This document shows, one piece after another, positions 1 to 39,547 of a DNA stretch of 39,547 nt. The notes under the pieces were generated by a model. The model saw nothing but the letters and a program-made list of their open reading frames with translations. It was not told the DNA's origin and did not search any database. The DNA is from a virus: positions 1 to 39,547 of IMG/VR virus record IMGVR_UViG_3300050014_000367, one strand, 5' to 3'. The translations under genes were made by a program, and so were the position numbers. Positions within the stretch are counted from its first letter, which is position 1. Each line of letters starts with the position of its first letter.

Positions 1-70
1 TAGTTTCGGTCTTAGTTGGCACAGTCCCAATCCAGTTTCTTTGGATAAACTCATCAGATTTTTTACTCAT
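1..70 (-). CDS. terL: Large terminase, N-terminal segment (gene crosses the window ends)
   Basis: Leftward frame starting at the ATG at 70..68, preceded by AAAGGAGAG eight bases upstream. It encodes MSKKSDEFIQRNWIGTVP and about five more residues and is still open at base 1. Joining base 1 to base 39547 keeps the frame: the junction codon is ACG, followed by QIIPFELNWAQKLL, the usual start of a TerL ATPase domain in which a short N-terminal segment precedes a PFxLNxAQ-like motif. The window is therefore most simply a circular genome opened within terL. The start is coupled by TAATG overlap to a ten-residue leader peptide at 70..102. The frame and RBS are seen; circularity is inferred. Confidence 0.85.
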   Translation of the reverse strand, partial: MSKKSDEFIQRNWIGTVPTKTET

Positions 71-102
71 TACTTGCTCTCCTTTGTTTGTGAGTTGGTC
101 AT
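70..102 (-). CDS. Ten-codon leader peptide MTNSQTKESK ahead of terL
   Basis: ATG at 102..100 overlaps the TGA of the methyltransferase (ATGA). The stop TAA at 72..70 overlaps the terL ATG (TAATG). The terL ribosome-binding site lies inside the leader's AAG GAG codons. The same 31-base block occurs at 1379..1409 before another gene, where it is read in frame into that gene instead of stopping. The arrangement suggests a translational-coupling module rather than a functional peptide. Whether it is translated cannot be seen. Confidence 0.5.
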   Translation of the reverse strand: MTNSQTKESK

Positions 103-104
103 AA
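74..104. repeat. 31-bp dispersed repeat, copy 1 (stop/start overlap plus RBS module)
   Basis: Identical to 1379..1409. Read leftward it contains the ATGA stop/start overlap of the upstream gene, a MTNSQTKES leader and the AAAGGAGAGC ribosome-binding site. Copy 1 serves terL and copy 2 serves the 48-codon gene at 1231..1377. Confidence 0.9.
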
Positions 105-734
105 CAATACTCCTTGCTTAATTTGACTTTCGTTTAATATGTGTAGTCCGAGTCCAGGGTATACACAATTCCTAAGCATTATGCGTCTGTTCTTATTCTT
201 TTTATCAATCTTAAATCCGTGGTAATCTTCTAACGCTTCCATATCATCTTTTGATGGTCGGCGTGTTGACTTCCGAGCATTGCATATATTGTTAGGTTTG
301 TCAGCACTTATTTTATAGTCTGATATTTCAAAGTTTGCCCAGAAGTAATGCCTATCTAGTAATCTTGGCGGCCATAAAGGTGGGTAATAACTTATTACAT
401 TCTCGACTACATACCTTCCTTTGAACCATTTTTTAAGGAATACAATCTCTTGCCATAACGACATATCTGGGTATCTAATAATACCTTGGGCGTGTAAGAA
501 TGTATTAGTGCGTGAATGAGTGGGGCAAGGTGGACTAGACCATATAAAATCAAACTCTTTGAAGTGTTCTAGTAGATACTGGTGAGCATCTGCAATAATA
601 ACCGTGTCATTAGGAAAGTTTTCTTTATAAACCGCCGCGATGTTTTCATCATACTCAACAGCAGTTATCTCGTGTTGTTCACCCCATAATTTACGATTAC
701 CACCAATACCAGCATAAAGGTTAAGTATTTTCAT
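99..734 (-). CDS. DNA (cytosine-5-) methyltransferase
   Basis: 211 residues. The C5-methyltransferase motifs appear in order: motif I LYAGIGG at residues 6-12 (SAM binding), motif IV SSPPC at 66-70 with Cys70 as the likely nucleophile, motif VI VENV at 110-113, and a C-terminal RNCVYPGLGL segment resembling the last conserved motif. It is shorter than cellular C5 enzymes because the target-recognition region is minimal, as in many phage versions. No partner restriction gene is present, so it probably protects phage DNA from host restriction or marks it during packaging; this is inference. The ATG at 734 overlaps the upstream TGA (ATGA), and the gene lies directly before terL. Confident on family, not on target sequence. 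Confidence 0.88.
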   Translation of the reverse strand: MKILNLYAGIGGNRKLWGEQHEITAVEYDENIAAVYKENFPNDTVIIADAHQYLLEHFKEFDFIWSSPPCPTHSRTNTFLHAQGIIRYPDMSLWQEIVFLKKWFKGRYVVENVISYYPPLWPPRLLDRHYFWANFEISDYKISADKPNNICNARKSTRRPSKDDMEALEDYHGFKIDKKNKNRRIMLRNCVYPGLGLHILNESQIKQGVLL

Positions 735-961
735 AGTTTAACTGCTTTCATTTCTAGTATCGAACTCTTAGGTATAGAGAATAACCTGCCCCATTGGTCA
801 CTGTTCTCAGACTGGGCAATAACTACTTCTAAAACATCGTCTTTGACTAAATAACCTACTGAACAACAAATATGTACCCCACAAGTCCAATCGTCTTTGA
901 ACTGCCAGACTAGACCGTCTACCGAACCAGAGTCTTGCCACTTTACTTTAACTATCTTCAT
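731..961 (-). CDS. Conserved small phage protein, unknown function
   Basis: 76 residues starting MKIVKVKWQDSG, with a short beta-rich pattern (VKVKWQDS, CCSVGYLVKDD, LFSIPKSSI). Small phage proteins of this W-D-S / SVG / IPK layout are common, but I know no function for them. The ATG at 961 is preceded by GGAG and overlaps the TGA (960..958) of an alternative-frame upstream product. The stop overlaps the methyltransferase ATG. It is part of the tightly coupled leftward operon leading to terL. Confidence 0.75.
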   Translation of the reverse strand: MKIVKVKWQDSGSVDGLVWQFKDDWTCGVHICCSVGYLVKDDVLEVVIAQSENSDQWGRLFSIPKSSILEMKAVKL

Positions 962-1241
962 AACTTATCTCCGTATCTGTGCATATACTCCATTAACGCC
1001 CCTTGTGGCGAGTCAGCAAAACAAGCATTGCTTTCCACAACATTAGTAAAATGATTATCGTGTGCAAACCATTCACCCCCAATACCATCTGCTCAACTAT
1101 GTAGAATATGTCAGGTTGCGGTATTGCAGTACACTTACTTGTATTGACTACAAATGGCACACGGTAAGGTCGAAGGGTTAAAAGTAACCAGACGTTTTTT
1201 AGTGGTGCTGATGGGTTTATAACATATTTGCTAATTTTCAT
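958..1241 (-). pseudogene. Frame-disrupted small gene (decayed, frameshifted or containing sequence errors)
   Basis: From the ATG at 1241 one frame stays open to 993 (82 residues), but its second half is hydrophobic and unconvincing. The last 44 codons in another frame (1092..958) read as ordinary soluble protein, including GGEWFAHDNHFTNVVES and ending MHRYGDKL. Only that frame gives the ATGA coupling to the next gene that its neighbours use. A third stretch after 1200 reads KKRLVTFNPSTLPCAIC. The frame switches fall near an A6C run (1200..1194, in register as A AAA AAC) and a G5 run (1080..1076). Either the gene is decaying, the assembly has homopolymer errors, or frameshifting is used. No function is assigned. 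Confidence 0.55.
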
Positions 1242-1377
1242 TTTTCAACCCTATCCCTATATTTTCTGCTATTTCAATAACATCATTTAATAACTGGTTC
1301 AACCTTGCACACTCGACCTGCAAGTCCCTTAATGACCATAGTGCAAAAAACTCTGGTTTAGTATTATCATCACTCAT
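1231..1377 (-). CDS. Small hypothetical protein (48 aa)
   Basis: MSDDNTKPEFFALWSLRDLQ start, with a predicted helical segment rich in Leu and Glu. The ATG at 1377 has AAAGGAGAGC immediately upstream. The 31-bp leader block also allows an in-frame start at 1407 (MTNSQTKESN then MSDD), which overlaps the upstream stop as ATGA; either start could be used. The stop TAG overlaps the next start at 1241. Function unknown. Confidence 0.6.
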   Translation of the reverse strand: MSDDNTKPEFFALWSLRDLQVECARLNQLLNDVIEIAENIGIGLKNEN

Positions 1378-1378
1378 A

Positions 1379-1409
1379 TTGCTCTCCTTTGTTTGTGAGT
1401 TGGTCATAA
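1379..1409. repeat. 31-bp dispersed repeat, copy 2
   Basis: Exact match to 74..104. Here the leader continues in frame into the 48-codon gene rather than stopping before it, so the same block works as a fused N-terminal extension or as an upstream RBS region. Confidence 0.9.
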
Positions 1410-1616
1410 AACACATCCATCCTTTTTAACTCTTGCTACATATTTTAAATAACCTGTGTTAAGCAAATTGCAGTCGAGACAAATACTCATTCCTTTAGAA
1501 TTGTGTACTGGACACCAATTATGGATACCTATCTTACATTTCCAAGTTTTATGCAGCTGTATGTACTCGTCATCATTTACCTGCTTTTTAGTTAGTTCGG
1601 TCTTTGGTAGGTTCAT
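1404..1616 (-). CDS. Small zinc-ribbon-like protein
   Basis: 70 residues, first gene of the leftward operon after the repeat-flanked promoter. KTWKCKIGIHNW followed by CPVH and CLDC gives a metal-binding-like Cys/His spacing. This resembles small phage proteins of the pattern C-x-GxHxW ... CxxC. RBS AAGGAGCAACT lies directly before the ATG at 1616. The stop overlaps the next reading frame as ATGA. Zinc binding is inferred from spacing only; no specific function is known. Confidence 0.65.
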   Translation of the reverse strand: MNLPKTELTKKQVNDDEYIQLHKTWKCKIGIHNWCPVHNSKGMSICLDCNLLNTGYLKYVARVKKDGCVL

Positions 1617-1629
1617 AGTTGCTCCTTAT

Positions 1630-1715
1630 TTAGACGGACATTTAATATAGTAATCATACCAAGTTAGGCGGACAAATGCAATAGTTAAACGGACAAAGTA
1701 TATTAGACGGACAAA
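1630..1715. repeat. Four operator-like direct repeats TTARRCGGACAWW
   Basis: Copies at 1630-1642, 1664-1676, 1685-1697 and 1703-1715, each close to TTAGACGGACAAA (on the minus strand TTTGTCCGTCTAA). Start-to-start spacings are 34, 21 and 18 bases. The set surrounds the extended -10 box at 1658..1653: one copy lies just after the expected transcription start, one overlaps the promoter spacer, and two lie upstream. A binding array for a regulator of the terminase-side operon is the natural reading; a replication iteron role is the alternative. The protein is not known. Confidence 0.75.
1653..1680 (-). promoter_or_regulatory. Leftward extended -10 promoter for the terminase-side operon
   Basis: The minus strand reads TTGG TATGAT: -10 box TATGAT at 1658..1653 with an upstream TG (1661..1660), and only a poor -35 (TTGCAT, 17-base spacer). 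It lies about 40 bases before the start of the first small gene at 1616, within the direct-repeat cluster. Confidence 0.55.
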
Positions 1716-1782
1716 CTAGGAGCTGTAAAAATTTGAGAAAAATATATAGGGGGGGGTGAATTTAGAATGTAGGTATAAAAAT

Positions 1783-1882
1783 ACATGGTACCCCTCGTCG
1801 TAAAGGGGGATAGTTCACTTCGTTCTTTCTGGTGTACACTGCTGACAGGTACCATGTCGGGCCCACCCCCCGGGGAGTGCAC
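1783..1882. other. Palindrome-dense noncoding segment between TerS-like gene and operon promoter
   Basis: In 100 bases there are two GGTACC sites (1787-1792, 1848-1853) that are arms of a 10-bp inverted repeat (1783-1792 with 1848-1857). There are also GTGTACAC (1832-1839), GGGCCC (1859-1864), CCCCGGGG (1868-1875), GTGCAC (1877-1882) and a CCCCT/AGGGG mini-hairpin (1791-1795 with 1804-1808). The wider stretch 1720-2117 has no convincing gene; it also holds an eight-G run at 1749-1756 and TTACGCTA repeats. Its position beside terminase genes makes a packaging (cos/pac) or replication site plausible, unproven. Confidence 0.5.
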
Positions 1883-2068
1883 CAGTAACATCACACCCCA
1901 GGCATATCTTACGACTAGGGGGATGGGCAACACGCTATATGTGGTGTACATCTTATGAGCATTATGTGTTATAGCATGTATAGCGTAGTATAACAGGGGT
2001 AGAGAGTGCATAGCTAGCGTCGCACAATATACATTTCAAGACGTTAACAGATACGCAATAGTAGTATG

Positions 2069-2154
2069 TTACGCTAACTTTTACGCTATCACCTCTTAAA
2101 AGGGCTTATATAGTGTCCTAGTCTAGCACTGATTGAATGTTGCGCTTTACGCTA
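2069..2154. repeat. Three TTACGCTA repeats
   Basis: TTACGCTA at 2069-2076, 2081-2088 (12-base period) and 2147-2154. The last lies within the 3' end of the TerS-like gene. A reversed partial copy (TAGCGTA) is at 1981-1987. Possible protein-binding sites near the putative packaging/origin region; chance cannot be excluded for the third copy. Confidence 0.4.
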
Positions 2155-2501
2155 AGACTAATTGACTTTTGCATCGCTTTACCCCTGATATGATCAATAA
2201 CAAAATGAGAGTTTTTTGTGGCAATCTTCTCATCATTACTATTTACCATCAATCCTACACGATTAATTGAATCAATCCCAATCTGTTGCAATGTATTATC
2301 TATAAAGTCCAGTGCTGATTCTTCATTAGCTTTTGTTCTGATTCGAAACGCGCGCAATGCCGGGTTAAGAATCTCCGGGTTCATAACTCTTACCGCTTCT
2401 GTGCCATTGCCCACATCAAATTCTAAAGCCTTAAACTTAACTACTGTTTGATCAGTAATATTGTTATATGGTCTTTTGGTTCCTGTCCGCTTAATTGTCA
2501 T
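2118..2501 (-). CDS. terS: Probable small terminase subunit (TerS-like)
   Basis: 127 residues. The C-terminal half has a helical stretch (INRVGLMVNSNDEKIATKNS) ending FVIDHIRGKAMQKSIS. This matches the pattern seen in many small terminase subunits, in which a helical repeat is followed by (L/I)DRxxGKxxQ. The basic N-terminus (MTIKRTGTKRP) could contact DNA. No HTH repressor motif is obvious. The gene is on the same strand as terL, about 2 kb upstream. It appears leaderless: -10 TACAAT ends six bases before the ATG. Alternatives are a DNA-binding regulator or another packaging accessory. Family assignment is from pattern recognition only. Confidence 0.5.
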   Translation of the reverse strand: MTIKRTGTKRPYNNITDQTVVKFKALEFDVGNGTEAVRVMNPEILNPALRAFRIRTKANEESALDFIDNTLQQIGIDSINRVGLMVNSNDEKIATKNSHFVIDHIRGKAMQKSISLSVKRNIQSVLD

Positions 2502-2507
2502 GCTTTG

Positions 2508-2537
2508 ATTGTATACCCTTTATGGTGGATGTGTCTA
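2508..2537 (-). promoter_or_regulatory. Leftward promoter giving a leaderless TerS-like mRNA
   Basis: TAGACA at 2537..2532, an 18-base spacer, then TACAAT at 2513..2508. The ATG begins at 2501, where transcription is expected to start, and no Shine-Dalgarno sequence lies between. Divergent from the early rightward promoter at 2621. Confidence 0.65.
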
Positions 2538-2620
2538 TATTTGGGCGTTGTGTATAGATATTATTGATGTTTTATCGCATAATCTTTTCATCACCCCTGT
2601 TATTTCATAGTGCTAATGTA

Positions 2621-2649
2621 TTGACAAGATGCTTATACTGGAGTATTAT
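2621..2649 (+). promoter_or_regulatory. Early rightward promoter
   Basis: TTGACA at 2621-2626, 17-base spacer, TATTAT at 2644-2649. The spacer contains GCTTATACT, a variant of the element shared with promoters at 7708, 14223 and 35732 (minus). Transcription should start near 2656, leaving about 265 bases before the first gene. Confidence 0.75.
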
Positions 2650-2691
2650 TAAAGTATGACAAAGCTACACGGCAAGTCATAGAATGATTTA

Positions 2692-2897
2692 CAATCAGTA
2701 CAGCAGACAATAACATTGCAGCGGTAAGCAATAAAAACCACAGCCGAGAGTCGCCCTGTACTGATTGAATCATAAACAAATTTAACAACTCGATCCCCTC
2801 TACCTGAGCAACCAGCCTAGCCGGATGTGTAATCCATCCTAGCCGTTGCGTGGTGGTAATAGTGAATAGCGCCAAGGTGCTTAGGTAAAAGGGATCG
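2692..2897 (+). ncRNA. Highly structured 5' leader of the first early transcript
   Basis: Two strong inverted repeats lie between the early promoter and the first gene. Stem A is perfect over 12 bp (2692-2703 with 2756-2767) and encloses a small ATTGC/GCAAT hairpin. Stem B spans 20 positions (2791-2810 with 2878-2897) with 17 Watson-Crick pairs, one G-U and two mismatches. It encloses a GGATG/CATCC hairpin (2823-2827 with 2835-2839) and two CCTAGCCG direct repeats (2816-2823, 2838-2845). The 3' arm of stem B ends 22 bases before the ATG at 2920, just before the AAAGGA ribosome-binding site. It could be an RNA regulatory leader or a DNA site with cruciform potential. No known riboswitch class was recognised. 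Confidence 0.6.
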
Positions 2898-2919
2898 AAG
2901 CTATAAAGGACTTTAGCAA

Positions 2920-3387
2920 ATGAATACCACGCTTGAACAATCAAAAATATATGGTTATGGCCACACCAAAGAAGCCAGCCAATTAGTACGCGAGACATTG
3001 AAACATGAACTAGCCAAAGAGATTAAAGCCTATGGCCTAGTCATCACAGTACAAAAAGCTAATAGCGGTTATGGCGGACCACGCGTCCAGATAACCACTA
3101 ATAACGCTAATTTTGATAGTGTTTATGAATATATTGTGGATGAAAACGGACAACCGGCCGACAGCGGGCGATTGGTCCGGGTATCAACATATAAGACGCC
3201 ACGCCCTCACTATTCAGCCCGATTATTGAACGCGTCAGAAATAAACGAGACAGCCAAAGCTGTTAGCGTAAAGATTCGATCTATACTTAGCCAATTTGGC
3301 AAAGATAACGACGACGCTATGACTGATTACTTTGACAATACTACACCGCTTTATTATGGCGTTGAGTTCATAGGTAAGGAGTTATAG
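2920..3387 (+). CDS. LPD29-like domain protein
   Basis: 155 residues, first gene of the early operon. Residues about 16-70 (TKEASQLVRETLKHEL, then VITVQKANSGYGGPRVQI) match the layout of large polyvalent-protein-associated domain 29: an amphipathic helix K-x-x-A-x-x-(I/L/V)-R followed by a short beta hairpin with a glycine-rich turn. Near the C-terminus, DAMTDYFDNTTPLYYGVEF is consistent with the same family's end. LPD domains occur in phage and mobile-element proteins delivered or expressed early; the biochemical role is unknown. RBS AAAGGA eleven bases before the ATG. Family call moderately sure. Confidence 0.6.
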   Translation: MNTTLEQSKIYGYGHTKEASQLVRETLKHELAKEIKAYGLVITVQKANSGYGGPRVQITTNNANFDSVYEYIVDENGQPADSGRLVRVSTYKTPRPHYSARLLNASEINETAKAVSVKIRSILSQFGKDNDDAMTDYFDNTTPLYYGVEFIGKEL

Positions 3388-3389
3388 CC

Positions 3390-3467
3390 ATGGGAGCACT
3401 CATAACCGATATGATCTGTCACGTTGTCCATGCTAGAATTGAATTAATAAAATGCTATATACGTTAA
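3390..3467 (+). CDS. Candidate 25-aa small protein preceding the helicase
   Basis: Begins MGALITDMICHVVHARIELI and ends in TAA at 3465-3467, thirteen bases inside the helicase gene. A strong AAGGAG lies nine bases before the ATG, while the helicase ATG at 3452 has no good RBS. This small frame therefore probably delivers ribosomes to the helicase start by coupling. Product function unknown. Confidence 0.45.
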   Translation: MGALITDMICHVVHARIELIKCYIR

Positions 3468-4684
3468 GAGATTATCAGCAGGAGGCGGTCAGTTGTGCAA
3501 TTCATGGATTGCGCCACTACGACAAGCCATTCATCATTCAGGCCGCAACCGGCGCCGGCAAGTCATTAATCATTGCTGATATTTGCCACAAGATCGACGC
3601 GCCAGTGTTGATATTGCAACCAAGCAAAGAGATTTTAGAGCAAAATTATAGCAAGTTGAAAAGCTATGGTATTGATGATATATCGATTTATAGCGCCAGT
3701 TGTAATAGCAAGGAAGTGGCCAAGTTTACCTATGCCACCATTGGATCTATCTACAAGAAGCCGGACCTGTTCAAACATTTTAAATATGTGATTATCGATG
3801 AGTGCCACCTGGTGGATCCTAAGAATAAACAAGGTATGCTAACATCATTCTTGCGCGCCATCGATTGTACGCACGTTTGTGGTCTTACAGCGACGCCTTA
3901 TCGTATCACCCAGAAATATACCTGGGAGCATGGTTATTTACAAGCCACGGCAGCGCTGAAGATGATTAATCGTATATCAAGTAATCCATTCTTTAAAAAA
4001 ATAGCCTATCAGATAGAGACACAAGAACTTATTGATCAGGGTTACTTATCACCAATTGAATACTTCAAGGATGACATAAGCGATGAAGACATGTCGCAAT
4101 TAGTAGTCAACACTACGGGGGCTGATTACACCACAGAGAGCCTGGAGCGATTCTGGAACCAGAAACGGTTACGCCGAATTGCTCAGGCTGTGGAATATTC
4201 CGAAAAGAATAACGAACGAACACTGATATTTTGCTCATCCCTTCGTCAGTCGCGCAATGCGAAAGAACTCATCAATTCAATTGGCATCGAAGTCGCAATA
4301 GTGGATGGGAAGACACCCAAAAAGGAGCGGGAGTCTGTAATTGTCGATTTTCGCGCTGGACGTGTCAGGCACCTGTTAAACGTCGGCGTGTTCACTACCG
4401 GCTTCGATGTACCAGAATTGGATTGTATCGTCTTAGCGCGCCCCACAATGAGTCTGGCGCTATATTATCAAATGATTGGCCGCGGCGTCCGTATTGATCC
4501 CGCCAAAAGCAACAAGATTTTGCAGGTTTATGATTTGGCTGGGGTTGTGGAAAGATTGGGTAAAGTCGAAACAATCAGAGTGGAAAAAGAAGCCGGTGGA
4601 TTCCGTAATATAGTCATGTCCGAAAGGGGTAGGATGGACGACAAAGCATTGTATCACTTCCGTGTCAACCGCACCAAAAAATAG
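3452..4684 (+). CDS. Superfamily 2 DNA/RNA helicase
   Basis: 410 residues with a complete two-RecA-domain SF2 core. Q-like LRDYQQEA is at residues 5-12, Walker A ATGAGKS at 32-38, DECH box at 115-118, TATP (motif III region) at 144-147, and motif VI QMIGRGVR at 339-346. The DECH/TATP combination places it with the SSL2/RecG-UvsW-like group of ATP-dependent duplex-unwinding or branch-migrating enzymes. It likely acts in phage replication or recombination, given the initiator, RecA-fold helicase and primase downstream. Full length for a compact phage member with no extra nuclease or accessory domain. Confidence 0.9.
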   Translation: MLYTLRDYQQEAVSCAIHGLRHYDKPFIIQAATGAGKSLIIADICHKIDAPVLILQPSKEILEQNYSKLKSYGIDDISIYSASCNSKEVAKFTYATIGSIYKKPDLFKHFKYVIIDECHLVDPKNKQGMLTSFLRAIDCTHVCGLTATPYRITQKYTWEHGYLQATAALKMINRISSNPFFKKIAYQIETQELIDQGYLSPIEYFKDDISDEDMSQLVVNTTGADYTTESLERFWNQKRLRRIAQAVEYSEKNNERTLIFCSSLRQSRNAKELINSIGIEVAIVDGKTPKKERESVIVDFRAGRVRHLLNVGVFTTGFDVPELDCIVLARPTMSLALYYQMIGRGVRIDPAKSNKILQVYDLAGVVERLGKVETIRVEKEAGGFRNIVMSERGRMDDKALYHFRVNRTKK

Positions 4685-4729
4685 GACTAGCATTATCATT
4701 ATTTTTGATGTATGATGAGGAAAGTTTTG

Positions 4730-4804
4730 ACTTCAACATCAAAACCAACTGAAAATTAAAAACGCCGTGCAGTTACACGGACGTCTTTATAAACTTCAAC
4801 ATCA
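4730..4804. repeat. Direct repeat ACTTCAACATCA (two copies) with inverted repeat
   Basis: ACTTCAACATCA occurs at 4730-4741 and 4793-4804. The first copy is embedded in GTTTTGA...TCAAAAC (4724-4730 with 4739-4745, 8-base loop). The second copy coincides with the expected start of the short leftward RNA. Possible regulator site; function unknown. Confidence 0.5.
4757..4803 (-). ncRNA. Short leftward antisense RNA candidate (OOP-like)
   Basis: The promoter at 4839..4810 should start transcription near 4803. About 20 bases later comes a hairpin (minus-strand ACG-T-CCGTG paired with CACGGCGT, 4784..4762, 6-base loop, one bulge) followed directly by TTTTTAATTTT, a standard intrinsic terminator. 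The predicted RNA is about 45-50 nt. It is antisense to the rightward mRNA just upstream of the replication genes, the same place and direction as lambda OOP RNA relative to gene O. The signals are seen; expression and function are inferred. Confidence 0.55.
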
Positions 4805-4809
4805 GTTTT

Positions 4810-4839
4810 AGTTTATCAAACCCGCCCCATAACTGTCAA
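4810..4839 (-). promoter_or_regulatory. Leftward promoter of the short antisense RNA
   Basis: Perfect TTGACA at 4839..4834, 18-base spacer, -10 TAAACT at 4815..4810 preceded by TGA (extended -10). It points away from the replication genes and leads only into a terminator about 50 bases on. Confidence 0.6.
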
Positions 4840-4862
4840 GCATAAAAAGAATAGGGGTGAAA

Positions 4863-5060
4863 ATGAATAAAATTATAGATTCGCAAGTAGTTGGGTATGT
4901 ATATTTATCAGAAGATGGTAAATATTCATTGCAAGATAACTTTAACCTACCATTGCCTAAACGTATAACTGAAAACATTGTGCCTGGTATTGATAACGAC
5001 TTGTACGACAAAAAAAGAAATAACCGTTTAAAGCTTGATTTGGATTCCAACGATGCTTAA
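4863..5060 (+). CDS. Small hypothetical protein upstream of the initiator
   Basis: 65 residues from the ATG at 4863 (MNKIIDSQVVGYVYLSEDGK), with AGGGGTG as RBS. A GTG two codons earlier is possible but lies inside that RBS. Beta-rich N-terminal half, charged C-terminus (DKKRNNRLKLDLDSNDA). Its end overlaps the initiator start by eight bases, so the two are translationally coupled. No family recognised. Confidence 0.6.
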   Translation: MNKIIDSQVVGYVYLSEDGKYSLQDNFNLPLPKRITENIVPGIDNDLYDKKRNNRLKLDLDSNDA

Positions 5061-5856
5061 AAATATACCATTCTACGGATCGTTGATCGGTAAAGAATTA
5101 CCCAATGGTAAGTTGTCTACCACCAGCCACGTTTTAGTTTATGGAGCAATCGAGGCTCACTCAATGGGTTCCAAAGGTTGTATTGCCAGCAATAAATTGA
5201 TATCATCTGAAACCGGTTTAAAAGAACATAGTGTCGCGACAATAATTAGTTTACTAAATTCCGCCAATTGGATTGAAACTAAAATAGATAAAAACAATCA
5301 TCGAAAAAATATCATTCCACTACTGACAATTGTTGTACCCCCCTTCAATCCCCATTGTACCCCCCTTCAATCCCCATTGAACATAGAATACAGTAATAAG
5401 AATACATTACTACGTAGTGCCGATGAATCGGCCATAGTGTCATCAACTACAGAACTACCAACAACCAACAAACTATTTTGGGATGTGGTAAAGAAATATG
5501 GATTACCAGTTACTAACGCAAATAATATACGAAAGTGGGCATCAGATATTGAAAAGATGGAAGATGGTAACTTATATCTGGAGCGCTTATTAAAAATCGA
5601 TTTACGCACTATGGAGGGCGATTTCAGACCGACACTCAATACTCCATTCGACATCATCAGTAAGAAACTCATGGTGCAAAGATTTTGGGGCGTAGAGCAA
5701 ACTGTCGCGCGTCCCGACGCCCCGGTCTACGATCCAGTATACGAAGCTAAAATGCATGAGTGGAACGAATTAGAAGCTGAAGCATTTCGTCAGGACGCCC
5801 AAGGTTTATTGGATATTGAAACATGGCGCAAAGATAACCCGAGACCACAGAAATGA
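5053..5856 (+). CDS. Replication initiator-like winged-helix protein (lambda O/DnaD type)
   Basis: 267 residues from the ATG at 5053; the frame extends upstream only through a TTG with no RBS. N-terminal 85 residues form a helix-turn-helix module (SKGCIASNKLISSETGLK, then LLNSANWIETKIDK as wing), typical of phage replication proteins that recruit helicase to the origin. A Pro-rich linker is encoded by a 22-bp tandem repeat (5333-5379). The C-terminal helical half (LFWDVVKKYGL ... RKWASDIEKM) resembles helicase-loader-contact regions. It is followed at once by a DnaB-like ATPase (ATGA overlap). Initiator role inferred from domain, position and repeats. Confidence 0.65.
   Translation: MLKNIPFYGSLIGKELPNGKLSTTSHVLVYGAIEAHSMGSKGCIASNKLISSETGLKEHSVATIISLLNSANWIETKIDKNNHRKNIIPLLTIVVPPFNPHCTPLQSPLNIEYSNKNTLLRSADESAIVSSTTELPTTNKLFWDVVKKYGLPVTNANNIRKWASDIEKMEDGNLYLERLLKIDLRTMEGDFRPTLNTPFDIISKKLMVQRFWGVEQTVARPDAPVYDPVYEAKMHEWNELEAEAFRQDAQGLLDIETWRKDNPRPQK
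5333..5379 (+). repeat. Two tandem 22-bp repeats inside the initiator gene (possible origin iterons)
   Basis: TTGTA-C6-TTCAAT-CCCC-A occurs at 5333-5354 and again at 5355-5376, perfectly, followed by a further TTG. 22 is not a multiple of three, so the two copies encode different residues, pointing to selection on DNA rather than protein. An AT-rich stretch and a 10-bp palindrome (ACTACGTAGT, 5409-5418) follow. The layout recalls lambda ori, with iterons and AT-rich DNA inside gene O. Confidence 0.6.
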
Positions 5857-6644
5857 TTACAAAACAAATAGTTTATCTGGGTGATTTTAAAGATGAGGCT
5901 GCTACAGTGCTTAAAAACTATGGTAAAACTAATCGATTCACAACTGGTAACGCGGGTTTGGATTCGTACCTTGGTTACGGATATGGTCGTCAAAATGGTT
6001 ACGAAATCGTATTGCTTTACGGACCAACCGGCATTGGTAAAACATTAGTCTCCCTCAATATGATTGCACCGGCCATGGTTGACGGCACGAAAGTGGGGTT
6101 ATTGATACTGGAGGATGATATGGCCGACGTATCGGCTCGTTTAAGCTACATACTGACGCGTGAGCAGTATGATAAGGTCAATGTGGCTAATAACGTCCGT
6201 TGCATTCCCCAGGACGCTCTGATGAGGTCGTGGAACCTAGTGGATCTGCTCAAAATGATTGAAGAATGGTTTGATAGCGGCATTGAATTGATTTTGTTGG
6301 ACCATTTGCAGTTTGCGTTTGAGGGTGCCGAATCAATCAAGGGTGAAAACGAATACACTGCGCAGCGGGTGTTCATGCAGAAGTTGAATCAACTGATGAA
6401 AAAGAATAAGAAAACTATTATTCTGATCAGCCACATCAATAAAGATAACCATAGCAAGGGGATGAATAAGGTGGTTGGGTCCGGGTCCATTGCTCAGGCC
6501 GCGTCAAAGGTGATAGAAATTAGCAAGGAAAAAGATAACCCGGGTTGGATTCGATTCAACTTGCATAAATCACGTTTCACTTGGACCCCGGATTATCACT
6601 ATAATATGAAATTCAATAACAGTCGCATGGAATCATGCAAGTAA
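5853..6644 (+). CDS. DnaB-like RecA-fold replicative helicase/ATPase
   Basis: 263 residues forming a single RecA-type ATPase domain. Walker A is GPTGIGKT at 57-64. An acidic LILEDDM (84-90) fills the position of the catalytic glutamate in DnaB-family proteins. Walker B is LILLDHLQF around Asp150, and VGSGSIAQAASKVIEI resembles the DnaB H4/arginine-finger region. It lacks the DnaB N-terminal primase-binding domain, as in other short phage helicases (AAA_25/DnaB C-terminal group). It follows the initiator with an ATGA overlap and precedes the primase, giving an initiator-helicase-primase module. Very likely the replication-fork helicase; a recombination ATPase is the alternative. Confidence 0.8.
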   Translation: MITKQIVYLGDFKDEAATVLKNYGKTNRFTTGNAGLDSYLGYGYGRQNGYEIVLLYGPTGIGKTLVSLNMIAPAMVDGTKVGLLILEDDMADVSARLSYILTREQYDKVNVANNVRCIPQDALMRSWNLVDLLKMIEEWFDSGIELILLDHLQFAFEGAESIKGENEYTAQRVFMQKLNQLMKKNKKTIILISHINKDNHSKGMNKVVGSGSIAQAASKVIEISKEKDNPGWIRFNLHKSRFTWTPDYHYNMKFNNSRMESCK

Positions 6645-6652
6645 AATAAACA

Positions 6653-7633
6653 ATGAAAGGTGATTATGAACCAGATACATTCACAGAATCAGATGTCCTC
6701 ATGTGCCTCGATAGAGCCGGACTCAAATATAAGAACCGACACCGTTACATCATTACTCAATGTCCGTTTCACAGTGATGAAAACCCCAGCGCCCAAATAT
6801 ATAAAGATGATTGGTTCGTGTCCTGTAATGCAGGATGTGGACGACAGCATATCACCAAGGCATTCCCAGAGCTTAGACCCACTAGAGGTTATGGAAATGC
6901 GCCGACGAGACAGGTGGAGCGAAAGCCTGTGAGTGAACACAAATACACTGAGTATGATTTGATGCCGCAGTGGTTGAAAATGCCAATGATTCCGCGCGAT
7001 CACTATTTTAAAAATTTACCATTGGATGTGTTGGATAGTTTAGGTTGGCGATGGGATGAAGCGCGTAATAGTTATTTCATTCCGTATTTCAGCGCTAGTA
7101 AAACCTCCATTCCATTTGCGCAGTGGCGACATTTATCTGGTGAACGACGATTCACATTCCTGAAGGACGCTAAACCAACATGTTATGGAACATGGAATTT
7201 AGACAATCCTAAATTATTTGTGGTGGAGGGGACCAGCGATTGTGCAGTCCTAGATTATTGCGCAGTGCCATGGATCGGATTGCCCAGCGCATCGTCTGGT
7301 GAACTGATGAAAAAATTGGCTGGTTATTGTGTTCAGAATAAGATTGACTTGGTTTATGCCGGCGACAATGATGATGCCGGTGATAAGTTGCGTGATGCCT
7401 TGGATGAGGTTACTGGTTATCGTGTGTTGCAGCCACGCCATCCGTATAAGGATTGGGGTGAGATGTTTGAGGCTGAAGGTATTGAATCGATTGTTGCCTA
7501 TACCAGCAAAGAATTAGGTTTTGACGTGTCTGAAGGCGCTGTGAGCGAGCCAAATGAAGAAATGGATAATGAGTCGTCTGAAGCCACAGAGCGCCATAGA
7601 AACGATTCTGGACATGTTTCCTGGTTCGGTTGA
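6653..7633 (+). CDS. DNA primase (CHC2 zinc finger plus TOPRIM)
   Basis: 326 residues. The zinc finger CPFH...CNAGC uses Cys37, His40, Cys58 and Cys62. The catalytic TOPRIM fold shows VVEGTSDCAVL with Glu192 and AGDNDDAG (236-243) as the metal-binding acidic cluster. The protein synthesises RNA primers at the fork. It is compact: no helicase domain, which is supplied by the preceding gene. The C-terminal tail after about residue 295 is acidic, low-complexity and probably disordered. The ATG at 6653 has only a weak RBS; no better in-frame start is present. Confidence 0.9.
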   Translation: MKGDYEPDTFTESDVLMCLDRAGLKYKNRHRYIITQCPFHSDENPSAQIYKDDWFVSCNAGCGRQHITKAFPELRPTRGYGNAPTRQVERKPVSEHKYTEYDLMPQWLKMPMIPRDHYFKNLPLDVLDSLGWRWDEARNSYFIPYFSASKTSIPFAQWRHLSGERRFTFLKDAKPTCYGTWNLDNPKLFVVEGTSDCAVLDYCAVPWIGLPSASSGELMKKLAGYCVQNKIDLVYAGDNDDAGDKLRDALDEVTGYRVLQPRHPYKDWGEMFEAEGIESIVAYTSKELGFDVSEGAVSEPNEEMDNESSEATERHRNDSGHVSWFG

Positions 7634-7640
7634 ACTTGAA

Positions 7641-7681
7641 GTAGTCTCCGGACAAGGAGCAACCCAGAATCCAGAGACTAC
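7641..7681 (+). terminator. Stem-loop after the primase gene (processing site or weak terminator)
   Basis: GTAGTCTC (7641-7648) pairs with GAGACTAC (7674-7681), and after one mismatch GGA pairs with TCC: 11 pairs around a 17-base loop. The loop contains AAGGAGCAAC, the RBS type used elsewhere in this phage, but no start codon follows. There is no U-tract, so RNA processing or attenuation is as likely as termination. It separates the replication module from the promoter at 7708. Confidence 0.45.
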
Positions 7682-7707
7682 ACAATAATTATAGCATAAT
7701 TGCAATG

Positions 7708-7736
7708 TTGACATAACGGTTATAGTAGAGTAAATT
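7708..7736 (+). promoter_or_regulatory. Rightward promoter for the recombination/accessory operon
   Basis: TTGACA at 7708-7713, 17-base spacer, TAAATT at 7731-7736. The spacer holds CGGTTATAGT, the same internal element as in three other promoters of this genome. Confidence 0.7.
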
Positions 7737-7762
7737 AAAACCATAAACGGAGCAACCAAATT

Positions 7763-7867
7763 ATGTACAGGTACAAACTTATGTTCATCAAACCATTTAA
7801 AGCCCTGCGAGGATGGTTTGCAGTTGAATGGGAACGTCTAAAAACTTATTGGATGCAGGAGATTTAA
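7763..7867 (+). CDS. Small hypothetical protein (34 aa)
   Basis: Begins MYRYKLMFIKPFKALRGWFA; strongly basic and aromatic with amphipathic character. CGGAGCAACC lies upstream as RBS. It is the first gene after the promoter at 7708. The stop TAA is separated by one base from the next ATG, whose AGGAG lies inside this gene. No family known. Confidence 0.55.
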   Translation: MYRYKLMFIKPFKALRGWFAVEWERLKTYWMQEI

Positions 7868-7868
7868 T

Positions 7869-8834
7869 ATGACTAAAGCAGTTGCTAAGACTAGCCAATA
7901 TGATTCTGAATTAGAAACTCAATTAGTCCAGACCGGCATGGATAAAAACGAAGCTGTTGAATTGCTTCAACTTTATGGTATGCCACTTACTGAGGCTGGT
8001 GAAATCCTGAAGAGTTACGAGAAGATTAAAGTTACTGACGAATCACAAGTTGATGTTATGGTCCAAGCGCGCGAGATGCGATTAAAACTGCGCAGTATTC
8101 GTGTGGCTGTCGATAAGCGCCATGACGAACTGAAAGTGAATGTGCTGAAGTCTGCTAATGCGATTGATTTTGTGAACCGGACTGTCAAACAGTACATTGA
8201 ACCGGCTGAAACCTATTTGAAATTCCAAGAAGAATTTAGCGAACGTGTATCGGCCGAACGCCGGGCTCGTATTATTGCTGAACGCACCACAGAATTATCC
8301 AAATATATTGATGATCTTTCAATTTACAATCTTGGTGAGATGAACGATGCTCAGTTTGCTGATACATTGGAGCGTGAAAAAACTTTGTATGATTTAAGAA
8401 TCGCTAAAGAAAAAGCAGCTGAAGTTGAACGTATCAAGTTGGAAAAAGCTGAAGAGGTAAAACGTCAGAAGGTGTTCAAAGAAAACGAACGATTACGCGC
8501 TGAGGCCAAGAAGAAACAGGAAGAGACTGATAAAAAGTTGGCCGCGGAACGTGCTAAGGCTGATGAGGAACGTAAGAAACGTGAAGCGATTGAGCAAGAG
8601 TTGGAACTTAAACGAGTTGAGGCTGATGCGGCCAAACGTGCCAAAGAAGAGGCTGAAAAAAAGGCTGCACTTGCACCAGATAAAGAAAAACTACTAGAAT
8701 ATATTTCATTCCTTGATATCCACGATTGTACTGAACTAACGTCTGGAAAGGCCGAGAAAATCTATAATCAGATCAAAGTTCATTTAAGTAAAAGTGTTGA
8801 AATGTATCGTAATTTAGTAGAGAAGGAGTTGTAA
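7869..8834 (+). CDS. Coiled-coil protein of the phage recombination region (DUF1351-like)
   Basis: 321 residues. The N-terminal ~60 residues are helical, followed by a KRHDELK-containing helical domain. Residues about 180-275 are a long charged coiled coil dominated by E, K, A and R ([34 protein letters not shown]). A C-terminal globular helical domain ends in NLVEKEL. Similar coiled-coil proteins sit beside single-strand annealing and exonuclease genes in many phages. Here it heads the operon containing the PD-(D/E)XK nuclease and SSB. RBS AGGAG. The exact family is not certain. Confidence 0.55.
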
Positions 8835-9520
8835 TGGCCAAGAAAATGGAAGTAAAAATTAAGATCTTAAAATGGTTCGATGGTTCTGTACTATATGAAT
8901 CTGAAAAATCAACTCTTAAAGAGGCATTAGTTGATGCGAATTTGCGTGGTGCGGATTTGCGTGGTGCGAATTTGCGTGGTGCGAATTTGCGTGATGCGGA
9001 TTTGCGTGGTGCGAATTTGCGTGGTGCGGATTTGTATGATGCGGATTTGCGTGATGCGGATTTGCGTGGTGCGAATTTGCGTGATGCGGATTTGCGTGGT
9101 GCGAATTTGCGTGGTGCGAATTTGTATGGTGCGAATTTGTATGGTGCGGATTTGCGTGGTGCGAATTTGCGTGATGCGAAAAATTCCGACTATGCTATCG
9201 CACAAACTCGTATATTACCAGAAGGTGATATTATCGGTTATAAAAAATGTGTTGATGATAAAATTGTTAGGTTACTTATACCGAAAGAGGCTAAACGTTC
9301 GCACGCAATGGGTCGTAAATGCCGAGCCGAGTATGCTGAAGTTTTAAAAATCACCAAAAATAGTAAACACTATAAAAAAGCTATTAGCCAAAATCAAGCT
9401 AGTTTTATTTATAAAGTTGGTGAAACTGTACACTGTGATAAATTTGACGAAGACTGGACCCAAGAATGTTCAGGTGGAATACATTTTTTTATTACTAAAT
9501 TAGAAGCGGAAAGGTACTAA
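8834..9520 (+). CDS. Pentapeptide-repeat protein with DUF5758-like C-terminus
   Basis: 228 residues. After a short N-terminal cap come about 16 pentapeptides of the A(D/N)LRG type (residues 33-115), expected to fold as a right-handed quadrilateral beta-helix. The C-terminal ~105 residues ([18 protein letters not shown] ... [13 protein letters not shown] ... [15 protein letters not shown]) match the conserved tail found behind pentapeptide repeats in phages (DUF5758). Pentapeptide proteins can mimic DNA, as with gyrase-binding Qnr/MfpA, but no such role can be shown here. The ATG overlaps the previous stop (TAATG). The nearly identical repeat DNA implies recent expansion. Confidence 0.85.
8931..9180 (+). 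repeat. 15-bp tandem repeat array encoding the pentapeptides
   Basis: Units alternate between GCGAATTTGCGTGGT and GCGGATTTGCGTGAT with very few substitutions (occasional TAT for CGT). Near-identity at silent positions indicates recent unit duplication or gene conversion, so copy number may vary between isolates. Confidence 0.9.
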
Positions 9521-9523
9521 GTT

Positions 9524-9706
9524 ATGAAACTCGAATATGAACACTGTGAGACTCAAGAAGAGGTTCGTCAGCACATTCAAGAGTGTGAAGGCCATCATAC
9601 CCAACAAGCAATTTATTCAACCTTTCACGATGCACTTACTCAGATATGTTATGGGTGTATGAAAGTACGTAGCACTATAAAACTGAGAGAGGAAAATAAT
9701 GGGTAA
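9524..9706 (+). CDS. Small hypothetical protein (60 aa)
   Basis: MKLEYEHCETQEEVRQHIQE start. Contains His/Cys pairs (CEGHH, CYGC) that could bind a metal, but the spacing matches no family I know. RBS GGAAAGG upstream. Ends with an eight-base overlap into the next gene, so it is coupled within the operon. Confidence 0.6.
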   Translation: MKLEYEHCETQEEVRQHIQECEGHHTQQAIYSTFHDALTQICYGCMKVRSTIKLREENNG

Positions 9707-10067
9707 AAAAGAAGAACTGACAGATGTAATTTCACCGGAAGGCATCAAAGCGCTGAAGGTTGGTCAGATCCTTGGGTTCAGTTACGAAGGTAGCCCGATC
9801 CGAATCAAAATCACCAGAAAAGACACCAAGAATATGCGTATCTGGGGTGAGCATATTGATTTGGTGAATATTGATACTGGTATGAGCCATTACGGCCACA
9901 TTATTGATGCTAGTGATGAAGCGCGTAAGAAATATGGTAATGTTTATTGCCATGATTGTCATGTGACAGTTGATAAAAAAGCTACTTGGTTCGGTAATAA
10001 ACAAGCTGATGCTCGTTATGCCGCTGAAGTTCGTAAACAAAACAAGGGGAAGGGTAAAAAGAAATGA
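9699..10067 (+). CDS. Hypothetical protein with CxxCH motif
   Basis: 122 residues. N-terminal beta-rich part (VGQILGFSYEGSPIRIKITR), then a single CHDCH near residue 85, and a very basic tail (KQNKGKGKKK) suggesting nucleic-acid contact. RBS GAGAGGAAA lies before the ATG at 9699. It overlaps the next gene as ATGA. No function recognised. Confidence 0.6.
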   Translation: MGKKEELTDVISPEGIKALKVGQILGFSYEGSPIRIKITRKDTKNMRIWGEHIDLVNIDTGMSHYGHIIDASDEARKKYGNVYCHDCHVTVDKKATWFGNKQADARYAAEVRKQNKGKGKKK

Positions 10068-10318
10068 TAGATTTGAAAAAGTTTAAGGTCCAGGACATTG
10101 CCGGTGCTTATAAAAAATTAGGTCGCGAGATGCAAGAATACGATCGTATCAAAAATAAGTTCTTGCGCGGCCGAGTATTTGTATTGGACAGTTTAGAATT
10201 TTTACATTTCAAAGATTTTGAGAATCGATGGGTTATTGGTGTAGTCAAAACTAATAACATGTTGTCGGTGTTGGATAAAGAGATCGCACGACGTAATAAA
10301 TTGATTGGAGTATTGTAA
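10064..10318 (+). CDS. Hypothetical protein (84 aa)
   Basis: Mostly helical and basic (QDIAGAYKKLGREMQEYDRI) with a central beta hairpin. Both ends overlap neighbouring genes (ATGA start, TAATG end), so it is translated as part of the operon. No family recognised. Confidence 0.6.
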   Translation: MIDLKKFKVQDIAGAYKKLGREMQEYDRIKNKFLRGRVFVLDSLEFLHFKDFENRWVIGVVKTNNMLSVLDKEIARRNKLIGVL

Positions 10319-10641
10319 TGACTGTAGCAAAAACTAAGATACGAGATCTTCTAGTAATACGACAATATTACATAAACGGCATTAATTTATTGGTGCGAGT
10401 TGATTTTGTCAAAAAGAAAATGACTTTTGTTGAACCTTCATCAAATGGAAACGGTTATATCGCTAAGAAATGGTTATTCGAAGGCCGCGAACCAGAATAT
10501 TTGCGTACCTGGGTATTGATATTAGACGCCATGAAAAAAGCAACTGATATGGTGGTTGCTGAACTTAATGAAATCAAAGAATCAGAATTTAAACAAACTG
10601 TAAAAGCGTTAGCAGCAATGAGTAGTCGCGATGGCTTTTAA
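10318..10641 (+). CDS. Hypothetical protein (107 aa)
   Basis: Starts MTVAKTKIRDLLVIRQYYIN; a beta-rich front half is followed by a long helix (MVVAELNEIKESEFKQTVKA). It lies directly before the nuclease gene and overlaps it by 11 bases, suggesting a linked expression level and perhaps a shared role. Function unknown. Confidence 0.6.
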   Translation: MTVAKTKIRDLLVIRQYYINGINLLVRVDFVKKKMTFVEPSSNGNGYIAKKWLFEGREPEYLRTWVLILDAMKKATDMVVAELNEIKESEFKQTVKALAAMSSRDGF

Positions 10642-11668
10642 GGATATTACTAAGGTTCTATACGATGGTAAAGTAAAGATTTCTTATCTTGACAAACCGC
10701 ATATGTATTTCCGCCAATTACGTGAGAACTGGGACTTACCGGAGACTGATCCAAAAGCTTGGGGTAAAAAGAAACGTCCAAAAGGAACCACCACATTAAT
10801 GGAAGATACCCTTGAGAAAAAAGGTTTGATGACATGGCCGATGGGTATGGCGTTGAAAGAATTATTTGGTTTCTATGACTTTACCAATGATGACGGTGAA
10901 CATCTAGTTGGATTTTCGAAGGATGTTGGCACGTTGTGGGATGGCGATGGTCTACGGTCTGTCACCAAATATGAAACCCTAGAATTTGTCACATCAGCTA
11001 GTAAAAGTTATCTACGCAAAAAGAAAAAGGGTGGAGACATTGGAAATGTAGTGCACGATGCGATTCAGCACTATATTGAACACAATACGTTTGATATTGC
11101 CGCATCATACAAGGCATCGATTGAAGAGGCATTCCCAATACCGGAGTTCGCGGCCGAACGCGCTAATGCAATGAAAGATTTCGATAGTGATGTGTTACAG
11201 GCTATCACTGCCTACAATCAGTTTGTACTTTGGTGGGATGAACAGAAACCACGATTACTAGGCGCAGAAGACATTATCTATTCGCTAGATATGGACTACT
11301 GCGGGACGTTTGATGCATTGCTGAATATTAATGGCAAAATTGTGTTGGTCGATTGGAAGACAAGTAACGCCAGTATGTCCAAGGCCGCAGCAGCATCACA
11401 AGGAATATATTACAGTTATTTCATCCAGTCAGCCGCATATGCGAATGCCTGGGCTGAAATGGGGAACACAATGCCGGACGATTTGTTAATCGTGTCCTGT
11501 CGTAAAAACGGCGGATTCGATTACATTTATGCCAGCGATTTAGGATTGACAGTTAAAGACTGTATTGATTGGTGGAAGGGTGTAGCTTTATGCTACCGTT
11601 TCATGGATCAAACTAAGAAAAAATTAAATGAGTTAGGCGATGCCAAACTCGCGAAGGAGATAAAATAA
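10631..11668 (+). CDS. PD-(D/E)XK exonuclease (RecB/Cas4-like)
   Basis: 345 residues. The nuclease signature is complete: His142 in GNVVHDAIQHYI, Asp228 in GTFDALL, Asp241-x-Lys243 in LVDWKTS, and the QSAAYANA motif near 268-275. The N-terminal ~100 residues include a basic KKKRPKGTTTL segment. Such enzymes degrade duplex ends in phage recombination or DNA processing. The neighbours (SSB-like protein, RusA, coiled-coil protein) support a recombination role. No Cys cluster for an iron-sulfur centre is visible, unlike true Cas4. Confidence 0.85.
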   Translation: MAFKDITKVLYDGKVKISYLDKPHMYFRQLRENWDLPETDPKAWGKKKRPKGTTTLMEDTLEKKGLMTWPMGMALKELFGFYDFTNDDGEHLVGFSKDVGTLWDGDGLRSVTKYETLEFVTSASKSYLRKKKKGGDIGNVVHDAIQHYIEHNTFDIAASYKASIEEAFPIPEFAAERANAMKDFDSDVLQAITAYNQFVLWWDEQKPRLLGAEDIIYSLDMDYCGTFDALLNINGKIVLVDWKTSNASMSKAAAASQGIYYSYFIQSAAYANAWAEMGNTMPDDLLIVSCRKNGGFDYIYASDLGLTVKDCIDWWKGVALCYRFMDQTKKKLNELGDAKLAKEIK

Positions 11669-11901
11669 TGGGACCAGCAACAACAGAAACCGAATTTGAA
11701 CAGCTTGATTACAGTATCACTAATCATACGCCATCAGAATTAGCAATATCTAATATTGAGCAAATAAGAATAGCAGCACGAGTATTTGCTAAAGCAGTCA
11801 TTGATATAACTCCATCTAGTCGAGAAAAAAGCTTATCAAAAACACATATCGAAGAGGCTGTTATGTGGGCAGTAAAATCTATAATCTTAGGAGACAAATA
11901 A
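11668..11901 (+). CDS. Acb2/Tad1-hairpin domain protein (probable anti-CBASS sponge)
   Basis: 77 residues. The C-terminal half is a helical hairpin: NIEQIRIAARVFAKAVIDI, then SREKSLSKTHIEEAVMWAVK. The spaced SREKSL-x-x-T-x-(L/I)EEA-x-MWA signature is characteristic of small phage proteins in the Acb2/Tad1 hairpin (DUF7681-type) group. Characterised members assemble and sequester cyclic nucleotide signals, blocking CBASS and related defences. The N-terminal ~28 residues are variable and Thr/Glu-rich. The ATG overlaps the nuclease stop. The motif match is clear to me; activity and ligand choice in this member are inferred. Confidence 0.7.
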   Translation: MGPATTETEFEQLDYSITNHTPSELAISNIEQIRIAARVFAKAVIDITPSSREKSLSKTHIEEAVMWAVKSIILGDK

Positions 11902-12693
11902 ATGTCATTCAGCAACCCAACAGTAAAAAGTCCAGTAACGCGTTATTTCCAATGGAATGGCGGCGAAAAGGCCGGTGGAACAATTTCACACTATGATAAA
12001 GATGCCAAAGAAAATATCATTGTCGAATATCCATTCACATTTATTGTGCTGGATGAGTTGAATGCTATTACTGGTTTTAGCGATGCTGATCATGGTGGGT
12101 TCTGGAGCAATGAAGTTCGTAATATGAAGAATGATGAATTAGTTGTTCGAACCAAATCCGGTGTTAAAGCTCGTGGTTATTACGAAAACATAAAAGACAG
12201 TATCAAATCGCTTGGCGCCAAATATGCTAAATCTATCTACATTGCCTACAAAGACGATAGTGGCGAGTTCGCAATTGGCAACTTGAAGGTTGCAGGAGCC
12301 GCTCTAACAGCCTGGATTGAGTTCAACAAGCAATATGACACCCAGAAGTATGCAGCCGTTCTGACAGGCTCTACGCAAGCCAAGAAGGGTGCTACGGTTT
12401 ACTTTGTACCTGACTTCACTGGAATGACAATTTCTGGTGATACTGCAACTAATGCTAGCCGACTTGATAAGGTGTTACAAAGGTACCTTGACATTTCACT
12501 AGCTCGCCGCGACAGTGAACCAGTTGACGAAGAAGATATTGATGATGTCGATAATGTTGATGAAGCTGACAGTGCACCAGAAGAAGAGGAAACTAAATTA
12601 GATTTGGCCGAAATCCCTTTTGATGATCCTAAAACTGAAACGGAAACCAAAGTCGAACCAAAAGACACCGGTATTAAAGACGTCCAATTTTAA
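11902..12693 (+). CDS. Probable single-stranded DNA-binding protein
   Basis: 263 residues. A beta-rich core (YFQWNGGEKAGG, YPFTFIVLDELNAITGFSD, KSIYIAYKDD) is followed by a helical part and a long acidic tail from about residue 205 (EEDIDDVDNVDEAD) ending in IKDVQF. An OB-like core with an acidic tail and terminal Phe is the design of phage SSBs such as T7 gp2.5, where the tail recruits replication proteins. Its place between a nuclease and RusA fits. The sequence does not match classical bacterial SSB, so this is a functional inference. Confidence 0.6.
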   Translation: MSFSNPTVKSPVTRYFQWNGGEKAGGTISHYDKDAKENIIVEYPFTFIVLDELNAITGFSDADHGGFWSNEVRNMKNDELVVRTKSGVKARGYYENIKDSIKSLGAKYAKSIYIAYKDDSGEFAIGNLKVAGAALTAWIEFNKQYDTQKYAAVLTGSTQAKKGATVYFVPDFTGMTISGDTATNASRLDKVLQRYLDISLARRDSEPVDEEDIDDVDNVDEADSAPEEEETKLDLAEIPFDDPKTETETKVEPKDTGIKDVQF

Positions 12694-12715
12694 CAAATAA
12701 ATCCGAGGTTTTAAA

Positions 12716-13012
12716 ATGGTTGAGGTAAAAAGAGATATACTAGGACGCAGGATCCCCGAATTCGATCGGGAAGCCGCAAATAGAAAAGCTCAACAAACTA
12801 GAGAGGAAAGACATGGAACCGATTTCAATAAGAGAATTGCTCCTTCTGGTGGTCGCCACCGGGGTCGTGGTTACTTTGGCTACTTACGCGATACGGACCC
12901 GGAAAAACTTAGAGATATTACAAGCGCAGCTGGACAAAAATCAGCCAAAACCCGCAGTAAAAAACGAAATACCAACAAACGAAATACCGTTTCTGGAGAC
13001 ACCAATAAATGA
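12716..13012 (+). CDS. KGG-motif-like small basic protein
   Basis: 98 residues. GTDFNKRIAPSGGRHRGRG followed by DPEKLRDITSAAGQKSAK resembles the KGG stress-protein repeat (GGF..DPEK...ASKGGKA) carried by many small phage and bacterial proteins. The ends are very basic and probably disordered. RBS CCGAGG before the ATG. A second frame starting at 12813 overlaps it for 200 bases and also looks coding. Role unknown. Confidence 0.6.
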   Translation: MVEVKRDILGRRIPEFDREAANRKAQQTREERHGTDFNKRIAPSGGRHRGRGYFGYLRDTDPEKLRDITSAAGQKSAKTRSKKRNTNKRNTVSGDTNK

Positions 13013-13052
13013 AACGCAACTCAACATTAAAACGAACACCGCTAAAAAGTAG
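12813..13052 (+). CDS. Nested small membrane protein overlapping the KGG-like gene
   Basis: 79 residues in the +1 frame relative to the overlapping gene. A strong AGAGGAAAG sits seven bases before the ATG. The product begins MEPISIRELLLLVVATGVVV, one transmembrane segment (residues 7-27), followed by RTRKNLEILQAQLDKNQPKP, a Pro/Asn/Thr-rich extended region and a basic end. This type-I-like layout with a short periplasm-like tail recalls small spanin or lysis-accessory proteins but no match is claimed. It also overlaps the next gene by 44 bases. Confidence 0.5.
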   Translation: MEPISIRELLLLVVATGVVVTLATYAIRTRKNLEILQAQLDKNQPKPAVKNEIPTNEIPFLETPINETQLNIKTNTAKK

Positions 13053-13293
13053 AGGCGTCAAAGCCGATGTATGGAAACTGTTCAGAGATGCTAAGTTTAA
13101 CCGCGATAAAAACGATGAAGGTCTAATTAGGTGCCAGTGTTCTAAGATTGGTTTAGAAGATTGCAGAACATCAGGTAGTGAAATGGATCTTCATCATATT
13201 AAAGGTCGCGACGAAGCCCCAGAGTTATACTATGATGAGTCAAATATGGTGTGGTTAGTCCGATCGTGCCATGAAAAGGTTCACCAGCCATGA
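13009..13293 (+). CDS. HNH-type nuclease (NinG-like recombination protein)
   Basis: 94 residues. Basic N-terminus KRTPLKSRG, then a Cys pair (CQC) and the HNH core DLHHIKGRDEAPELYYDESN followed by SCHEKVHQP. The HH...N...H spacing is the catalytic beta-beta-alpha metal fold. Small proteins of this type sit next to RusA in lambdoid nin-like regions (NinG/Rap) and act on recombination junctions. ATGA overlap with the previous gene and with rusA. Confidence 0.7.
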   Translation: MKRNSTLKRTPLKSRGVKADVWKLFRDAKFNRDKNDEGLIRCQCSKIGLEDCRTSGSEMDLHHIKGRDEAPELYYDESNMVWLVRSCHEKVHQP

Positions 13294-13664
13294 AACTGAC
13301 TGTGGTGGGTAACGTCCCAAGTCAAAAAAATGGTAAAGAAATTGCCATTAATCGATCTACTGGCCAACGATTTATTCGTAGTAACGACCGAGTAAAAGCG
13401 TGGCAAGAAAGCGCCATTCAACAGTTGATGTTGCAATTCATGGGGTACCAGATAACTGACTACCCTATCGGGATTACGTTAGTGTTTTTCTTCGATAGTG
13501 AACGCCGGCACGATCTGGATAACGCCGCAGCCGGCGTCATGGATGCATTGGCCAAGTCCGGTATTATCACAGACGATTGCGTGAAATATGTTGATTGTCT
13601 CGATTTGCAATATGGTGGAATAGATAAAATTAACCCAAGAGCGGAGATCTACATCGATGAATAA
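13290..13664 (+). CDS. rusA: RusA-family Holliday junction resolvase
   Basis: 124 residues, standard length. N-terminal VVGNVPSQKNGK (the PxPKxR-like loop of the family), then RRHDLDNAAAGVMDAL and SGIITDDCVKYVD, carrying the conserved Asp75, Asp77 and Asp95/96 that bind magnesium. It cleaves four-way junctions that arise during replication and recombination before packaging. Translationally coupled to the HNH gene. Confidence 0.93.
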   Translation: MKLTVVGNVPSQKNGKEIAINRSTGQRFIRSNDRVKAWQESAIQQLMLQFMGYQITDYPIGITLVFFFDSERRHDLDNAAAGVMDALAKSGIITDDCVKYVDCLDLQYGGIDKINPRAEIYIDE

Positions 13665-13941
13665 TCCAGTCAAAGAAGCAGTACAAAGTGAGGGACGACG
13701 TGTCAAGTTTGTAATGATTAATCCGGCGGCCTTTATGTCACTATTCACAGAAGGTTTAAAGATTCGCAAAGGTTGGAAAATCATGGAAGGTATTCCAGAA
13801 GATGCCAAGATTATTACTGTGGTTTATGATTCACTTCGTAATGGTTTCATAGTCCTACTAGAATCTGAAAAATATCCACCAGTTCAAGAAGGTGTTATGC
13901 CTCCGATTCAACCAATATCAATTAAGATTTCAAAGGGTTAG
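13657..13941 (+). CDS. Conserved small phage protein near rusA
   Basis: 94 residues. PAAFMSLFTEGLKIRKGWKI, IPEDAKIITVVYDSLRNGF and LESEKYPPVQEG give the layout of small proteins often found beside RusA in phage early regions. No activity is known to me. Overlaps rusA by eight bases. No membrane segment or metal motif. Confidence 0.65.
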   Translation: MNNPVKEAVQSEGRRVKFVMINPAAFMSLFTEGLKIRKGWKIMEGIPEDAKIITVVYDSLRNGFIVLLESEKYPPVQEGVMPPIQPISIKISKG

Positions 13942-13942
13942 T

Positions 13943-14071
13943 ATGGACTGGCGATTATTTATTGCATTATCAATTTCCTATTGGACTGGTGTATTCGTTG
14001 GCCATTATCGTCCAGTTGAAAAAGTTGAAGATGAAAAAGAACACGTAAACTATTGGAAGGGAGATCGATAG
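13943..14071 (+). CDS. Small membrane-associated protein (42 aa)
   Basis: Starts MDWRLFIALSISYWTGVFVG, one hydrophobic segment, then a charged tail (EKVEDEKEHVNYWKGDR). RBS AAAGGG seven bases before the ATG. Its TAG overlaps the GTG of the next gene, and it carries that gene's AGGGAG. Coding likely from RBS, coupling and composition. Confidence 0.55.
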   Translation: MDWRLFIALSISYWTGVFVGHYRPVEKVEDEKEHVNYWKGDR

Positions 14072-14220
14072 TGAGTGACGAACAATTACAAATTTATGAC
14101 GAGATTATGAACGGTGGTTACGGTATCGTAAAAACTGATCATATTATGATTACTGGCAATCTGGAAATGCTAAAAGAAATCATTCAATTGGCCGCGAAAT
14201 TACCTGAAGTTGGTGAATAG
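14071..14220 (+). CDS. Small hypothetical protein with GTG start (49 aa)
   Basis: MSDEQLQIYDEIMNGGYGIV start, ending LAAKLPEVGE. The GTG at 14071 has AGGGAG seven bases upstream and overlaps the previous stop (TAGTG). Acidic and helical. Last gene before the promoter at 14223. Function unknown. Confidence 0.55.
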   Translation: MSDEQLQIYDEIMNGGYGIVKTDHIMITGNLEMLKEIIQLAAKLPEVGE

Positions 14221-14222
14221 TA

Positions 14223-14252
14223 TTGACAAGACGCTTATAGTTATGTTATACT
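14223..14252 (+). promoter_or_regulatory. Rightward promoter of the membrane protein/lysozyme pair
   Basis: TTGACA at 14223-14228 with TATACT at 14247-14252 (18-base spacer; TTATAC gives 17). The spacer carries GCTTATAGT. Together with the preceding TA, bases 14221-14239 match 2619-2637 at 18 of 19 positions, so this promoter is nearly a copy of the early promoter. Confidence 0.7.
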
Positions 14253-14285
14253 GCTGTAGTAATCAATAAAACAAAGGAGCAACCA

Positions 14286-14492
14286 ATGTTAAATAGAATA
14301 GTCACAGCAATCGAACCATTTGCACTAACCGTAATCATTTTGGCAGGTGCAAGCCTAGCCGGATGGGTAAAATTTGTCAATGCGAGTATAATAGGAATTG
14401 TAGCAGTGTTCTGCGGCCTTCTGCTCGTTATCAACCATGTTGCGAAACAGGTCGCGACACCAAACATTAAAAAGAAATCAACAAAGGAATAA
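14286..14492 (+). CDS. Small two-transmembrane protein, holin-like
   Basis: 68 residues with hydrophobic segments at about 11-29 (FALTVIILAGASLAGWV) and 32-52 (NASIIGIVAVFCGLLLVINHV), and a basic tail. RBS AAAGGAGCAACC. It is followed 36 bases later by an exported lysozyme-like protein under the same promoter, the usual order of a holin-lysin pair. Size and topology fit a class II holin, but sequence alone does not prove pore formation. A second holin candidate lies in the leftward operon at 16654-16926. Confidence 0.55.
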   Translation: MLNRIVTAIEPFALTVIILAGASLAGWVKFVNASIIGIVAVFCGLLLVINHVAKQVATPNIKKKSTKE

Positions 14493-14496
14493 AAAA

Positions 14497-14523
14497 GCGC
14501 TTTTCTGCAACTGTCCGTAGCGC
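14497..14523 (+). promoter_or_regulatory. Hairpin immediately before the lysozyme-like gene start
   Basis: GCGCT (14497-14501) pairs with AGCGC (14519-14523) around a 17-base loop, ending five bases before the ATG at 14529 and next to the weak GCGGA ribosome-binding site. It could limit translation of the lytic enzyme; the short stem makes this tentative. Confidence 0.3.
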
Positions 14524-14528
14524 GGATT

Positions 14529-15095
14529 ATGAAAAAGTTTATTTTCGACGTATCACAAGTGATACTCGCACTACTGATGACAGGTACATTGGTGGCCGCT
14601 ATGGCACCCCCACCAATACAACCTGTAAAGACAAATTTAACGTCTAAGGCTGTTTCTAAGCCCGCTAAGGCGGTTGTGGTTGTAAAGCCAATAACTTGGC
14701 AGGATAACCCTAATCATTGCACAGACGAGCAATTAATATCTAAAGACGCACCATTTTCATGTACAGATAAACCAGTTGAACAGGAACCAGTCGCACAGAC
14801 ATCAGCCCCAGTTGTTTCTGGTGGACATGAAGATTGGATGAAAGCGGCCGGCATAGCACCAGGTGATTATGAGTATGTAGAATATATCGTTAACCGAGAG
14901 AGTGGGTGGAACCCAAACTCAGTTAATGCATCATCTGGAGCCGAAGGTTTACCCCAAGCATTACCATACTCTAAAACTGGTTGTGGCCATGGTGATCCGA
15001 TTTGTCAGTTAGTCTGGGCGAATAGTTACGCTATCGGACGTTATGGTTCATGGTGTGGGGCCTACAACTTTTGGTTGAATCATTCATGGTGGTAA
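14529..15095 (+). CDS. Exported Apf-like lysozyme/transglycosylase
   Basis: 188 residues. An N-terminal KK followed by a hydrophobic stretch (8-25) forms a signal peptide or anchor. A Pro/Thr/Val-rich linker (26-98) follows. The C-terminal domain carries YIVNRESGWNPNSVNASSG with Glu124 as the probable catalytic residue, GLPQALP, and RYGSWCGAYNFWLNHSWW. This signature belongs to the lysozyme-like domain of Apf-type and transglycosylase proteins of Gram-positive and Saccharibacteria lineages. Four Cys suggest disulfides outside the membrane. It may be a secreted lysin or a virus-modified wall hydrolase. Fold assignment is firm; its role relative to the CHAP endolysin is open. Confidence 0.8.
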   Translation: MKKFIFDVSQVILALLMTGTLVAAMAPPPIQPVKTNLTSKAVSKPAKAVVVVKPITWQDNPNHCTDEQLISKDAPFSCTDKPVEQEPVAQTSAPVVSGGHEDWMKAAGIAPGDYEYVEYIVNRESGWNPNSVNASSGAEGLPQALPYSKTGCGHGDPICQLVWANSYAIGRYGSWCGAYNFWLNHSWW

Positions 15096-15103
15096 TGGTA
15101 AGG

Positions 15104-15191
15104 TAGACTTGTCGAGCATCTTTGAGAGAATGCTCGAACGTCTAATTCAGCCCTGTTAAGTCTTTTTAAGGCTTGCCGTGGCAGGGCTGAA
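15104..15191 (+). ncRNA. Structured RNA candidate downstream of the lysozyme gene
   Basis: Two adjacent strong stem-loops. The first has TAGAC/GTCTA (15104-15108 with 15140-15144) stacked on TCGAGCAT/ATGCTCGA (15112-15119 with 15130-15137). The second has TTCAGCCCTG/CAGGGCTGAA (15146-15155 with 15182-15191), with an inner AAGTC/GGCTT helix (15158-15162 with 15170-15174). No U-tract follows, so this is not a simple terminator. Together with the homing-endonuclease fragment just downstream it may be the remnant of an intron or an independent small RNA. No known class recognised. Confidence 0.45.
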
Positions 15192-15274
15192 CTGGGCGAT
15201 AAAATGGGTGCACCTCGAAGTATCCTATGAAAAATCTGTGAAGACCCCAATCCCAACAGAAAGTATCTAGGTAG

Positions 15275-15511
15275 CTCTCCCCATCAAAGTCCAACAAATT
15301 ACGTTTTGTTACTCATGCTGACAACCTTCGTAACCGTAGTGGTTGGTCAGGTTCAAACCTTAAAGGTGCATATTTTGATAAATATCGTAAGTTGAATAAA
15401 CCGTGGAAATCTGAAATACGAATTAATGGTAAAAAAACAGCATTAGGTTACTTTGAAACAGCCGAACAAGCACATCAGGTTTATCTTGAAAAATTAAACA
15501 CTATAGTATAA
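15275..15511 (+). pseudogene. Truncated AP2-domain homing endonuclease remnant
   Basis: Open from just after a TAG at 15272-15274 to the TAA at 15509-15511 with no usable start codon. The translation contains NLRNRSGWSGSNLKGAYFDK, then WKSEIRINGKKTALGYFETA and EQAHQVYLEKL. This is a near-complete AP2 DNA-binding domain (SG-x-KGAYFD, W-x-x-x-I-x-x-NGK, LGYFETAEQA), which normally sits at the C-terminus of HNH homing endonucleases. The HNH part is missing, so this is a 5'-truncated fossil. It ends just before the terminator at 15520. Confidence 0.75.
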
Positions 15512-15519
15512 ATTTAAAA

Positions 15520-15555
15520 CCCCATTGCGATGATGGGGCTTATTTTATTTTAGAT
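15520..15555 (+). terminator. Intrinsic terminator of the rightward block
   Basis: CCCCAT (15520-15525) pairs with ATGGGG (15533-15538), 7-base loop, followed by CTTATTTTATTTTAG. On the minus strand the same stem is followed by TTTTAAATTT, so it can also act on leftward transcripts. From 15556 to 15779 I see no gene. That stretch is AT-rich, with one hairpin ATGATTC/GAATCAT (15577-15583 with about 15607-15613) of unknown meaning. Confidence 0.75.
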
Positions 15556-15779
15556 AATTTTTATTTTAAATGATTCCGTTTTCTGCGAGGAAAGACCGAA
15601 TCATATTGAGAAACTTATGTATCGAGGTGGAGTTTTTATATAGGGAGGTGTGTTAATTGTTGTTTTTATTTTAAGTGTTTGTTTGATACCACTTTAAGTA
15701 AAAACTTGGTCAATGTACAAACGCATCGCCGTTCTGCATCTGTTATAGCATAAACATTATTTAATATCAACAACACTTC

Positions 15780-15788
15780 TGCTATACT
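15780..15788 (+). promoter_or_regulatory. Extended -10 promoter of the 22-codon gene
   Basis: TGCTATACT: TG at 15780-15781, one base, TATACT at 15783-15788. No good -35 box at the right distance. It lies 25 bases before the small gene's ATG. Confidence 0.55.
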
Positions 15789-15813
15789 TGTGGATAAGAA
15801 AGGAAACATAAAT

Positions 15814-15882
15814 ATGGCTAAATCTACAGGACGACCTACCAAGGTCAAAGTCCCACCAATGCACAAAGGCAAAGGTTGCTAA
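15814..15882 (+). CDS. 22-aa basic peptide with its own promoter and terminator
   Basis: MAKSTGRPTKVKVPPMHKGKGC: highly basic, proline-containing, ending in Gly-Cys. AAAGGA lies nine bases before the ATG, an extended -10 promoter 25 bases before it, and a perfect 10-bp terminator six bases after the stop. The insulated monocistronic arrangement suggests a real expressed peptide or a small RNA that happens to be translated. No known match. Confidence 0.5.
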   Translation: MAKSTGRPTKVKVPPMHKGKGC

Positions 15883-15887
15883 ACAAC

Positions 15888-15913
15888 AATAACCCCCTGA
15901 AATGGGGGTTATT
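15888..15913. terminator. Bidirectional terminator between the converging blocks
   Basis: AATAACCCCC (15888-15897) pairs perfectly with GGGGGTTATT (15904-15913), 6-base loop. It ends the 22-codon unit rightward and, overlapping the stop of the last leftward gene, ends the late operon leftward. Confidence 0.85.
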
Positions 15914-16388
15914 AATTTGCGCGCAGTCTTATCAACATATCACAATCCTGTTTGCACTGCAATAATTTATCTTCTGTGAATGGCACTAAAGCATAGGCAC
16001 CAACATCATGTTTATAACCATGCTTGGCCATCTGTTTTTTAGTCATTCGTTTACGAAAACATTCCTTCGCGAAAAAGGCACGTTCCAGTTCTTCGTAAGC
16101 TTGGACCTCACTCAACATTTTTGGCGGCATGAACATATCGTTGATCCATTCATGTTGGTTAACCGGAATGACGTCCTGACGCGTCTGGAGGTCGCGTAAG
16201 CACAGAAACAGTACCACAGCACCAACTTTACGTTGTTGGACCCTATAATGCTCATACTCGGCTCCAGGGTGCTGCAAATGGTGTGTGTTTGTTTCGTGTC
16301 CGCGTGGGGCCGGAGCATCTTCTAGTACATAGTCTGAGTGAAGAGCCAGCCCACTCTCATCGGTGGGCCAGCGCATTTCGCGGAACAT
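15912..16388 (-). CDS. Hypothetical protein, last gene of the late operon
   Basis: 158 residues starting MFREMRWPTDESGLALHSDY. His-rich segment (RGHETNTHHLQHPGAEYEHY) in the first third, then a mixed alpha/beta part with several Cys. No signal peptide or membrane segment. It lies after holin and endolysin, with its stop inside the terminator stem. No family recognised. Confidence 0.6.
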   Translation of the reverse strand: MFREMRWPTDESGLALHSDYVLEDAPAPRGHETNTHHLQHPGAEYEHYRVQQRKVGAVVLFLCLRDLQTRQDVIPVNQHEWINDMFMPPKMLSEVQAYEELERAFFAKECFRKRMTKKQMAKHGYKHDVGAYALVPFTEDKLLQCKQDCDMLIRLRAN

Positions 16389-16391
16389 GGG

Positions 16392-16652
16392 TCAATCCTC
16401 TACGCTCAGTTCGTTGGCGGCCTTTATGGCTTCAACAGAATCAGAAACTTGTGCATTGAATTGTCGTAGTGCTAATGCACCAGTAATGCGGGTATTTATA
16501 GAATCTCTGGATATTTCTCCGGCACATTCAGCTAGTTCGAGATCACGTAGGGTATAAATACCATCCCAATTCTCTGGAACTTGCTCGCGGGGGAGACGTA
16601 TTATCTCTCTGTACAAAGTATGGCCGATGTGTTCACCTTCATAGTCAATCAT
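16392..16652 (-). CDS. Hypothetical protein (86 aa)
   Basis: Starts MIDYEGEHIGHTLYREIIRL. Middle segment TLRDLELAECAGEISRDSIN resembles a helix-turn-helix of the type used to set specificity in homing enzymes, but it is short and no nuclease is attached. Acidic C-terminus. Two-base gap to the holin stop upstream. Function unknown. Confidence 0.55.
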   Translation of the reverse strand: MIDYEGEHIGHTLYREIIRLPREQVPENWDGIYTLRDLELAECAGEISRDSINTRITGALALRQFNAQVSDSVEAIKAANELSVED

Positions 16653-16653
16653 G

Positions 16654-16926
16654 TTAGACCTCGGTGTTTATTTTCGTTTGTATATATGATTTGATAGCGC
16701 CTTTAGCAGCAGACAACCCAGCAGCAGCACTAGCAATGACAAGAGCAAGGGCCGCATAGAAACCCTCCTTTATTTGACCGTTCGTGACTAAGGTTATTAT
16801 TGGTGTCGCACCAATCACTATAAAGCTCAAAAACGCCTGCCAAAACGTATGCGCAGCTTTACTTAGTATTGGATGAGCATTGACGAATAATCGTACACTG
16901 TTCAGTATTTGTTTTAATTTTTCCAT
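16654..16926 (-). CDS. Holin (late)
   Basis: 90 residues. A basic N-terminal helix, then two transmembrane segments at about 30-48 (AFLSFIVIGATPIITLV) and 56-72 (FYAALALVIASAAAGLSAA), and a charged C-terminus. It directly follows the CHAP endolysin in the leftward operon, as expected for the pore former that times lysis. Size and topology fit class II holins. Confidence 0.75.
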   Translation of the reverse strand: MEKLKQILNSVRLFVNAHPILSKAAHTFWQAFLSFIVIGATPIITLVTNGQIKEGFYAALALVIASAAAGLSAAKGAIKSYIQTKINTEV

Positions 16927-16930
16927 CTTA

Positions 16931-17821
16931 TTATTTACTCCTTGTAAATAGGTTTATTATCATCTGCCAAAAACTAACTTTAGGTGGTGGCGTTTGGTCC
17001 GGAGCTATTGGTGCTGGTTTTTGACCGAGTTCATTTTGTAGTTCTGCGATCTGTTTGTGGGCGACATCTAATTGAGCATTTTGGTCTGATAGGTTCTGCG
17101 TCAATCCAACGTTTTTTGTTTGCGCGTCTGTAAGTTGTTGCTGAACTGTACTTACAGAAACAAGCCGTTTGTTAATATCTGGTACCGAACCGTAGTCATT
17201 GCTGTCTCGCCATTTCTTAGCTTCATCCGAGATAAACAGTTCATTTATGAGGTCGAGGTCTAATTCCCTACCGATATAGTCTGAATTATCACTCGAACCA
17301 TCCAAAGCGTTGGATCGACCCGATAGACCGTTCCTACCTAATATCCCATGAGCTAGTTCTTGCCATGCAGTTTTATTTAATTGCATATTTCCTCCTTCTA
17401 TTATTCTTAATCCTTGTAAATCTTCAGTCCAACCACGATAGGTTAATATCCCACCATAATAATTCAACAATGCTTGGAATGACGGATGGTGAGTCGCGGT
17501 ATGCGACGTAGGGTGGCTAGATGAGTAAACAGTGCCATCGGGTGCAGATAGAGCCACATGGCCCTCTGAAACACCTTTAACGGCAAACCAGATAACACTC
17601 CAGATACCACTTGGCGGTAAGTCGGTGTGTTTATATTGGGCGACGTCGAAGCCAAGAGTTGCGTTTGGTTGTGGGTTTGAAAACTTACCCCCAAAAGTTT
17701 GAGCAACGTACTCTAAACACCAACCAGGCCAGCAGTTTACCTTGTAATATGATTTGGTATCATCATCATAATGACTATATATTACGTTTGGGTTAGGAGT
17801 TACAAGTTGTTGATAGTTCAT
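16931..17821 (-). CDS. CHAP-type endolysin with coiled-coil and C-terminal amphipathic anchor
   Basis: 296 residues. The N-terminal cysteine peptidase/amidase domain (1-140) carries NCWPGWCLEYVA with Cys35 as the nucleophile candidate and EGHVALSAPDGTVYSSS with His88. TYRGWTEDLQGLRII closes the domain, the same ending as in endolysins of lactobacillus, streptococcus and other Gram-positive phages. Residues 141-205 form a helical linker, 210-262 a coiled coil (QQLTDAQTKNVGLTQ...), and the last 15 (SFWQMIINLFTRSK) an amphipathic membrane-binding tail. It cuts peptidoglycan peptide or amide bonds at lysis. Confidence 0.85.
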   Translation of the reverse strand: MNYQQLVTPNPNVIYSHYDDDTKSYYKVNCWPGWCLEYVAQTFGGKFSNPQPNATLGFDVAQYKHTDLPPSGIWSVIWFAVKGVSEGHVALSAPDGTVYSSSHPTSHTATHHPSFQALLNYYGGILTYRGWTEDLQGLRIIEGGNMQLNKTAWQELAHGILGRNGLSGRSNALDGSSDNSDYIGRELDLDLINELFISDEAKKWRDSNDYGSVPDINKRLVSVSTVQQQLTDAQTKNVGLTQNLSDQNAQLDVAHKQIAELQNELGQKPAPIAPDQTPPPKVSFWQMIINLFTRSK

Positions 17822-17829
17822 ATCATTCC

Positions 17830-18204
17830 TTACTTGGGATCAAACCCACCCATAGTAATTATTAACCTAGATACGCCATAAGCAGCACCTAGAACGGTTG
17901 TAAAACCTAACGCTACTACTACAATCAACCTACCAATTTGTGCAGCTCGTTTATTGAACACTAAATTATCTTTTTTTTCTTTAACAATTATCAATAAATC
18001 GGGCAACATTGGGTCCCATTTATCACGAAAGTTTTTATTACCAATAGCTTCCAATTCGTTCTGACTGATGTGGTCAGTCAACTTTTTAGAAATATCCCTT
18101 TGTTGATTGCTTAACGACTTTAAAGCTAGAATATCTTCTTTACGAAGATCATTACGTTCATCGCTATCTTCTTGGTGTACGGGAGTTAGTGATTTTTTAG
18201 TCAT
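17830..18204 (-). CDS. Membrane protein with N-terminal helical domain
   Basis: 124 residues. A charged helical part (DSDERNDLRKEDILALKSLS...) is followed by one clear transmembrane segment at about 92-113 (LIVVVALGFTTVLGAAYGV) and a short tail. It sits between tail fibre and endolysin, so a lysis accessory or a small tail-associated protein is plausible; no family is recognised. Confidence 0.6.
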   Translation of the reverse strand: MTKKSLTPVHQEDSDERNDLRKEDILALKSLSNQQRDISKKLTDHISQNELEAIGNKNFRDKWDPMLPDLLIIVKEKKDNLVFNKRAAQIGRLIVVVALGFTTVLGAAYGVSRLIITMGGFDPK

Positions 18205-18241
18205 TTTTATTTTCTTGAATTATATTGTTTTATATACTGTT

Positions 18242-19282
18242 CTACTCTAACTCAACCTTTATATATAATGGTCTAGTCGATGATGCGGTAAATGTTTTAA
18301 GAACTGCACCAGTGTTAAAGACAGACACATTATAAGTTTTTGATGCTGTAGCTGGGGTAACTGTCGCTATTGGGCTGGCTACTTGTGTATCAGTGGTGTT
18401 ATTAGTCAACAGCCACTGCGCTTCACCAATAGTAGTACCGCCTCCAACCGCGCCGTCCCATAGACGTAAAACGCCTAAGTTTGGTGCACCTGATGCCATC
18501 TGAATAGTTGGTACATTGGTAGATACCGTAACTTTTCTACCAGTTGGTACTATTACCGGGACAGACAAACCTGTGATAGCAGTCTCGGTAGTGGCAGAAG
18601 TAGTGAACGTCGATAGAATGCGACGGAACCCTAATAGTTTTCGACTTGAGTCTCTAGGACAAATTAAGTTACCCAATGAATCGGTAACAGCGTAAGGTAT
18701 TGATGATGCAATCGGAACAAGCATGCTCTCTTGACCTTGGTTAACTGATGTTGCAGCAGCAATGTTTGAAGCACCAACAACAATAATCCCACATCTGATA
18801 CTGTTAGCAGCGAGCGCTGGTGAAGCAGTGTTAGTTGTATAATCAGTATAAACGTGAACGGCAGTATCGTCGCCATTATCCAATAAATCATCATAAACGT
18901 CTTTAGAGGCAGTAAATGTTCGGGAGGTAACTGCAGCGACCGTTAGACGTTTACCGCCTATGTAAACAACTCCGGATGTACAAGAAGCCACCCTAGTTGA
19001 ACCGTAGGCATCACCAGACCATACACAACCTGATGCGATATAATCGAACACCATTTCTGATGGTTGTATAGCCAATTTATTATTCGTAACTGTATTAGCG
19101 GCTAACTTTGCACCAGTCACAGATAAAGCAGCCAATTTAGATGTAATGATTGACAAATCGGCAATATTATCTTGATCAATTCCGCCATTAACAACGGCCA
19201 AAATAGCATTAATCATGTTGTTAACACTAGCAGCTGTAGCTGAATCACCGTCACTTGGTTCTGTTGTCGAAACTAATGTCAT
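18242..19282 (-). CDS. Tail fibre / receptor-binding-like protein
   Basis: 346 residues. The N-terminus has the short-repeat, beta-helix-like sequence common in fibres (DNIADLSIITSKLAALSVTG, then TNNKLAIQPSEMVF). It is followed by Ser/Thr/Val-rich beta structure and a C-terminal beta domain ending RPLYIKVELE. No enzymatic motif. It has its own extended -10 promoter (19319..19311). Virion attachment role inferred from composition and position after the ejection genes. Confidence 0.65.
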   Translation of the reverse strand: MTLVSTTEPSDGDSATAASVNNMINAILAVVNGGIDQDNIADLSIITSKLAALSVTGAKLAANTVTNNKLAIQPSEMVFDYIASGCVWSGDAYGSTRVASCTSGVVYIGGKRLTVAAVTSRTFTASKDVYDDLLDNGDDTAVHVYTDYTTNTASPALAANSIRCGIIVVGASNIAAATSVNQGQESMLVPIASSIPYAVTDSLGNLICPRDSSRKLLGFRRILSTFTTSATTETAITGLSVPVIVPTGRKVTVSTNVPTIQMASGAPNLGVLRLWDGAVGGGTTIGEAQWLLTNNTTDTQVASPIATVTPATASKTYNVSVFNTGAVLKTFTASSTRPLYIKVELE

Positions 19283-19310
19283 ATTTTTGTTTTCCTTTTT
19301 TCCTTCTTAT

Positions 19311-19319
19311 ATTTTAGCA
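19311..19319 (-). promoter_or_regulatory. Extended -10 promoter upstream of the fibre gene
   Basis: TGCTAAAAT on the minus strand (19319..19311), inside ATATGTGCTAAAAT, which is shared with the promoter at 23936..23928 except for one base. No clear -35. Confidence 0.5.
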
Positions 19320-19323
19320 CATA

Positions 19324-22300
19324 TTAATAGTCTGGACTAAGCAATTTCGAATTTAATTGAAGGTCCTTAGAACGTTGTTTCATAGCACCAGGTTTAACAG
19401 ATATGTTGAGTGTTTTGAATTCATCGTCCCAAGCTGGGTTATAATGGCTAGAATACTTATCTTTGAACGGTTTCAAGCGGCCTTCAATTGTAGCATTGTA
19501 CTCTTCAGCTTTACGAACAGCTTGGCTAGTATTACCTGATGCGACTAACGCATTAATTTGTTTAACAACTTTAGATTTGGCGCTTTGAGCCATCCCCCAA
19601 GTGTTATAGAAATCGTTGACTGCGGCACTATGAATACCACTGGCGCTGTTGGCATCGTTGGAGACACGTAACCCTAGGGTGTTCAGGGCTGAGTCCCGGA
19701 TATTTTGTCCATTTAAGACCGTTTTTGCGCCCTGAACCAAAGGAATAGGTGATACCTGATTAGCAACGTTGCCAGCAACCTGTAATGGTGTCATATCATT
19801 GCCATTGGCATCTTGCCCATATATAGGATTGCCAAAGAAGTCTTTGTTTTGGATTAACCGGCTGCCAACACCAATGGCCGCAGCCGAACGGTTAGTAGCG
19901 TAATCAATCGCACCCTGGAACTTATTCGGTGATAATGGATCGAGCGCCGGTTTGAGTATCTTACCAAGTTCAGATAAATACGTACTTGGGAAGTGAATCG
20001 CTTGGTTTGTACCATTAGGATTAGTCTTATTGGCTGACCCCTTTTCATCTACTGGAATACTAGGATCCATTAATTGATTCCAAATTGCTTGCCGTACTTC
20101 GTCTCCATTATTCCAATCCAATTTGCCAGCAACAGTCATTGCAGTTAACCCAGGGATAGCAAATAACAAACTCTTACCGACAATCATTTGGCGCGCGATA
20201 TTACCCTTTGGTCCTAGACTAGTAACTGCATTCCCTAATATACGGAACTTACCCTCTGTAAAGTCAGTGGCGAGTAGTACACGACTCAAGTTTTTAGCAA
20301 CTTTTGGTGACAAACCTTCAACGGCTCGATTGATACCACCAAGGTTGTTAACTGCACTAGCGACATCACGTCCATAGGCAACTTGTTCAGCCGTAGGCGC
20401 ATGAAAATCCATTCCCTTAAACTTACTAAGCATCGATTGTTTAAGAATCATCATCTTAGCTTCGGGGATTTGACGATCGAATACCATATCGTGAATTGCT
20501 TTAATCGGATTCGCACTAGAATCTTTAACTTTATCTAACCAATTGACGTTGGCATCTCCAAGAATATCTTTAGCGCGCGTTGTAACGCCAACCATATCAG
20601 CAAATCCTTTTTGGCCAGTTGCTGCATAATCAGCCATCTGGGTTTCGTGTGAGGCCTTTGAGAGCGTTCCTATGGCTAGTTTAACGTTATCTCCAATCAT
20701 GCCCGGTATTTGTAGTGGATGAGCCACAGCGCGCATTACCTGTTGTCCTGCGACCGATCCTGCCGTCGTAACGGCATGGAATGTACCACCACCAAGAATT
20801 GAGTACTTCAAATTAGCGTTTATCGTGTCATAAGCCCCTACTGGATGTTTCTCGGCCGAACGTAATGCTCGCGAAACAATATTACTGTGTAATGATTTGC
20901 CGGTTGCAGGGTCAACCAGTTGGCCACCAGTGGCTTTCAACTGTTGGATTATTTCGTTATCCCGAACTGGAACTATGTTGCCATCTTTTAATTTAATACC
21001 AAATATATCTTTTGGAACTTCAGGATTAGCACGACGATTATAAAAGTCAGCGATTGATTCTGGTGCGCTTAACCCTTTGGCACCTGGCATCGTTAATGCT
21101 TTGTAAGTGACGCCAGTTCCGGCATCATAACCAATTTGACCATTACCAATTTTTACGCCTGGATGAGCCTGTTCTAACGCCAATTTGATAGCCTGTTTAC
21201 CATGATCTGATTTAGCCATAGAAATAGCCTGTTGAGCATCTTCGAAGACGTTGGCATTTCGTAACTTCAAATGAGGGTACATTAATGAACCGTCTGGGTT
21301 CTTCATAGCGGCCAATGCCTCTGCTTCGGCTTGTGTGGCGATTGTACGGTCTTTAACATAACCAGGCAACTTATCACCCTTTACGAGTTTCAGACGGTCT
21401 AACGCCTCTCCTGCAGCACCTGTAGGGCGTTCGTAGAAACGAGATAGATAGTTCTGACGTTCATTCATGGTGCGACCAAGGAATTTATCGTTTGTGAGAC
21501 GAGTGTCAGCAAATTCTTTTAATGCCGCAACAGCAGTTTTAAATGCTTCAGGATTATGCGCCTGTTGAGCAATTGCTTCGACTCGGGCGGCCGCTTCAGT
21601 TGAACTCATTGCTTTAGCGTTCTCAATCTGCGGGATTAACGCTGTATCATGTTTATCAAGTGCATCACCGGCTACTTTGACTTTTTGAGCAATTTCATCA
21701 TATTGACCATTAATATATTGCTTGGCCAATGGTGCAGCCTTCACATCACCAGCAGCGACAGTTGGGATAGCTTCAAACATTGACTTTGAGCCAGTTGAAG
21801 GCGCAACTTCTGGGACTGCAGTAGGTGCAGCAGTTTTATCACCAAATGGAATTGGTTTGATTCCATCAACCGATTTACCAGTATCAGCAATCGTAGTCTT
21901 TACTTGACCCAGTTCGGTTTTAGCAACGTCTAATGGCACCGCGTCAGTTTTAGTAGAAATAGATTTTTGATAATCCTCTGGTGTCATTGCCATCACGTCA
22001 GATGGGGTCACGTTATTAGCCTTAAAGTGACTAAATATCGCACCTAGTCCTTTACCAGCTAAATATGAACCACCAGCAAATATCGCACCTGTAATCGCAC
22101 CGGTAGCAAGTGCAGGGGCTAAATCATTCCATGTAGTATCTTTACCTTTTTGTTCCAAAACACTAGCGCCACTACCTAAACCGCCTTGTACGGTACCAAT
22201 TGCAACCTGTTTAATACCCTGTTTAGCGATCTGTTCAAGAGCTAACTTCGAACCACCTTCAATAGCTAAATCAACTCCAGCTTTACCAGCCTCCGCAGCT

Positions 22301-23142
22301 GCGCCACCTGTACCAAGCATCGCAACGTTCAAGAGAATATTACCACCAGCACCCGCCATCTTCCATGGGTCCGCGTTAGTTGCAACATCTGCGTGGTCAG
22401 CAGTCTGTTGATCCTTAGCAATTTTAGCCATATTGGTCTCAGCCTGAACTTGGCGAAGTAATTTCGCTTTATACTCTGGTGTTAATGGACCGCCGGCATT
22501 GGCTTTACGAGTCAAATCTTGAGCAGCCAGTGTATGAGCAATAACCGCATCTTGGGTTTTCTTATGATTGCCATTAATATCGTTTGCAACGTAGTTAACA
22601 TCGGCCGCGATACCATTACCGAATGTGTTAACGCTATCACCAACACCAACAACTATTTTAGCCGGAATGGATGTAACATCCATAACATGATCAAGTACGG
22701 TTTTACTTTTTTCTTGTTGATCAGCCAAATCAGCTGATTGTTTAGCCATAGCGGCCTGAACTAACTTTTTCTTATCACCATCACTAATCAGGCCACTTTT
22801 ACTAGCATCCATAATAATCTTTAGTTGATCAGTAAATTTACCATTATGTTTACCTTGATCAATATCATTGAGTGTTTGAAAAGTTTCATCTTGTTGTTGT
22901 TTCCTGCCTTGTGCAGCACCCCAAGAGTTATCGCCAGATTTATACATATTAACTAAGTCAATAGGGCCACTAGTACCCTTAAAACGTGGGTTAGGCGACG
23001 AACCACCCCCACTCGATGCCCCGGCTTTATACATTGCGGCTAAGTCAATAGGGCCACTAGTACCCTTAAAACGTGGGTTAGGCGACGAACCACCCCCACT
23101 CGATGCCCCGGCTTTATACATTGCGGCTAAGTCAATGCCCAT
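19324..23142 (-). CDS. Large internal virion / ejection protein
   Basis: 1272 residues, the largest gene. The N-terminus has two perfect 29-residue repeats (IDLAAMYKAGASSGGGSSP plus ten more residues) and a degenerate third start (IDLVNMYKSG). A long helical region follows, with hydrophobic Gly/Ala-rich segments (GGNILLNVAMLGTGGAAAEAG; TGAITGAIFAGGSYLAGKGL; LLFAIPGLTAMTVAG) that could insert in a membrane. The C-terminal end is helical. Such proteins in podoviruses leave the head before DNA and form a conduit through the envelope. No transglycosylase or peptidase motif was seen. Role inferred from size, composition and place after the nozzle-region genes. Confidence 0.65.
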   Translation of the reverse strand: MGIDLAAMYKAGASSGGGSSPNPRFKGTSGPIDLAAMYKAGASSGGGSSPNPRFKGTSGPIDLVNMYKSGDNSWGAAQGRKQQQDETFQTLNDIDQGKHNGKFTDQLKIIMDASKSGLISDGDKKKLVQAAMAKQSADLADQQEKSKTVLDHVMDVTSIPAKIVVGVGDSVNTFGNGIAADVNYVANDINGNHKKTQDAVIAHTLAAQDLTRKANAGGPLTPEYKAKLLRQVQAETNMAKIAKDQQTADHADVATNADPWKMAGAGGNILLNVAMLGTGGAAAEAGKAGVDLAIEGGSKLALEQIAKQGIKQVAIGTVQGGLGSGASVLEQKGKDTTWNDLAPALATGAITGAIFAGGSYLAGKGLGAIFSHFKANNVTPSDVMAMTPEDYQKSISTKTDAVPLDVAKTELGQVKTTIADTGKSVDGIKPIPFGDKTAAPTAVPEVAPSTGSKSMFEAIPTVAAGDVKAAPLAKQYINGQYDEIAQKVKVAGDALDKHDTALIPQIENAKAMSSTEAAARVEAIAQQAHNPEAFKTAVAALKEFADTRLTNDKFLGRTMNERQNYLSRFYERPTGAAGEALDRLKLVKGDKLPGYVKDRTIATQAEAEALAAMKNPDGSLMYPHLKLRNANVFEDAQQAISMAKSDHGKQAIKLALEQAHPGVKIGNGQIGYDAGTGVTYKALTMPGAKGLSAPESIADFYNRRANPEVPKDIFGIKLKDGNIVPVRDNEIIQQLKATGGQLVDPATGKSLHSNIVSRALRSAEKHPVGAYDTINANLKYSILGGGTFHAVTTAGSVAGQQVMRAVAHPLQIPGMIGDNVKLAIGTLSKASHETQMADYAATGQKGFADMVGVTTRAKDILGDANVNWLDKVKDSSANPIKAIHDMVFDRQIPEAKMMILKQSMLSKFKGMDFHAPTAEQVAYGRDVASAVNNLGGINRAVEGLSPKVAKNLSRVLLATDFTEGKFRILGNAVTSLGPKGNIARQMIVGKSLLFAIPGLTAMTVAGKLDWNNGDEVRQAIWNQLMDPSIPVDEKGSANKTNPNGTNQAIHFPSTYLSELGKILKPALDPLSPNKFQGAIDYATNRSAAAIGVGSRLIQNKDFFGNPIYGQDANGNDMTPLQVAGNVANQVSPIPLVQGAKTVLNGQNIRDSALNTLGLRVSNDANSASGIHSAAVNDFYNTWGMAQSAKSKVVKQINALVASGNTSQAVRKAEEYNATIEGRLKPFKDKYSSHYNPAWDDEFKTLNISVKPGAMKQRSKDLQLNSKLLSPDY
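22954..23127. repeat. Perfect 87-bp tandem duplication in the ejection gene
   Basis: 22954-23040 is repeated exactly at 23041-23127. It is in frame (29 codons) and lies at the 5' end of the gene, with the start of a diverged third unit at the downstream side. Zero divergence points to a very recent event or active homogenisation. Confidence 0.95.
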
Positions 23143-23145
23143 GGT

Positions 23146-23901
23146 TTAACTCCCAAAGACGTAACTATATTGTCCAGCCAATTTGGCCAAATTGTTTGGA
23201 TCTCCATTGGTTGCGTTCCAGGCTTTAAGAATCTTAGCATCAGTTGCATCACCAGATGCAGCCAACAAGTTAGCAATAGGAGTACCAGTAACAGAAGCGT
23301 ATTGAGCAAGGGTGACAGGAGAACCATTAGGTCCATGAAATTCCAGACCGCCATTAGTATTATGGCTCATACCATAACCTTTGGCTGGGTCAATCGAAGC
23401 GGCTGATGCTGCAGCGCTTGCAGCACGATTCTTGGCATTCTCAGATGCAGTAAAGGCATTTTGTGTAGCCTGATTAGCCTCAGCTCGTGCAGCGGCATCC
23501 TGAGCATCTTGCCATTGTTGATAAGCAGATTTTTCTTGATTATTAATAGTGATAGCTTGGGTATTCGTACCAGTAGCAAGGTCAGCTTTTTTACCAAGTA
23601 ACGATTCGCGAGTCGCAGCAATAGTATTTTGAAGGTTAGCAAGGGCTGGTAAGTAAGTACCACCAGTGTAATTAGCTTGTTCATTTGGGCGGAACCCTGA
23701 GAAATACATTCCTCGGTTGTTAGCATTCTGATCAATAGTCTTAAACGCAGTTGTTTTCTTAGCATCTAAACCGGCAATCTGATCAGCTCCGGAAGCGTTG
23801 TTTGAAGCGATGGAATTATCAATAATATCAGCCTGTGGCTTATAAGCTGCCGTAAGTTGATTCACAATGTCGTTTACTGCTTGAACTGTTGGTGCTGCCA
23901 T
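23146..23901 (-). CDS. Probable internal virion protein
   Basis: 251 residues. Helical Ala/Asn/Gln-rich sequence with a GMYFSGFRPNEQANYTGGTY motif near residue 65 and a long Ala-rich helix (DAQDAAARAEANQATQNAFT). The C-terminal domain contains GYGMSHNTNGGLEFHGPNGS. Alanine-rich helical proteins next to the large ejection protein are typical podovirus inner-virion components. It has its own extended -10 promoter. No enzymatic motif. Confidence 0.55.
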   Translation of the reverse strand: MAAPTVQAVNDIVNQLTAAYKPQADIIDNSIASNNASGADQIAGLDAKKTTAFKTIDQNANNRGMYFSGFRPNEQANYTGGTYLPALANLQNTIAATRESLLGKKADLATGTNTQAITINNQEKSAYQQWQDAQDAAARAEANQATQNAFTASENAKNRAASAAASAASIDPAKGYGMSHNTNGGLEFHGPNGSPVTLAQYASVTGTPIANLLAASGDATDAKILKAWNATNGDPNNLAKLAGQYSYVFGS

Positions 23902-23927
23902 TTTTGTTTTATTCCTTTATATTATCA

Positions 23928-23936
23928 ATTTTATCA
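23928..23936 (-). promoter_or_regulatory. Extended -10 promoter before the internal virion genes
   Basis: TGATAAAAT (23936..23928) within ATATGTGATAAAAT, nearly identical to the site at 19319..19311. The AAAGGA ribosome-binding site of the next gene follows. Confidence 0.5.
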
Positions 23937-23955
23937 CATATACTTATATTTTACT

Positions 23956-24390
23956 CTAATTGAATGGCGATAAAAATGTCACCACATCAGCTGTTATTGT
24001 CTGAAATCCGCTAGTAATCTGCATATCCACACCTTCACCGTAACTATAAAATATGGCGTACAAACGTATAACAGTAGCTGAAACACGTTCGATTACTACT
24101 GGAAGATTATAAGAAAAACTATCAACTGGCACTCCGCCCGAATAAACCGTCACTGTAACCGGGGCTAACATACCTAAAGAGCACCATACATCACTAGGTG
24201 CTAAATCAGATGACATTTGTCCTCTGACACCAGCGTTAGTAGTACCAACTGTCAAAAATGATTCATATACCTTACTTGCCCCAGTGGCTAAAACACCACT
24301 GTCGCCTATGTAAATACTGGCTGATTTTTTATCATCATTCTTCAACGATGCATAGTCAGAATTAAATATAAAATTATTAGGTTTTGTCAT
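23956..24390 (-). CDS. Structural protein, beta-rich
   Basis: 144 residues starting MTKPNNFIFNSDYASLKNDD. Beta-sandwich-like composition (VTVTVYSGGVPVDSFSYNLP). The opening layout (NN-FI-x-SDY...ASIYIG) parallels that of the neighbour at 24387-25019 (DNLIKDSD...GSLVIPAGG), so the two may be related tail-tip or fibre-attachment modules. ATGA overlap with that gene. Function unknown. Confidence 0.6.
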   Translation of the reverse strand: MTKPNNFIFNSDYASLKNDDKKSASIYIGDSGVLATGASKVYESFLTVGTTNAGVRGQMSSDLAPSDVWCSLGMLAPVTVTVYSGGVPVDSFSYNLPVVIERVSATVIRLYAIFYSYGEGVDMQITSGFQTITADVVTFLSPFN

Positions 24391-25019
24391 AATTGCGAAT
24401 CCGCATATATCCGATAATGAATATCATTACTTGGGTTAATTATTATTACATCTGAAGTATTGGCTTTCACATACCCGCTAACATTTAATTGTTCAATATA
24501 CCCACCTGATTTAATCCAAGCAAGAACTTGAGGGCGTTTCCCAAGACCATGATGAACTGTAGGTGACGTGCCCGCCAGCGCAACTCCAGGAAGTAGTAAC
24601 TTAGTGTAGTTGTAATCACTGTTGGATTGGAATTTATCAGCCAAAGATGCTGTATAAGGGGCATCAACATTCACATCACTAGGCATAAACCCATAAACAC
24701 GCCAGTAAGCGACGATGTCAGCGCCAGTGGGGTTAAGCCCACTGACAACCAGATTGGTACTATCAGTTTTTACCGTAACATACGGAAGATTTGGATCAAC
24801 ACCTTCCCAACCAGAAAAGAAACACTCTTTGCTAGTAGAAAAGACTGGATCGGTAGACCATGTTCCTACTGGCAATGGCGTAAATAGCCGCGAGTGCGGA
24901 ACTGACATAGTAGCCCCTAACCCACCGCCAGCTGGAATCACTAAACTGCCATGGTCCATATACGTTATCATATCGAATGGTCGATCAGAGTCTTTTATAA
25001 GGTTATCTGGAGAAGACAT
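24387..25019 (-). CDS. Structural protein, probable tail-associated
   Basis: 210 residues. SPDNLIKDSDRPFDMITYMD at the start, then HGSLVIPAGG. The second half contains TSPTVHHGLGKRPQVLAWIK, a motif of a kind seen in phage tail-tip and fibre domains, ending DVIIINPSNDIHYRIYADSQL. Between the nozzle-region genes and the ejection genes, so likely virion. No catalytic motif. Confidence 0.6.
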   Translation of the reverse strand: MSSPDNLIKDSDRPFDMITYMDHGSLVIPAGGGLGATMSVPHSRLFTPLPVGTWSTDPVFSTSKECFFSGWEGVDPNLPYVTVKTDSTNLVVSGLNPTGADIVAYWRVYGFMPSDVNVDAPYTASLADKFQSNSDYNYTKLLLPGVALAGTSPTVHHGLGKRPQVLAWIKSGGYIEQLNVSGYVKANTSDVIIINPSNDIHYRIYADSQL

Positions 25020-25020
25020 T

Positions 25021-25422
25021 TTAACCTCCTAGTTCAGCAACAACATCAATCCCTGGTTTAGTCTGCCAGTTGCCGGCGCGACCATCGTCAGGAGCCGAAC
25101 CTTGCAAAATAGTAGGAATATTATTGTTATAAATTACTTGAATGTTAGTAGTGTAGTCCCAATAGTACAGTAGTTGAGCATGTGGATCCGTGACGTCATT
25201 GCCTGGAGCAGATATTTTCATACCGAAGTCACCACCCGGCCACCCACCAGGTAAATACCCATTAATATAACGTTTATGTGAAGTATCAGAAAAGACTTGA
25301 GATTTTAAAAGTCCATTAAGATGATCAATAATACTGTTTAAAACAGCAATCTGTTCTTCTCTAGTTGAATTTGGTGATAAACGACTGAGTGTACCACCAG
25401 TAAGGGGTAATCCAGTATCCAT
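25021..25422 (-). CDS. Small tail-region protein
   Basis: 133 residues. STREEQIAVLNSIIDHLNGL is a helical coiled segment of the type that trimerises fibre or adaptor proteins. It is followed by RYINGYLPGGWPGGDFGMKI and a beta domain. Its start overlaps the nozzle gene stop. Probably links nozzle and distal parts; unproven. Confidence 0.55.
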   Translation of the reverse strand: MDTGLPLTGGTLSRLSPNSTREEQIAVLNSIIDHLNGLLKSQVFSDTSHKRYINGYLPGGWPGGDFGMKISAPGNDVTDPHAQLLYYWDYTTNIQVIYNNNIPTILQGSAPDDGRAGNWQTKPGIDVVAELGG

Positions 25423-27416
25423 TATTTTTGGCGACCAATCTTGTATTGACTAATATAACCATACAATTCAACTGGAGTTTCAACTCCGTTACGTTCAAAA
25501 CGGTATTGAATATGTTCGCCACGACCGCTCATACCTGAACGATTCTGGACCTGTTGTTGCGTTCCCCACTTGGTGCCATCTCCCCACTTAAATGCCCCCC
25601 ACTTAGCACCACCGCCAGACACTTCATAAGCCCGCATATCAGGCGTATTCTGGAAATTCATGTCTTTACCCACGGAAAGGGTATAATCGGCGTCTACGGT
25701 CCTTACAATCGGTCTAAAACGCTTAATTCGTTTCTTAGCCGATGCGCCGCCAAATGTTTGACCAGAACGTTTACGATAAGCATAGGTTTTATAGTTGGTC
25801 CAAAACTTATAGTCAATCTTTTTACCTAAGTCAGAACCTTGGGTTTCGCCATAATAAGCCGCGCCAACTAACGAACTGAATTCAATTAATTCATTATTAT
25901 CGAGATACAGGTTCATTGAACCCATTACTGGATGACCAGTATCAAGGAACCATTGCATCGTTTCAAGGTCAAGCAACGCCATTCTATCAGCATATCCCTT
26001 TGGATTTTTAGCATAGTAAACACGTAATTGGTTACGATAAATATCCAAACGAACAGTATTCATATTAGAGATACCTTGCAGTTCAGGTTGAATCTTATCT
26101 GATAGTAATTGATCGGACACACCATTGTACCGGTAAATCTGTCCATCATCCGCCATAAAGTAAATGTAATTTCGATCCGCAACAATTGCTTCTTGGCTGA
26201 CAGCCCCCTTAGTGCCGATGGCTTCGCGACGCGTGAAACTAGAGATGTCTGAACCAGTAATAACGTGTTTAGTCTCGTGAGTGAAAATAACTAAGTTATC
26301 TTGAAATACCTTCCAACCTGACATATGGTCGGCCGATAGGGGGGTTGGTACATAGAAGAAGTTAACGGAAGGCCAAGTTGTAATATCACTCAACTCTGAG
26401 AAATCAACACGAGTGCTGGCACTCATCACAAAACAACGATTCTGCCACATTATAACGTTGCTAGGTGTATTCGTAGGGACATTAGCAACATCACTTGGCG
26501 CATTAGTACCATCCCATTGTCGCAGTTTATCATACCCATTGGTGTACAGAGTGTAATCGTCCATTTGAGCAAACCTATAAATAGATGCGTTGGCATCACG
26601 ACCGGTATCAATAGCCGTTAGAACACCATTGCCTTTACTGAACGCTTGGACCGTAGTACCATGAGCAAATATAATCTTATTAACACTGTTGGATGGATAA
26701 CGAGTCGTAAACCCTTTTGCCTTACCGACAGTAGAAATATAGGTTTTATATCGGATTGAAGCAGCAATTGTACTCCATGAACCACCAGCATTTAAAGATA
26801 ACATGTCGGCTACACCACCCACCTGGGCAGTTTGGTTTAAATAGTAAGTCCCACTTCCATTATCTTGGGTATAGCAAACTAACCAATACTGAGTCCCAGC
26901 AACTACACTTGGCGCATCAATGAAGTAGGCGGATAGATATTGATAACTTGTAGTAATCGTACTTGCTAAAATAGATCCCTGAGCAATCAACTGACCCGGG
27001 AACCCGGCATTATCTGACCAAATCTCTACGATAACGTGACCAGTGGCACCAGCTAACTTCTTAATGGCTGGTTGTAAGCGCGTTAGAGCCCCGCTACCGC
27101 TAAATACGATAGGTTGTGCAATAACTTGGGTTGGAGAGAATGCAACGTCTCCTATGGCCGTAGCAACGTTCTGAACGTCTGCCGTTTCGCCAACAGGAAT
27201 AGATAGGTAACCAGAACCCTTGCGTGTTCGGTTGGCGACCCTTGTATCACCTTCGTCACGAGCATAAGAACGTGAATTAATCGTCCAAGGGCTTTCACCA
27301 GCTGGCATAACCGCATCAGGTGTAATGAGGTTCAAACCCTTTAAATCGTAAGTTTCCTCAACAGCTGGCGAAGAAGTCGCCTGTGGGTTCATACGTGGCG
27401 TAAAAGCACTTTGCAT
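25422..27416 (-). CDS. Tail nozzle / stabilisation protein (beta-propeller)
   Basis: 664 residues. The N-terminal arm (YDLKGLNLITPDAVMPAGES) is followed by an inserted jelly-roll-like module (about 95-205; SGALTRLQPAIKKLAGATGH). A long beta-propeller section then carries repeated strands (YTLYTNGYDKLRQWDG, NRCFVMSASTRVDFSELSD, NYIYFMADDGQIYRYNG). The last residues (GEHIQYRFERNGVETPVELY, ending YISQYKIGRQK) match the end of P22 gp10/T7 gp12-type nozzle proteins. It closes the tail channel and contacts the fibres. Confidence 0.75.
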   Translation of the reverse strand: MQSAFTPRMNPQATSSPAVEETYDLKGLNLITPDAVMPAGESPWTINSRSYARDEGDTRVANRTRKGSGYLSIPVGETADVQNVATAIGDVAFSPTQVIAQPIVFSGSGALTRLQPAIKKLAGATGHVIVEIWSDNAGFPGQLIAQGSILASTITTSYQYLSAYFIDAPSVVAGTQYWLVCYTQDNGSGTYYLNQTAQVGGVADMLSLNAGGSWSTIAASIRYKTYISTVGKAKGFTTRYPSNSVNKIIFAHGTTVQAFSKGNGVLTAIDTGRDANASIYRFAQMDDYTLYTNGYDKLRQWDGTNAPSDVANVPTNTPSNVIMWQNRCFVMSASTRVDFSELSDITTWPSVNFFYVPTPLSADHMSGWKVFQDNLVIFTHETKHVITGSDISSFTRREAIGTKGAVSQEAIVADRNYIYFMADDGQIYRYNGVSDQLLSDKIQPELQGISNMNTVRLDIYRNQLRVYYAKNPKGYADRMALLDLETMQWFLDTGHPVMGSMNLYLDNNELIEFSSLVGAAYYGETQGSDLGKKIDYKFWTNYKTYAYRKRSGQTFGGASAKKRIKRFRPIVRTVDADYTLSVGKDMNFQNTPDMRAYEVSGGGAKWGAFKWGDGTKWGTQQQVQNRSGMSGRGEHIQYRFERNGVETPVELYGYISQYKIGRQK

Positions 27417-27418
27417 GG

Positions 27419-28084
27419 TTAGAAGTCCTTACTTGCGTTGTAACTTCCGCGAGGTGATCGACGATTAGTCCGCATAATCGTTGGCCCAATTTTCATTCCG
27501 CCACGCCCTTCGTTACGAACGAAAGAAGTAACCAAAGGTGCTAAGTTAGCTCGTTCGGATGCAGCTTCACCGTAATCTTCATTGCGCTCCATACAACGTG
27601 CCAAAGCACCTAATACAACCATTTCACCATATTGATCAGGAATATCAGATGTATCATTATCATCCACCAGTGTTTGAGGGCGACGTAGATAGTCAATGCT
27701 AACTGTTGCATCTGTTAATGCCGGAGCGGCCAAACGCATACCGTTACCGAAATCAGTCCACGCCTGGACCTGACTAGGAGTGTAGGTTGCATAACCAGGA
27801 TAATTCTTCATGAAATCACCATATTCCATGTATCGGTTCAAAATATTGTACACTTGCGGCGAAGTAACGTGAACGTTGAGCATTGTTTGCATATCATCAG
27901 GCATATCGGCAGATGTGTCGCCGGCCGAAACATAAATATCGTCAGAACTCTCCATAAAACGAATTCGATGATCGTTAAAAACTTCGTAATGAAACCAATT
28001 TATTGCTTCGTCAATAGTCGCTTGGTCATACTGGGTATCATCAAGCCGACCACGTACTGAAGCACGAATATCTGAAAGAATCAT
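27419..28084 (-). CDS. Head-to-tail adaptor / connector protein
   Basis: 221 residues, mostly helical. RASVRGRLDDTQYDQATIDE, then AINWFHYEV and a central beta part, with PDQYGEMVVLGALARCMERN and EDYGEAASERANLA. Helical proteins of this size directly before the nozzle gene in podoviruses form the dodecameric ring under the portal (P22 gp4/T7 gp11 role). Starts in overlap with the preceding gene. Assigned by position and fold pattern rather than strong identity. Confidence 0.55.
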   Translation of the reverse strand: MILSDIRASVRGRLDDTQYDQATIDEAINWFHYEVFNDHRIRFMESSDDIYVSAGDTSADMPDDMQTMLNVHVTSPQVYNILNRYMEYGDFMKNYPGYATYTPSQVQAWTDFGNGMRLAAPALTDATVSIDYLRRPQTLVDDNDTSDIPDQYGEMVVLGALARCMERNEDYGEAASERANLAPLVTSFVRNEGRGGMKIGPTIMRTNRRSPRGSYNASKDF

Positions 28085-28407
28085 AGATGTTTCCTAACTT
28101 TAATTTTCAATTGATCATAAAGTGTCTCAACACTGCCATCACCAGCATAAGTGATACGTAAATCAGCTTTATAAGTACCTGGAGAAATAAAGTCATTGGC
28201 ACCTGGAGTATACGAAACCAGACCCGATATAGGAGTAACAAGTGTACACGCTGTATGACCAGTATTCACGACAGTTGAACCCCTCGCGATTATTAAATCA
28301 ACAGTTGCACCAGTAACGTCAATAACAACTCCTGCTCTCTTAGCGGTGATTCCTAATGCTGGTGCCGTGTTACCTTGTACAGTGTTTATTGTTTGTATTT
28401 GTGACAT
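28081..28407 (-). CDS. Ig-like baseplate/tail protein (BppU N-terminal-like)
   Basis: 108 residues from the ATG at 28407 (MSQIQTINTVQGNTAPALGI), chosen because AAAAGGA lies upstream; an earlier ATG at 28443 is inside the previous gene. GVVIDVTGATVDLIIARG and PISGLVSYTPGANDFISPGT are the strands and turn of the Ig-like domain found in BppU-type proteins. Ends KIKVRKHL. Likely a small virion adaptor or decoration. A TGCTATAAT box at 28452..28444 may add a promoter. Confidence 0.6.
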   Translation of the reverse strand: MSQIQTINTVQGNTAPALGITAKRAGVVIDVTGATVDLIIARGSTVVNTGHTACTLVTPISGLVSYTPGANDFISPGTYKADLRITYAGDGSVETLYDQLKIKVRKHL

Positions 28408-28408
28408 T

Positions 28409-29113
28409 TTATTGTAGTGTCCTTTTATTACTATCTGTGTCAATTATAGCACTAGAACCATCGGTATTAACAGTGTTTTGGTTGTTGACCTGATTTATAG
28501 AACGATTAGAGTTTTTAATATCGATCGAACGGCTTTCACTCAACTCATTAATAGTACGATTTTCGTTAGTGGTATTAACAGTATATAACGCCATTGCAAT
28601 TCGCGATAAGTTTATCAAATCACTTAGTATAACTGAATCAGAAACGTTAATAGTATAAGTTTTACTATATGCATCAGTGATATTTATAGTATCGGTTTTT
28701 TTAAGGTTAATGGTCTTAATAATTTGATCAGCTACAGAAACAGATTCAACAAACGTGCGCCACCAGGTTACTACCCGACTAAACACATCAAATGACGTAA
28801 CCGAATCGGCCATATTCTTTATGAGTGTTTTAGGACCTAATATTTCTGAACTAGTAACTGAATCAGAAACGTTTTTAGTAGTAGTTTTAACGATGCTATC
28901 AGTAGTACTACCAGTCGAATCAGATTTTTCTAAACTAACAGTTTTAATAATTGAATCGGCAGTAGACCCTGTATCGGATTTATAAATACGAATCGTAAAA
29001 ACCCTGGCATCACTACTAGTAACCGAGTCACTTAGACTGACATTATAAACAGAGCCAGTATAATTGCCTGTTGCGGCGTACGGCACTTCTCCATAGTATA
29101 TTCTGCCATACAT
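28409..29113 (-). CDS. Repetitive fibre-like protein with DSV repeats
   Basis: 234 residues. About eight imperfect repeats of roughly 20-27 residues contain DSVTSSD or variants followed by a short strand such as KT(V/I)(S/N)L (NVSLSDSVTSSD, KNVSDSVTSSEI, KNMADSVTSFDV, INVSDSVILSDL). The C-terminus turns into an Asn/Ser-rich segment (NTTNENRTINELSESRSIDI). Tandem beta repeats of this type form elongated phage fibres. No catalytic motif. Confidence 0.6.
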   Translation of the reverse strand: MYGRIYYGEVPYAATGNYTGSVYNVSLSDSVTSSDARVFTIRIYKSDTGSTADSIIKTVSLEKSDSTGSTTDSIVKTTTKNVSDSVTSSEILGPKTLIKNMADSVTSFDVFSRVVTWWRTFVESVSVADQIIKTINLKKTDTINITDAYSKTYTINVSDSVILSDLINLSRIAMALYTVNTTNENRTINELSESRSIDIKNSNRSINQVNNQNTVNTDGSSAIIDTDSNKRTLQ

Positions 29114-30198
29114 TAGGCGGCCTCATAAGTACCTTGGCAATATATTTCGTCGCTTGTAGTCCATGTAATCGGGAGGGTACTGGTAATAGAATTATCTCCA
29201 CCAGATGCAGTCACGGCAGCGGTATCTATATATCGTACACGAGCAGTAGTTGTAGAGTTATACTCAACCCAACCAGTGTAGCGTGCCGTACCAGGGTCTA
29301 GGAACCCTGCCTGACCTATGACTGGGACCTGTGCCGCGATTGAAACTGATGTCACAGGTAAGGAGAATATAGCATCTGTCGCTCCACCATCCATAGGAGT
29401 TGCATTATTAGATACTAGATATAACCTAAAATAAATTGTTTTACCAATCTGAGTATACTTACAGGCTTTTGTCCATTTAGCATCATTAAGACGACCCGAT
29501 AATGTTGGTGTCCATGCCAACCATGCCCCACCAACGTCCCCGGCGGTTGTAGATAAATTAGCATTAGCCACTTTGGCGCTTGTCCAGTTCGTACCGTCAG
29601 AAATTAGGGTATTACCTGATGTAGTGGCAATAGGGTAAGTTTCCGTAGACGCCGTCCAGTTCGTACCATCAGATACGATAATCTTGCGAGTAGTAGCTGA
29701 GGCGTTAGGGAACGTCGGAGTTGATGCAACCCAATCTGTGCCATTAGAAACCAGTACCTTACCTGATGTGTCTACAGCGGCGTGAGGCACGTTATGACCG
29801 TCATGAACAGCCTTAGAGGTTATAAACTCCGCATCGTCAGTCAACGCATCTAAATCAGTCCCAGCAGCCTTTACTGGAATACCAGATTCAATATCCGCTA
29901 ACGTTTTATCTGTCAAACCAGCCATGATTTGATCACCGACAATCACTGTGCGAGCTGAAGAACCTTCCTGCGCACGAGTAACTGTTAATGTATCAGTCAC
30001 TTTGACAGTAACACGTACAACCTCGGCATTGGTAGAACTAGGATTAGTCCCAATTGGCCATATAACAGCGTTAAAAGGAGCGGCAGGGAATAATTCTCCC
30101 TGCTCAGTCGCAACTATCACAGTAACACCAGAGGTTGCAGGTATAGGAGCAGTTGCTACTGTTGAGATTGCAAAGTTTTTACGTGCATCGAAAGCCAT
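29113..30198 (-). CDS. Tail fibre-like structural protein
   Basis: 361 residues. The N-terminal domain (LFPAAPFNAVIWPIGTNPSS, NAEVVRVTVKVTDTLTVTRA, QEGSSAR) is a conserved virion-attachment module in many tail proteins. Three repeated VSDGTNW(T/V)AS strands follow (residues about 150-215), then a C-terminal beta domain (KYTQIGKTIYFRLYLVSN) like the trimeric heads of receptor-binding proteins. A host-recognition role is likely. Confidence 0.7.
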   Translation of the reverse strand: MAFDARKNFAISTVATAPIPATSGVTVIVATEQGELFPAAPFNAVIWPIGTNPSSTNAEVVRVTVKVTDTLTVTRAQEGSSARTVIVGDQIMAGLTDKTLADIESGIPVKAAGTDLDALTDDAEFITSKAVHDGHNVPHAAVDTSGKVLVSNGTDWVASTPTFPNASATTRKIIVSDGTNWTASTETYPIATTSGNTLISDGTNWTSAKVANANLSTTAGDVGGAWLAWTPTLSGRLNDAKWTKACKYTQIGKTIYFRLYLVSNNATPMDGGATDAIFSLPVTSVSIAAQVPVIGQAGFLDPGTARYTGWVEYNSTTTARVRYIDTAAVTASGGDNSITSTLPITWTTSDEIYCQGTYEAA

Positions 30199-30208
30199 TT
30201 TAAGCCTC

Positions 30209-30733
30209 CTAGCTTATAGTCAAAGTCCAACTTATTGAAAGTACGTCCAAAGCGCCTTTGTTTATTACACTGAATGATTGTGAAGCCCACATATTAACCG
30301 TGTTAGCCGTAACAACATCAAATATACCAGCTTCAGTCAAAGCACCAGTGCCAGAACCCGCTGCCCAGTTACCAACAAAAGTAATGATTGCATTAGCACC
30401 ACGAGTCTTAGAAGTTAACGCTACACGGCTTATTTCAGTCCCTAGGAGCGTTGCAGCCGGCGAACCTGTACCAATTGCCATCCAACCCGGTTTAGCAAGC
30501 GTAGGAGACGCTAGAATCTGATCTGCGATAGCATTCTTACCAGCAGTGGTGACAGTATTGTGTAAGAATCGTTCATCTTTGATGTTGCCGTCTTTATCGC
30601 GGAGGACTAAATGCATATTATACTTCAAATGACGACTATTAACGTCAACACCGTCAACTACTGAACTATGTGCCAATTCGCCATTCTTACTGATTTCGAC
30701 TGAGTCCGATGTGTTTGTTTTGTCGTGTAGCAT
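30209..30733 (-). CDS. Conserved virion protein of tail-fibre region
   Basis: 174 residues. HLVLRDKDGNIKDERFLHNT, KPGWMAIGTGSPAATLLGTE, LTEAGIFDV and MWASQSFSVINKGALDVLSI form a pattern recurrent in phage structural clusters (a single beta-sandwich domain ending in SWTLTIS). N-terminal ~20 residues disordered. Probably a fibre or head-fibre component. Confidence 0.65.
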   Translation of the reverse strand: MLHDKTNTSDSVEISKNGELAHSSVVDGVDVNSRHLKYNMHLVLRDKDGNIKDERFLHNTVTTAGKNAIADQILASPTLAKPGWMAIGTGSPAATLLGTEISRVALTSKTRGANAIITFVGNWAAGSGTGALTEAGIFDVVTANTVNMWASQSFSVINKGALDVLSISWTLTIS

Positions 30734-30747
30734 ATCGTTCCTTTTTA

Positions 30748-31926
30748 TTACGCTGCGGTTACATCTGAATTAGGTGCCAATGCGATGTAATCGAGTATAT
30801 AATTAATTTTACCTGTGGCTGTAGCAGCCGTAGCAGTCGTAGCGAATATTTGTTCATTCTGAACTAGCCATAGAGGGACTTTATCAAGCGCAGTACCACG
30901 AGCAACAACAGCAGCCGATTTGTCGATTCCCTTTGGAACTACAAGTGTAGTTGAGGTCAAAATAGGAATCAACATATTTGTTGTACCAGTGACACCGTGG
31001 ACCAAAGTAGCGTTTGTACCAGTCAAACTCGTTGCGATATAGCCACGTAGTGAACAAATGATCGGACCAGTTACATTGAATAGAGGGATTTTACCATCTG
31101 AACCACCAGTCATTAATGTTGCGACCATTGCCGTAACGACCCCAGTACCATTATCACCACCTGAGTTGGCAACACTAACAAGTGCGGCCGCTTCGGTATG
31201 AGCATCGACAGCAGTTTTAACGTTTGCAGCAGTAGAAATGATTTGTCCGGCATCTAAACCACCGGTAAGGAATACCGCACCACCAGCCCATGAAAGATGA
31301 GTCGATGCTTCAGCAATTGCAATAAAGTTACCAGCAGTACCACCAGTATTAGCGGTAACAGTAGTAGCATGAGCGGTCAAAGTGCCAGCTGTGCATGTTG
31401 GGTGGACCAAAGTCCCGGCAAAGTATTCAACACCAGCCGTACCAGTACCGTTGATGGCCTTGATAAGGTTACCCATAGTAGTGTCGGCAGTCGTACCGTC
31501 TCGTTTAACATCGTAAGCCTGAGCCATCGTGTCTTTGAATCGATAAACAGTTGTACCAATCGTAACCGTATCGCCATCCGTTAGTTCCGTATTATCACTC
31601 GTAAGCACTTTAGAAGCCGCTGTAAGGCTTGCAGTCGCTAATTCGACTGTGATAGCCTTTATAGTTCCAGCATTGACGTGGACCTGTATAGCACGCGCTA
31701 CAGTCGAAATAGGGTCCTTATATTCAATCGAAACACTATTGCCCGCCGTACCAGCAGTTTTATTAGTGAAAACCATATCATTGTTGGTACCGGTCAAGAC
31801 TGTAGTAAGAGTAGCGCCAGCAGACAGAGCCCCACTGGTGATTCCACCATCAAAGGTGACTGTTTTCATCGCCCCGGCGGCGACCATGCCTGTTTGAATG
31901 AGTGCTGCTTGGACTGGTGTGATCAT
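30748..31926 (-). CDS. Virion structural protein with Ig-like/GN-repeat modules
   Basis: 392 residues, Thr/Ala/Gly/Val-rich. Two copies of a module with TAGTAGNSVSIEYKDP and GGTAGNFIAIAEASTHLSW, and a central TDGDTVTIGTTVYRFKD, a beta arrangement found in many tail and surface proteins. C-terminal LDKVPLWLVQNEQIFATTAT. First leftward gene after the HNH insertion, with its own promoter. Head fibre or tail protein cannot be distinguished. Confidence 0.6.
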   Translation of the reverse strand: MITPVQAALIQTGMVAAGAMKTVTFDGGITSGALSAGATLTTVLTGTNNDMVFTNKTAGTAGNSVSIEYKDPISTVARAIQVHVNAGTIKAITVELATASLTAASKVLTSDNTELTDGDTVTIGTTVYRFKDTMAQAYDVKRDGTTADTTMGNLIKAINGTGTAGVEYFAGTLVHPTCTAGTLTAHATTVTANTGGTAGNFIAIAEASTHLSWAGGAVFLTGGLDAGQIISTAANVKTAVDAHTEAAALVSVANSGGDNGTGVVTAMVATLMTGGSDGKIPLFNVTGPIICSLRGYIATSLTGTNATLVHGVTGTTNMLIPILTSTTLVVPKGIDKSAAVVARGTALDKVPLWLVQNEQIFATTATAATATGKINYILDYIALAPNSDVTAA

Positions 31927-31955
31927 TTTTATTTTCTTCTTTCAGTTATATGTCT

Positions 31956-31964
31956 ATATTATCA
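31956..31964 (-). promoter_or_regulatory. Extended -10 promoter after the HNH insertion
   Basis: TGATAATAT (31964..31956), with a weak -35 candidate 17 bases upstream of the hexamer. It restarts late transcription downstream of the terminator at 32543-32573. Confidence 0.5.
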
Positions 31965-32012
31965 TATTCTATAAATAATTGTAACATACAACCTAATCGT
32001 AAAACATAACGA

Positions 32013-32041
32013 TTGTTTTTATATGTTTCATAGTGTACAAT
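32013..32041 (+). promoter_or_regulatory. Promoter giving a leaderless HNH mRNA
   Basis: TTGTTT at 32013-32018, 17-base spacer, TACAAT at 32036-32041. The ATG begins at 32048, where the transcript should start; no RBS precedes it. Same -10 hexamer and six-base gap as the TerS-like gene. Confidence 0.65.
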
Positions 32042-32047
32042 ACCCAT

Positions 32048-32578
32048 ATGCAAGAGATATTCAAACCAGTACCATACAAACCGTTCAACACCAAATATGT
32101 AATATCAAACTTAGGCAACGTTAAACCAATTATAAAAAGTAAATATGCCAATAACAAAAACGAATTTCTAAAGTGGGGAATCGGATCAAGAGGCTACCCA
32201 TGTGTCACACTATATTGTAACGGGAAAACCAGCCAATTATTCGTACACAGAATGGTAGCATTGGCATTTATAGGAGACTCGCCAACTGGTAAAAAACTAG
32301 TTTGCCACAAGGACGACGATAAACTAAATAATACCCCAGAAAACCTATCTTGGGGCGATAATACCGATAATATGCGCGATATGGCCAAAAAACGACGCAG
32401 TATGTATGGAGAACGTAACTGCAAAGCCAAACTCACTGAAAAACAGGTAAAAGAAATCAAAGTATTACTCAGCGACCCGAATATATCACAAACGGAGATA
32501 GCTGGTATGTACGGAGTATGCCAAACACAAATTTCACATATAAAAAGAGGTACCCACTGGGGATACCTCTTTTCTTGA
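32048..32578 (+). CDS. Free-standing HNH homing endonuclease (NUMOD4-HNH-HTH)
   Basis: 176 residues from the ATG at 32048; a GTG at 32033 lies on the -10 box and is unlikely. NUMOD4-like start (EIFKPVPYKPFNTKYVISNL, then GNVKPI), HNH core (LFVHRMVALAFIGDSPTGKK, then LVCHKDDDKLNNTPENLSWG), and a C-terminal DNA-binding segment (KLTEKQVKEIKVLL ... SQTEIAGMYGVCQTQISHIK). It is a selfish mobile gene, the only rightward gene inside the leftward virion block, inserted between the capsid group and the tail/fibre group. Promoter and terminator are its own, so it interrupts the operon cleanly. Confidence 0.88.
   Translation: MQEIFKPVPYKPFNTKYVISNLGNVKPIIKSKYANNKNEFLKWGIGSRGYPCVTLYCNGKTSQLFVHRMVALAFIGDSPTGKKLVCHKDDDKLNNTPENLSWGDNTDNMRDMAKKRRSMYGERNCKAKLTEKQVKEIKVLLSDPNISQTEIAGMYGVCQTQISHIKRGTHWGYLFS
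32543..32573. terminator. Bidirectional terminator overlapping the HNH stop
   Basis: AAAAGAGGTA (32543-32552) pairs perfectly with TACCTCTTTT (32564-32573), 11-base loop. Leftward it is followed by U-rich TTATA after the CTCTTTT arm, ending the capsid-side transcript. Rightward it lies in the last codons of the HNH gene and is followed by the AT-rich palindrome-like GAATATATATAATATATTC. Confidence 0.75.
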
Positions 32579-32599
32579 CAGAATATATATAATATATTC

Positions 32600-33025
32600 T
32601 TACTGTTCCCTTGACCAAGTTCCCTTGATGTCAGTAACGACAGGGCCGTTAGTTTCACCACAGTTCAAGATTCGAACTTCATCACCAACTTTTGCCGTAG
32701 CAGCAGTGTTGATGAGGTCCTTGTCATCAGTAGCAGTACCACTGACTCCACCTTGAATTTTGTCAGACGAGTTAGGGCTGACTGAGATTTTGTTACCGTT
32801 CATGGTTGCGCCTGATGGTACACCACTCGCAACTGCTAGACCACCATTACGGATGATCCACTTACCCAAAGTTGCTGTTGCTGGAATTGTTACAACGCCG
32901 TTAGCGTAAATAACGTTCTGGGCGTAACCACTGTCGTCCACGGTCAGAGTTTTAGCTTCAGTGACATCTACGGCGATTTGGCCGTCAGGTAGTTTATAAG
33001 CTGTTGAGTTTGCTGGGTTTGCCAT
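32600..33025 (-). CDS. Probable head decoration / capsid-stabilising protein
   Basis: 141 residues. Beta-rich Ala/Thr/Gly sequence (QIAVDVTEAKTLTVDDSGYA, ATLGKWIIRNGGLAVASG), ending KIQGGVSGTATDDK...SREQ. It is the last gene before the terminator on the capsid-side transcript; small beta proteins next to capsid commonly cement the shell. The ATG overlaps the upstream stop. Function inferred by position. Confidence 0.5.
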   Translation of the reverse strand: MANPANSTAYKLPDGQIAVDVTEAKTLTVDDSGYAQNVIYANGVVTIPATATLGKWIIRNGGLAVASGVPSGATMNGNKISVSPNSSDKIQGGVSGTATDDKDLINTAATAKVGDEVRILNCGETNGPVVTDIKGTWSREQ

Positions 33026-33459
33026 TATTTTTTGTTACCTTTCTTAGCTTTTTTTGTTACTTTTGGTGCTACTTTTTTTGTTACTTTTGGTGCTACTGGC
33101 TGTTCAACAACGTCAGCGGCTTGCGCAGCCTCCAGTTGAGCGGCAGTAGCAGCTTTTTCGTTCTCGATTAGTGTCATACGCGCCTGAAGACCCTTTACAG
33201 TCTCAGATTCGTTGGTCGTATTTTCACTCTTAGCGGAGGCATTGATCTGTGGAAGGGTAACTTCGTAATCAGTTGGAGCATCTCCTACCCTTACGAACCC
33301 TACGCGTGCCACACCTTCAGATTGGGCGTCACCAAACAATGGATCAAACTTGGTTACAAGTTCTGCCCCTGTGTCCGGATGTCGATACAATCCCGCTTCG
33401 TATTGAACGCCGTTATTCTCTTCTTGCATTATTGCTACGCCTTTTCGTGGTTGTGCCAT
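33025..33459 (-). CDS. Virion-region protein with Lys-rich histone-like tail
   Basis: 144 residues. N-terminal globular part (VQYEAGLYRHPDTGAELVTK, then VARVGFVRVGDAP), a coiled coil (KGLQARMTLIENEKAATAAQ), then a tandem eight-residue repeat APKVTKKV/APKVTKKA and KKGNKK. The basic tail would bind DNA, so a capsid-interior role is conceivable. It follows the capsid gene. RBS AAAGG. Confidence 0.6.
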   Translation of the reverse strand: MAQPRKGVAIMQEENNGVQYEAGLYRHPDTGAELVTKFDPLFGDAQSEGVARVGFVRVGDAPTDYEVTLPQINASAKSENTTNESETVKGLQARMTLIENEKAATAAQLEAAQAADVVEQPVAPKVTKKVAPKVTKKAKKGNKK

Positions 33460-33490
33460 ATCTATATGTACCTTTCTTTCAGCCTATTGA

Positions 33491-34333
33491 TTAGGCAATT
33501 TTGTGGAAACGGATTGCAACACCCTTGTTTGTAGGGATAAAGCAGTCGTAGTATCGTCGTCCGAAGGCAACCATACCACTGATTCCGAATGGGAATCCAT
33601 CACCAGTTTTGATCTCGTTAAATTTAGTAGGAGCGGCCAACACATTCTTCGATAGCATCATGAAACCTAGGTTCGCGATTAGGTAAGAAGCAGGAACGAC
33701 AACGACTGTCATACCCATTACTGTACCAAGAACACCAGTTTTCTTATCAGCTGTTGAAATGTCACAAGCGGCCTTAAATGCGGTATCAAGCCACAAGTAA
33801 GTTTCTACTGTTGGGTTGATGTAAAGTACGATGTCATCGACATTAACTTTAGCTTCAATCAAAGCAGCACGCTGTGTCAAAATCTTTGAAAACGTATCTG
33901 TGTAAGCTAATGAACTTGTTGCACCTTGGCTATTTGCAACCGCGTAAGCAACAGCGATCGCCAAGCGATAAATATCGACTGTTGGGATAGAAACTTCACG
34001 GACTTGGCGCTTAACAGCCTCGTCTATTGCAGGAACCATCTTTGAGTCTTCACGGTTACCACGATCGATTGAGATCGCGAATGACTTGTCCTGAGACAAG
34101 ACAAATGTCTGAACACCGTTACCAAGTTCGACTAATTGACCGTATCGCATTATACCTGTTCGTAGGTAGTTGTTTTCAGCGACTACATCCATGTTGTAGA
34201 TAGTTACAGCGTTGTTACCATTGCTGAAATCCATCTCGATACCATTGTTTACAATGGAGTTTGTTTTAGAGTCTAAATAGAATCGTTCGTCGATTTTATT
34301 TAGGACATCTGTTGCATAGTTTTGGTTTGCCAT
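33491..34333 (-). CDS. Major capsid protein (HK97-fold type)
   Basis: 280 residues. AVTIYNMDVVAENNYLRTGI, then RQVREVSIPTVDIYRLAIAV, and the late beta part VLGTVMGMTVVVVPASYLIA and FMMLSKNVLAAPTKFNEIKT fit the E-loop/spine/A-domain order of short HK97-fold capsids. It sits after a scaffold-like gene and before small head proteins. A GCCTA/TAGGC hairpin lies at the stop and may adjust downstream expression. RBS weak but unique. Confidence 0.8.
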   Translation of the reverse strand: MANQNYATDVLNKIDERFYLDSKTNSIVNNGIEMDFSNGNNAVTIYNMDVVAENNYLRTGIMRYGQLVELGNGVQTFVLSQDKSFAISIDRGNREDSKMVPAIDEAVKRQVREVSIPTVDIYRLAIAVAYAVANSQGATSSLAYTDTFSKILTQRAALIEAKVNVDDIVLYINPTVETYLWLDTAFKAACDISTADKKTGVLGTVMGMTVVVVPASYLIANLGFMMLSKNVLAAPTKFNEIKTGDGFPFGISGMVAFGRRYYDCFIPTNKGVAIRFHKIA

Positions 34334-34366
34334 TTTATTTTTTGCACTTTCTTAAATATTAGAGGC

Positions 34367-35176
34367 CTACCAGTTTGTGAATCTCTCTAATCGCTTTGCT
34401 TCCTCGGACTTGTCAGAGGTGCTAGTGGTAGAAGCATTCCTGGACGGACCATTTGCTTTACTCTCTTTAGCAATTCTCTCACGCTCTTTTTGAGCAGCTG
34501 CATCGGCAACGGCTGAATTATCGGTAGATTTCATTAATCTGGCTTGCGCCAAAGAATGCCAATCTTCTAGGTTGTCCGGATTGGTCCAATAATCAAGTGC
34601 AGACTTGCCGCCCTTGGCTACCTTCTCTTTCAAGATTTCACCCATTACCTTTGATTCCTCCATCGTAACACCTTTATCAGTAAAATACTCGGATCGCACT
34701 CTGAGATTTCTCTCTTCTGCCAACTGAGCTTCAATCGCATCCTGCCTTTTAGTGACTGGATCCTCAAAAGTGTCATCATCCTGATCAGCACCATCAGGCA
34801 ATTTCACATCCTTAATGGATTTAGAAATTTCCTTATTTGCATCTTTTGACTGTTGGTTGCGAGTATATTCCCGCTGCTTATCACGCAATTCCTGCAAAGC
34901 TTGACGCTCTACATCGGTGGTGGGTTTAGCACCATTGCGTTTTTCAGCCCAATCATCAAGATCGGTGTCGAATGTAGTTGGAGCCTTATCATCCCCACTA
35001 TCGTCTGTTGACTTATCGCCACCAGCCGAATCATCGGTTGATTTAGATGTGTCCAGGTTATCGCCTGTGTCGGCGGTCTGTTGTTCCGTCGAAGCGGCCG
35101 AGTCAGTGCTGGTTGCAGTGCTTGCGGCACTATCAGACTGGTTATTCGCTGCGTCGGTTGTGGAATCGTCTTCCAT
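34367..35176 (-). CDS. Capsid scaffolding protein
   Basis: 269 residues from the ATG at 35176, which has AAAGGAG upstream; an upstream TTG frame lacks an RBS. The N-terminal ~90 residues are disordered and rich in Ser, Thr, Asp and Ala. The middle and C-terminal parts are helical and charged (RDKQREYTRNQQSKDANKEI; QKERERIAKESKAN), ending KSEEAKRLERFTNW. A highly acidic helical protein immediately before the major capsid gene is the typical scaffold, which shapes the procapsid and leaves. Own promoter at 35262..35233. Confidence 0.75.
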   Translation of the reverse strand: MEDDSTTDAANNQSDSAASTATSTDSAASTEQQTADTGDNLDTSKSTDDSAGGDKSTDDSGDDKAPTTFDTDLDDWAEKRNGAKPTTDVERQALQELRDKQREYTRNQQSKDANKEISKSIKDVKLPDGADQDDDTFEDPVTKRQDAIEAQLAEERNLRVRSEYFTDKGVTMEESKVMGEILKEKVAKGGKSALDYWTNPDNLEDWHSLAQARLMKSTDNSAVADAAAQKERERIAKESKANGPSRNASTTSTSDKSEEAKRLERFTNW

Positions 35177-35232
35177 CTGTCTTTCTCCTTTATGTGTTTG
35201 AATTTGCAAACTGCTAATGCAGTTATGCTACA

Positions 35233-35262
35233 ACTATACCACCAAAGGAAATACAAAATCAA
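35233..35262 (-). promoter_or_regulatory. Leftward promoter of the scaffold/capsid genes
   Basis: TTGATT (35262..35257), 18-base spacer, TATAGT (35238..35233) preceded by TGG (extended -10). It overlaps the end of the preceding gene. A small AACTGC/GCAGTT hairpin (35210-35225) follows in the leader. Confidence 0.6.
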
Positions 35263-35678
35263 CTAACGATTTTTTTCGGGGCAACCGGCGTAATATTTTC
35301 ATCCGACGTTTGACGTTTGATATAGTCCGTCAATTCTTCAATACCGGCAGCCTTATCAAGTTCCGTAACACGTTTTTCATGTGTAAAAAATACAGTAGCC
35401 TGTTCCGGGTTACCATTAGCATCCATCTTGCCAGTATTCTGATAACCAACACCATCTTTAGCCAAACGCAAATGTAAATCATGTAGACCTTGGGCCTTCA
35501 CCAAAATATCAGCAAACGCCGGTTCTTCACGAATCTTTTTATAGGAAATCTTCAAAGTATTCTGAGCATCGGCCCGATTTTTAGCAGCTAATTGATGAAC
35601 TTCCTTTTTCTTTTGCAATCGAGTGCGATTATCTACTTCGTCCGTTTGTACTTCACCTGGTTCTGGTAAATCTGACAT
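35259..35678 (-). CDS. Hypothetical protein between portal and scaffold
   Basis: 139 residues. Charged helical N-terminal half (RTRLQKKKEVHQLAAKNRAD), then a small beta insertion (KMDANGNPEQATVFFTHEKR) and a disordered tail. Strong AAAAAAGGAGCAAACC ribosome-binding site and own TTGACA promoter at the portal stop. Probably a head-assembly factor; not identified. Confidence 0.65.
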   Translation of the reverse strand: MSDLPEPGEVQTDEVDNRTRLQKKKEVHQLAAKNRADAQNTLKISYKKIREEPAFADILVKAQGLHDLHLRLAKDGVGYQNTGKMDANGNPEQATVFFTHEKRVTELDKAAGIEELTDYIKRQTSDENITPVAPKKIVS

Positions 35679-35703
35679 GGTTTGCTCCTTTTTTAATGGG
35701 TTT

Positions 35704-35732
35704 ACTGTACCAAACTATAACCAATATGTCAA
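35704..35732 (-). promoter_or_regulatory. Leftward promoter at the portal stop codon
   Basis: TTGACA (35732..35727) overlaps the portal TGA. After a 17-base spacer comes TACAGT (35709..35704). The spacer contains TGGTTATAGT, the element shared with the rightward promoters at 2621, 7708 and 14223. Confidence 0.65.
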
Positions 35733-37870
35733 GCACTAACTGGAGTGGCATCGCCGGTTCCAGCAGGAGCCGCACTCATACCATCAGGTGTCTGCGCATT
35801 AGGGTCAACCGGTGGTGGCAACGCAGGGACACTTGGGTCCTGATTACCCTTAGAATCAGTTTGAGGGTTCAATAAGTCAGCCTGTTCAGCACCAATCTTG
35901 ACGGCATTGTGGTTTTCATCGATCTCATGTTGAGGATCTGGTTGCATATGGAGAATTGTTTCAATCTGTGACTGGACAAATGGAGTAGCCCATCGATATA
36001 TCTCAGCGACCGCGGCCAATTCAGCCTTTGCTTGATCGGCTTGCATCTTCATCTCACCTTCGTTCGGTTGTGGTGGTGTAGGTTGAGCAAGCATCTTATT
36101 AAACCGTTCATCAGTAACAGATGGATCAATATGTTGAACGATAAATCGTTTGACTTCTATCGGATCGAATACACCATGTGGATCTTCTGATAGTTGCAAG
36201 TAAACTTGGTTGTCCTTTTGACCGACTTCCATAAGTTTTCGTTTAATAGTCGTATCAAGTTCAACGTGTGGTTCCCATTTGCCATTAAATTCATATGGAT
36301 CGTAATCTTTAAACTCAGTACCGTTTTTACCAACAATACGCATAGCAGTGGTTCGCGTAACGAAAATCTGCACCATTTTGTAGATGATTTCAGCCAATTG
36401 AGCATAACCTTCGTTTTCAAGGTTAGAAGTCTTAGTTGAAAAGCGGTTTTGAGCCTGTCCAATCTGCGTAGAGACTTCAGTGGCAGTTGTACGACTATTC
36501 CCGGCTGCGATGCCTTGTACGGCCTCGTCTGCAGCCGTAGCGGCACGCATACGTTCCTGAATACGTTGTTTCTTGTTATCCAAATCACCAGATAATTGTG
36601 GTCGTTCCAAAGCGCCCATCGCATTACGCGGTATTGGATATACCGCACCCGGGATTGTCTCAATTTCAGGTGCCAAATCAGCAAACTGTGGGTCAATCCA
36701 GTACATCGGAGTATTTTGGTAGGCATTATTGTCAATATCCATTGATTCATAGTCGTTCAACAGTTCGGCGTCACCCATGATGATGGCCATTTCACCTTCA
36801 CCATAGAATAATGACGTGTCAACGTAGTCACGAAGTACAGCAAACGGCAAGAATGGTTCAATTTCATCAAGATTTTTAGTCGTAGGAATTGATTCGCCTT
36901 CAACTTCGACTGGTTCGCCAGGTAATTCAGACGCCTCACGTTGCAAGTGACTGTCTTCGTAGTAAATAAACGCTTTTTTATTGCCAATTTCAACAATTTT
37001 TTCACTAATTAGATCATAAATGATAATAACTCGGACCTGAGAATCAACAGCATCTTCTCCAAGAGTTGAACCGTTGAACATATCCTTGAACGCCTTATCC
37101 ATTGAACCATGATCACCATCAGCTTGACCGCCCTGGTTGACTGTAGTATCAACCCCGATTATGTCCAAGTTTTTATACTTAGGCACCATTTTATTTTCTT
37201 TGGCACTATATATCATCTGTTGTTTTAGGACTTCTTTATCAGCCAAGTATTCGAATCCGGCATAACGAGCTGGGTTGGTCGTATCAACCATACCAGTAGC
37301 AGTTGGATCGACGAAGAAATCACGAAGTGGAATGTTTTCGATGAATGGTTTACCATCGCGCCAAGTAACGTGAAGAATACCGGTACCATAAAGCAACATG
37401 TCGCGAACCCACTCTTGATTTTTCAATCCCATGTGATTGCACTGCATATAATAATCGAGCATACCGTTCAATATTTCAGTATCGCCAGTTTGTTCTTCAT
37501 TGGTTGCAACAAAGTGGAACGATGGGTTACCACCAGCAATATTGGCGACTAAAGTCTCAATAATGGTGTGTGACTCGCGAATATTAGGGTCCGAAATACC
37601 CTCATAATTACGAACAACACGTTCGCCCTTATAAACCTTGAAATAATTGTCCCAGTTGGTTCGAAGTCCAGTAGAGGTATACTTTTTAGCCGCGTCATAC
37701 ATCTTCAACGCTTTTTCAAGCGTCAGTTCACTTGCACTACCTTCCGCGACGGTGCCGAGCTCTTGCATCTCTTCTTCGGGCGACTGCTTCGGAATTTGAG
37801 TGGCTTGGTCGGATGCCGGTTGGGTTGGCGATGGAGTCGAGTTCGTTGTTGGCGTTTGTGTTGGAGGCAT
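35729..37870 (-). CDS. Portal protein (P22-like)
   Basis: 713 residues, the large size of podovirus portals. KYTSTGLRTNWDNYFKVYKG, then HTIIETLVANIAGGNPSFHF and MLLYGTGILHVTWRDGKPFI mark the clip/wing start. A long stem/crown helix region contains RNAMGALERPQLSGDLDNKK and IQERMRAATAADEAVQGIAA, and the C-terminal tail is Pro/Gln/Ala-rich. It forms the dodecameric DNA channel at one head vertex. The ATG at 37870 lies 134 bases inside terL; an internal Met at residue 35 is an alternative start that would shrink the overlap. Confidence 0.88.
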   Translation of the reverse strand: MPPTQTPTTNSTPSPTQPASDQATQIPKQSPEEEMQELGTVAEGSASELTLEKALKMYDAAKKYTSTGLRTNWDNYFKVYKGERVVRNYEGISDPNIRESHTIIETLVANIAGGNPSFHFVATNEEQTGDTEILNGMLDYYMQCNHMGLKNQEWVRDMLLYGTGILHVTWRDGKPFIENIPLRDFFVDPTATGMVDTTNPARYAGFEYLADKEVLKQQMIYSAKENKMVPKYKNLDIIGVDTTVNQGGQADGDHGSMDKAFKDMFNGSTLGEDAVDSQVRVIIIYDLISEKIVEIGNKKAFIYYEDSHLQREASELPGEPVEVEGESIPTTKNLDEIEPFLPFAVLRDYVDTSLFYGEGEMAIIMGDAELLNDYESMDIDNNAYQNTPMYWIDPQFADLAPEIETIPGAVYPIPRNAMGALERPQLSGDLDNKKQRIQERMRAATAADEAVQGIAAGNSRTTATEVSTQIGQAQNRFSTKTSNLENEGYAQLAEIIYKMVQIFVTRTTAMRIVGKNGTEFKDYDPYEFNGKWEPHVELDTTIKRKLMEVGQKDNQVYLQLSEDPHGVFDPIEVKRFIVQHIDPSVTDERFNKMLAQPTPPQPNEGEMKMQADQAKAELAAVAEIYRWATPFVQSQIETILHMQPDPQHEIDENHNAVKIGAEQADLLNPQTDSKGNQDPSVPALPPPVDPNAQTPDGMSAAPAGTGDATPVSA

Positions 37871-39547
37871 TTTTATTTCTCTTTATTGGTTTACTAATAT
37901 TGTCTCTTAATGTAGCGGAATCCATTTCATCGAAGTCAGTCATTTTTAAAGCGATTGCTTTGGCCATAACTGTATCGTCGAATCGACCCTCTTGCGCGTT
38001 TGTGAAACCTTGGTCATCTTTGACGTAAGTCATGCATTCGCGTATAAAGAGAATGTCTAAATCAAGTATATCACTATCACGGATTGCATGCACTAGATTA
38101 TTAATGATGACCTTTTTAGTTTTTCTGTCAGTGCGCCAACCCATCAAAGCCGTTCGTTCTTGGAATTGGTTCTCTTCGCTGGTCTCCCGTTTATAAAGGT
38201 TACGATAAAATTTATTTCGTAAACTCTGGACTACTGTCAAACCATGGTTATTAATTTCCACAGCCACCAAAGCAGTGTTATAAAATGTACCAATAGCATA
38301 AGTAACACCGCCAAGTAAATCGGGATCGATATGGCCGCGCCAACGTGCAACAGTTTTCAAATCTCTGACACGTGTCACGTCAATTACAGAATAGTCATTT
38401 TCTTTACCTGTTGTAGTCTGTTCAATTTTACCTTCCGACACATCGACACCAATAACAAACTTTTCACCCGGTTCCGGTAAATCCCAAACCTTCAATGGAG
38501 ATGGATCACTACCTTCAGATATTGTTGCAATCTCTTCAAACACATAATTTTTCGAACCGATATTAGTGCCGTCCGGTACAATCTGCCCGAATCGATGATT
38601 CGAATGTTTCTTGGCATACTGTTCCATTTTACGCAATATTTCAAGATCAAATACTGGGCGACCAGATGCTAGGAACGCTTCCATATCTGTGGCTGGATAT
38701 TCTTGGTAAAACTTCTTAGGATCATAACGAAACTCTTTTTTCTTTGCCCGACGCCACAAAACTTTACGATCCCACGAATCGCGGTCATAACCTTTTTCGC
38801 GAAAGATATCGAATAACTTTAGTTCCTCTTCGGTATAGTCAGTCAACGACATAGTACATGGCAACTCGTACTCACTATGCTCATGCCAAGCAAAAAATAA
38901 CGGACGAAAGGCGCCTTCACCAGTTACAGCATTCTGCCATTCATCGTAAAAATAACCACCAACACCGTTAGCGGTACTCTCCAAAAAACCAAATGTATTA
39001 GCCGCCATAGGTATCGCCTGAATCGCTGACGAAACGACATCGGCTTTGACTTCCCAAAAGGCAACCTCGGACCCATGAAAAAAGGTAATCATAAGTGAAC
39101 GACCTTTACCATCTTTGGCAACCATGGTCTTAATACTGCTGTCAAGCCCCAACGGTTTATGTGATACGCCGCACGACTCCGGACTTTCACAAGCATCGAT
39201 ATGCTTTTTCCACTCGGCTTTTACGTTATCTTCAACGTCAAACACAATATCTTTTCGGGTGTTATACTTTTTGTCCGGTTGAAACATCGAGTTCGAAAAA
39301 TCATAATAACGACGAAACATTTCATACAAAGTTTCCGCGGACGTTGATTCGTGCGCCATAATAAGCGAACGAGCATGGCGATGTGTGGTGGTCCACCAGT
39401 AACAAAGGGCCTCAATGATAGTCGATAACCCCATCTGGCGAGCTTTCAATACGATATATCGTACCGGCACGCCCGCTTCCAAGTCCTTCAGCACAATATC
39501 AACCAATAATTTCTGCGCCCAGTTCAACTCAAACGGAATAATCTGCG
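37737..39547 (-). CDS. terL: Large terminase subunit, main part (5' end continues at bases 70..1)
   Basis: 603 codons here; with the segment at 1-70 the protein is about 626 residues. ATPase domain: QIIPFELNWAQKLL, Walker A-like LKARQMGLST, and FFHGSEVAFW as the Walker B/catalytic Glu region. RNase H-fold nuclease: VIGVDVSEG (first Asp), ALVAVEINNHG (Glu), GRFDDTVMAKAIAL (last Asp pair). This enzyme cuts concatemers and drives DNA into the head. The basic, low-complexity C-terminus (ARRRDARARHRRGR) overlaps the portal gene in another frame. Family call is firm. Confidence 0.93.
   Translation of the reverse strand, partial: QIIPFELNWAQKLLVDIVLKDLEAGVPVRYIVLKARQMGLSTIIEALCYWWTTTHRHARSLIMAHESTSAETLYEMFRRYYDFSNSMFQPDKKYNTRKDIVFDVEDNVKAEWKKHIDACESPESCGVSHKPLGLDSSIKTMVAKDGKGRSLMITFFHGSEVAFWEVKADVVSSAIQAIPMAANTFGFLESTANGVGGYFYDEWQNAVTGEGAFRPLFFAWHEHSEYELPCTMSLTDYTEEELKLFDIFREKGYDRDSWDRKVLWRRAKKKEFRYDPKKFYQEYPATDMEAFLASGRPVFDLEILRKMEQYAKKHSNHRFGQIVPDGTNIGSKNYVFEEIATISEGSDPSPLKVWDLPEPGEKFVIGVDVSEGKIEQTTTGKENDYSVIDVTRVRDLKTVARWRGHIDPDLLGGVTYAIGTFYNTALVAVEINNHGLTVVQSLRNKFYRNLYKRETSEENQFQERTALMGWRTDRKTKKVIINNLVHAIRDSDILDLDILFIRECMTYVKDDQGFTNAQEGRFDDTVMAKAIALKMTDFDEMDSATLRDNISKPIKRNKNASNTNANNELDSIANPTGIRPSHSNSEAVARRRDARARHRRGR

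Follow-up and report, generated by a model that had tools for sequence, protein, structure and literature searches.

A conserved structured leader RNA at the predicted start of the early transcript in a clade of uncultivated podophage-like viruses

The leader between the early promoter and the first early gene of the phage record analysed here (39.5 kb, the whole of which we call the window) is a real structured RNA, apparently undescribed, that belongs to a clade of podophage-like viruses known only from uncultivated material. Its structure, its conservation and its position at the predicted +1 of the early transcript are evident from a comparison of 13 leaders, and its most conserved part is a 24–25 nt hairpin, here called H0, that the preliminary description of this DNA overlooked. 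By analogy, the leading mechanism is that the leader would act in cis on the elongating RNA polymerase in the manner of the put RNA of phage HK022 (probability about 0.38); we file it as a new RNA family within the structured early leaders of phages, and not as a put RNA. The features of the locus are as follows.

2118–2501, minus strand: divergent TerS-like gene, 127 aa, present in the relatives used
2593–2602, plus strand: ACCCCTGTTA motif upstream of the early promoter
2621–2649, plus strand: early sigma-70 promoter, TTGACA-17-TATTAT, matching the consensus at 11 of 12 positions
2656–2680, plus strand: H0, the 5′-terminal hairpin, with stem ATGAC/GTCAT and conserved loop AAAGCTACACGGCAA
2684–2773, plus strand: stem A, formed by 2684–2689/2768–2773 and 2692–2703/2756–2767; 18 bp with a 2-nt bulge
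2715–2732, plus strand: HP, a hairpin inside stem A, ATTGC-AGCGGTAA-GCAAT, followed by AAAAAC
2790–2898, plus strand: stem B, formed by 2790–2797/2891–2898 and 2801–2810/2878–2887, with an irregular inner part that holds the CCTAGCCG duplication
2905–2919, plus strand: Shine-Dalgarno sequence AAAGGA and spacer ahead of the first early gene
2920–3387, plus strand: first early gene, 155 aa, function unassigned; the L002 relative is 56% identical
37737–39527: terminase large subunit gene

Genes to the left of 2501 run leftward, beginning with the TerS-like gene, and those to the right of 2920 run rightward and include a DEAD/ResIII helicase, a replication-initiation-like protein, a DnaB-like ATPase and a primase. 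The name TerS-like (small-terminase-like) is suggested by context, and the 127 aa protein has no Pfam match. The leader itself (2656–2919) spans about 265 nt, and the early operon that follows has a single strong promoter, the next strong one being found only at 14223 (14223–14252, TTGACA-18-TATACT with a TG, before a transglycosylase-like gene at 14529). A minus-strand open reading frame at 2633–2998 (121 aa) was considered as a gene and rejected, no counterpart having been noticed among the minus-strand open reading frames of the relatives' leaders.

BLASTN searches with the window leader against phage records, and with the leaders against phage and plasmid records, gave no match; relatives were found through the neighboring proteins, which are about 50–70% identical. 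The 13 leaders compared, each taken from the −35 box to the first start codon, are those of the window, L025, L003, L020, L017, L026, L023, L030, L031, L016 (MW202692.1, a complete podovirus genome from a spring), L021, L022 and L013; L002, which has a related first gene and a shorter leader without stem A, was left out of this set. The 12 other leaders share one order, with the TerS-like gene likewise in the divergent, leftward position, followed by a sigma-70 promoter, the leader and the rightward early genes. The leaders are about 170–266 nt long, and all 13 are contiguous with a Shine-Dalgarno sequence and the early operon.

H0 is tied closely to the promoter. Its first base lies 6–8 nt past the −10 hexamer in 13 of 13 leaders, the promoter-to-H0 spacing being nearly constant throughout, and on this sequence evidence the start of H0 is the predicted transcript start. 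An H0-like hairpin at that point is rare in shuffles of the same 60 nt (combined Fisher χ2 80, 26 df); the related leaders L003, L020 and L017 are singly non-significant in this test because only their three outer pairs were counted, and in these three the 2×2 internal loop of H0 lies two pairs lower with the register unchanged. Among eight gapless sequences (one A of the window's loop AAA being omitted to hold the alignment in register), five of the seven pairs have changed on both sides, 94.6% of cells are paired as against 73% in shuffles and 8–36% when the alignment is slid, and the covariation score is reached by none of 500 shuffles. In most leaders the loop, AAGC-NACACG-GCAA, hardly varies, while substitutions in the stem compensate for one another; in L022 and L013 the hairpin is retained and the loop is not. 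The predicted probability that H0 forms exceeds 0.8 in 11 of the 13 leaders. Scans with H0 as a DNA pattern were unproductive, returning known members or chance matches only, mostly in coding sequence.

Stem A has equivalents of different sequence in the 12 relatives, and in most leaders its outer and inner helices occupy nearly fixed positions and its distance from H0 is nearly fixed as well. The window's variant of the hairpin inside it, HP, is shared by L025 only, where it reads ATTCG-AGCGGTAA-CGAAT, with two compensatory changes and an unchanged loop (as RNA, AUUGC-AGCGGUAA-GCAAU in the window and AUUCG-AGCGGUAA-CGAAU in L025). Elsewhere HP has a 7-nt loop, CGNAACU or UAAACGC, plus an A-rich tail, and in nine relatives this equivalent covaries, with 93.3% of cells paired and none of 500 shuffles as good. 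HP is not drawn in the minimum-energy fold of the window alone. The loop letters of H0 and HP rank among the most conserved, and the covariation score of ten leaders taken jointly is likewise reached by 0 of 500 shuffles. A third hairpin, equivalent to stem B, is present in most leaders but is long and unalignable; none was seen in L013.

The preliminary description had drawn attention to two inverted repeats in the window leader, and both are present: the perfect 12-bp repeat lies at 2692–2703/2756–2767, and the long second stem comprises 21 positions, 86% of them paired, at 2790–2810/2878–2898. Its view that their joint occurrence by chance is improbable is borne out, since among 2000 dinucleotide-preserving shuffles of the leader a perfect repeat of at least 12 bp arose three times, an 18-of-21 repeat never, and the two together never. 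The strong folding that it had noted is also real (−79.3 kcal/mol for the sense strand, z = −5.0, equalled by none of 200 shuffles). A duplication of CCTAGCCG is indeed found at 2812–2823/2834–2845, but the nearest relative lacks it, and by our own estimate about half a chance occurrence of an 8-nt repeat is expected in a sequence of this length. The mismatches in stem B that had been called covariation-type come from one sequence only and hence are not covariation; the comparative evidence for pairing is that of H0 and of the hairpin inside stem A, neither of which had been described. Elsewhere in the window, a pentapeptide-repeat protein gene (8834–9520) has regular repeats that give the most extreme fold z-scores of the whole sequence.

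Fold energy alone does not name the strand on which the structure acts, because the antisense strand of the window leader folds nearly as well (z = −4.4), and fold energies are about equal on both strands in general. A count of G-U against A-C pairs, tried for the same purpose, was swamped by chance repeats in these A/C-rich leaders. What favors an RNA of the plus strand is that H0 is in register with the predicted transcript start.

We searched 32 sources, 426 kb in all, with a covariance model (R1) made from seven of the leaders. R1 recovers the held-out leaders L026 (57 bits, E 7e-9) and L023 (44 bits, E 3e-6), and it matches the window at exactly 2656, though weakly (24 bits, E 0.03) because the window's HP differs in sequence; the first unrelated match ranks below the window (21.6 bits, E 0.11). 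The R1 match taken by itself is thus marginal, and the window is counted as a member on its position and promoter spacing as well. R1 did not pick out the leaders of L025, L013 and L022 in these 426 kb, and these three are included on position and hairpin geometry. The earlier suggestion of a possible new structured RNA is supported: compensatory change keeps the pairing in related leaders, and there is no match in Rfam 15 (4227 families) at the gathering cut-off in the window or in the loci of 11 relatives. In a lax Rfam search of the window leader the match of lowest E was PK-repBA, at 17.5 bits where 45 are needed. A literature search, which covered few subscription papers, found no description of such a leader RNA.

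What this RNA does can be proposed in outline. The host RNA polymerase would start at about 2656, and the first 25 nt would fold into H0 at once; stem A with its inner HP would form within the first ~120 nt and stem B afterwards. The element, either alone or with a bound protein, would then act in cis on the elongating polymerase as HK022 put RNA does, so that transcription stays processive along the long, single-promoter early operon in spite of Rho or pausing. The antitermination site in cis that the preliminary description had listed among its possibilities is compatible with this putative mechanism. From the largely constant loop residues on changing stems we infer that the loops are recognized by something, and with comparable caution we suggest the elongating polymerase as the target and an effect on elongation as the outcome. 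Intrinsic terminators on the plus strand of the early operons are absent in 11 of 14, and that of the window has only one weak terminator, at 4765, before the operon end; since put RNA reads through terminators and there are nearly none here, a put-like action would have to be directed at Rho or pausing. The leader lacks the features of a riboswitch or attenuator, having no terminator and no conserved sequestration of the Shine-Dalgarno sequence; in the predicted folds the Shine-Dalgarno region is mostly open, and the last 24 nt before the ATG are less paired than the rest of the leader in 13 of 13. That the leaders constitute a new class, namely nascent RNAs that, in phages of uncultivated bacteria, act in cis to reprogram the host RNA polymerase so that it transcribes the early genes processively, parallel to put RNA in function and unrelated to it in sequence, is a tentative and somewhat doubtful proposition.

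Put RNA suppresses termination through the β′ zinc-binding domain, and to our knowledge it has been found only in a small set of lambdoid phages. HK022 putL starts at +2/+3, just past the early promoter, is about 70 nt long, consists of two stem-loops, and needs no dedicated protein for its action on the polymerase (PMC9378689). The leaders resemble it in having two tandem stem-loops from the 5′ end of an early phage transcript and no known dedicated protein, but they differ in being longer (about 170–266 nt), in their third hairpin, in the separation of their first two hairpins by several nt, and in the few intrinsic terminators downstream. The −10-like pause element of putL (+23 to +28) may be compared with TAGAAT from about +25 in the window, although it is absent from most leaders. 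R1, run on HK022 24000–33000 with filters off, gave a best match of 10.6 bits (E 0.74), which is not significant; the put sites were not located in that interval, and the comparison may have missed them. The lambda nut sites (boxA/boxB, N protein) also place a hairpin in the leader of an early operon, but there the loop is a pentaloop rather than one of 14–15 nt, the hairpin is not at +1, and an N protein is used, whereas no N-like protein was identified for these leaders. A further possible parallel is offered by the LoaP-type leader hairpins of Bacillota, which act in antitermination through a leader and an elongation factor, but no LoaP/NusG gene was identified beside the leader.

The same structures might serve instead to protect the mRNA, H0 shielding its 5′ end from 5′-dependent decay, stems A and B adding bulk, and the A-rich stretch before the Shine-Dalgarno sequence keeping the ribosome site open. 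We regard this as a close rival of the put-like reading, though somewhat less probable. Every one of the 13 leaders has H0 at the predicted +1, which is the geometry of known 5′ stabilizers such as the ompA and papA leaders, and B. subtilis RppH requires at least 2 unpaired nt at the 5′ end (PMC3997798). Given the predicted start, few or no unpaired nt precede H0, and the greater openness of the last 24 nt before the ATG in all 13 leaders also fits. The leaders nonetheless have a conserved loop and a second conserved hairpin domain that ompA and papA lack, and protection would call for no particular loop and does not account for the nearly fixed spacing between H0 and stem A. A bound protein would explain the conserved loops where 5′-end protection would not, and the two hairpins with conserved loops on covarying stems could together be an operator: an RNA-binding protein of phage or host origin would bind their loops and control how the early mRNA is translated or degraded, for instance to turn the early genes off. 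In the window the H0 loop ends in CGGCAA and the HP loop in CGGTAA (both CGGYAA), each directly before its 3′ arm. An operator is likewise a close rival, slightly less probable than protection. Against it, the Shine-Dalgarno region is mostly open, the HP loop differs by branch (AGCGGUAA as against CGNAACU or UAAACGC), and no candidate binder was identified.

Much less probable is a trans-acting small RNA, which would be cleaved off the early mRNA as the leader and act on other RNAs or proteins; a compact structured 5′ RNA with conserved loops would suit such a role, but no intrinsic terminator precedes the first gene, and the leader is continuous with the early operon in every case. Least probable, finally, is a DNA element between the divergent operons, a replication origin or packaging site whose hairpins act as DNA. 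It adjoins the TerS-like gene, its two strands fold about equally well, and five relatives (L017, L002, L013, L020 and L023, of 14 phages) carry a DnaA-type box, TTWTNCACA, 26–39 nt before the early −35 box. These boxes possibly mark an origin or let host DnaA control the early promoter, but none occurs in the 160 nt searched in the window, and H0 is registered to the transcription start and not to a DnaA box or the TerS gene. The earlier proposal of a DNA origin in the leader itself is thereby disfavored, a DNA element having no need of the link between H0 and the predicted transcript start seen in all 13 leaders.

Upstream of the promoter lies a further conserved sequence, the ACCCCTGTTA motif, which is probably a DNA site for a regulator. 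As ACCYCTGTTA it occurs once, in either orientation, 28–70 nt before the −35 box in 13 of 14 leaders (those of the window, L003, L013, L016, L017, L020, L021, L023, L025, L026, L030, L031 and L002). By eye it lies near the TATAAT of a leftward promoter in several leaders, and it may be the operator of the divergent operon; the window has a second exact copy at 1991–2000 on the minus strand.

If the put-like reading is true, an unrelated RNA at the position of put in another phage clade would be an independent case of RNA-controlled elongation, for which 13 natural variants are already at hand. Were the leader a stabilizer or an operator instead, it would still be a new RNA family, one that could be catalogued and would help to locate the early promoters of uncultivated phages.

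As to the host, L023 (RXKB01000038.1) is a 42.9-kb contig, of the size of a phage genome, that was binned with a Dependentiae MAG. Mis-binning is likely, because a search of 101 Dependentiae genomes for this primase gave a comparable score in no further genome; R1, searched in 95 genomes of the phylum of that MAG, had no match beyond the phage contig. Saccharibacteria would be another candidate host, to judge from the appearance of the transglycosylase-like gene. The same or nearly the same leader occurs on contigs of different metagenomes (L003 and L004; L017, L133 and L135), and therefore the same phages are present in several samples.
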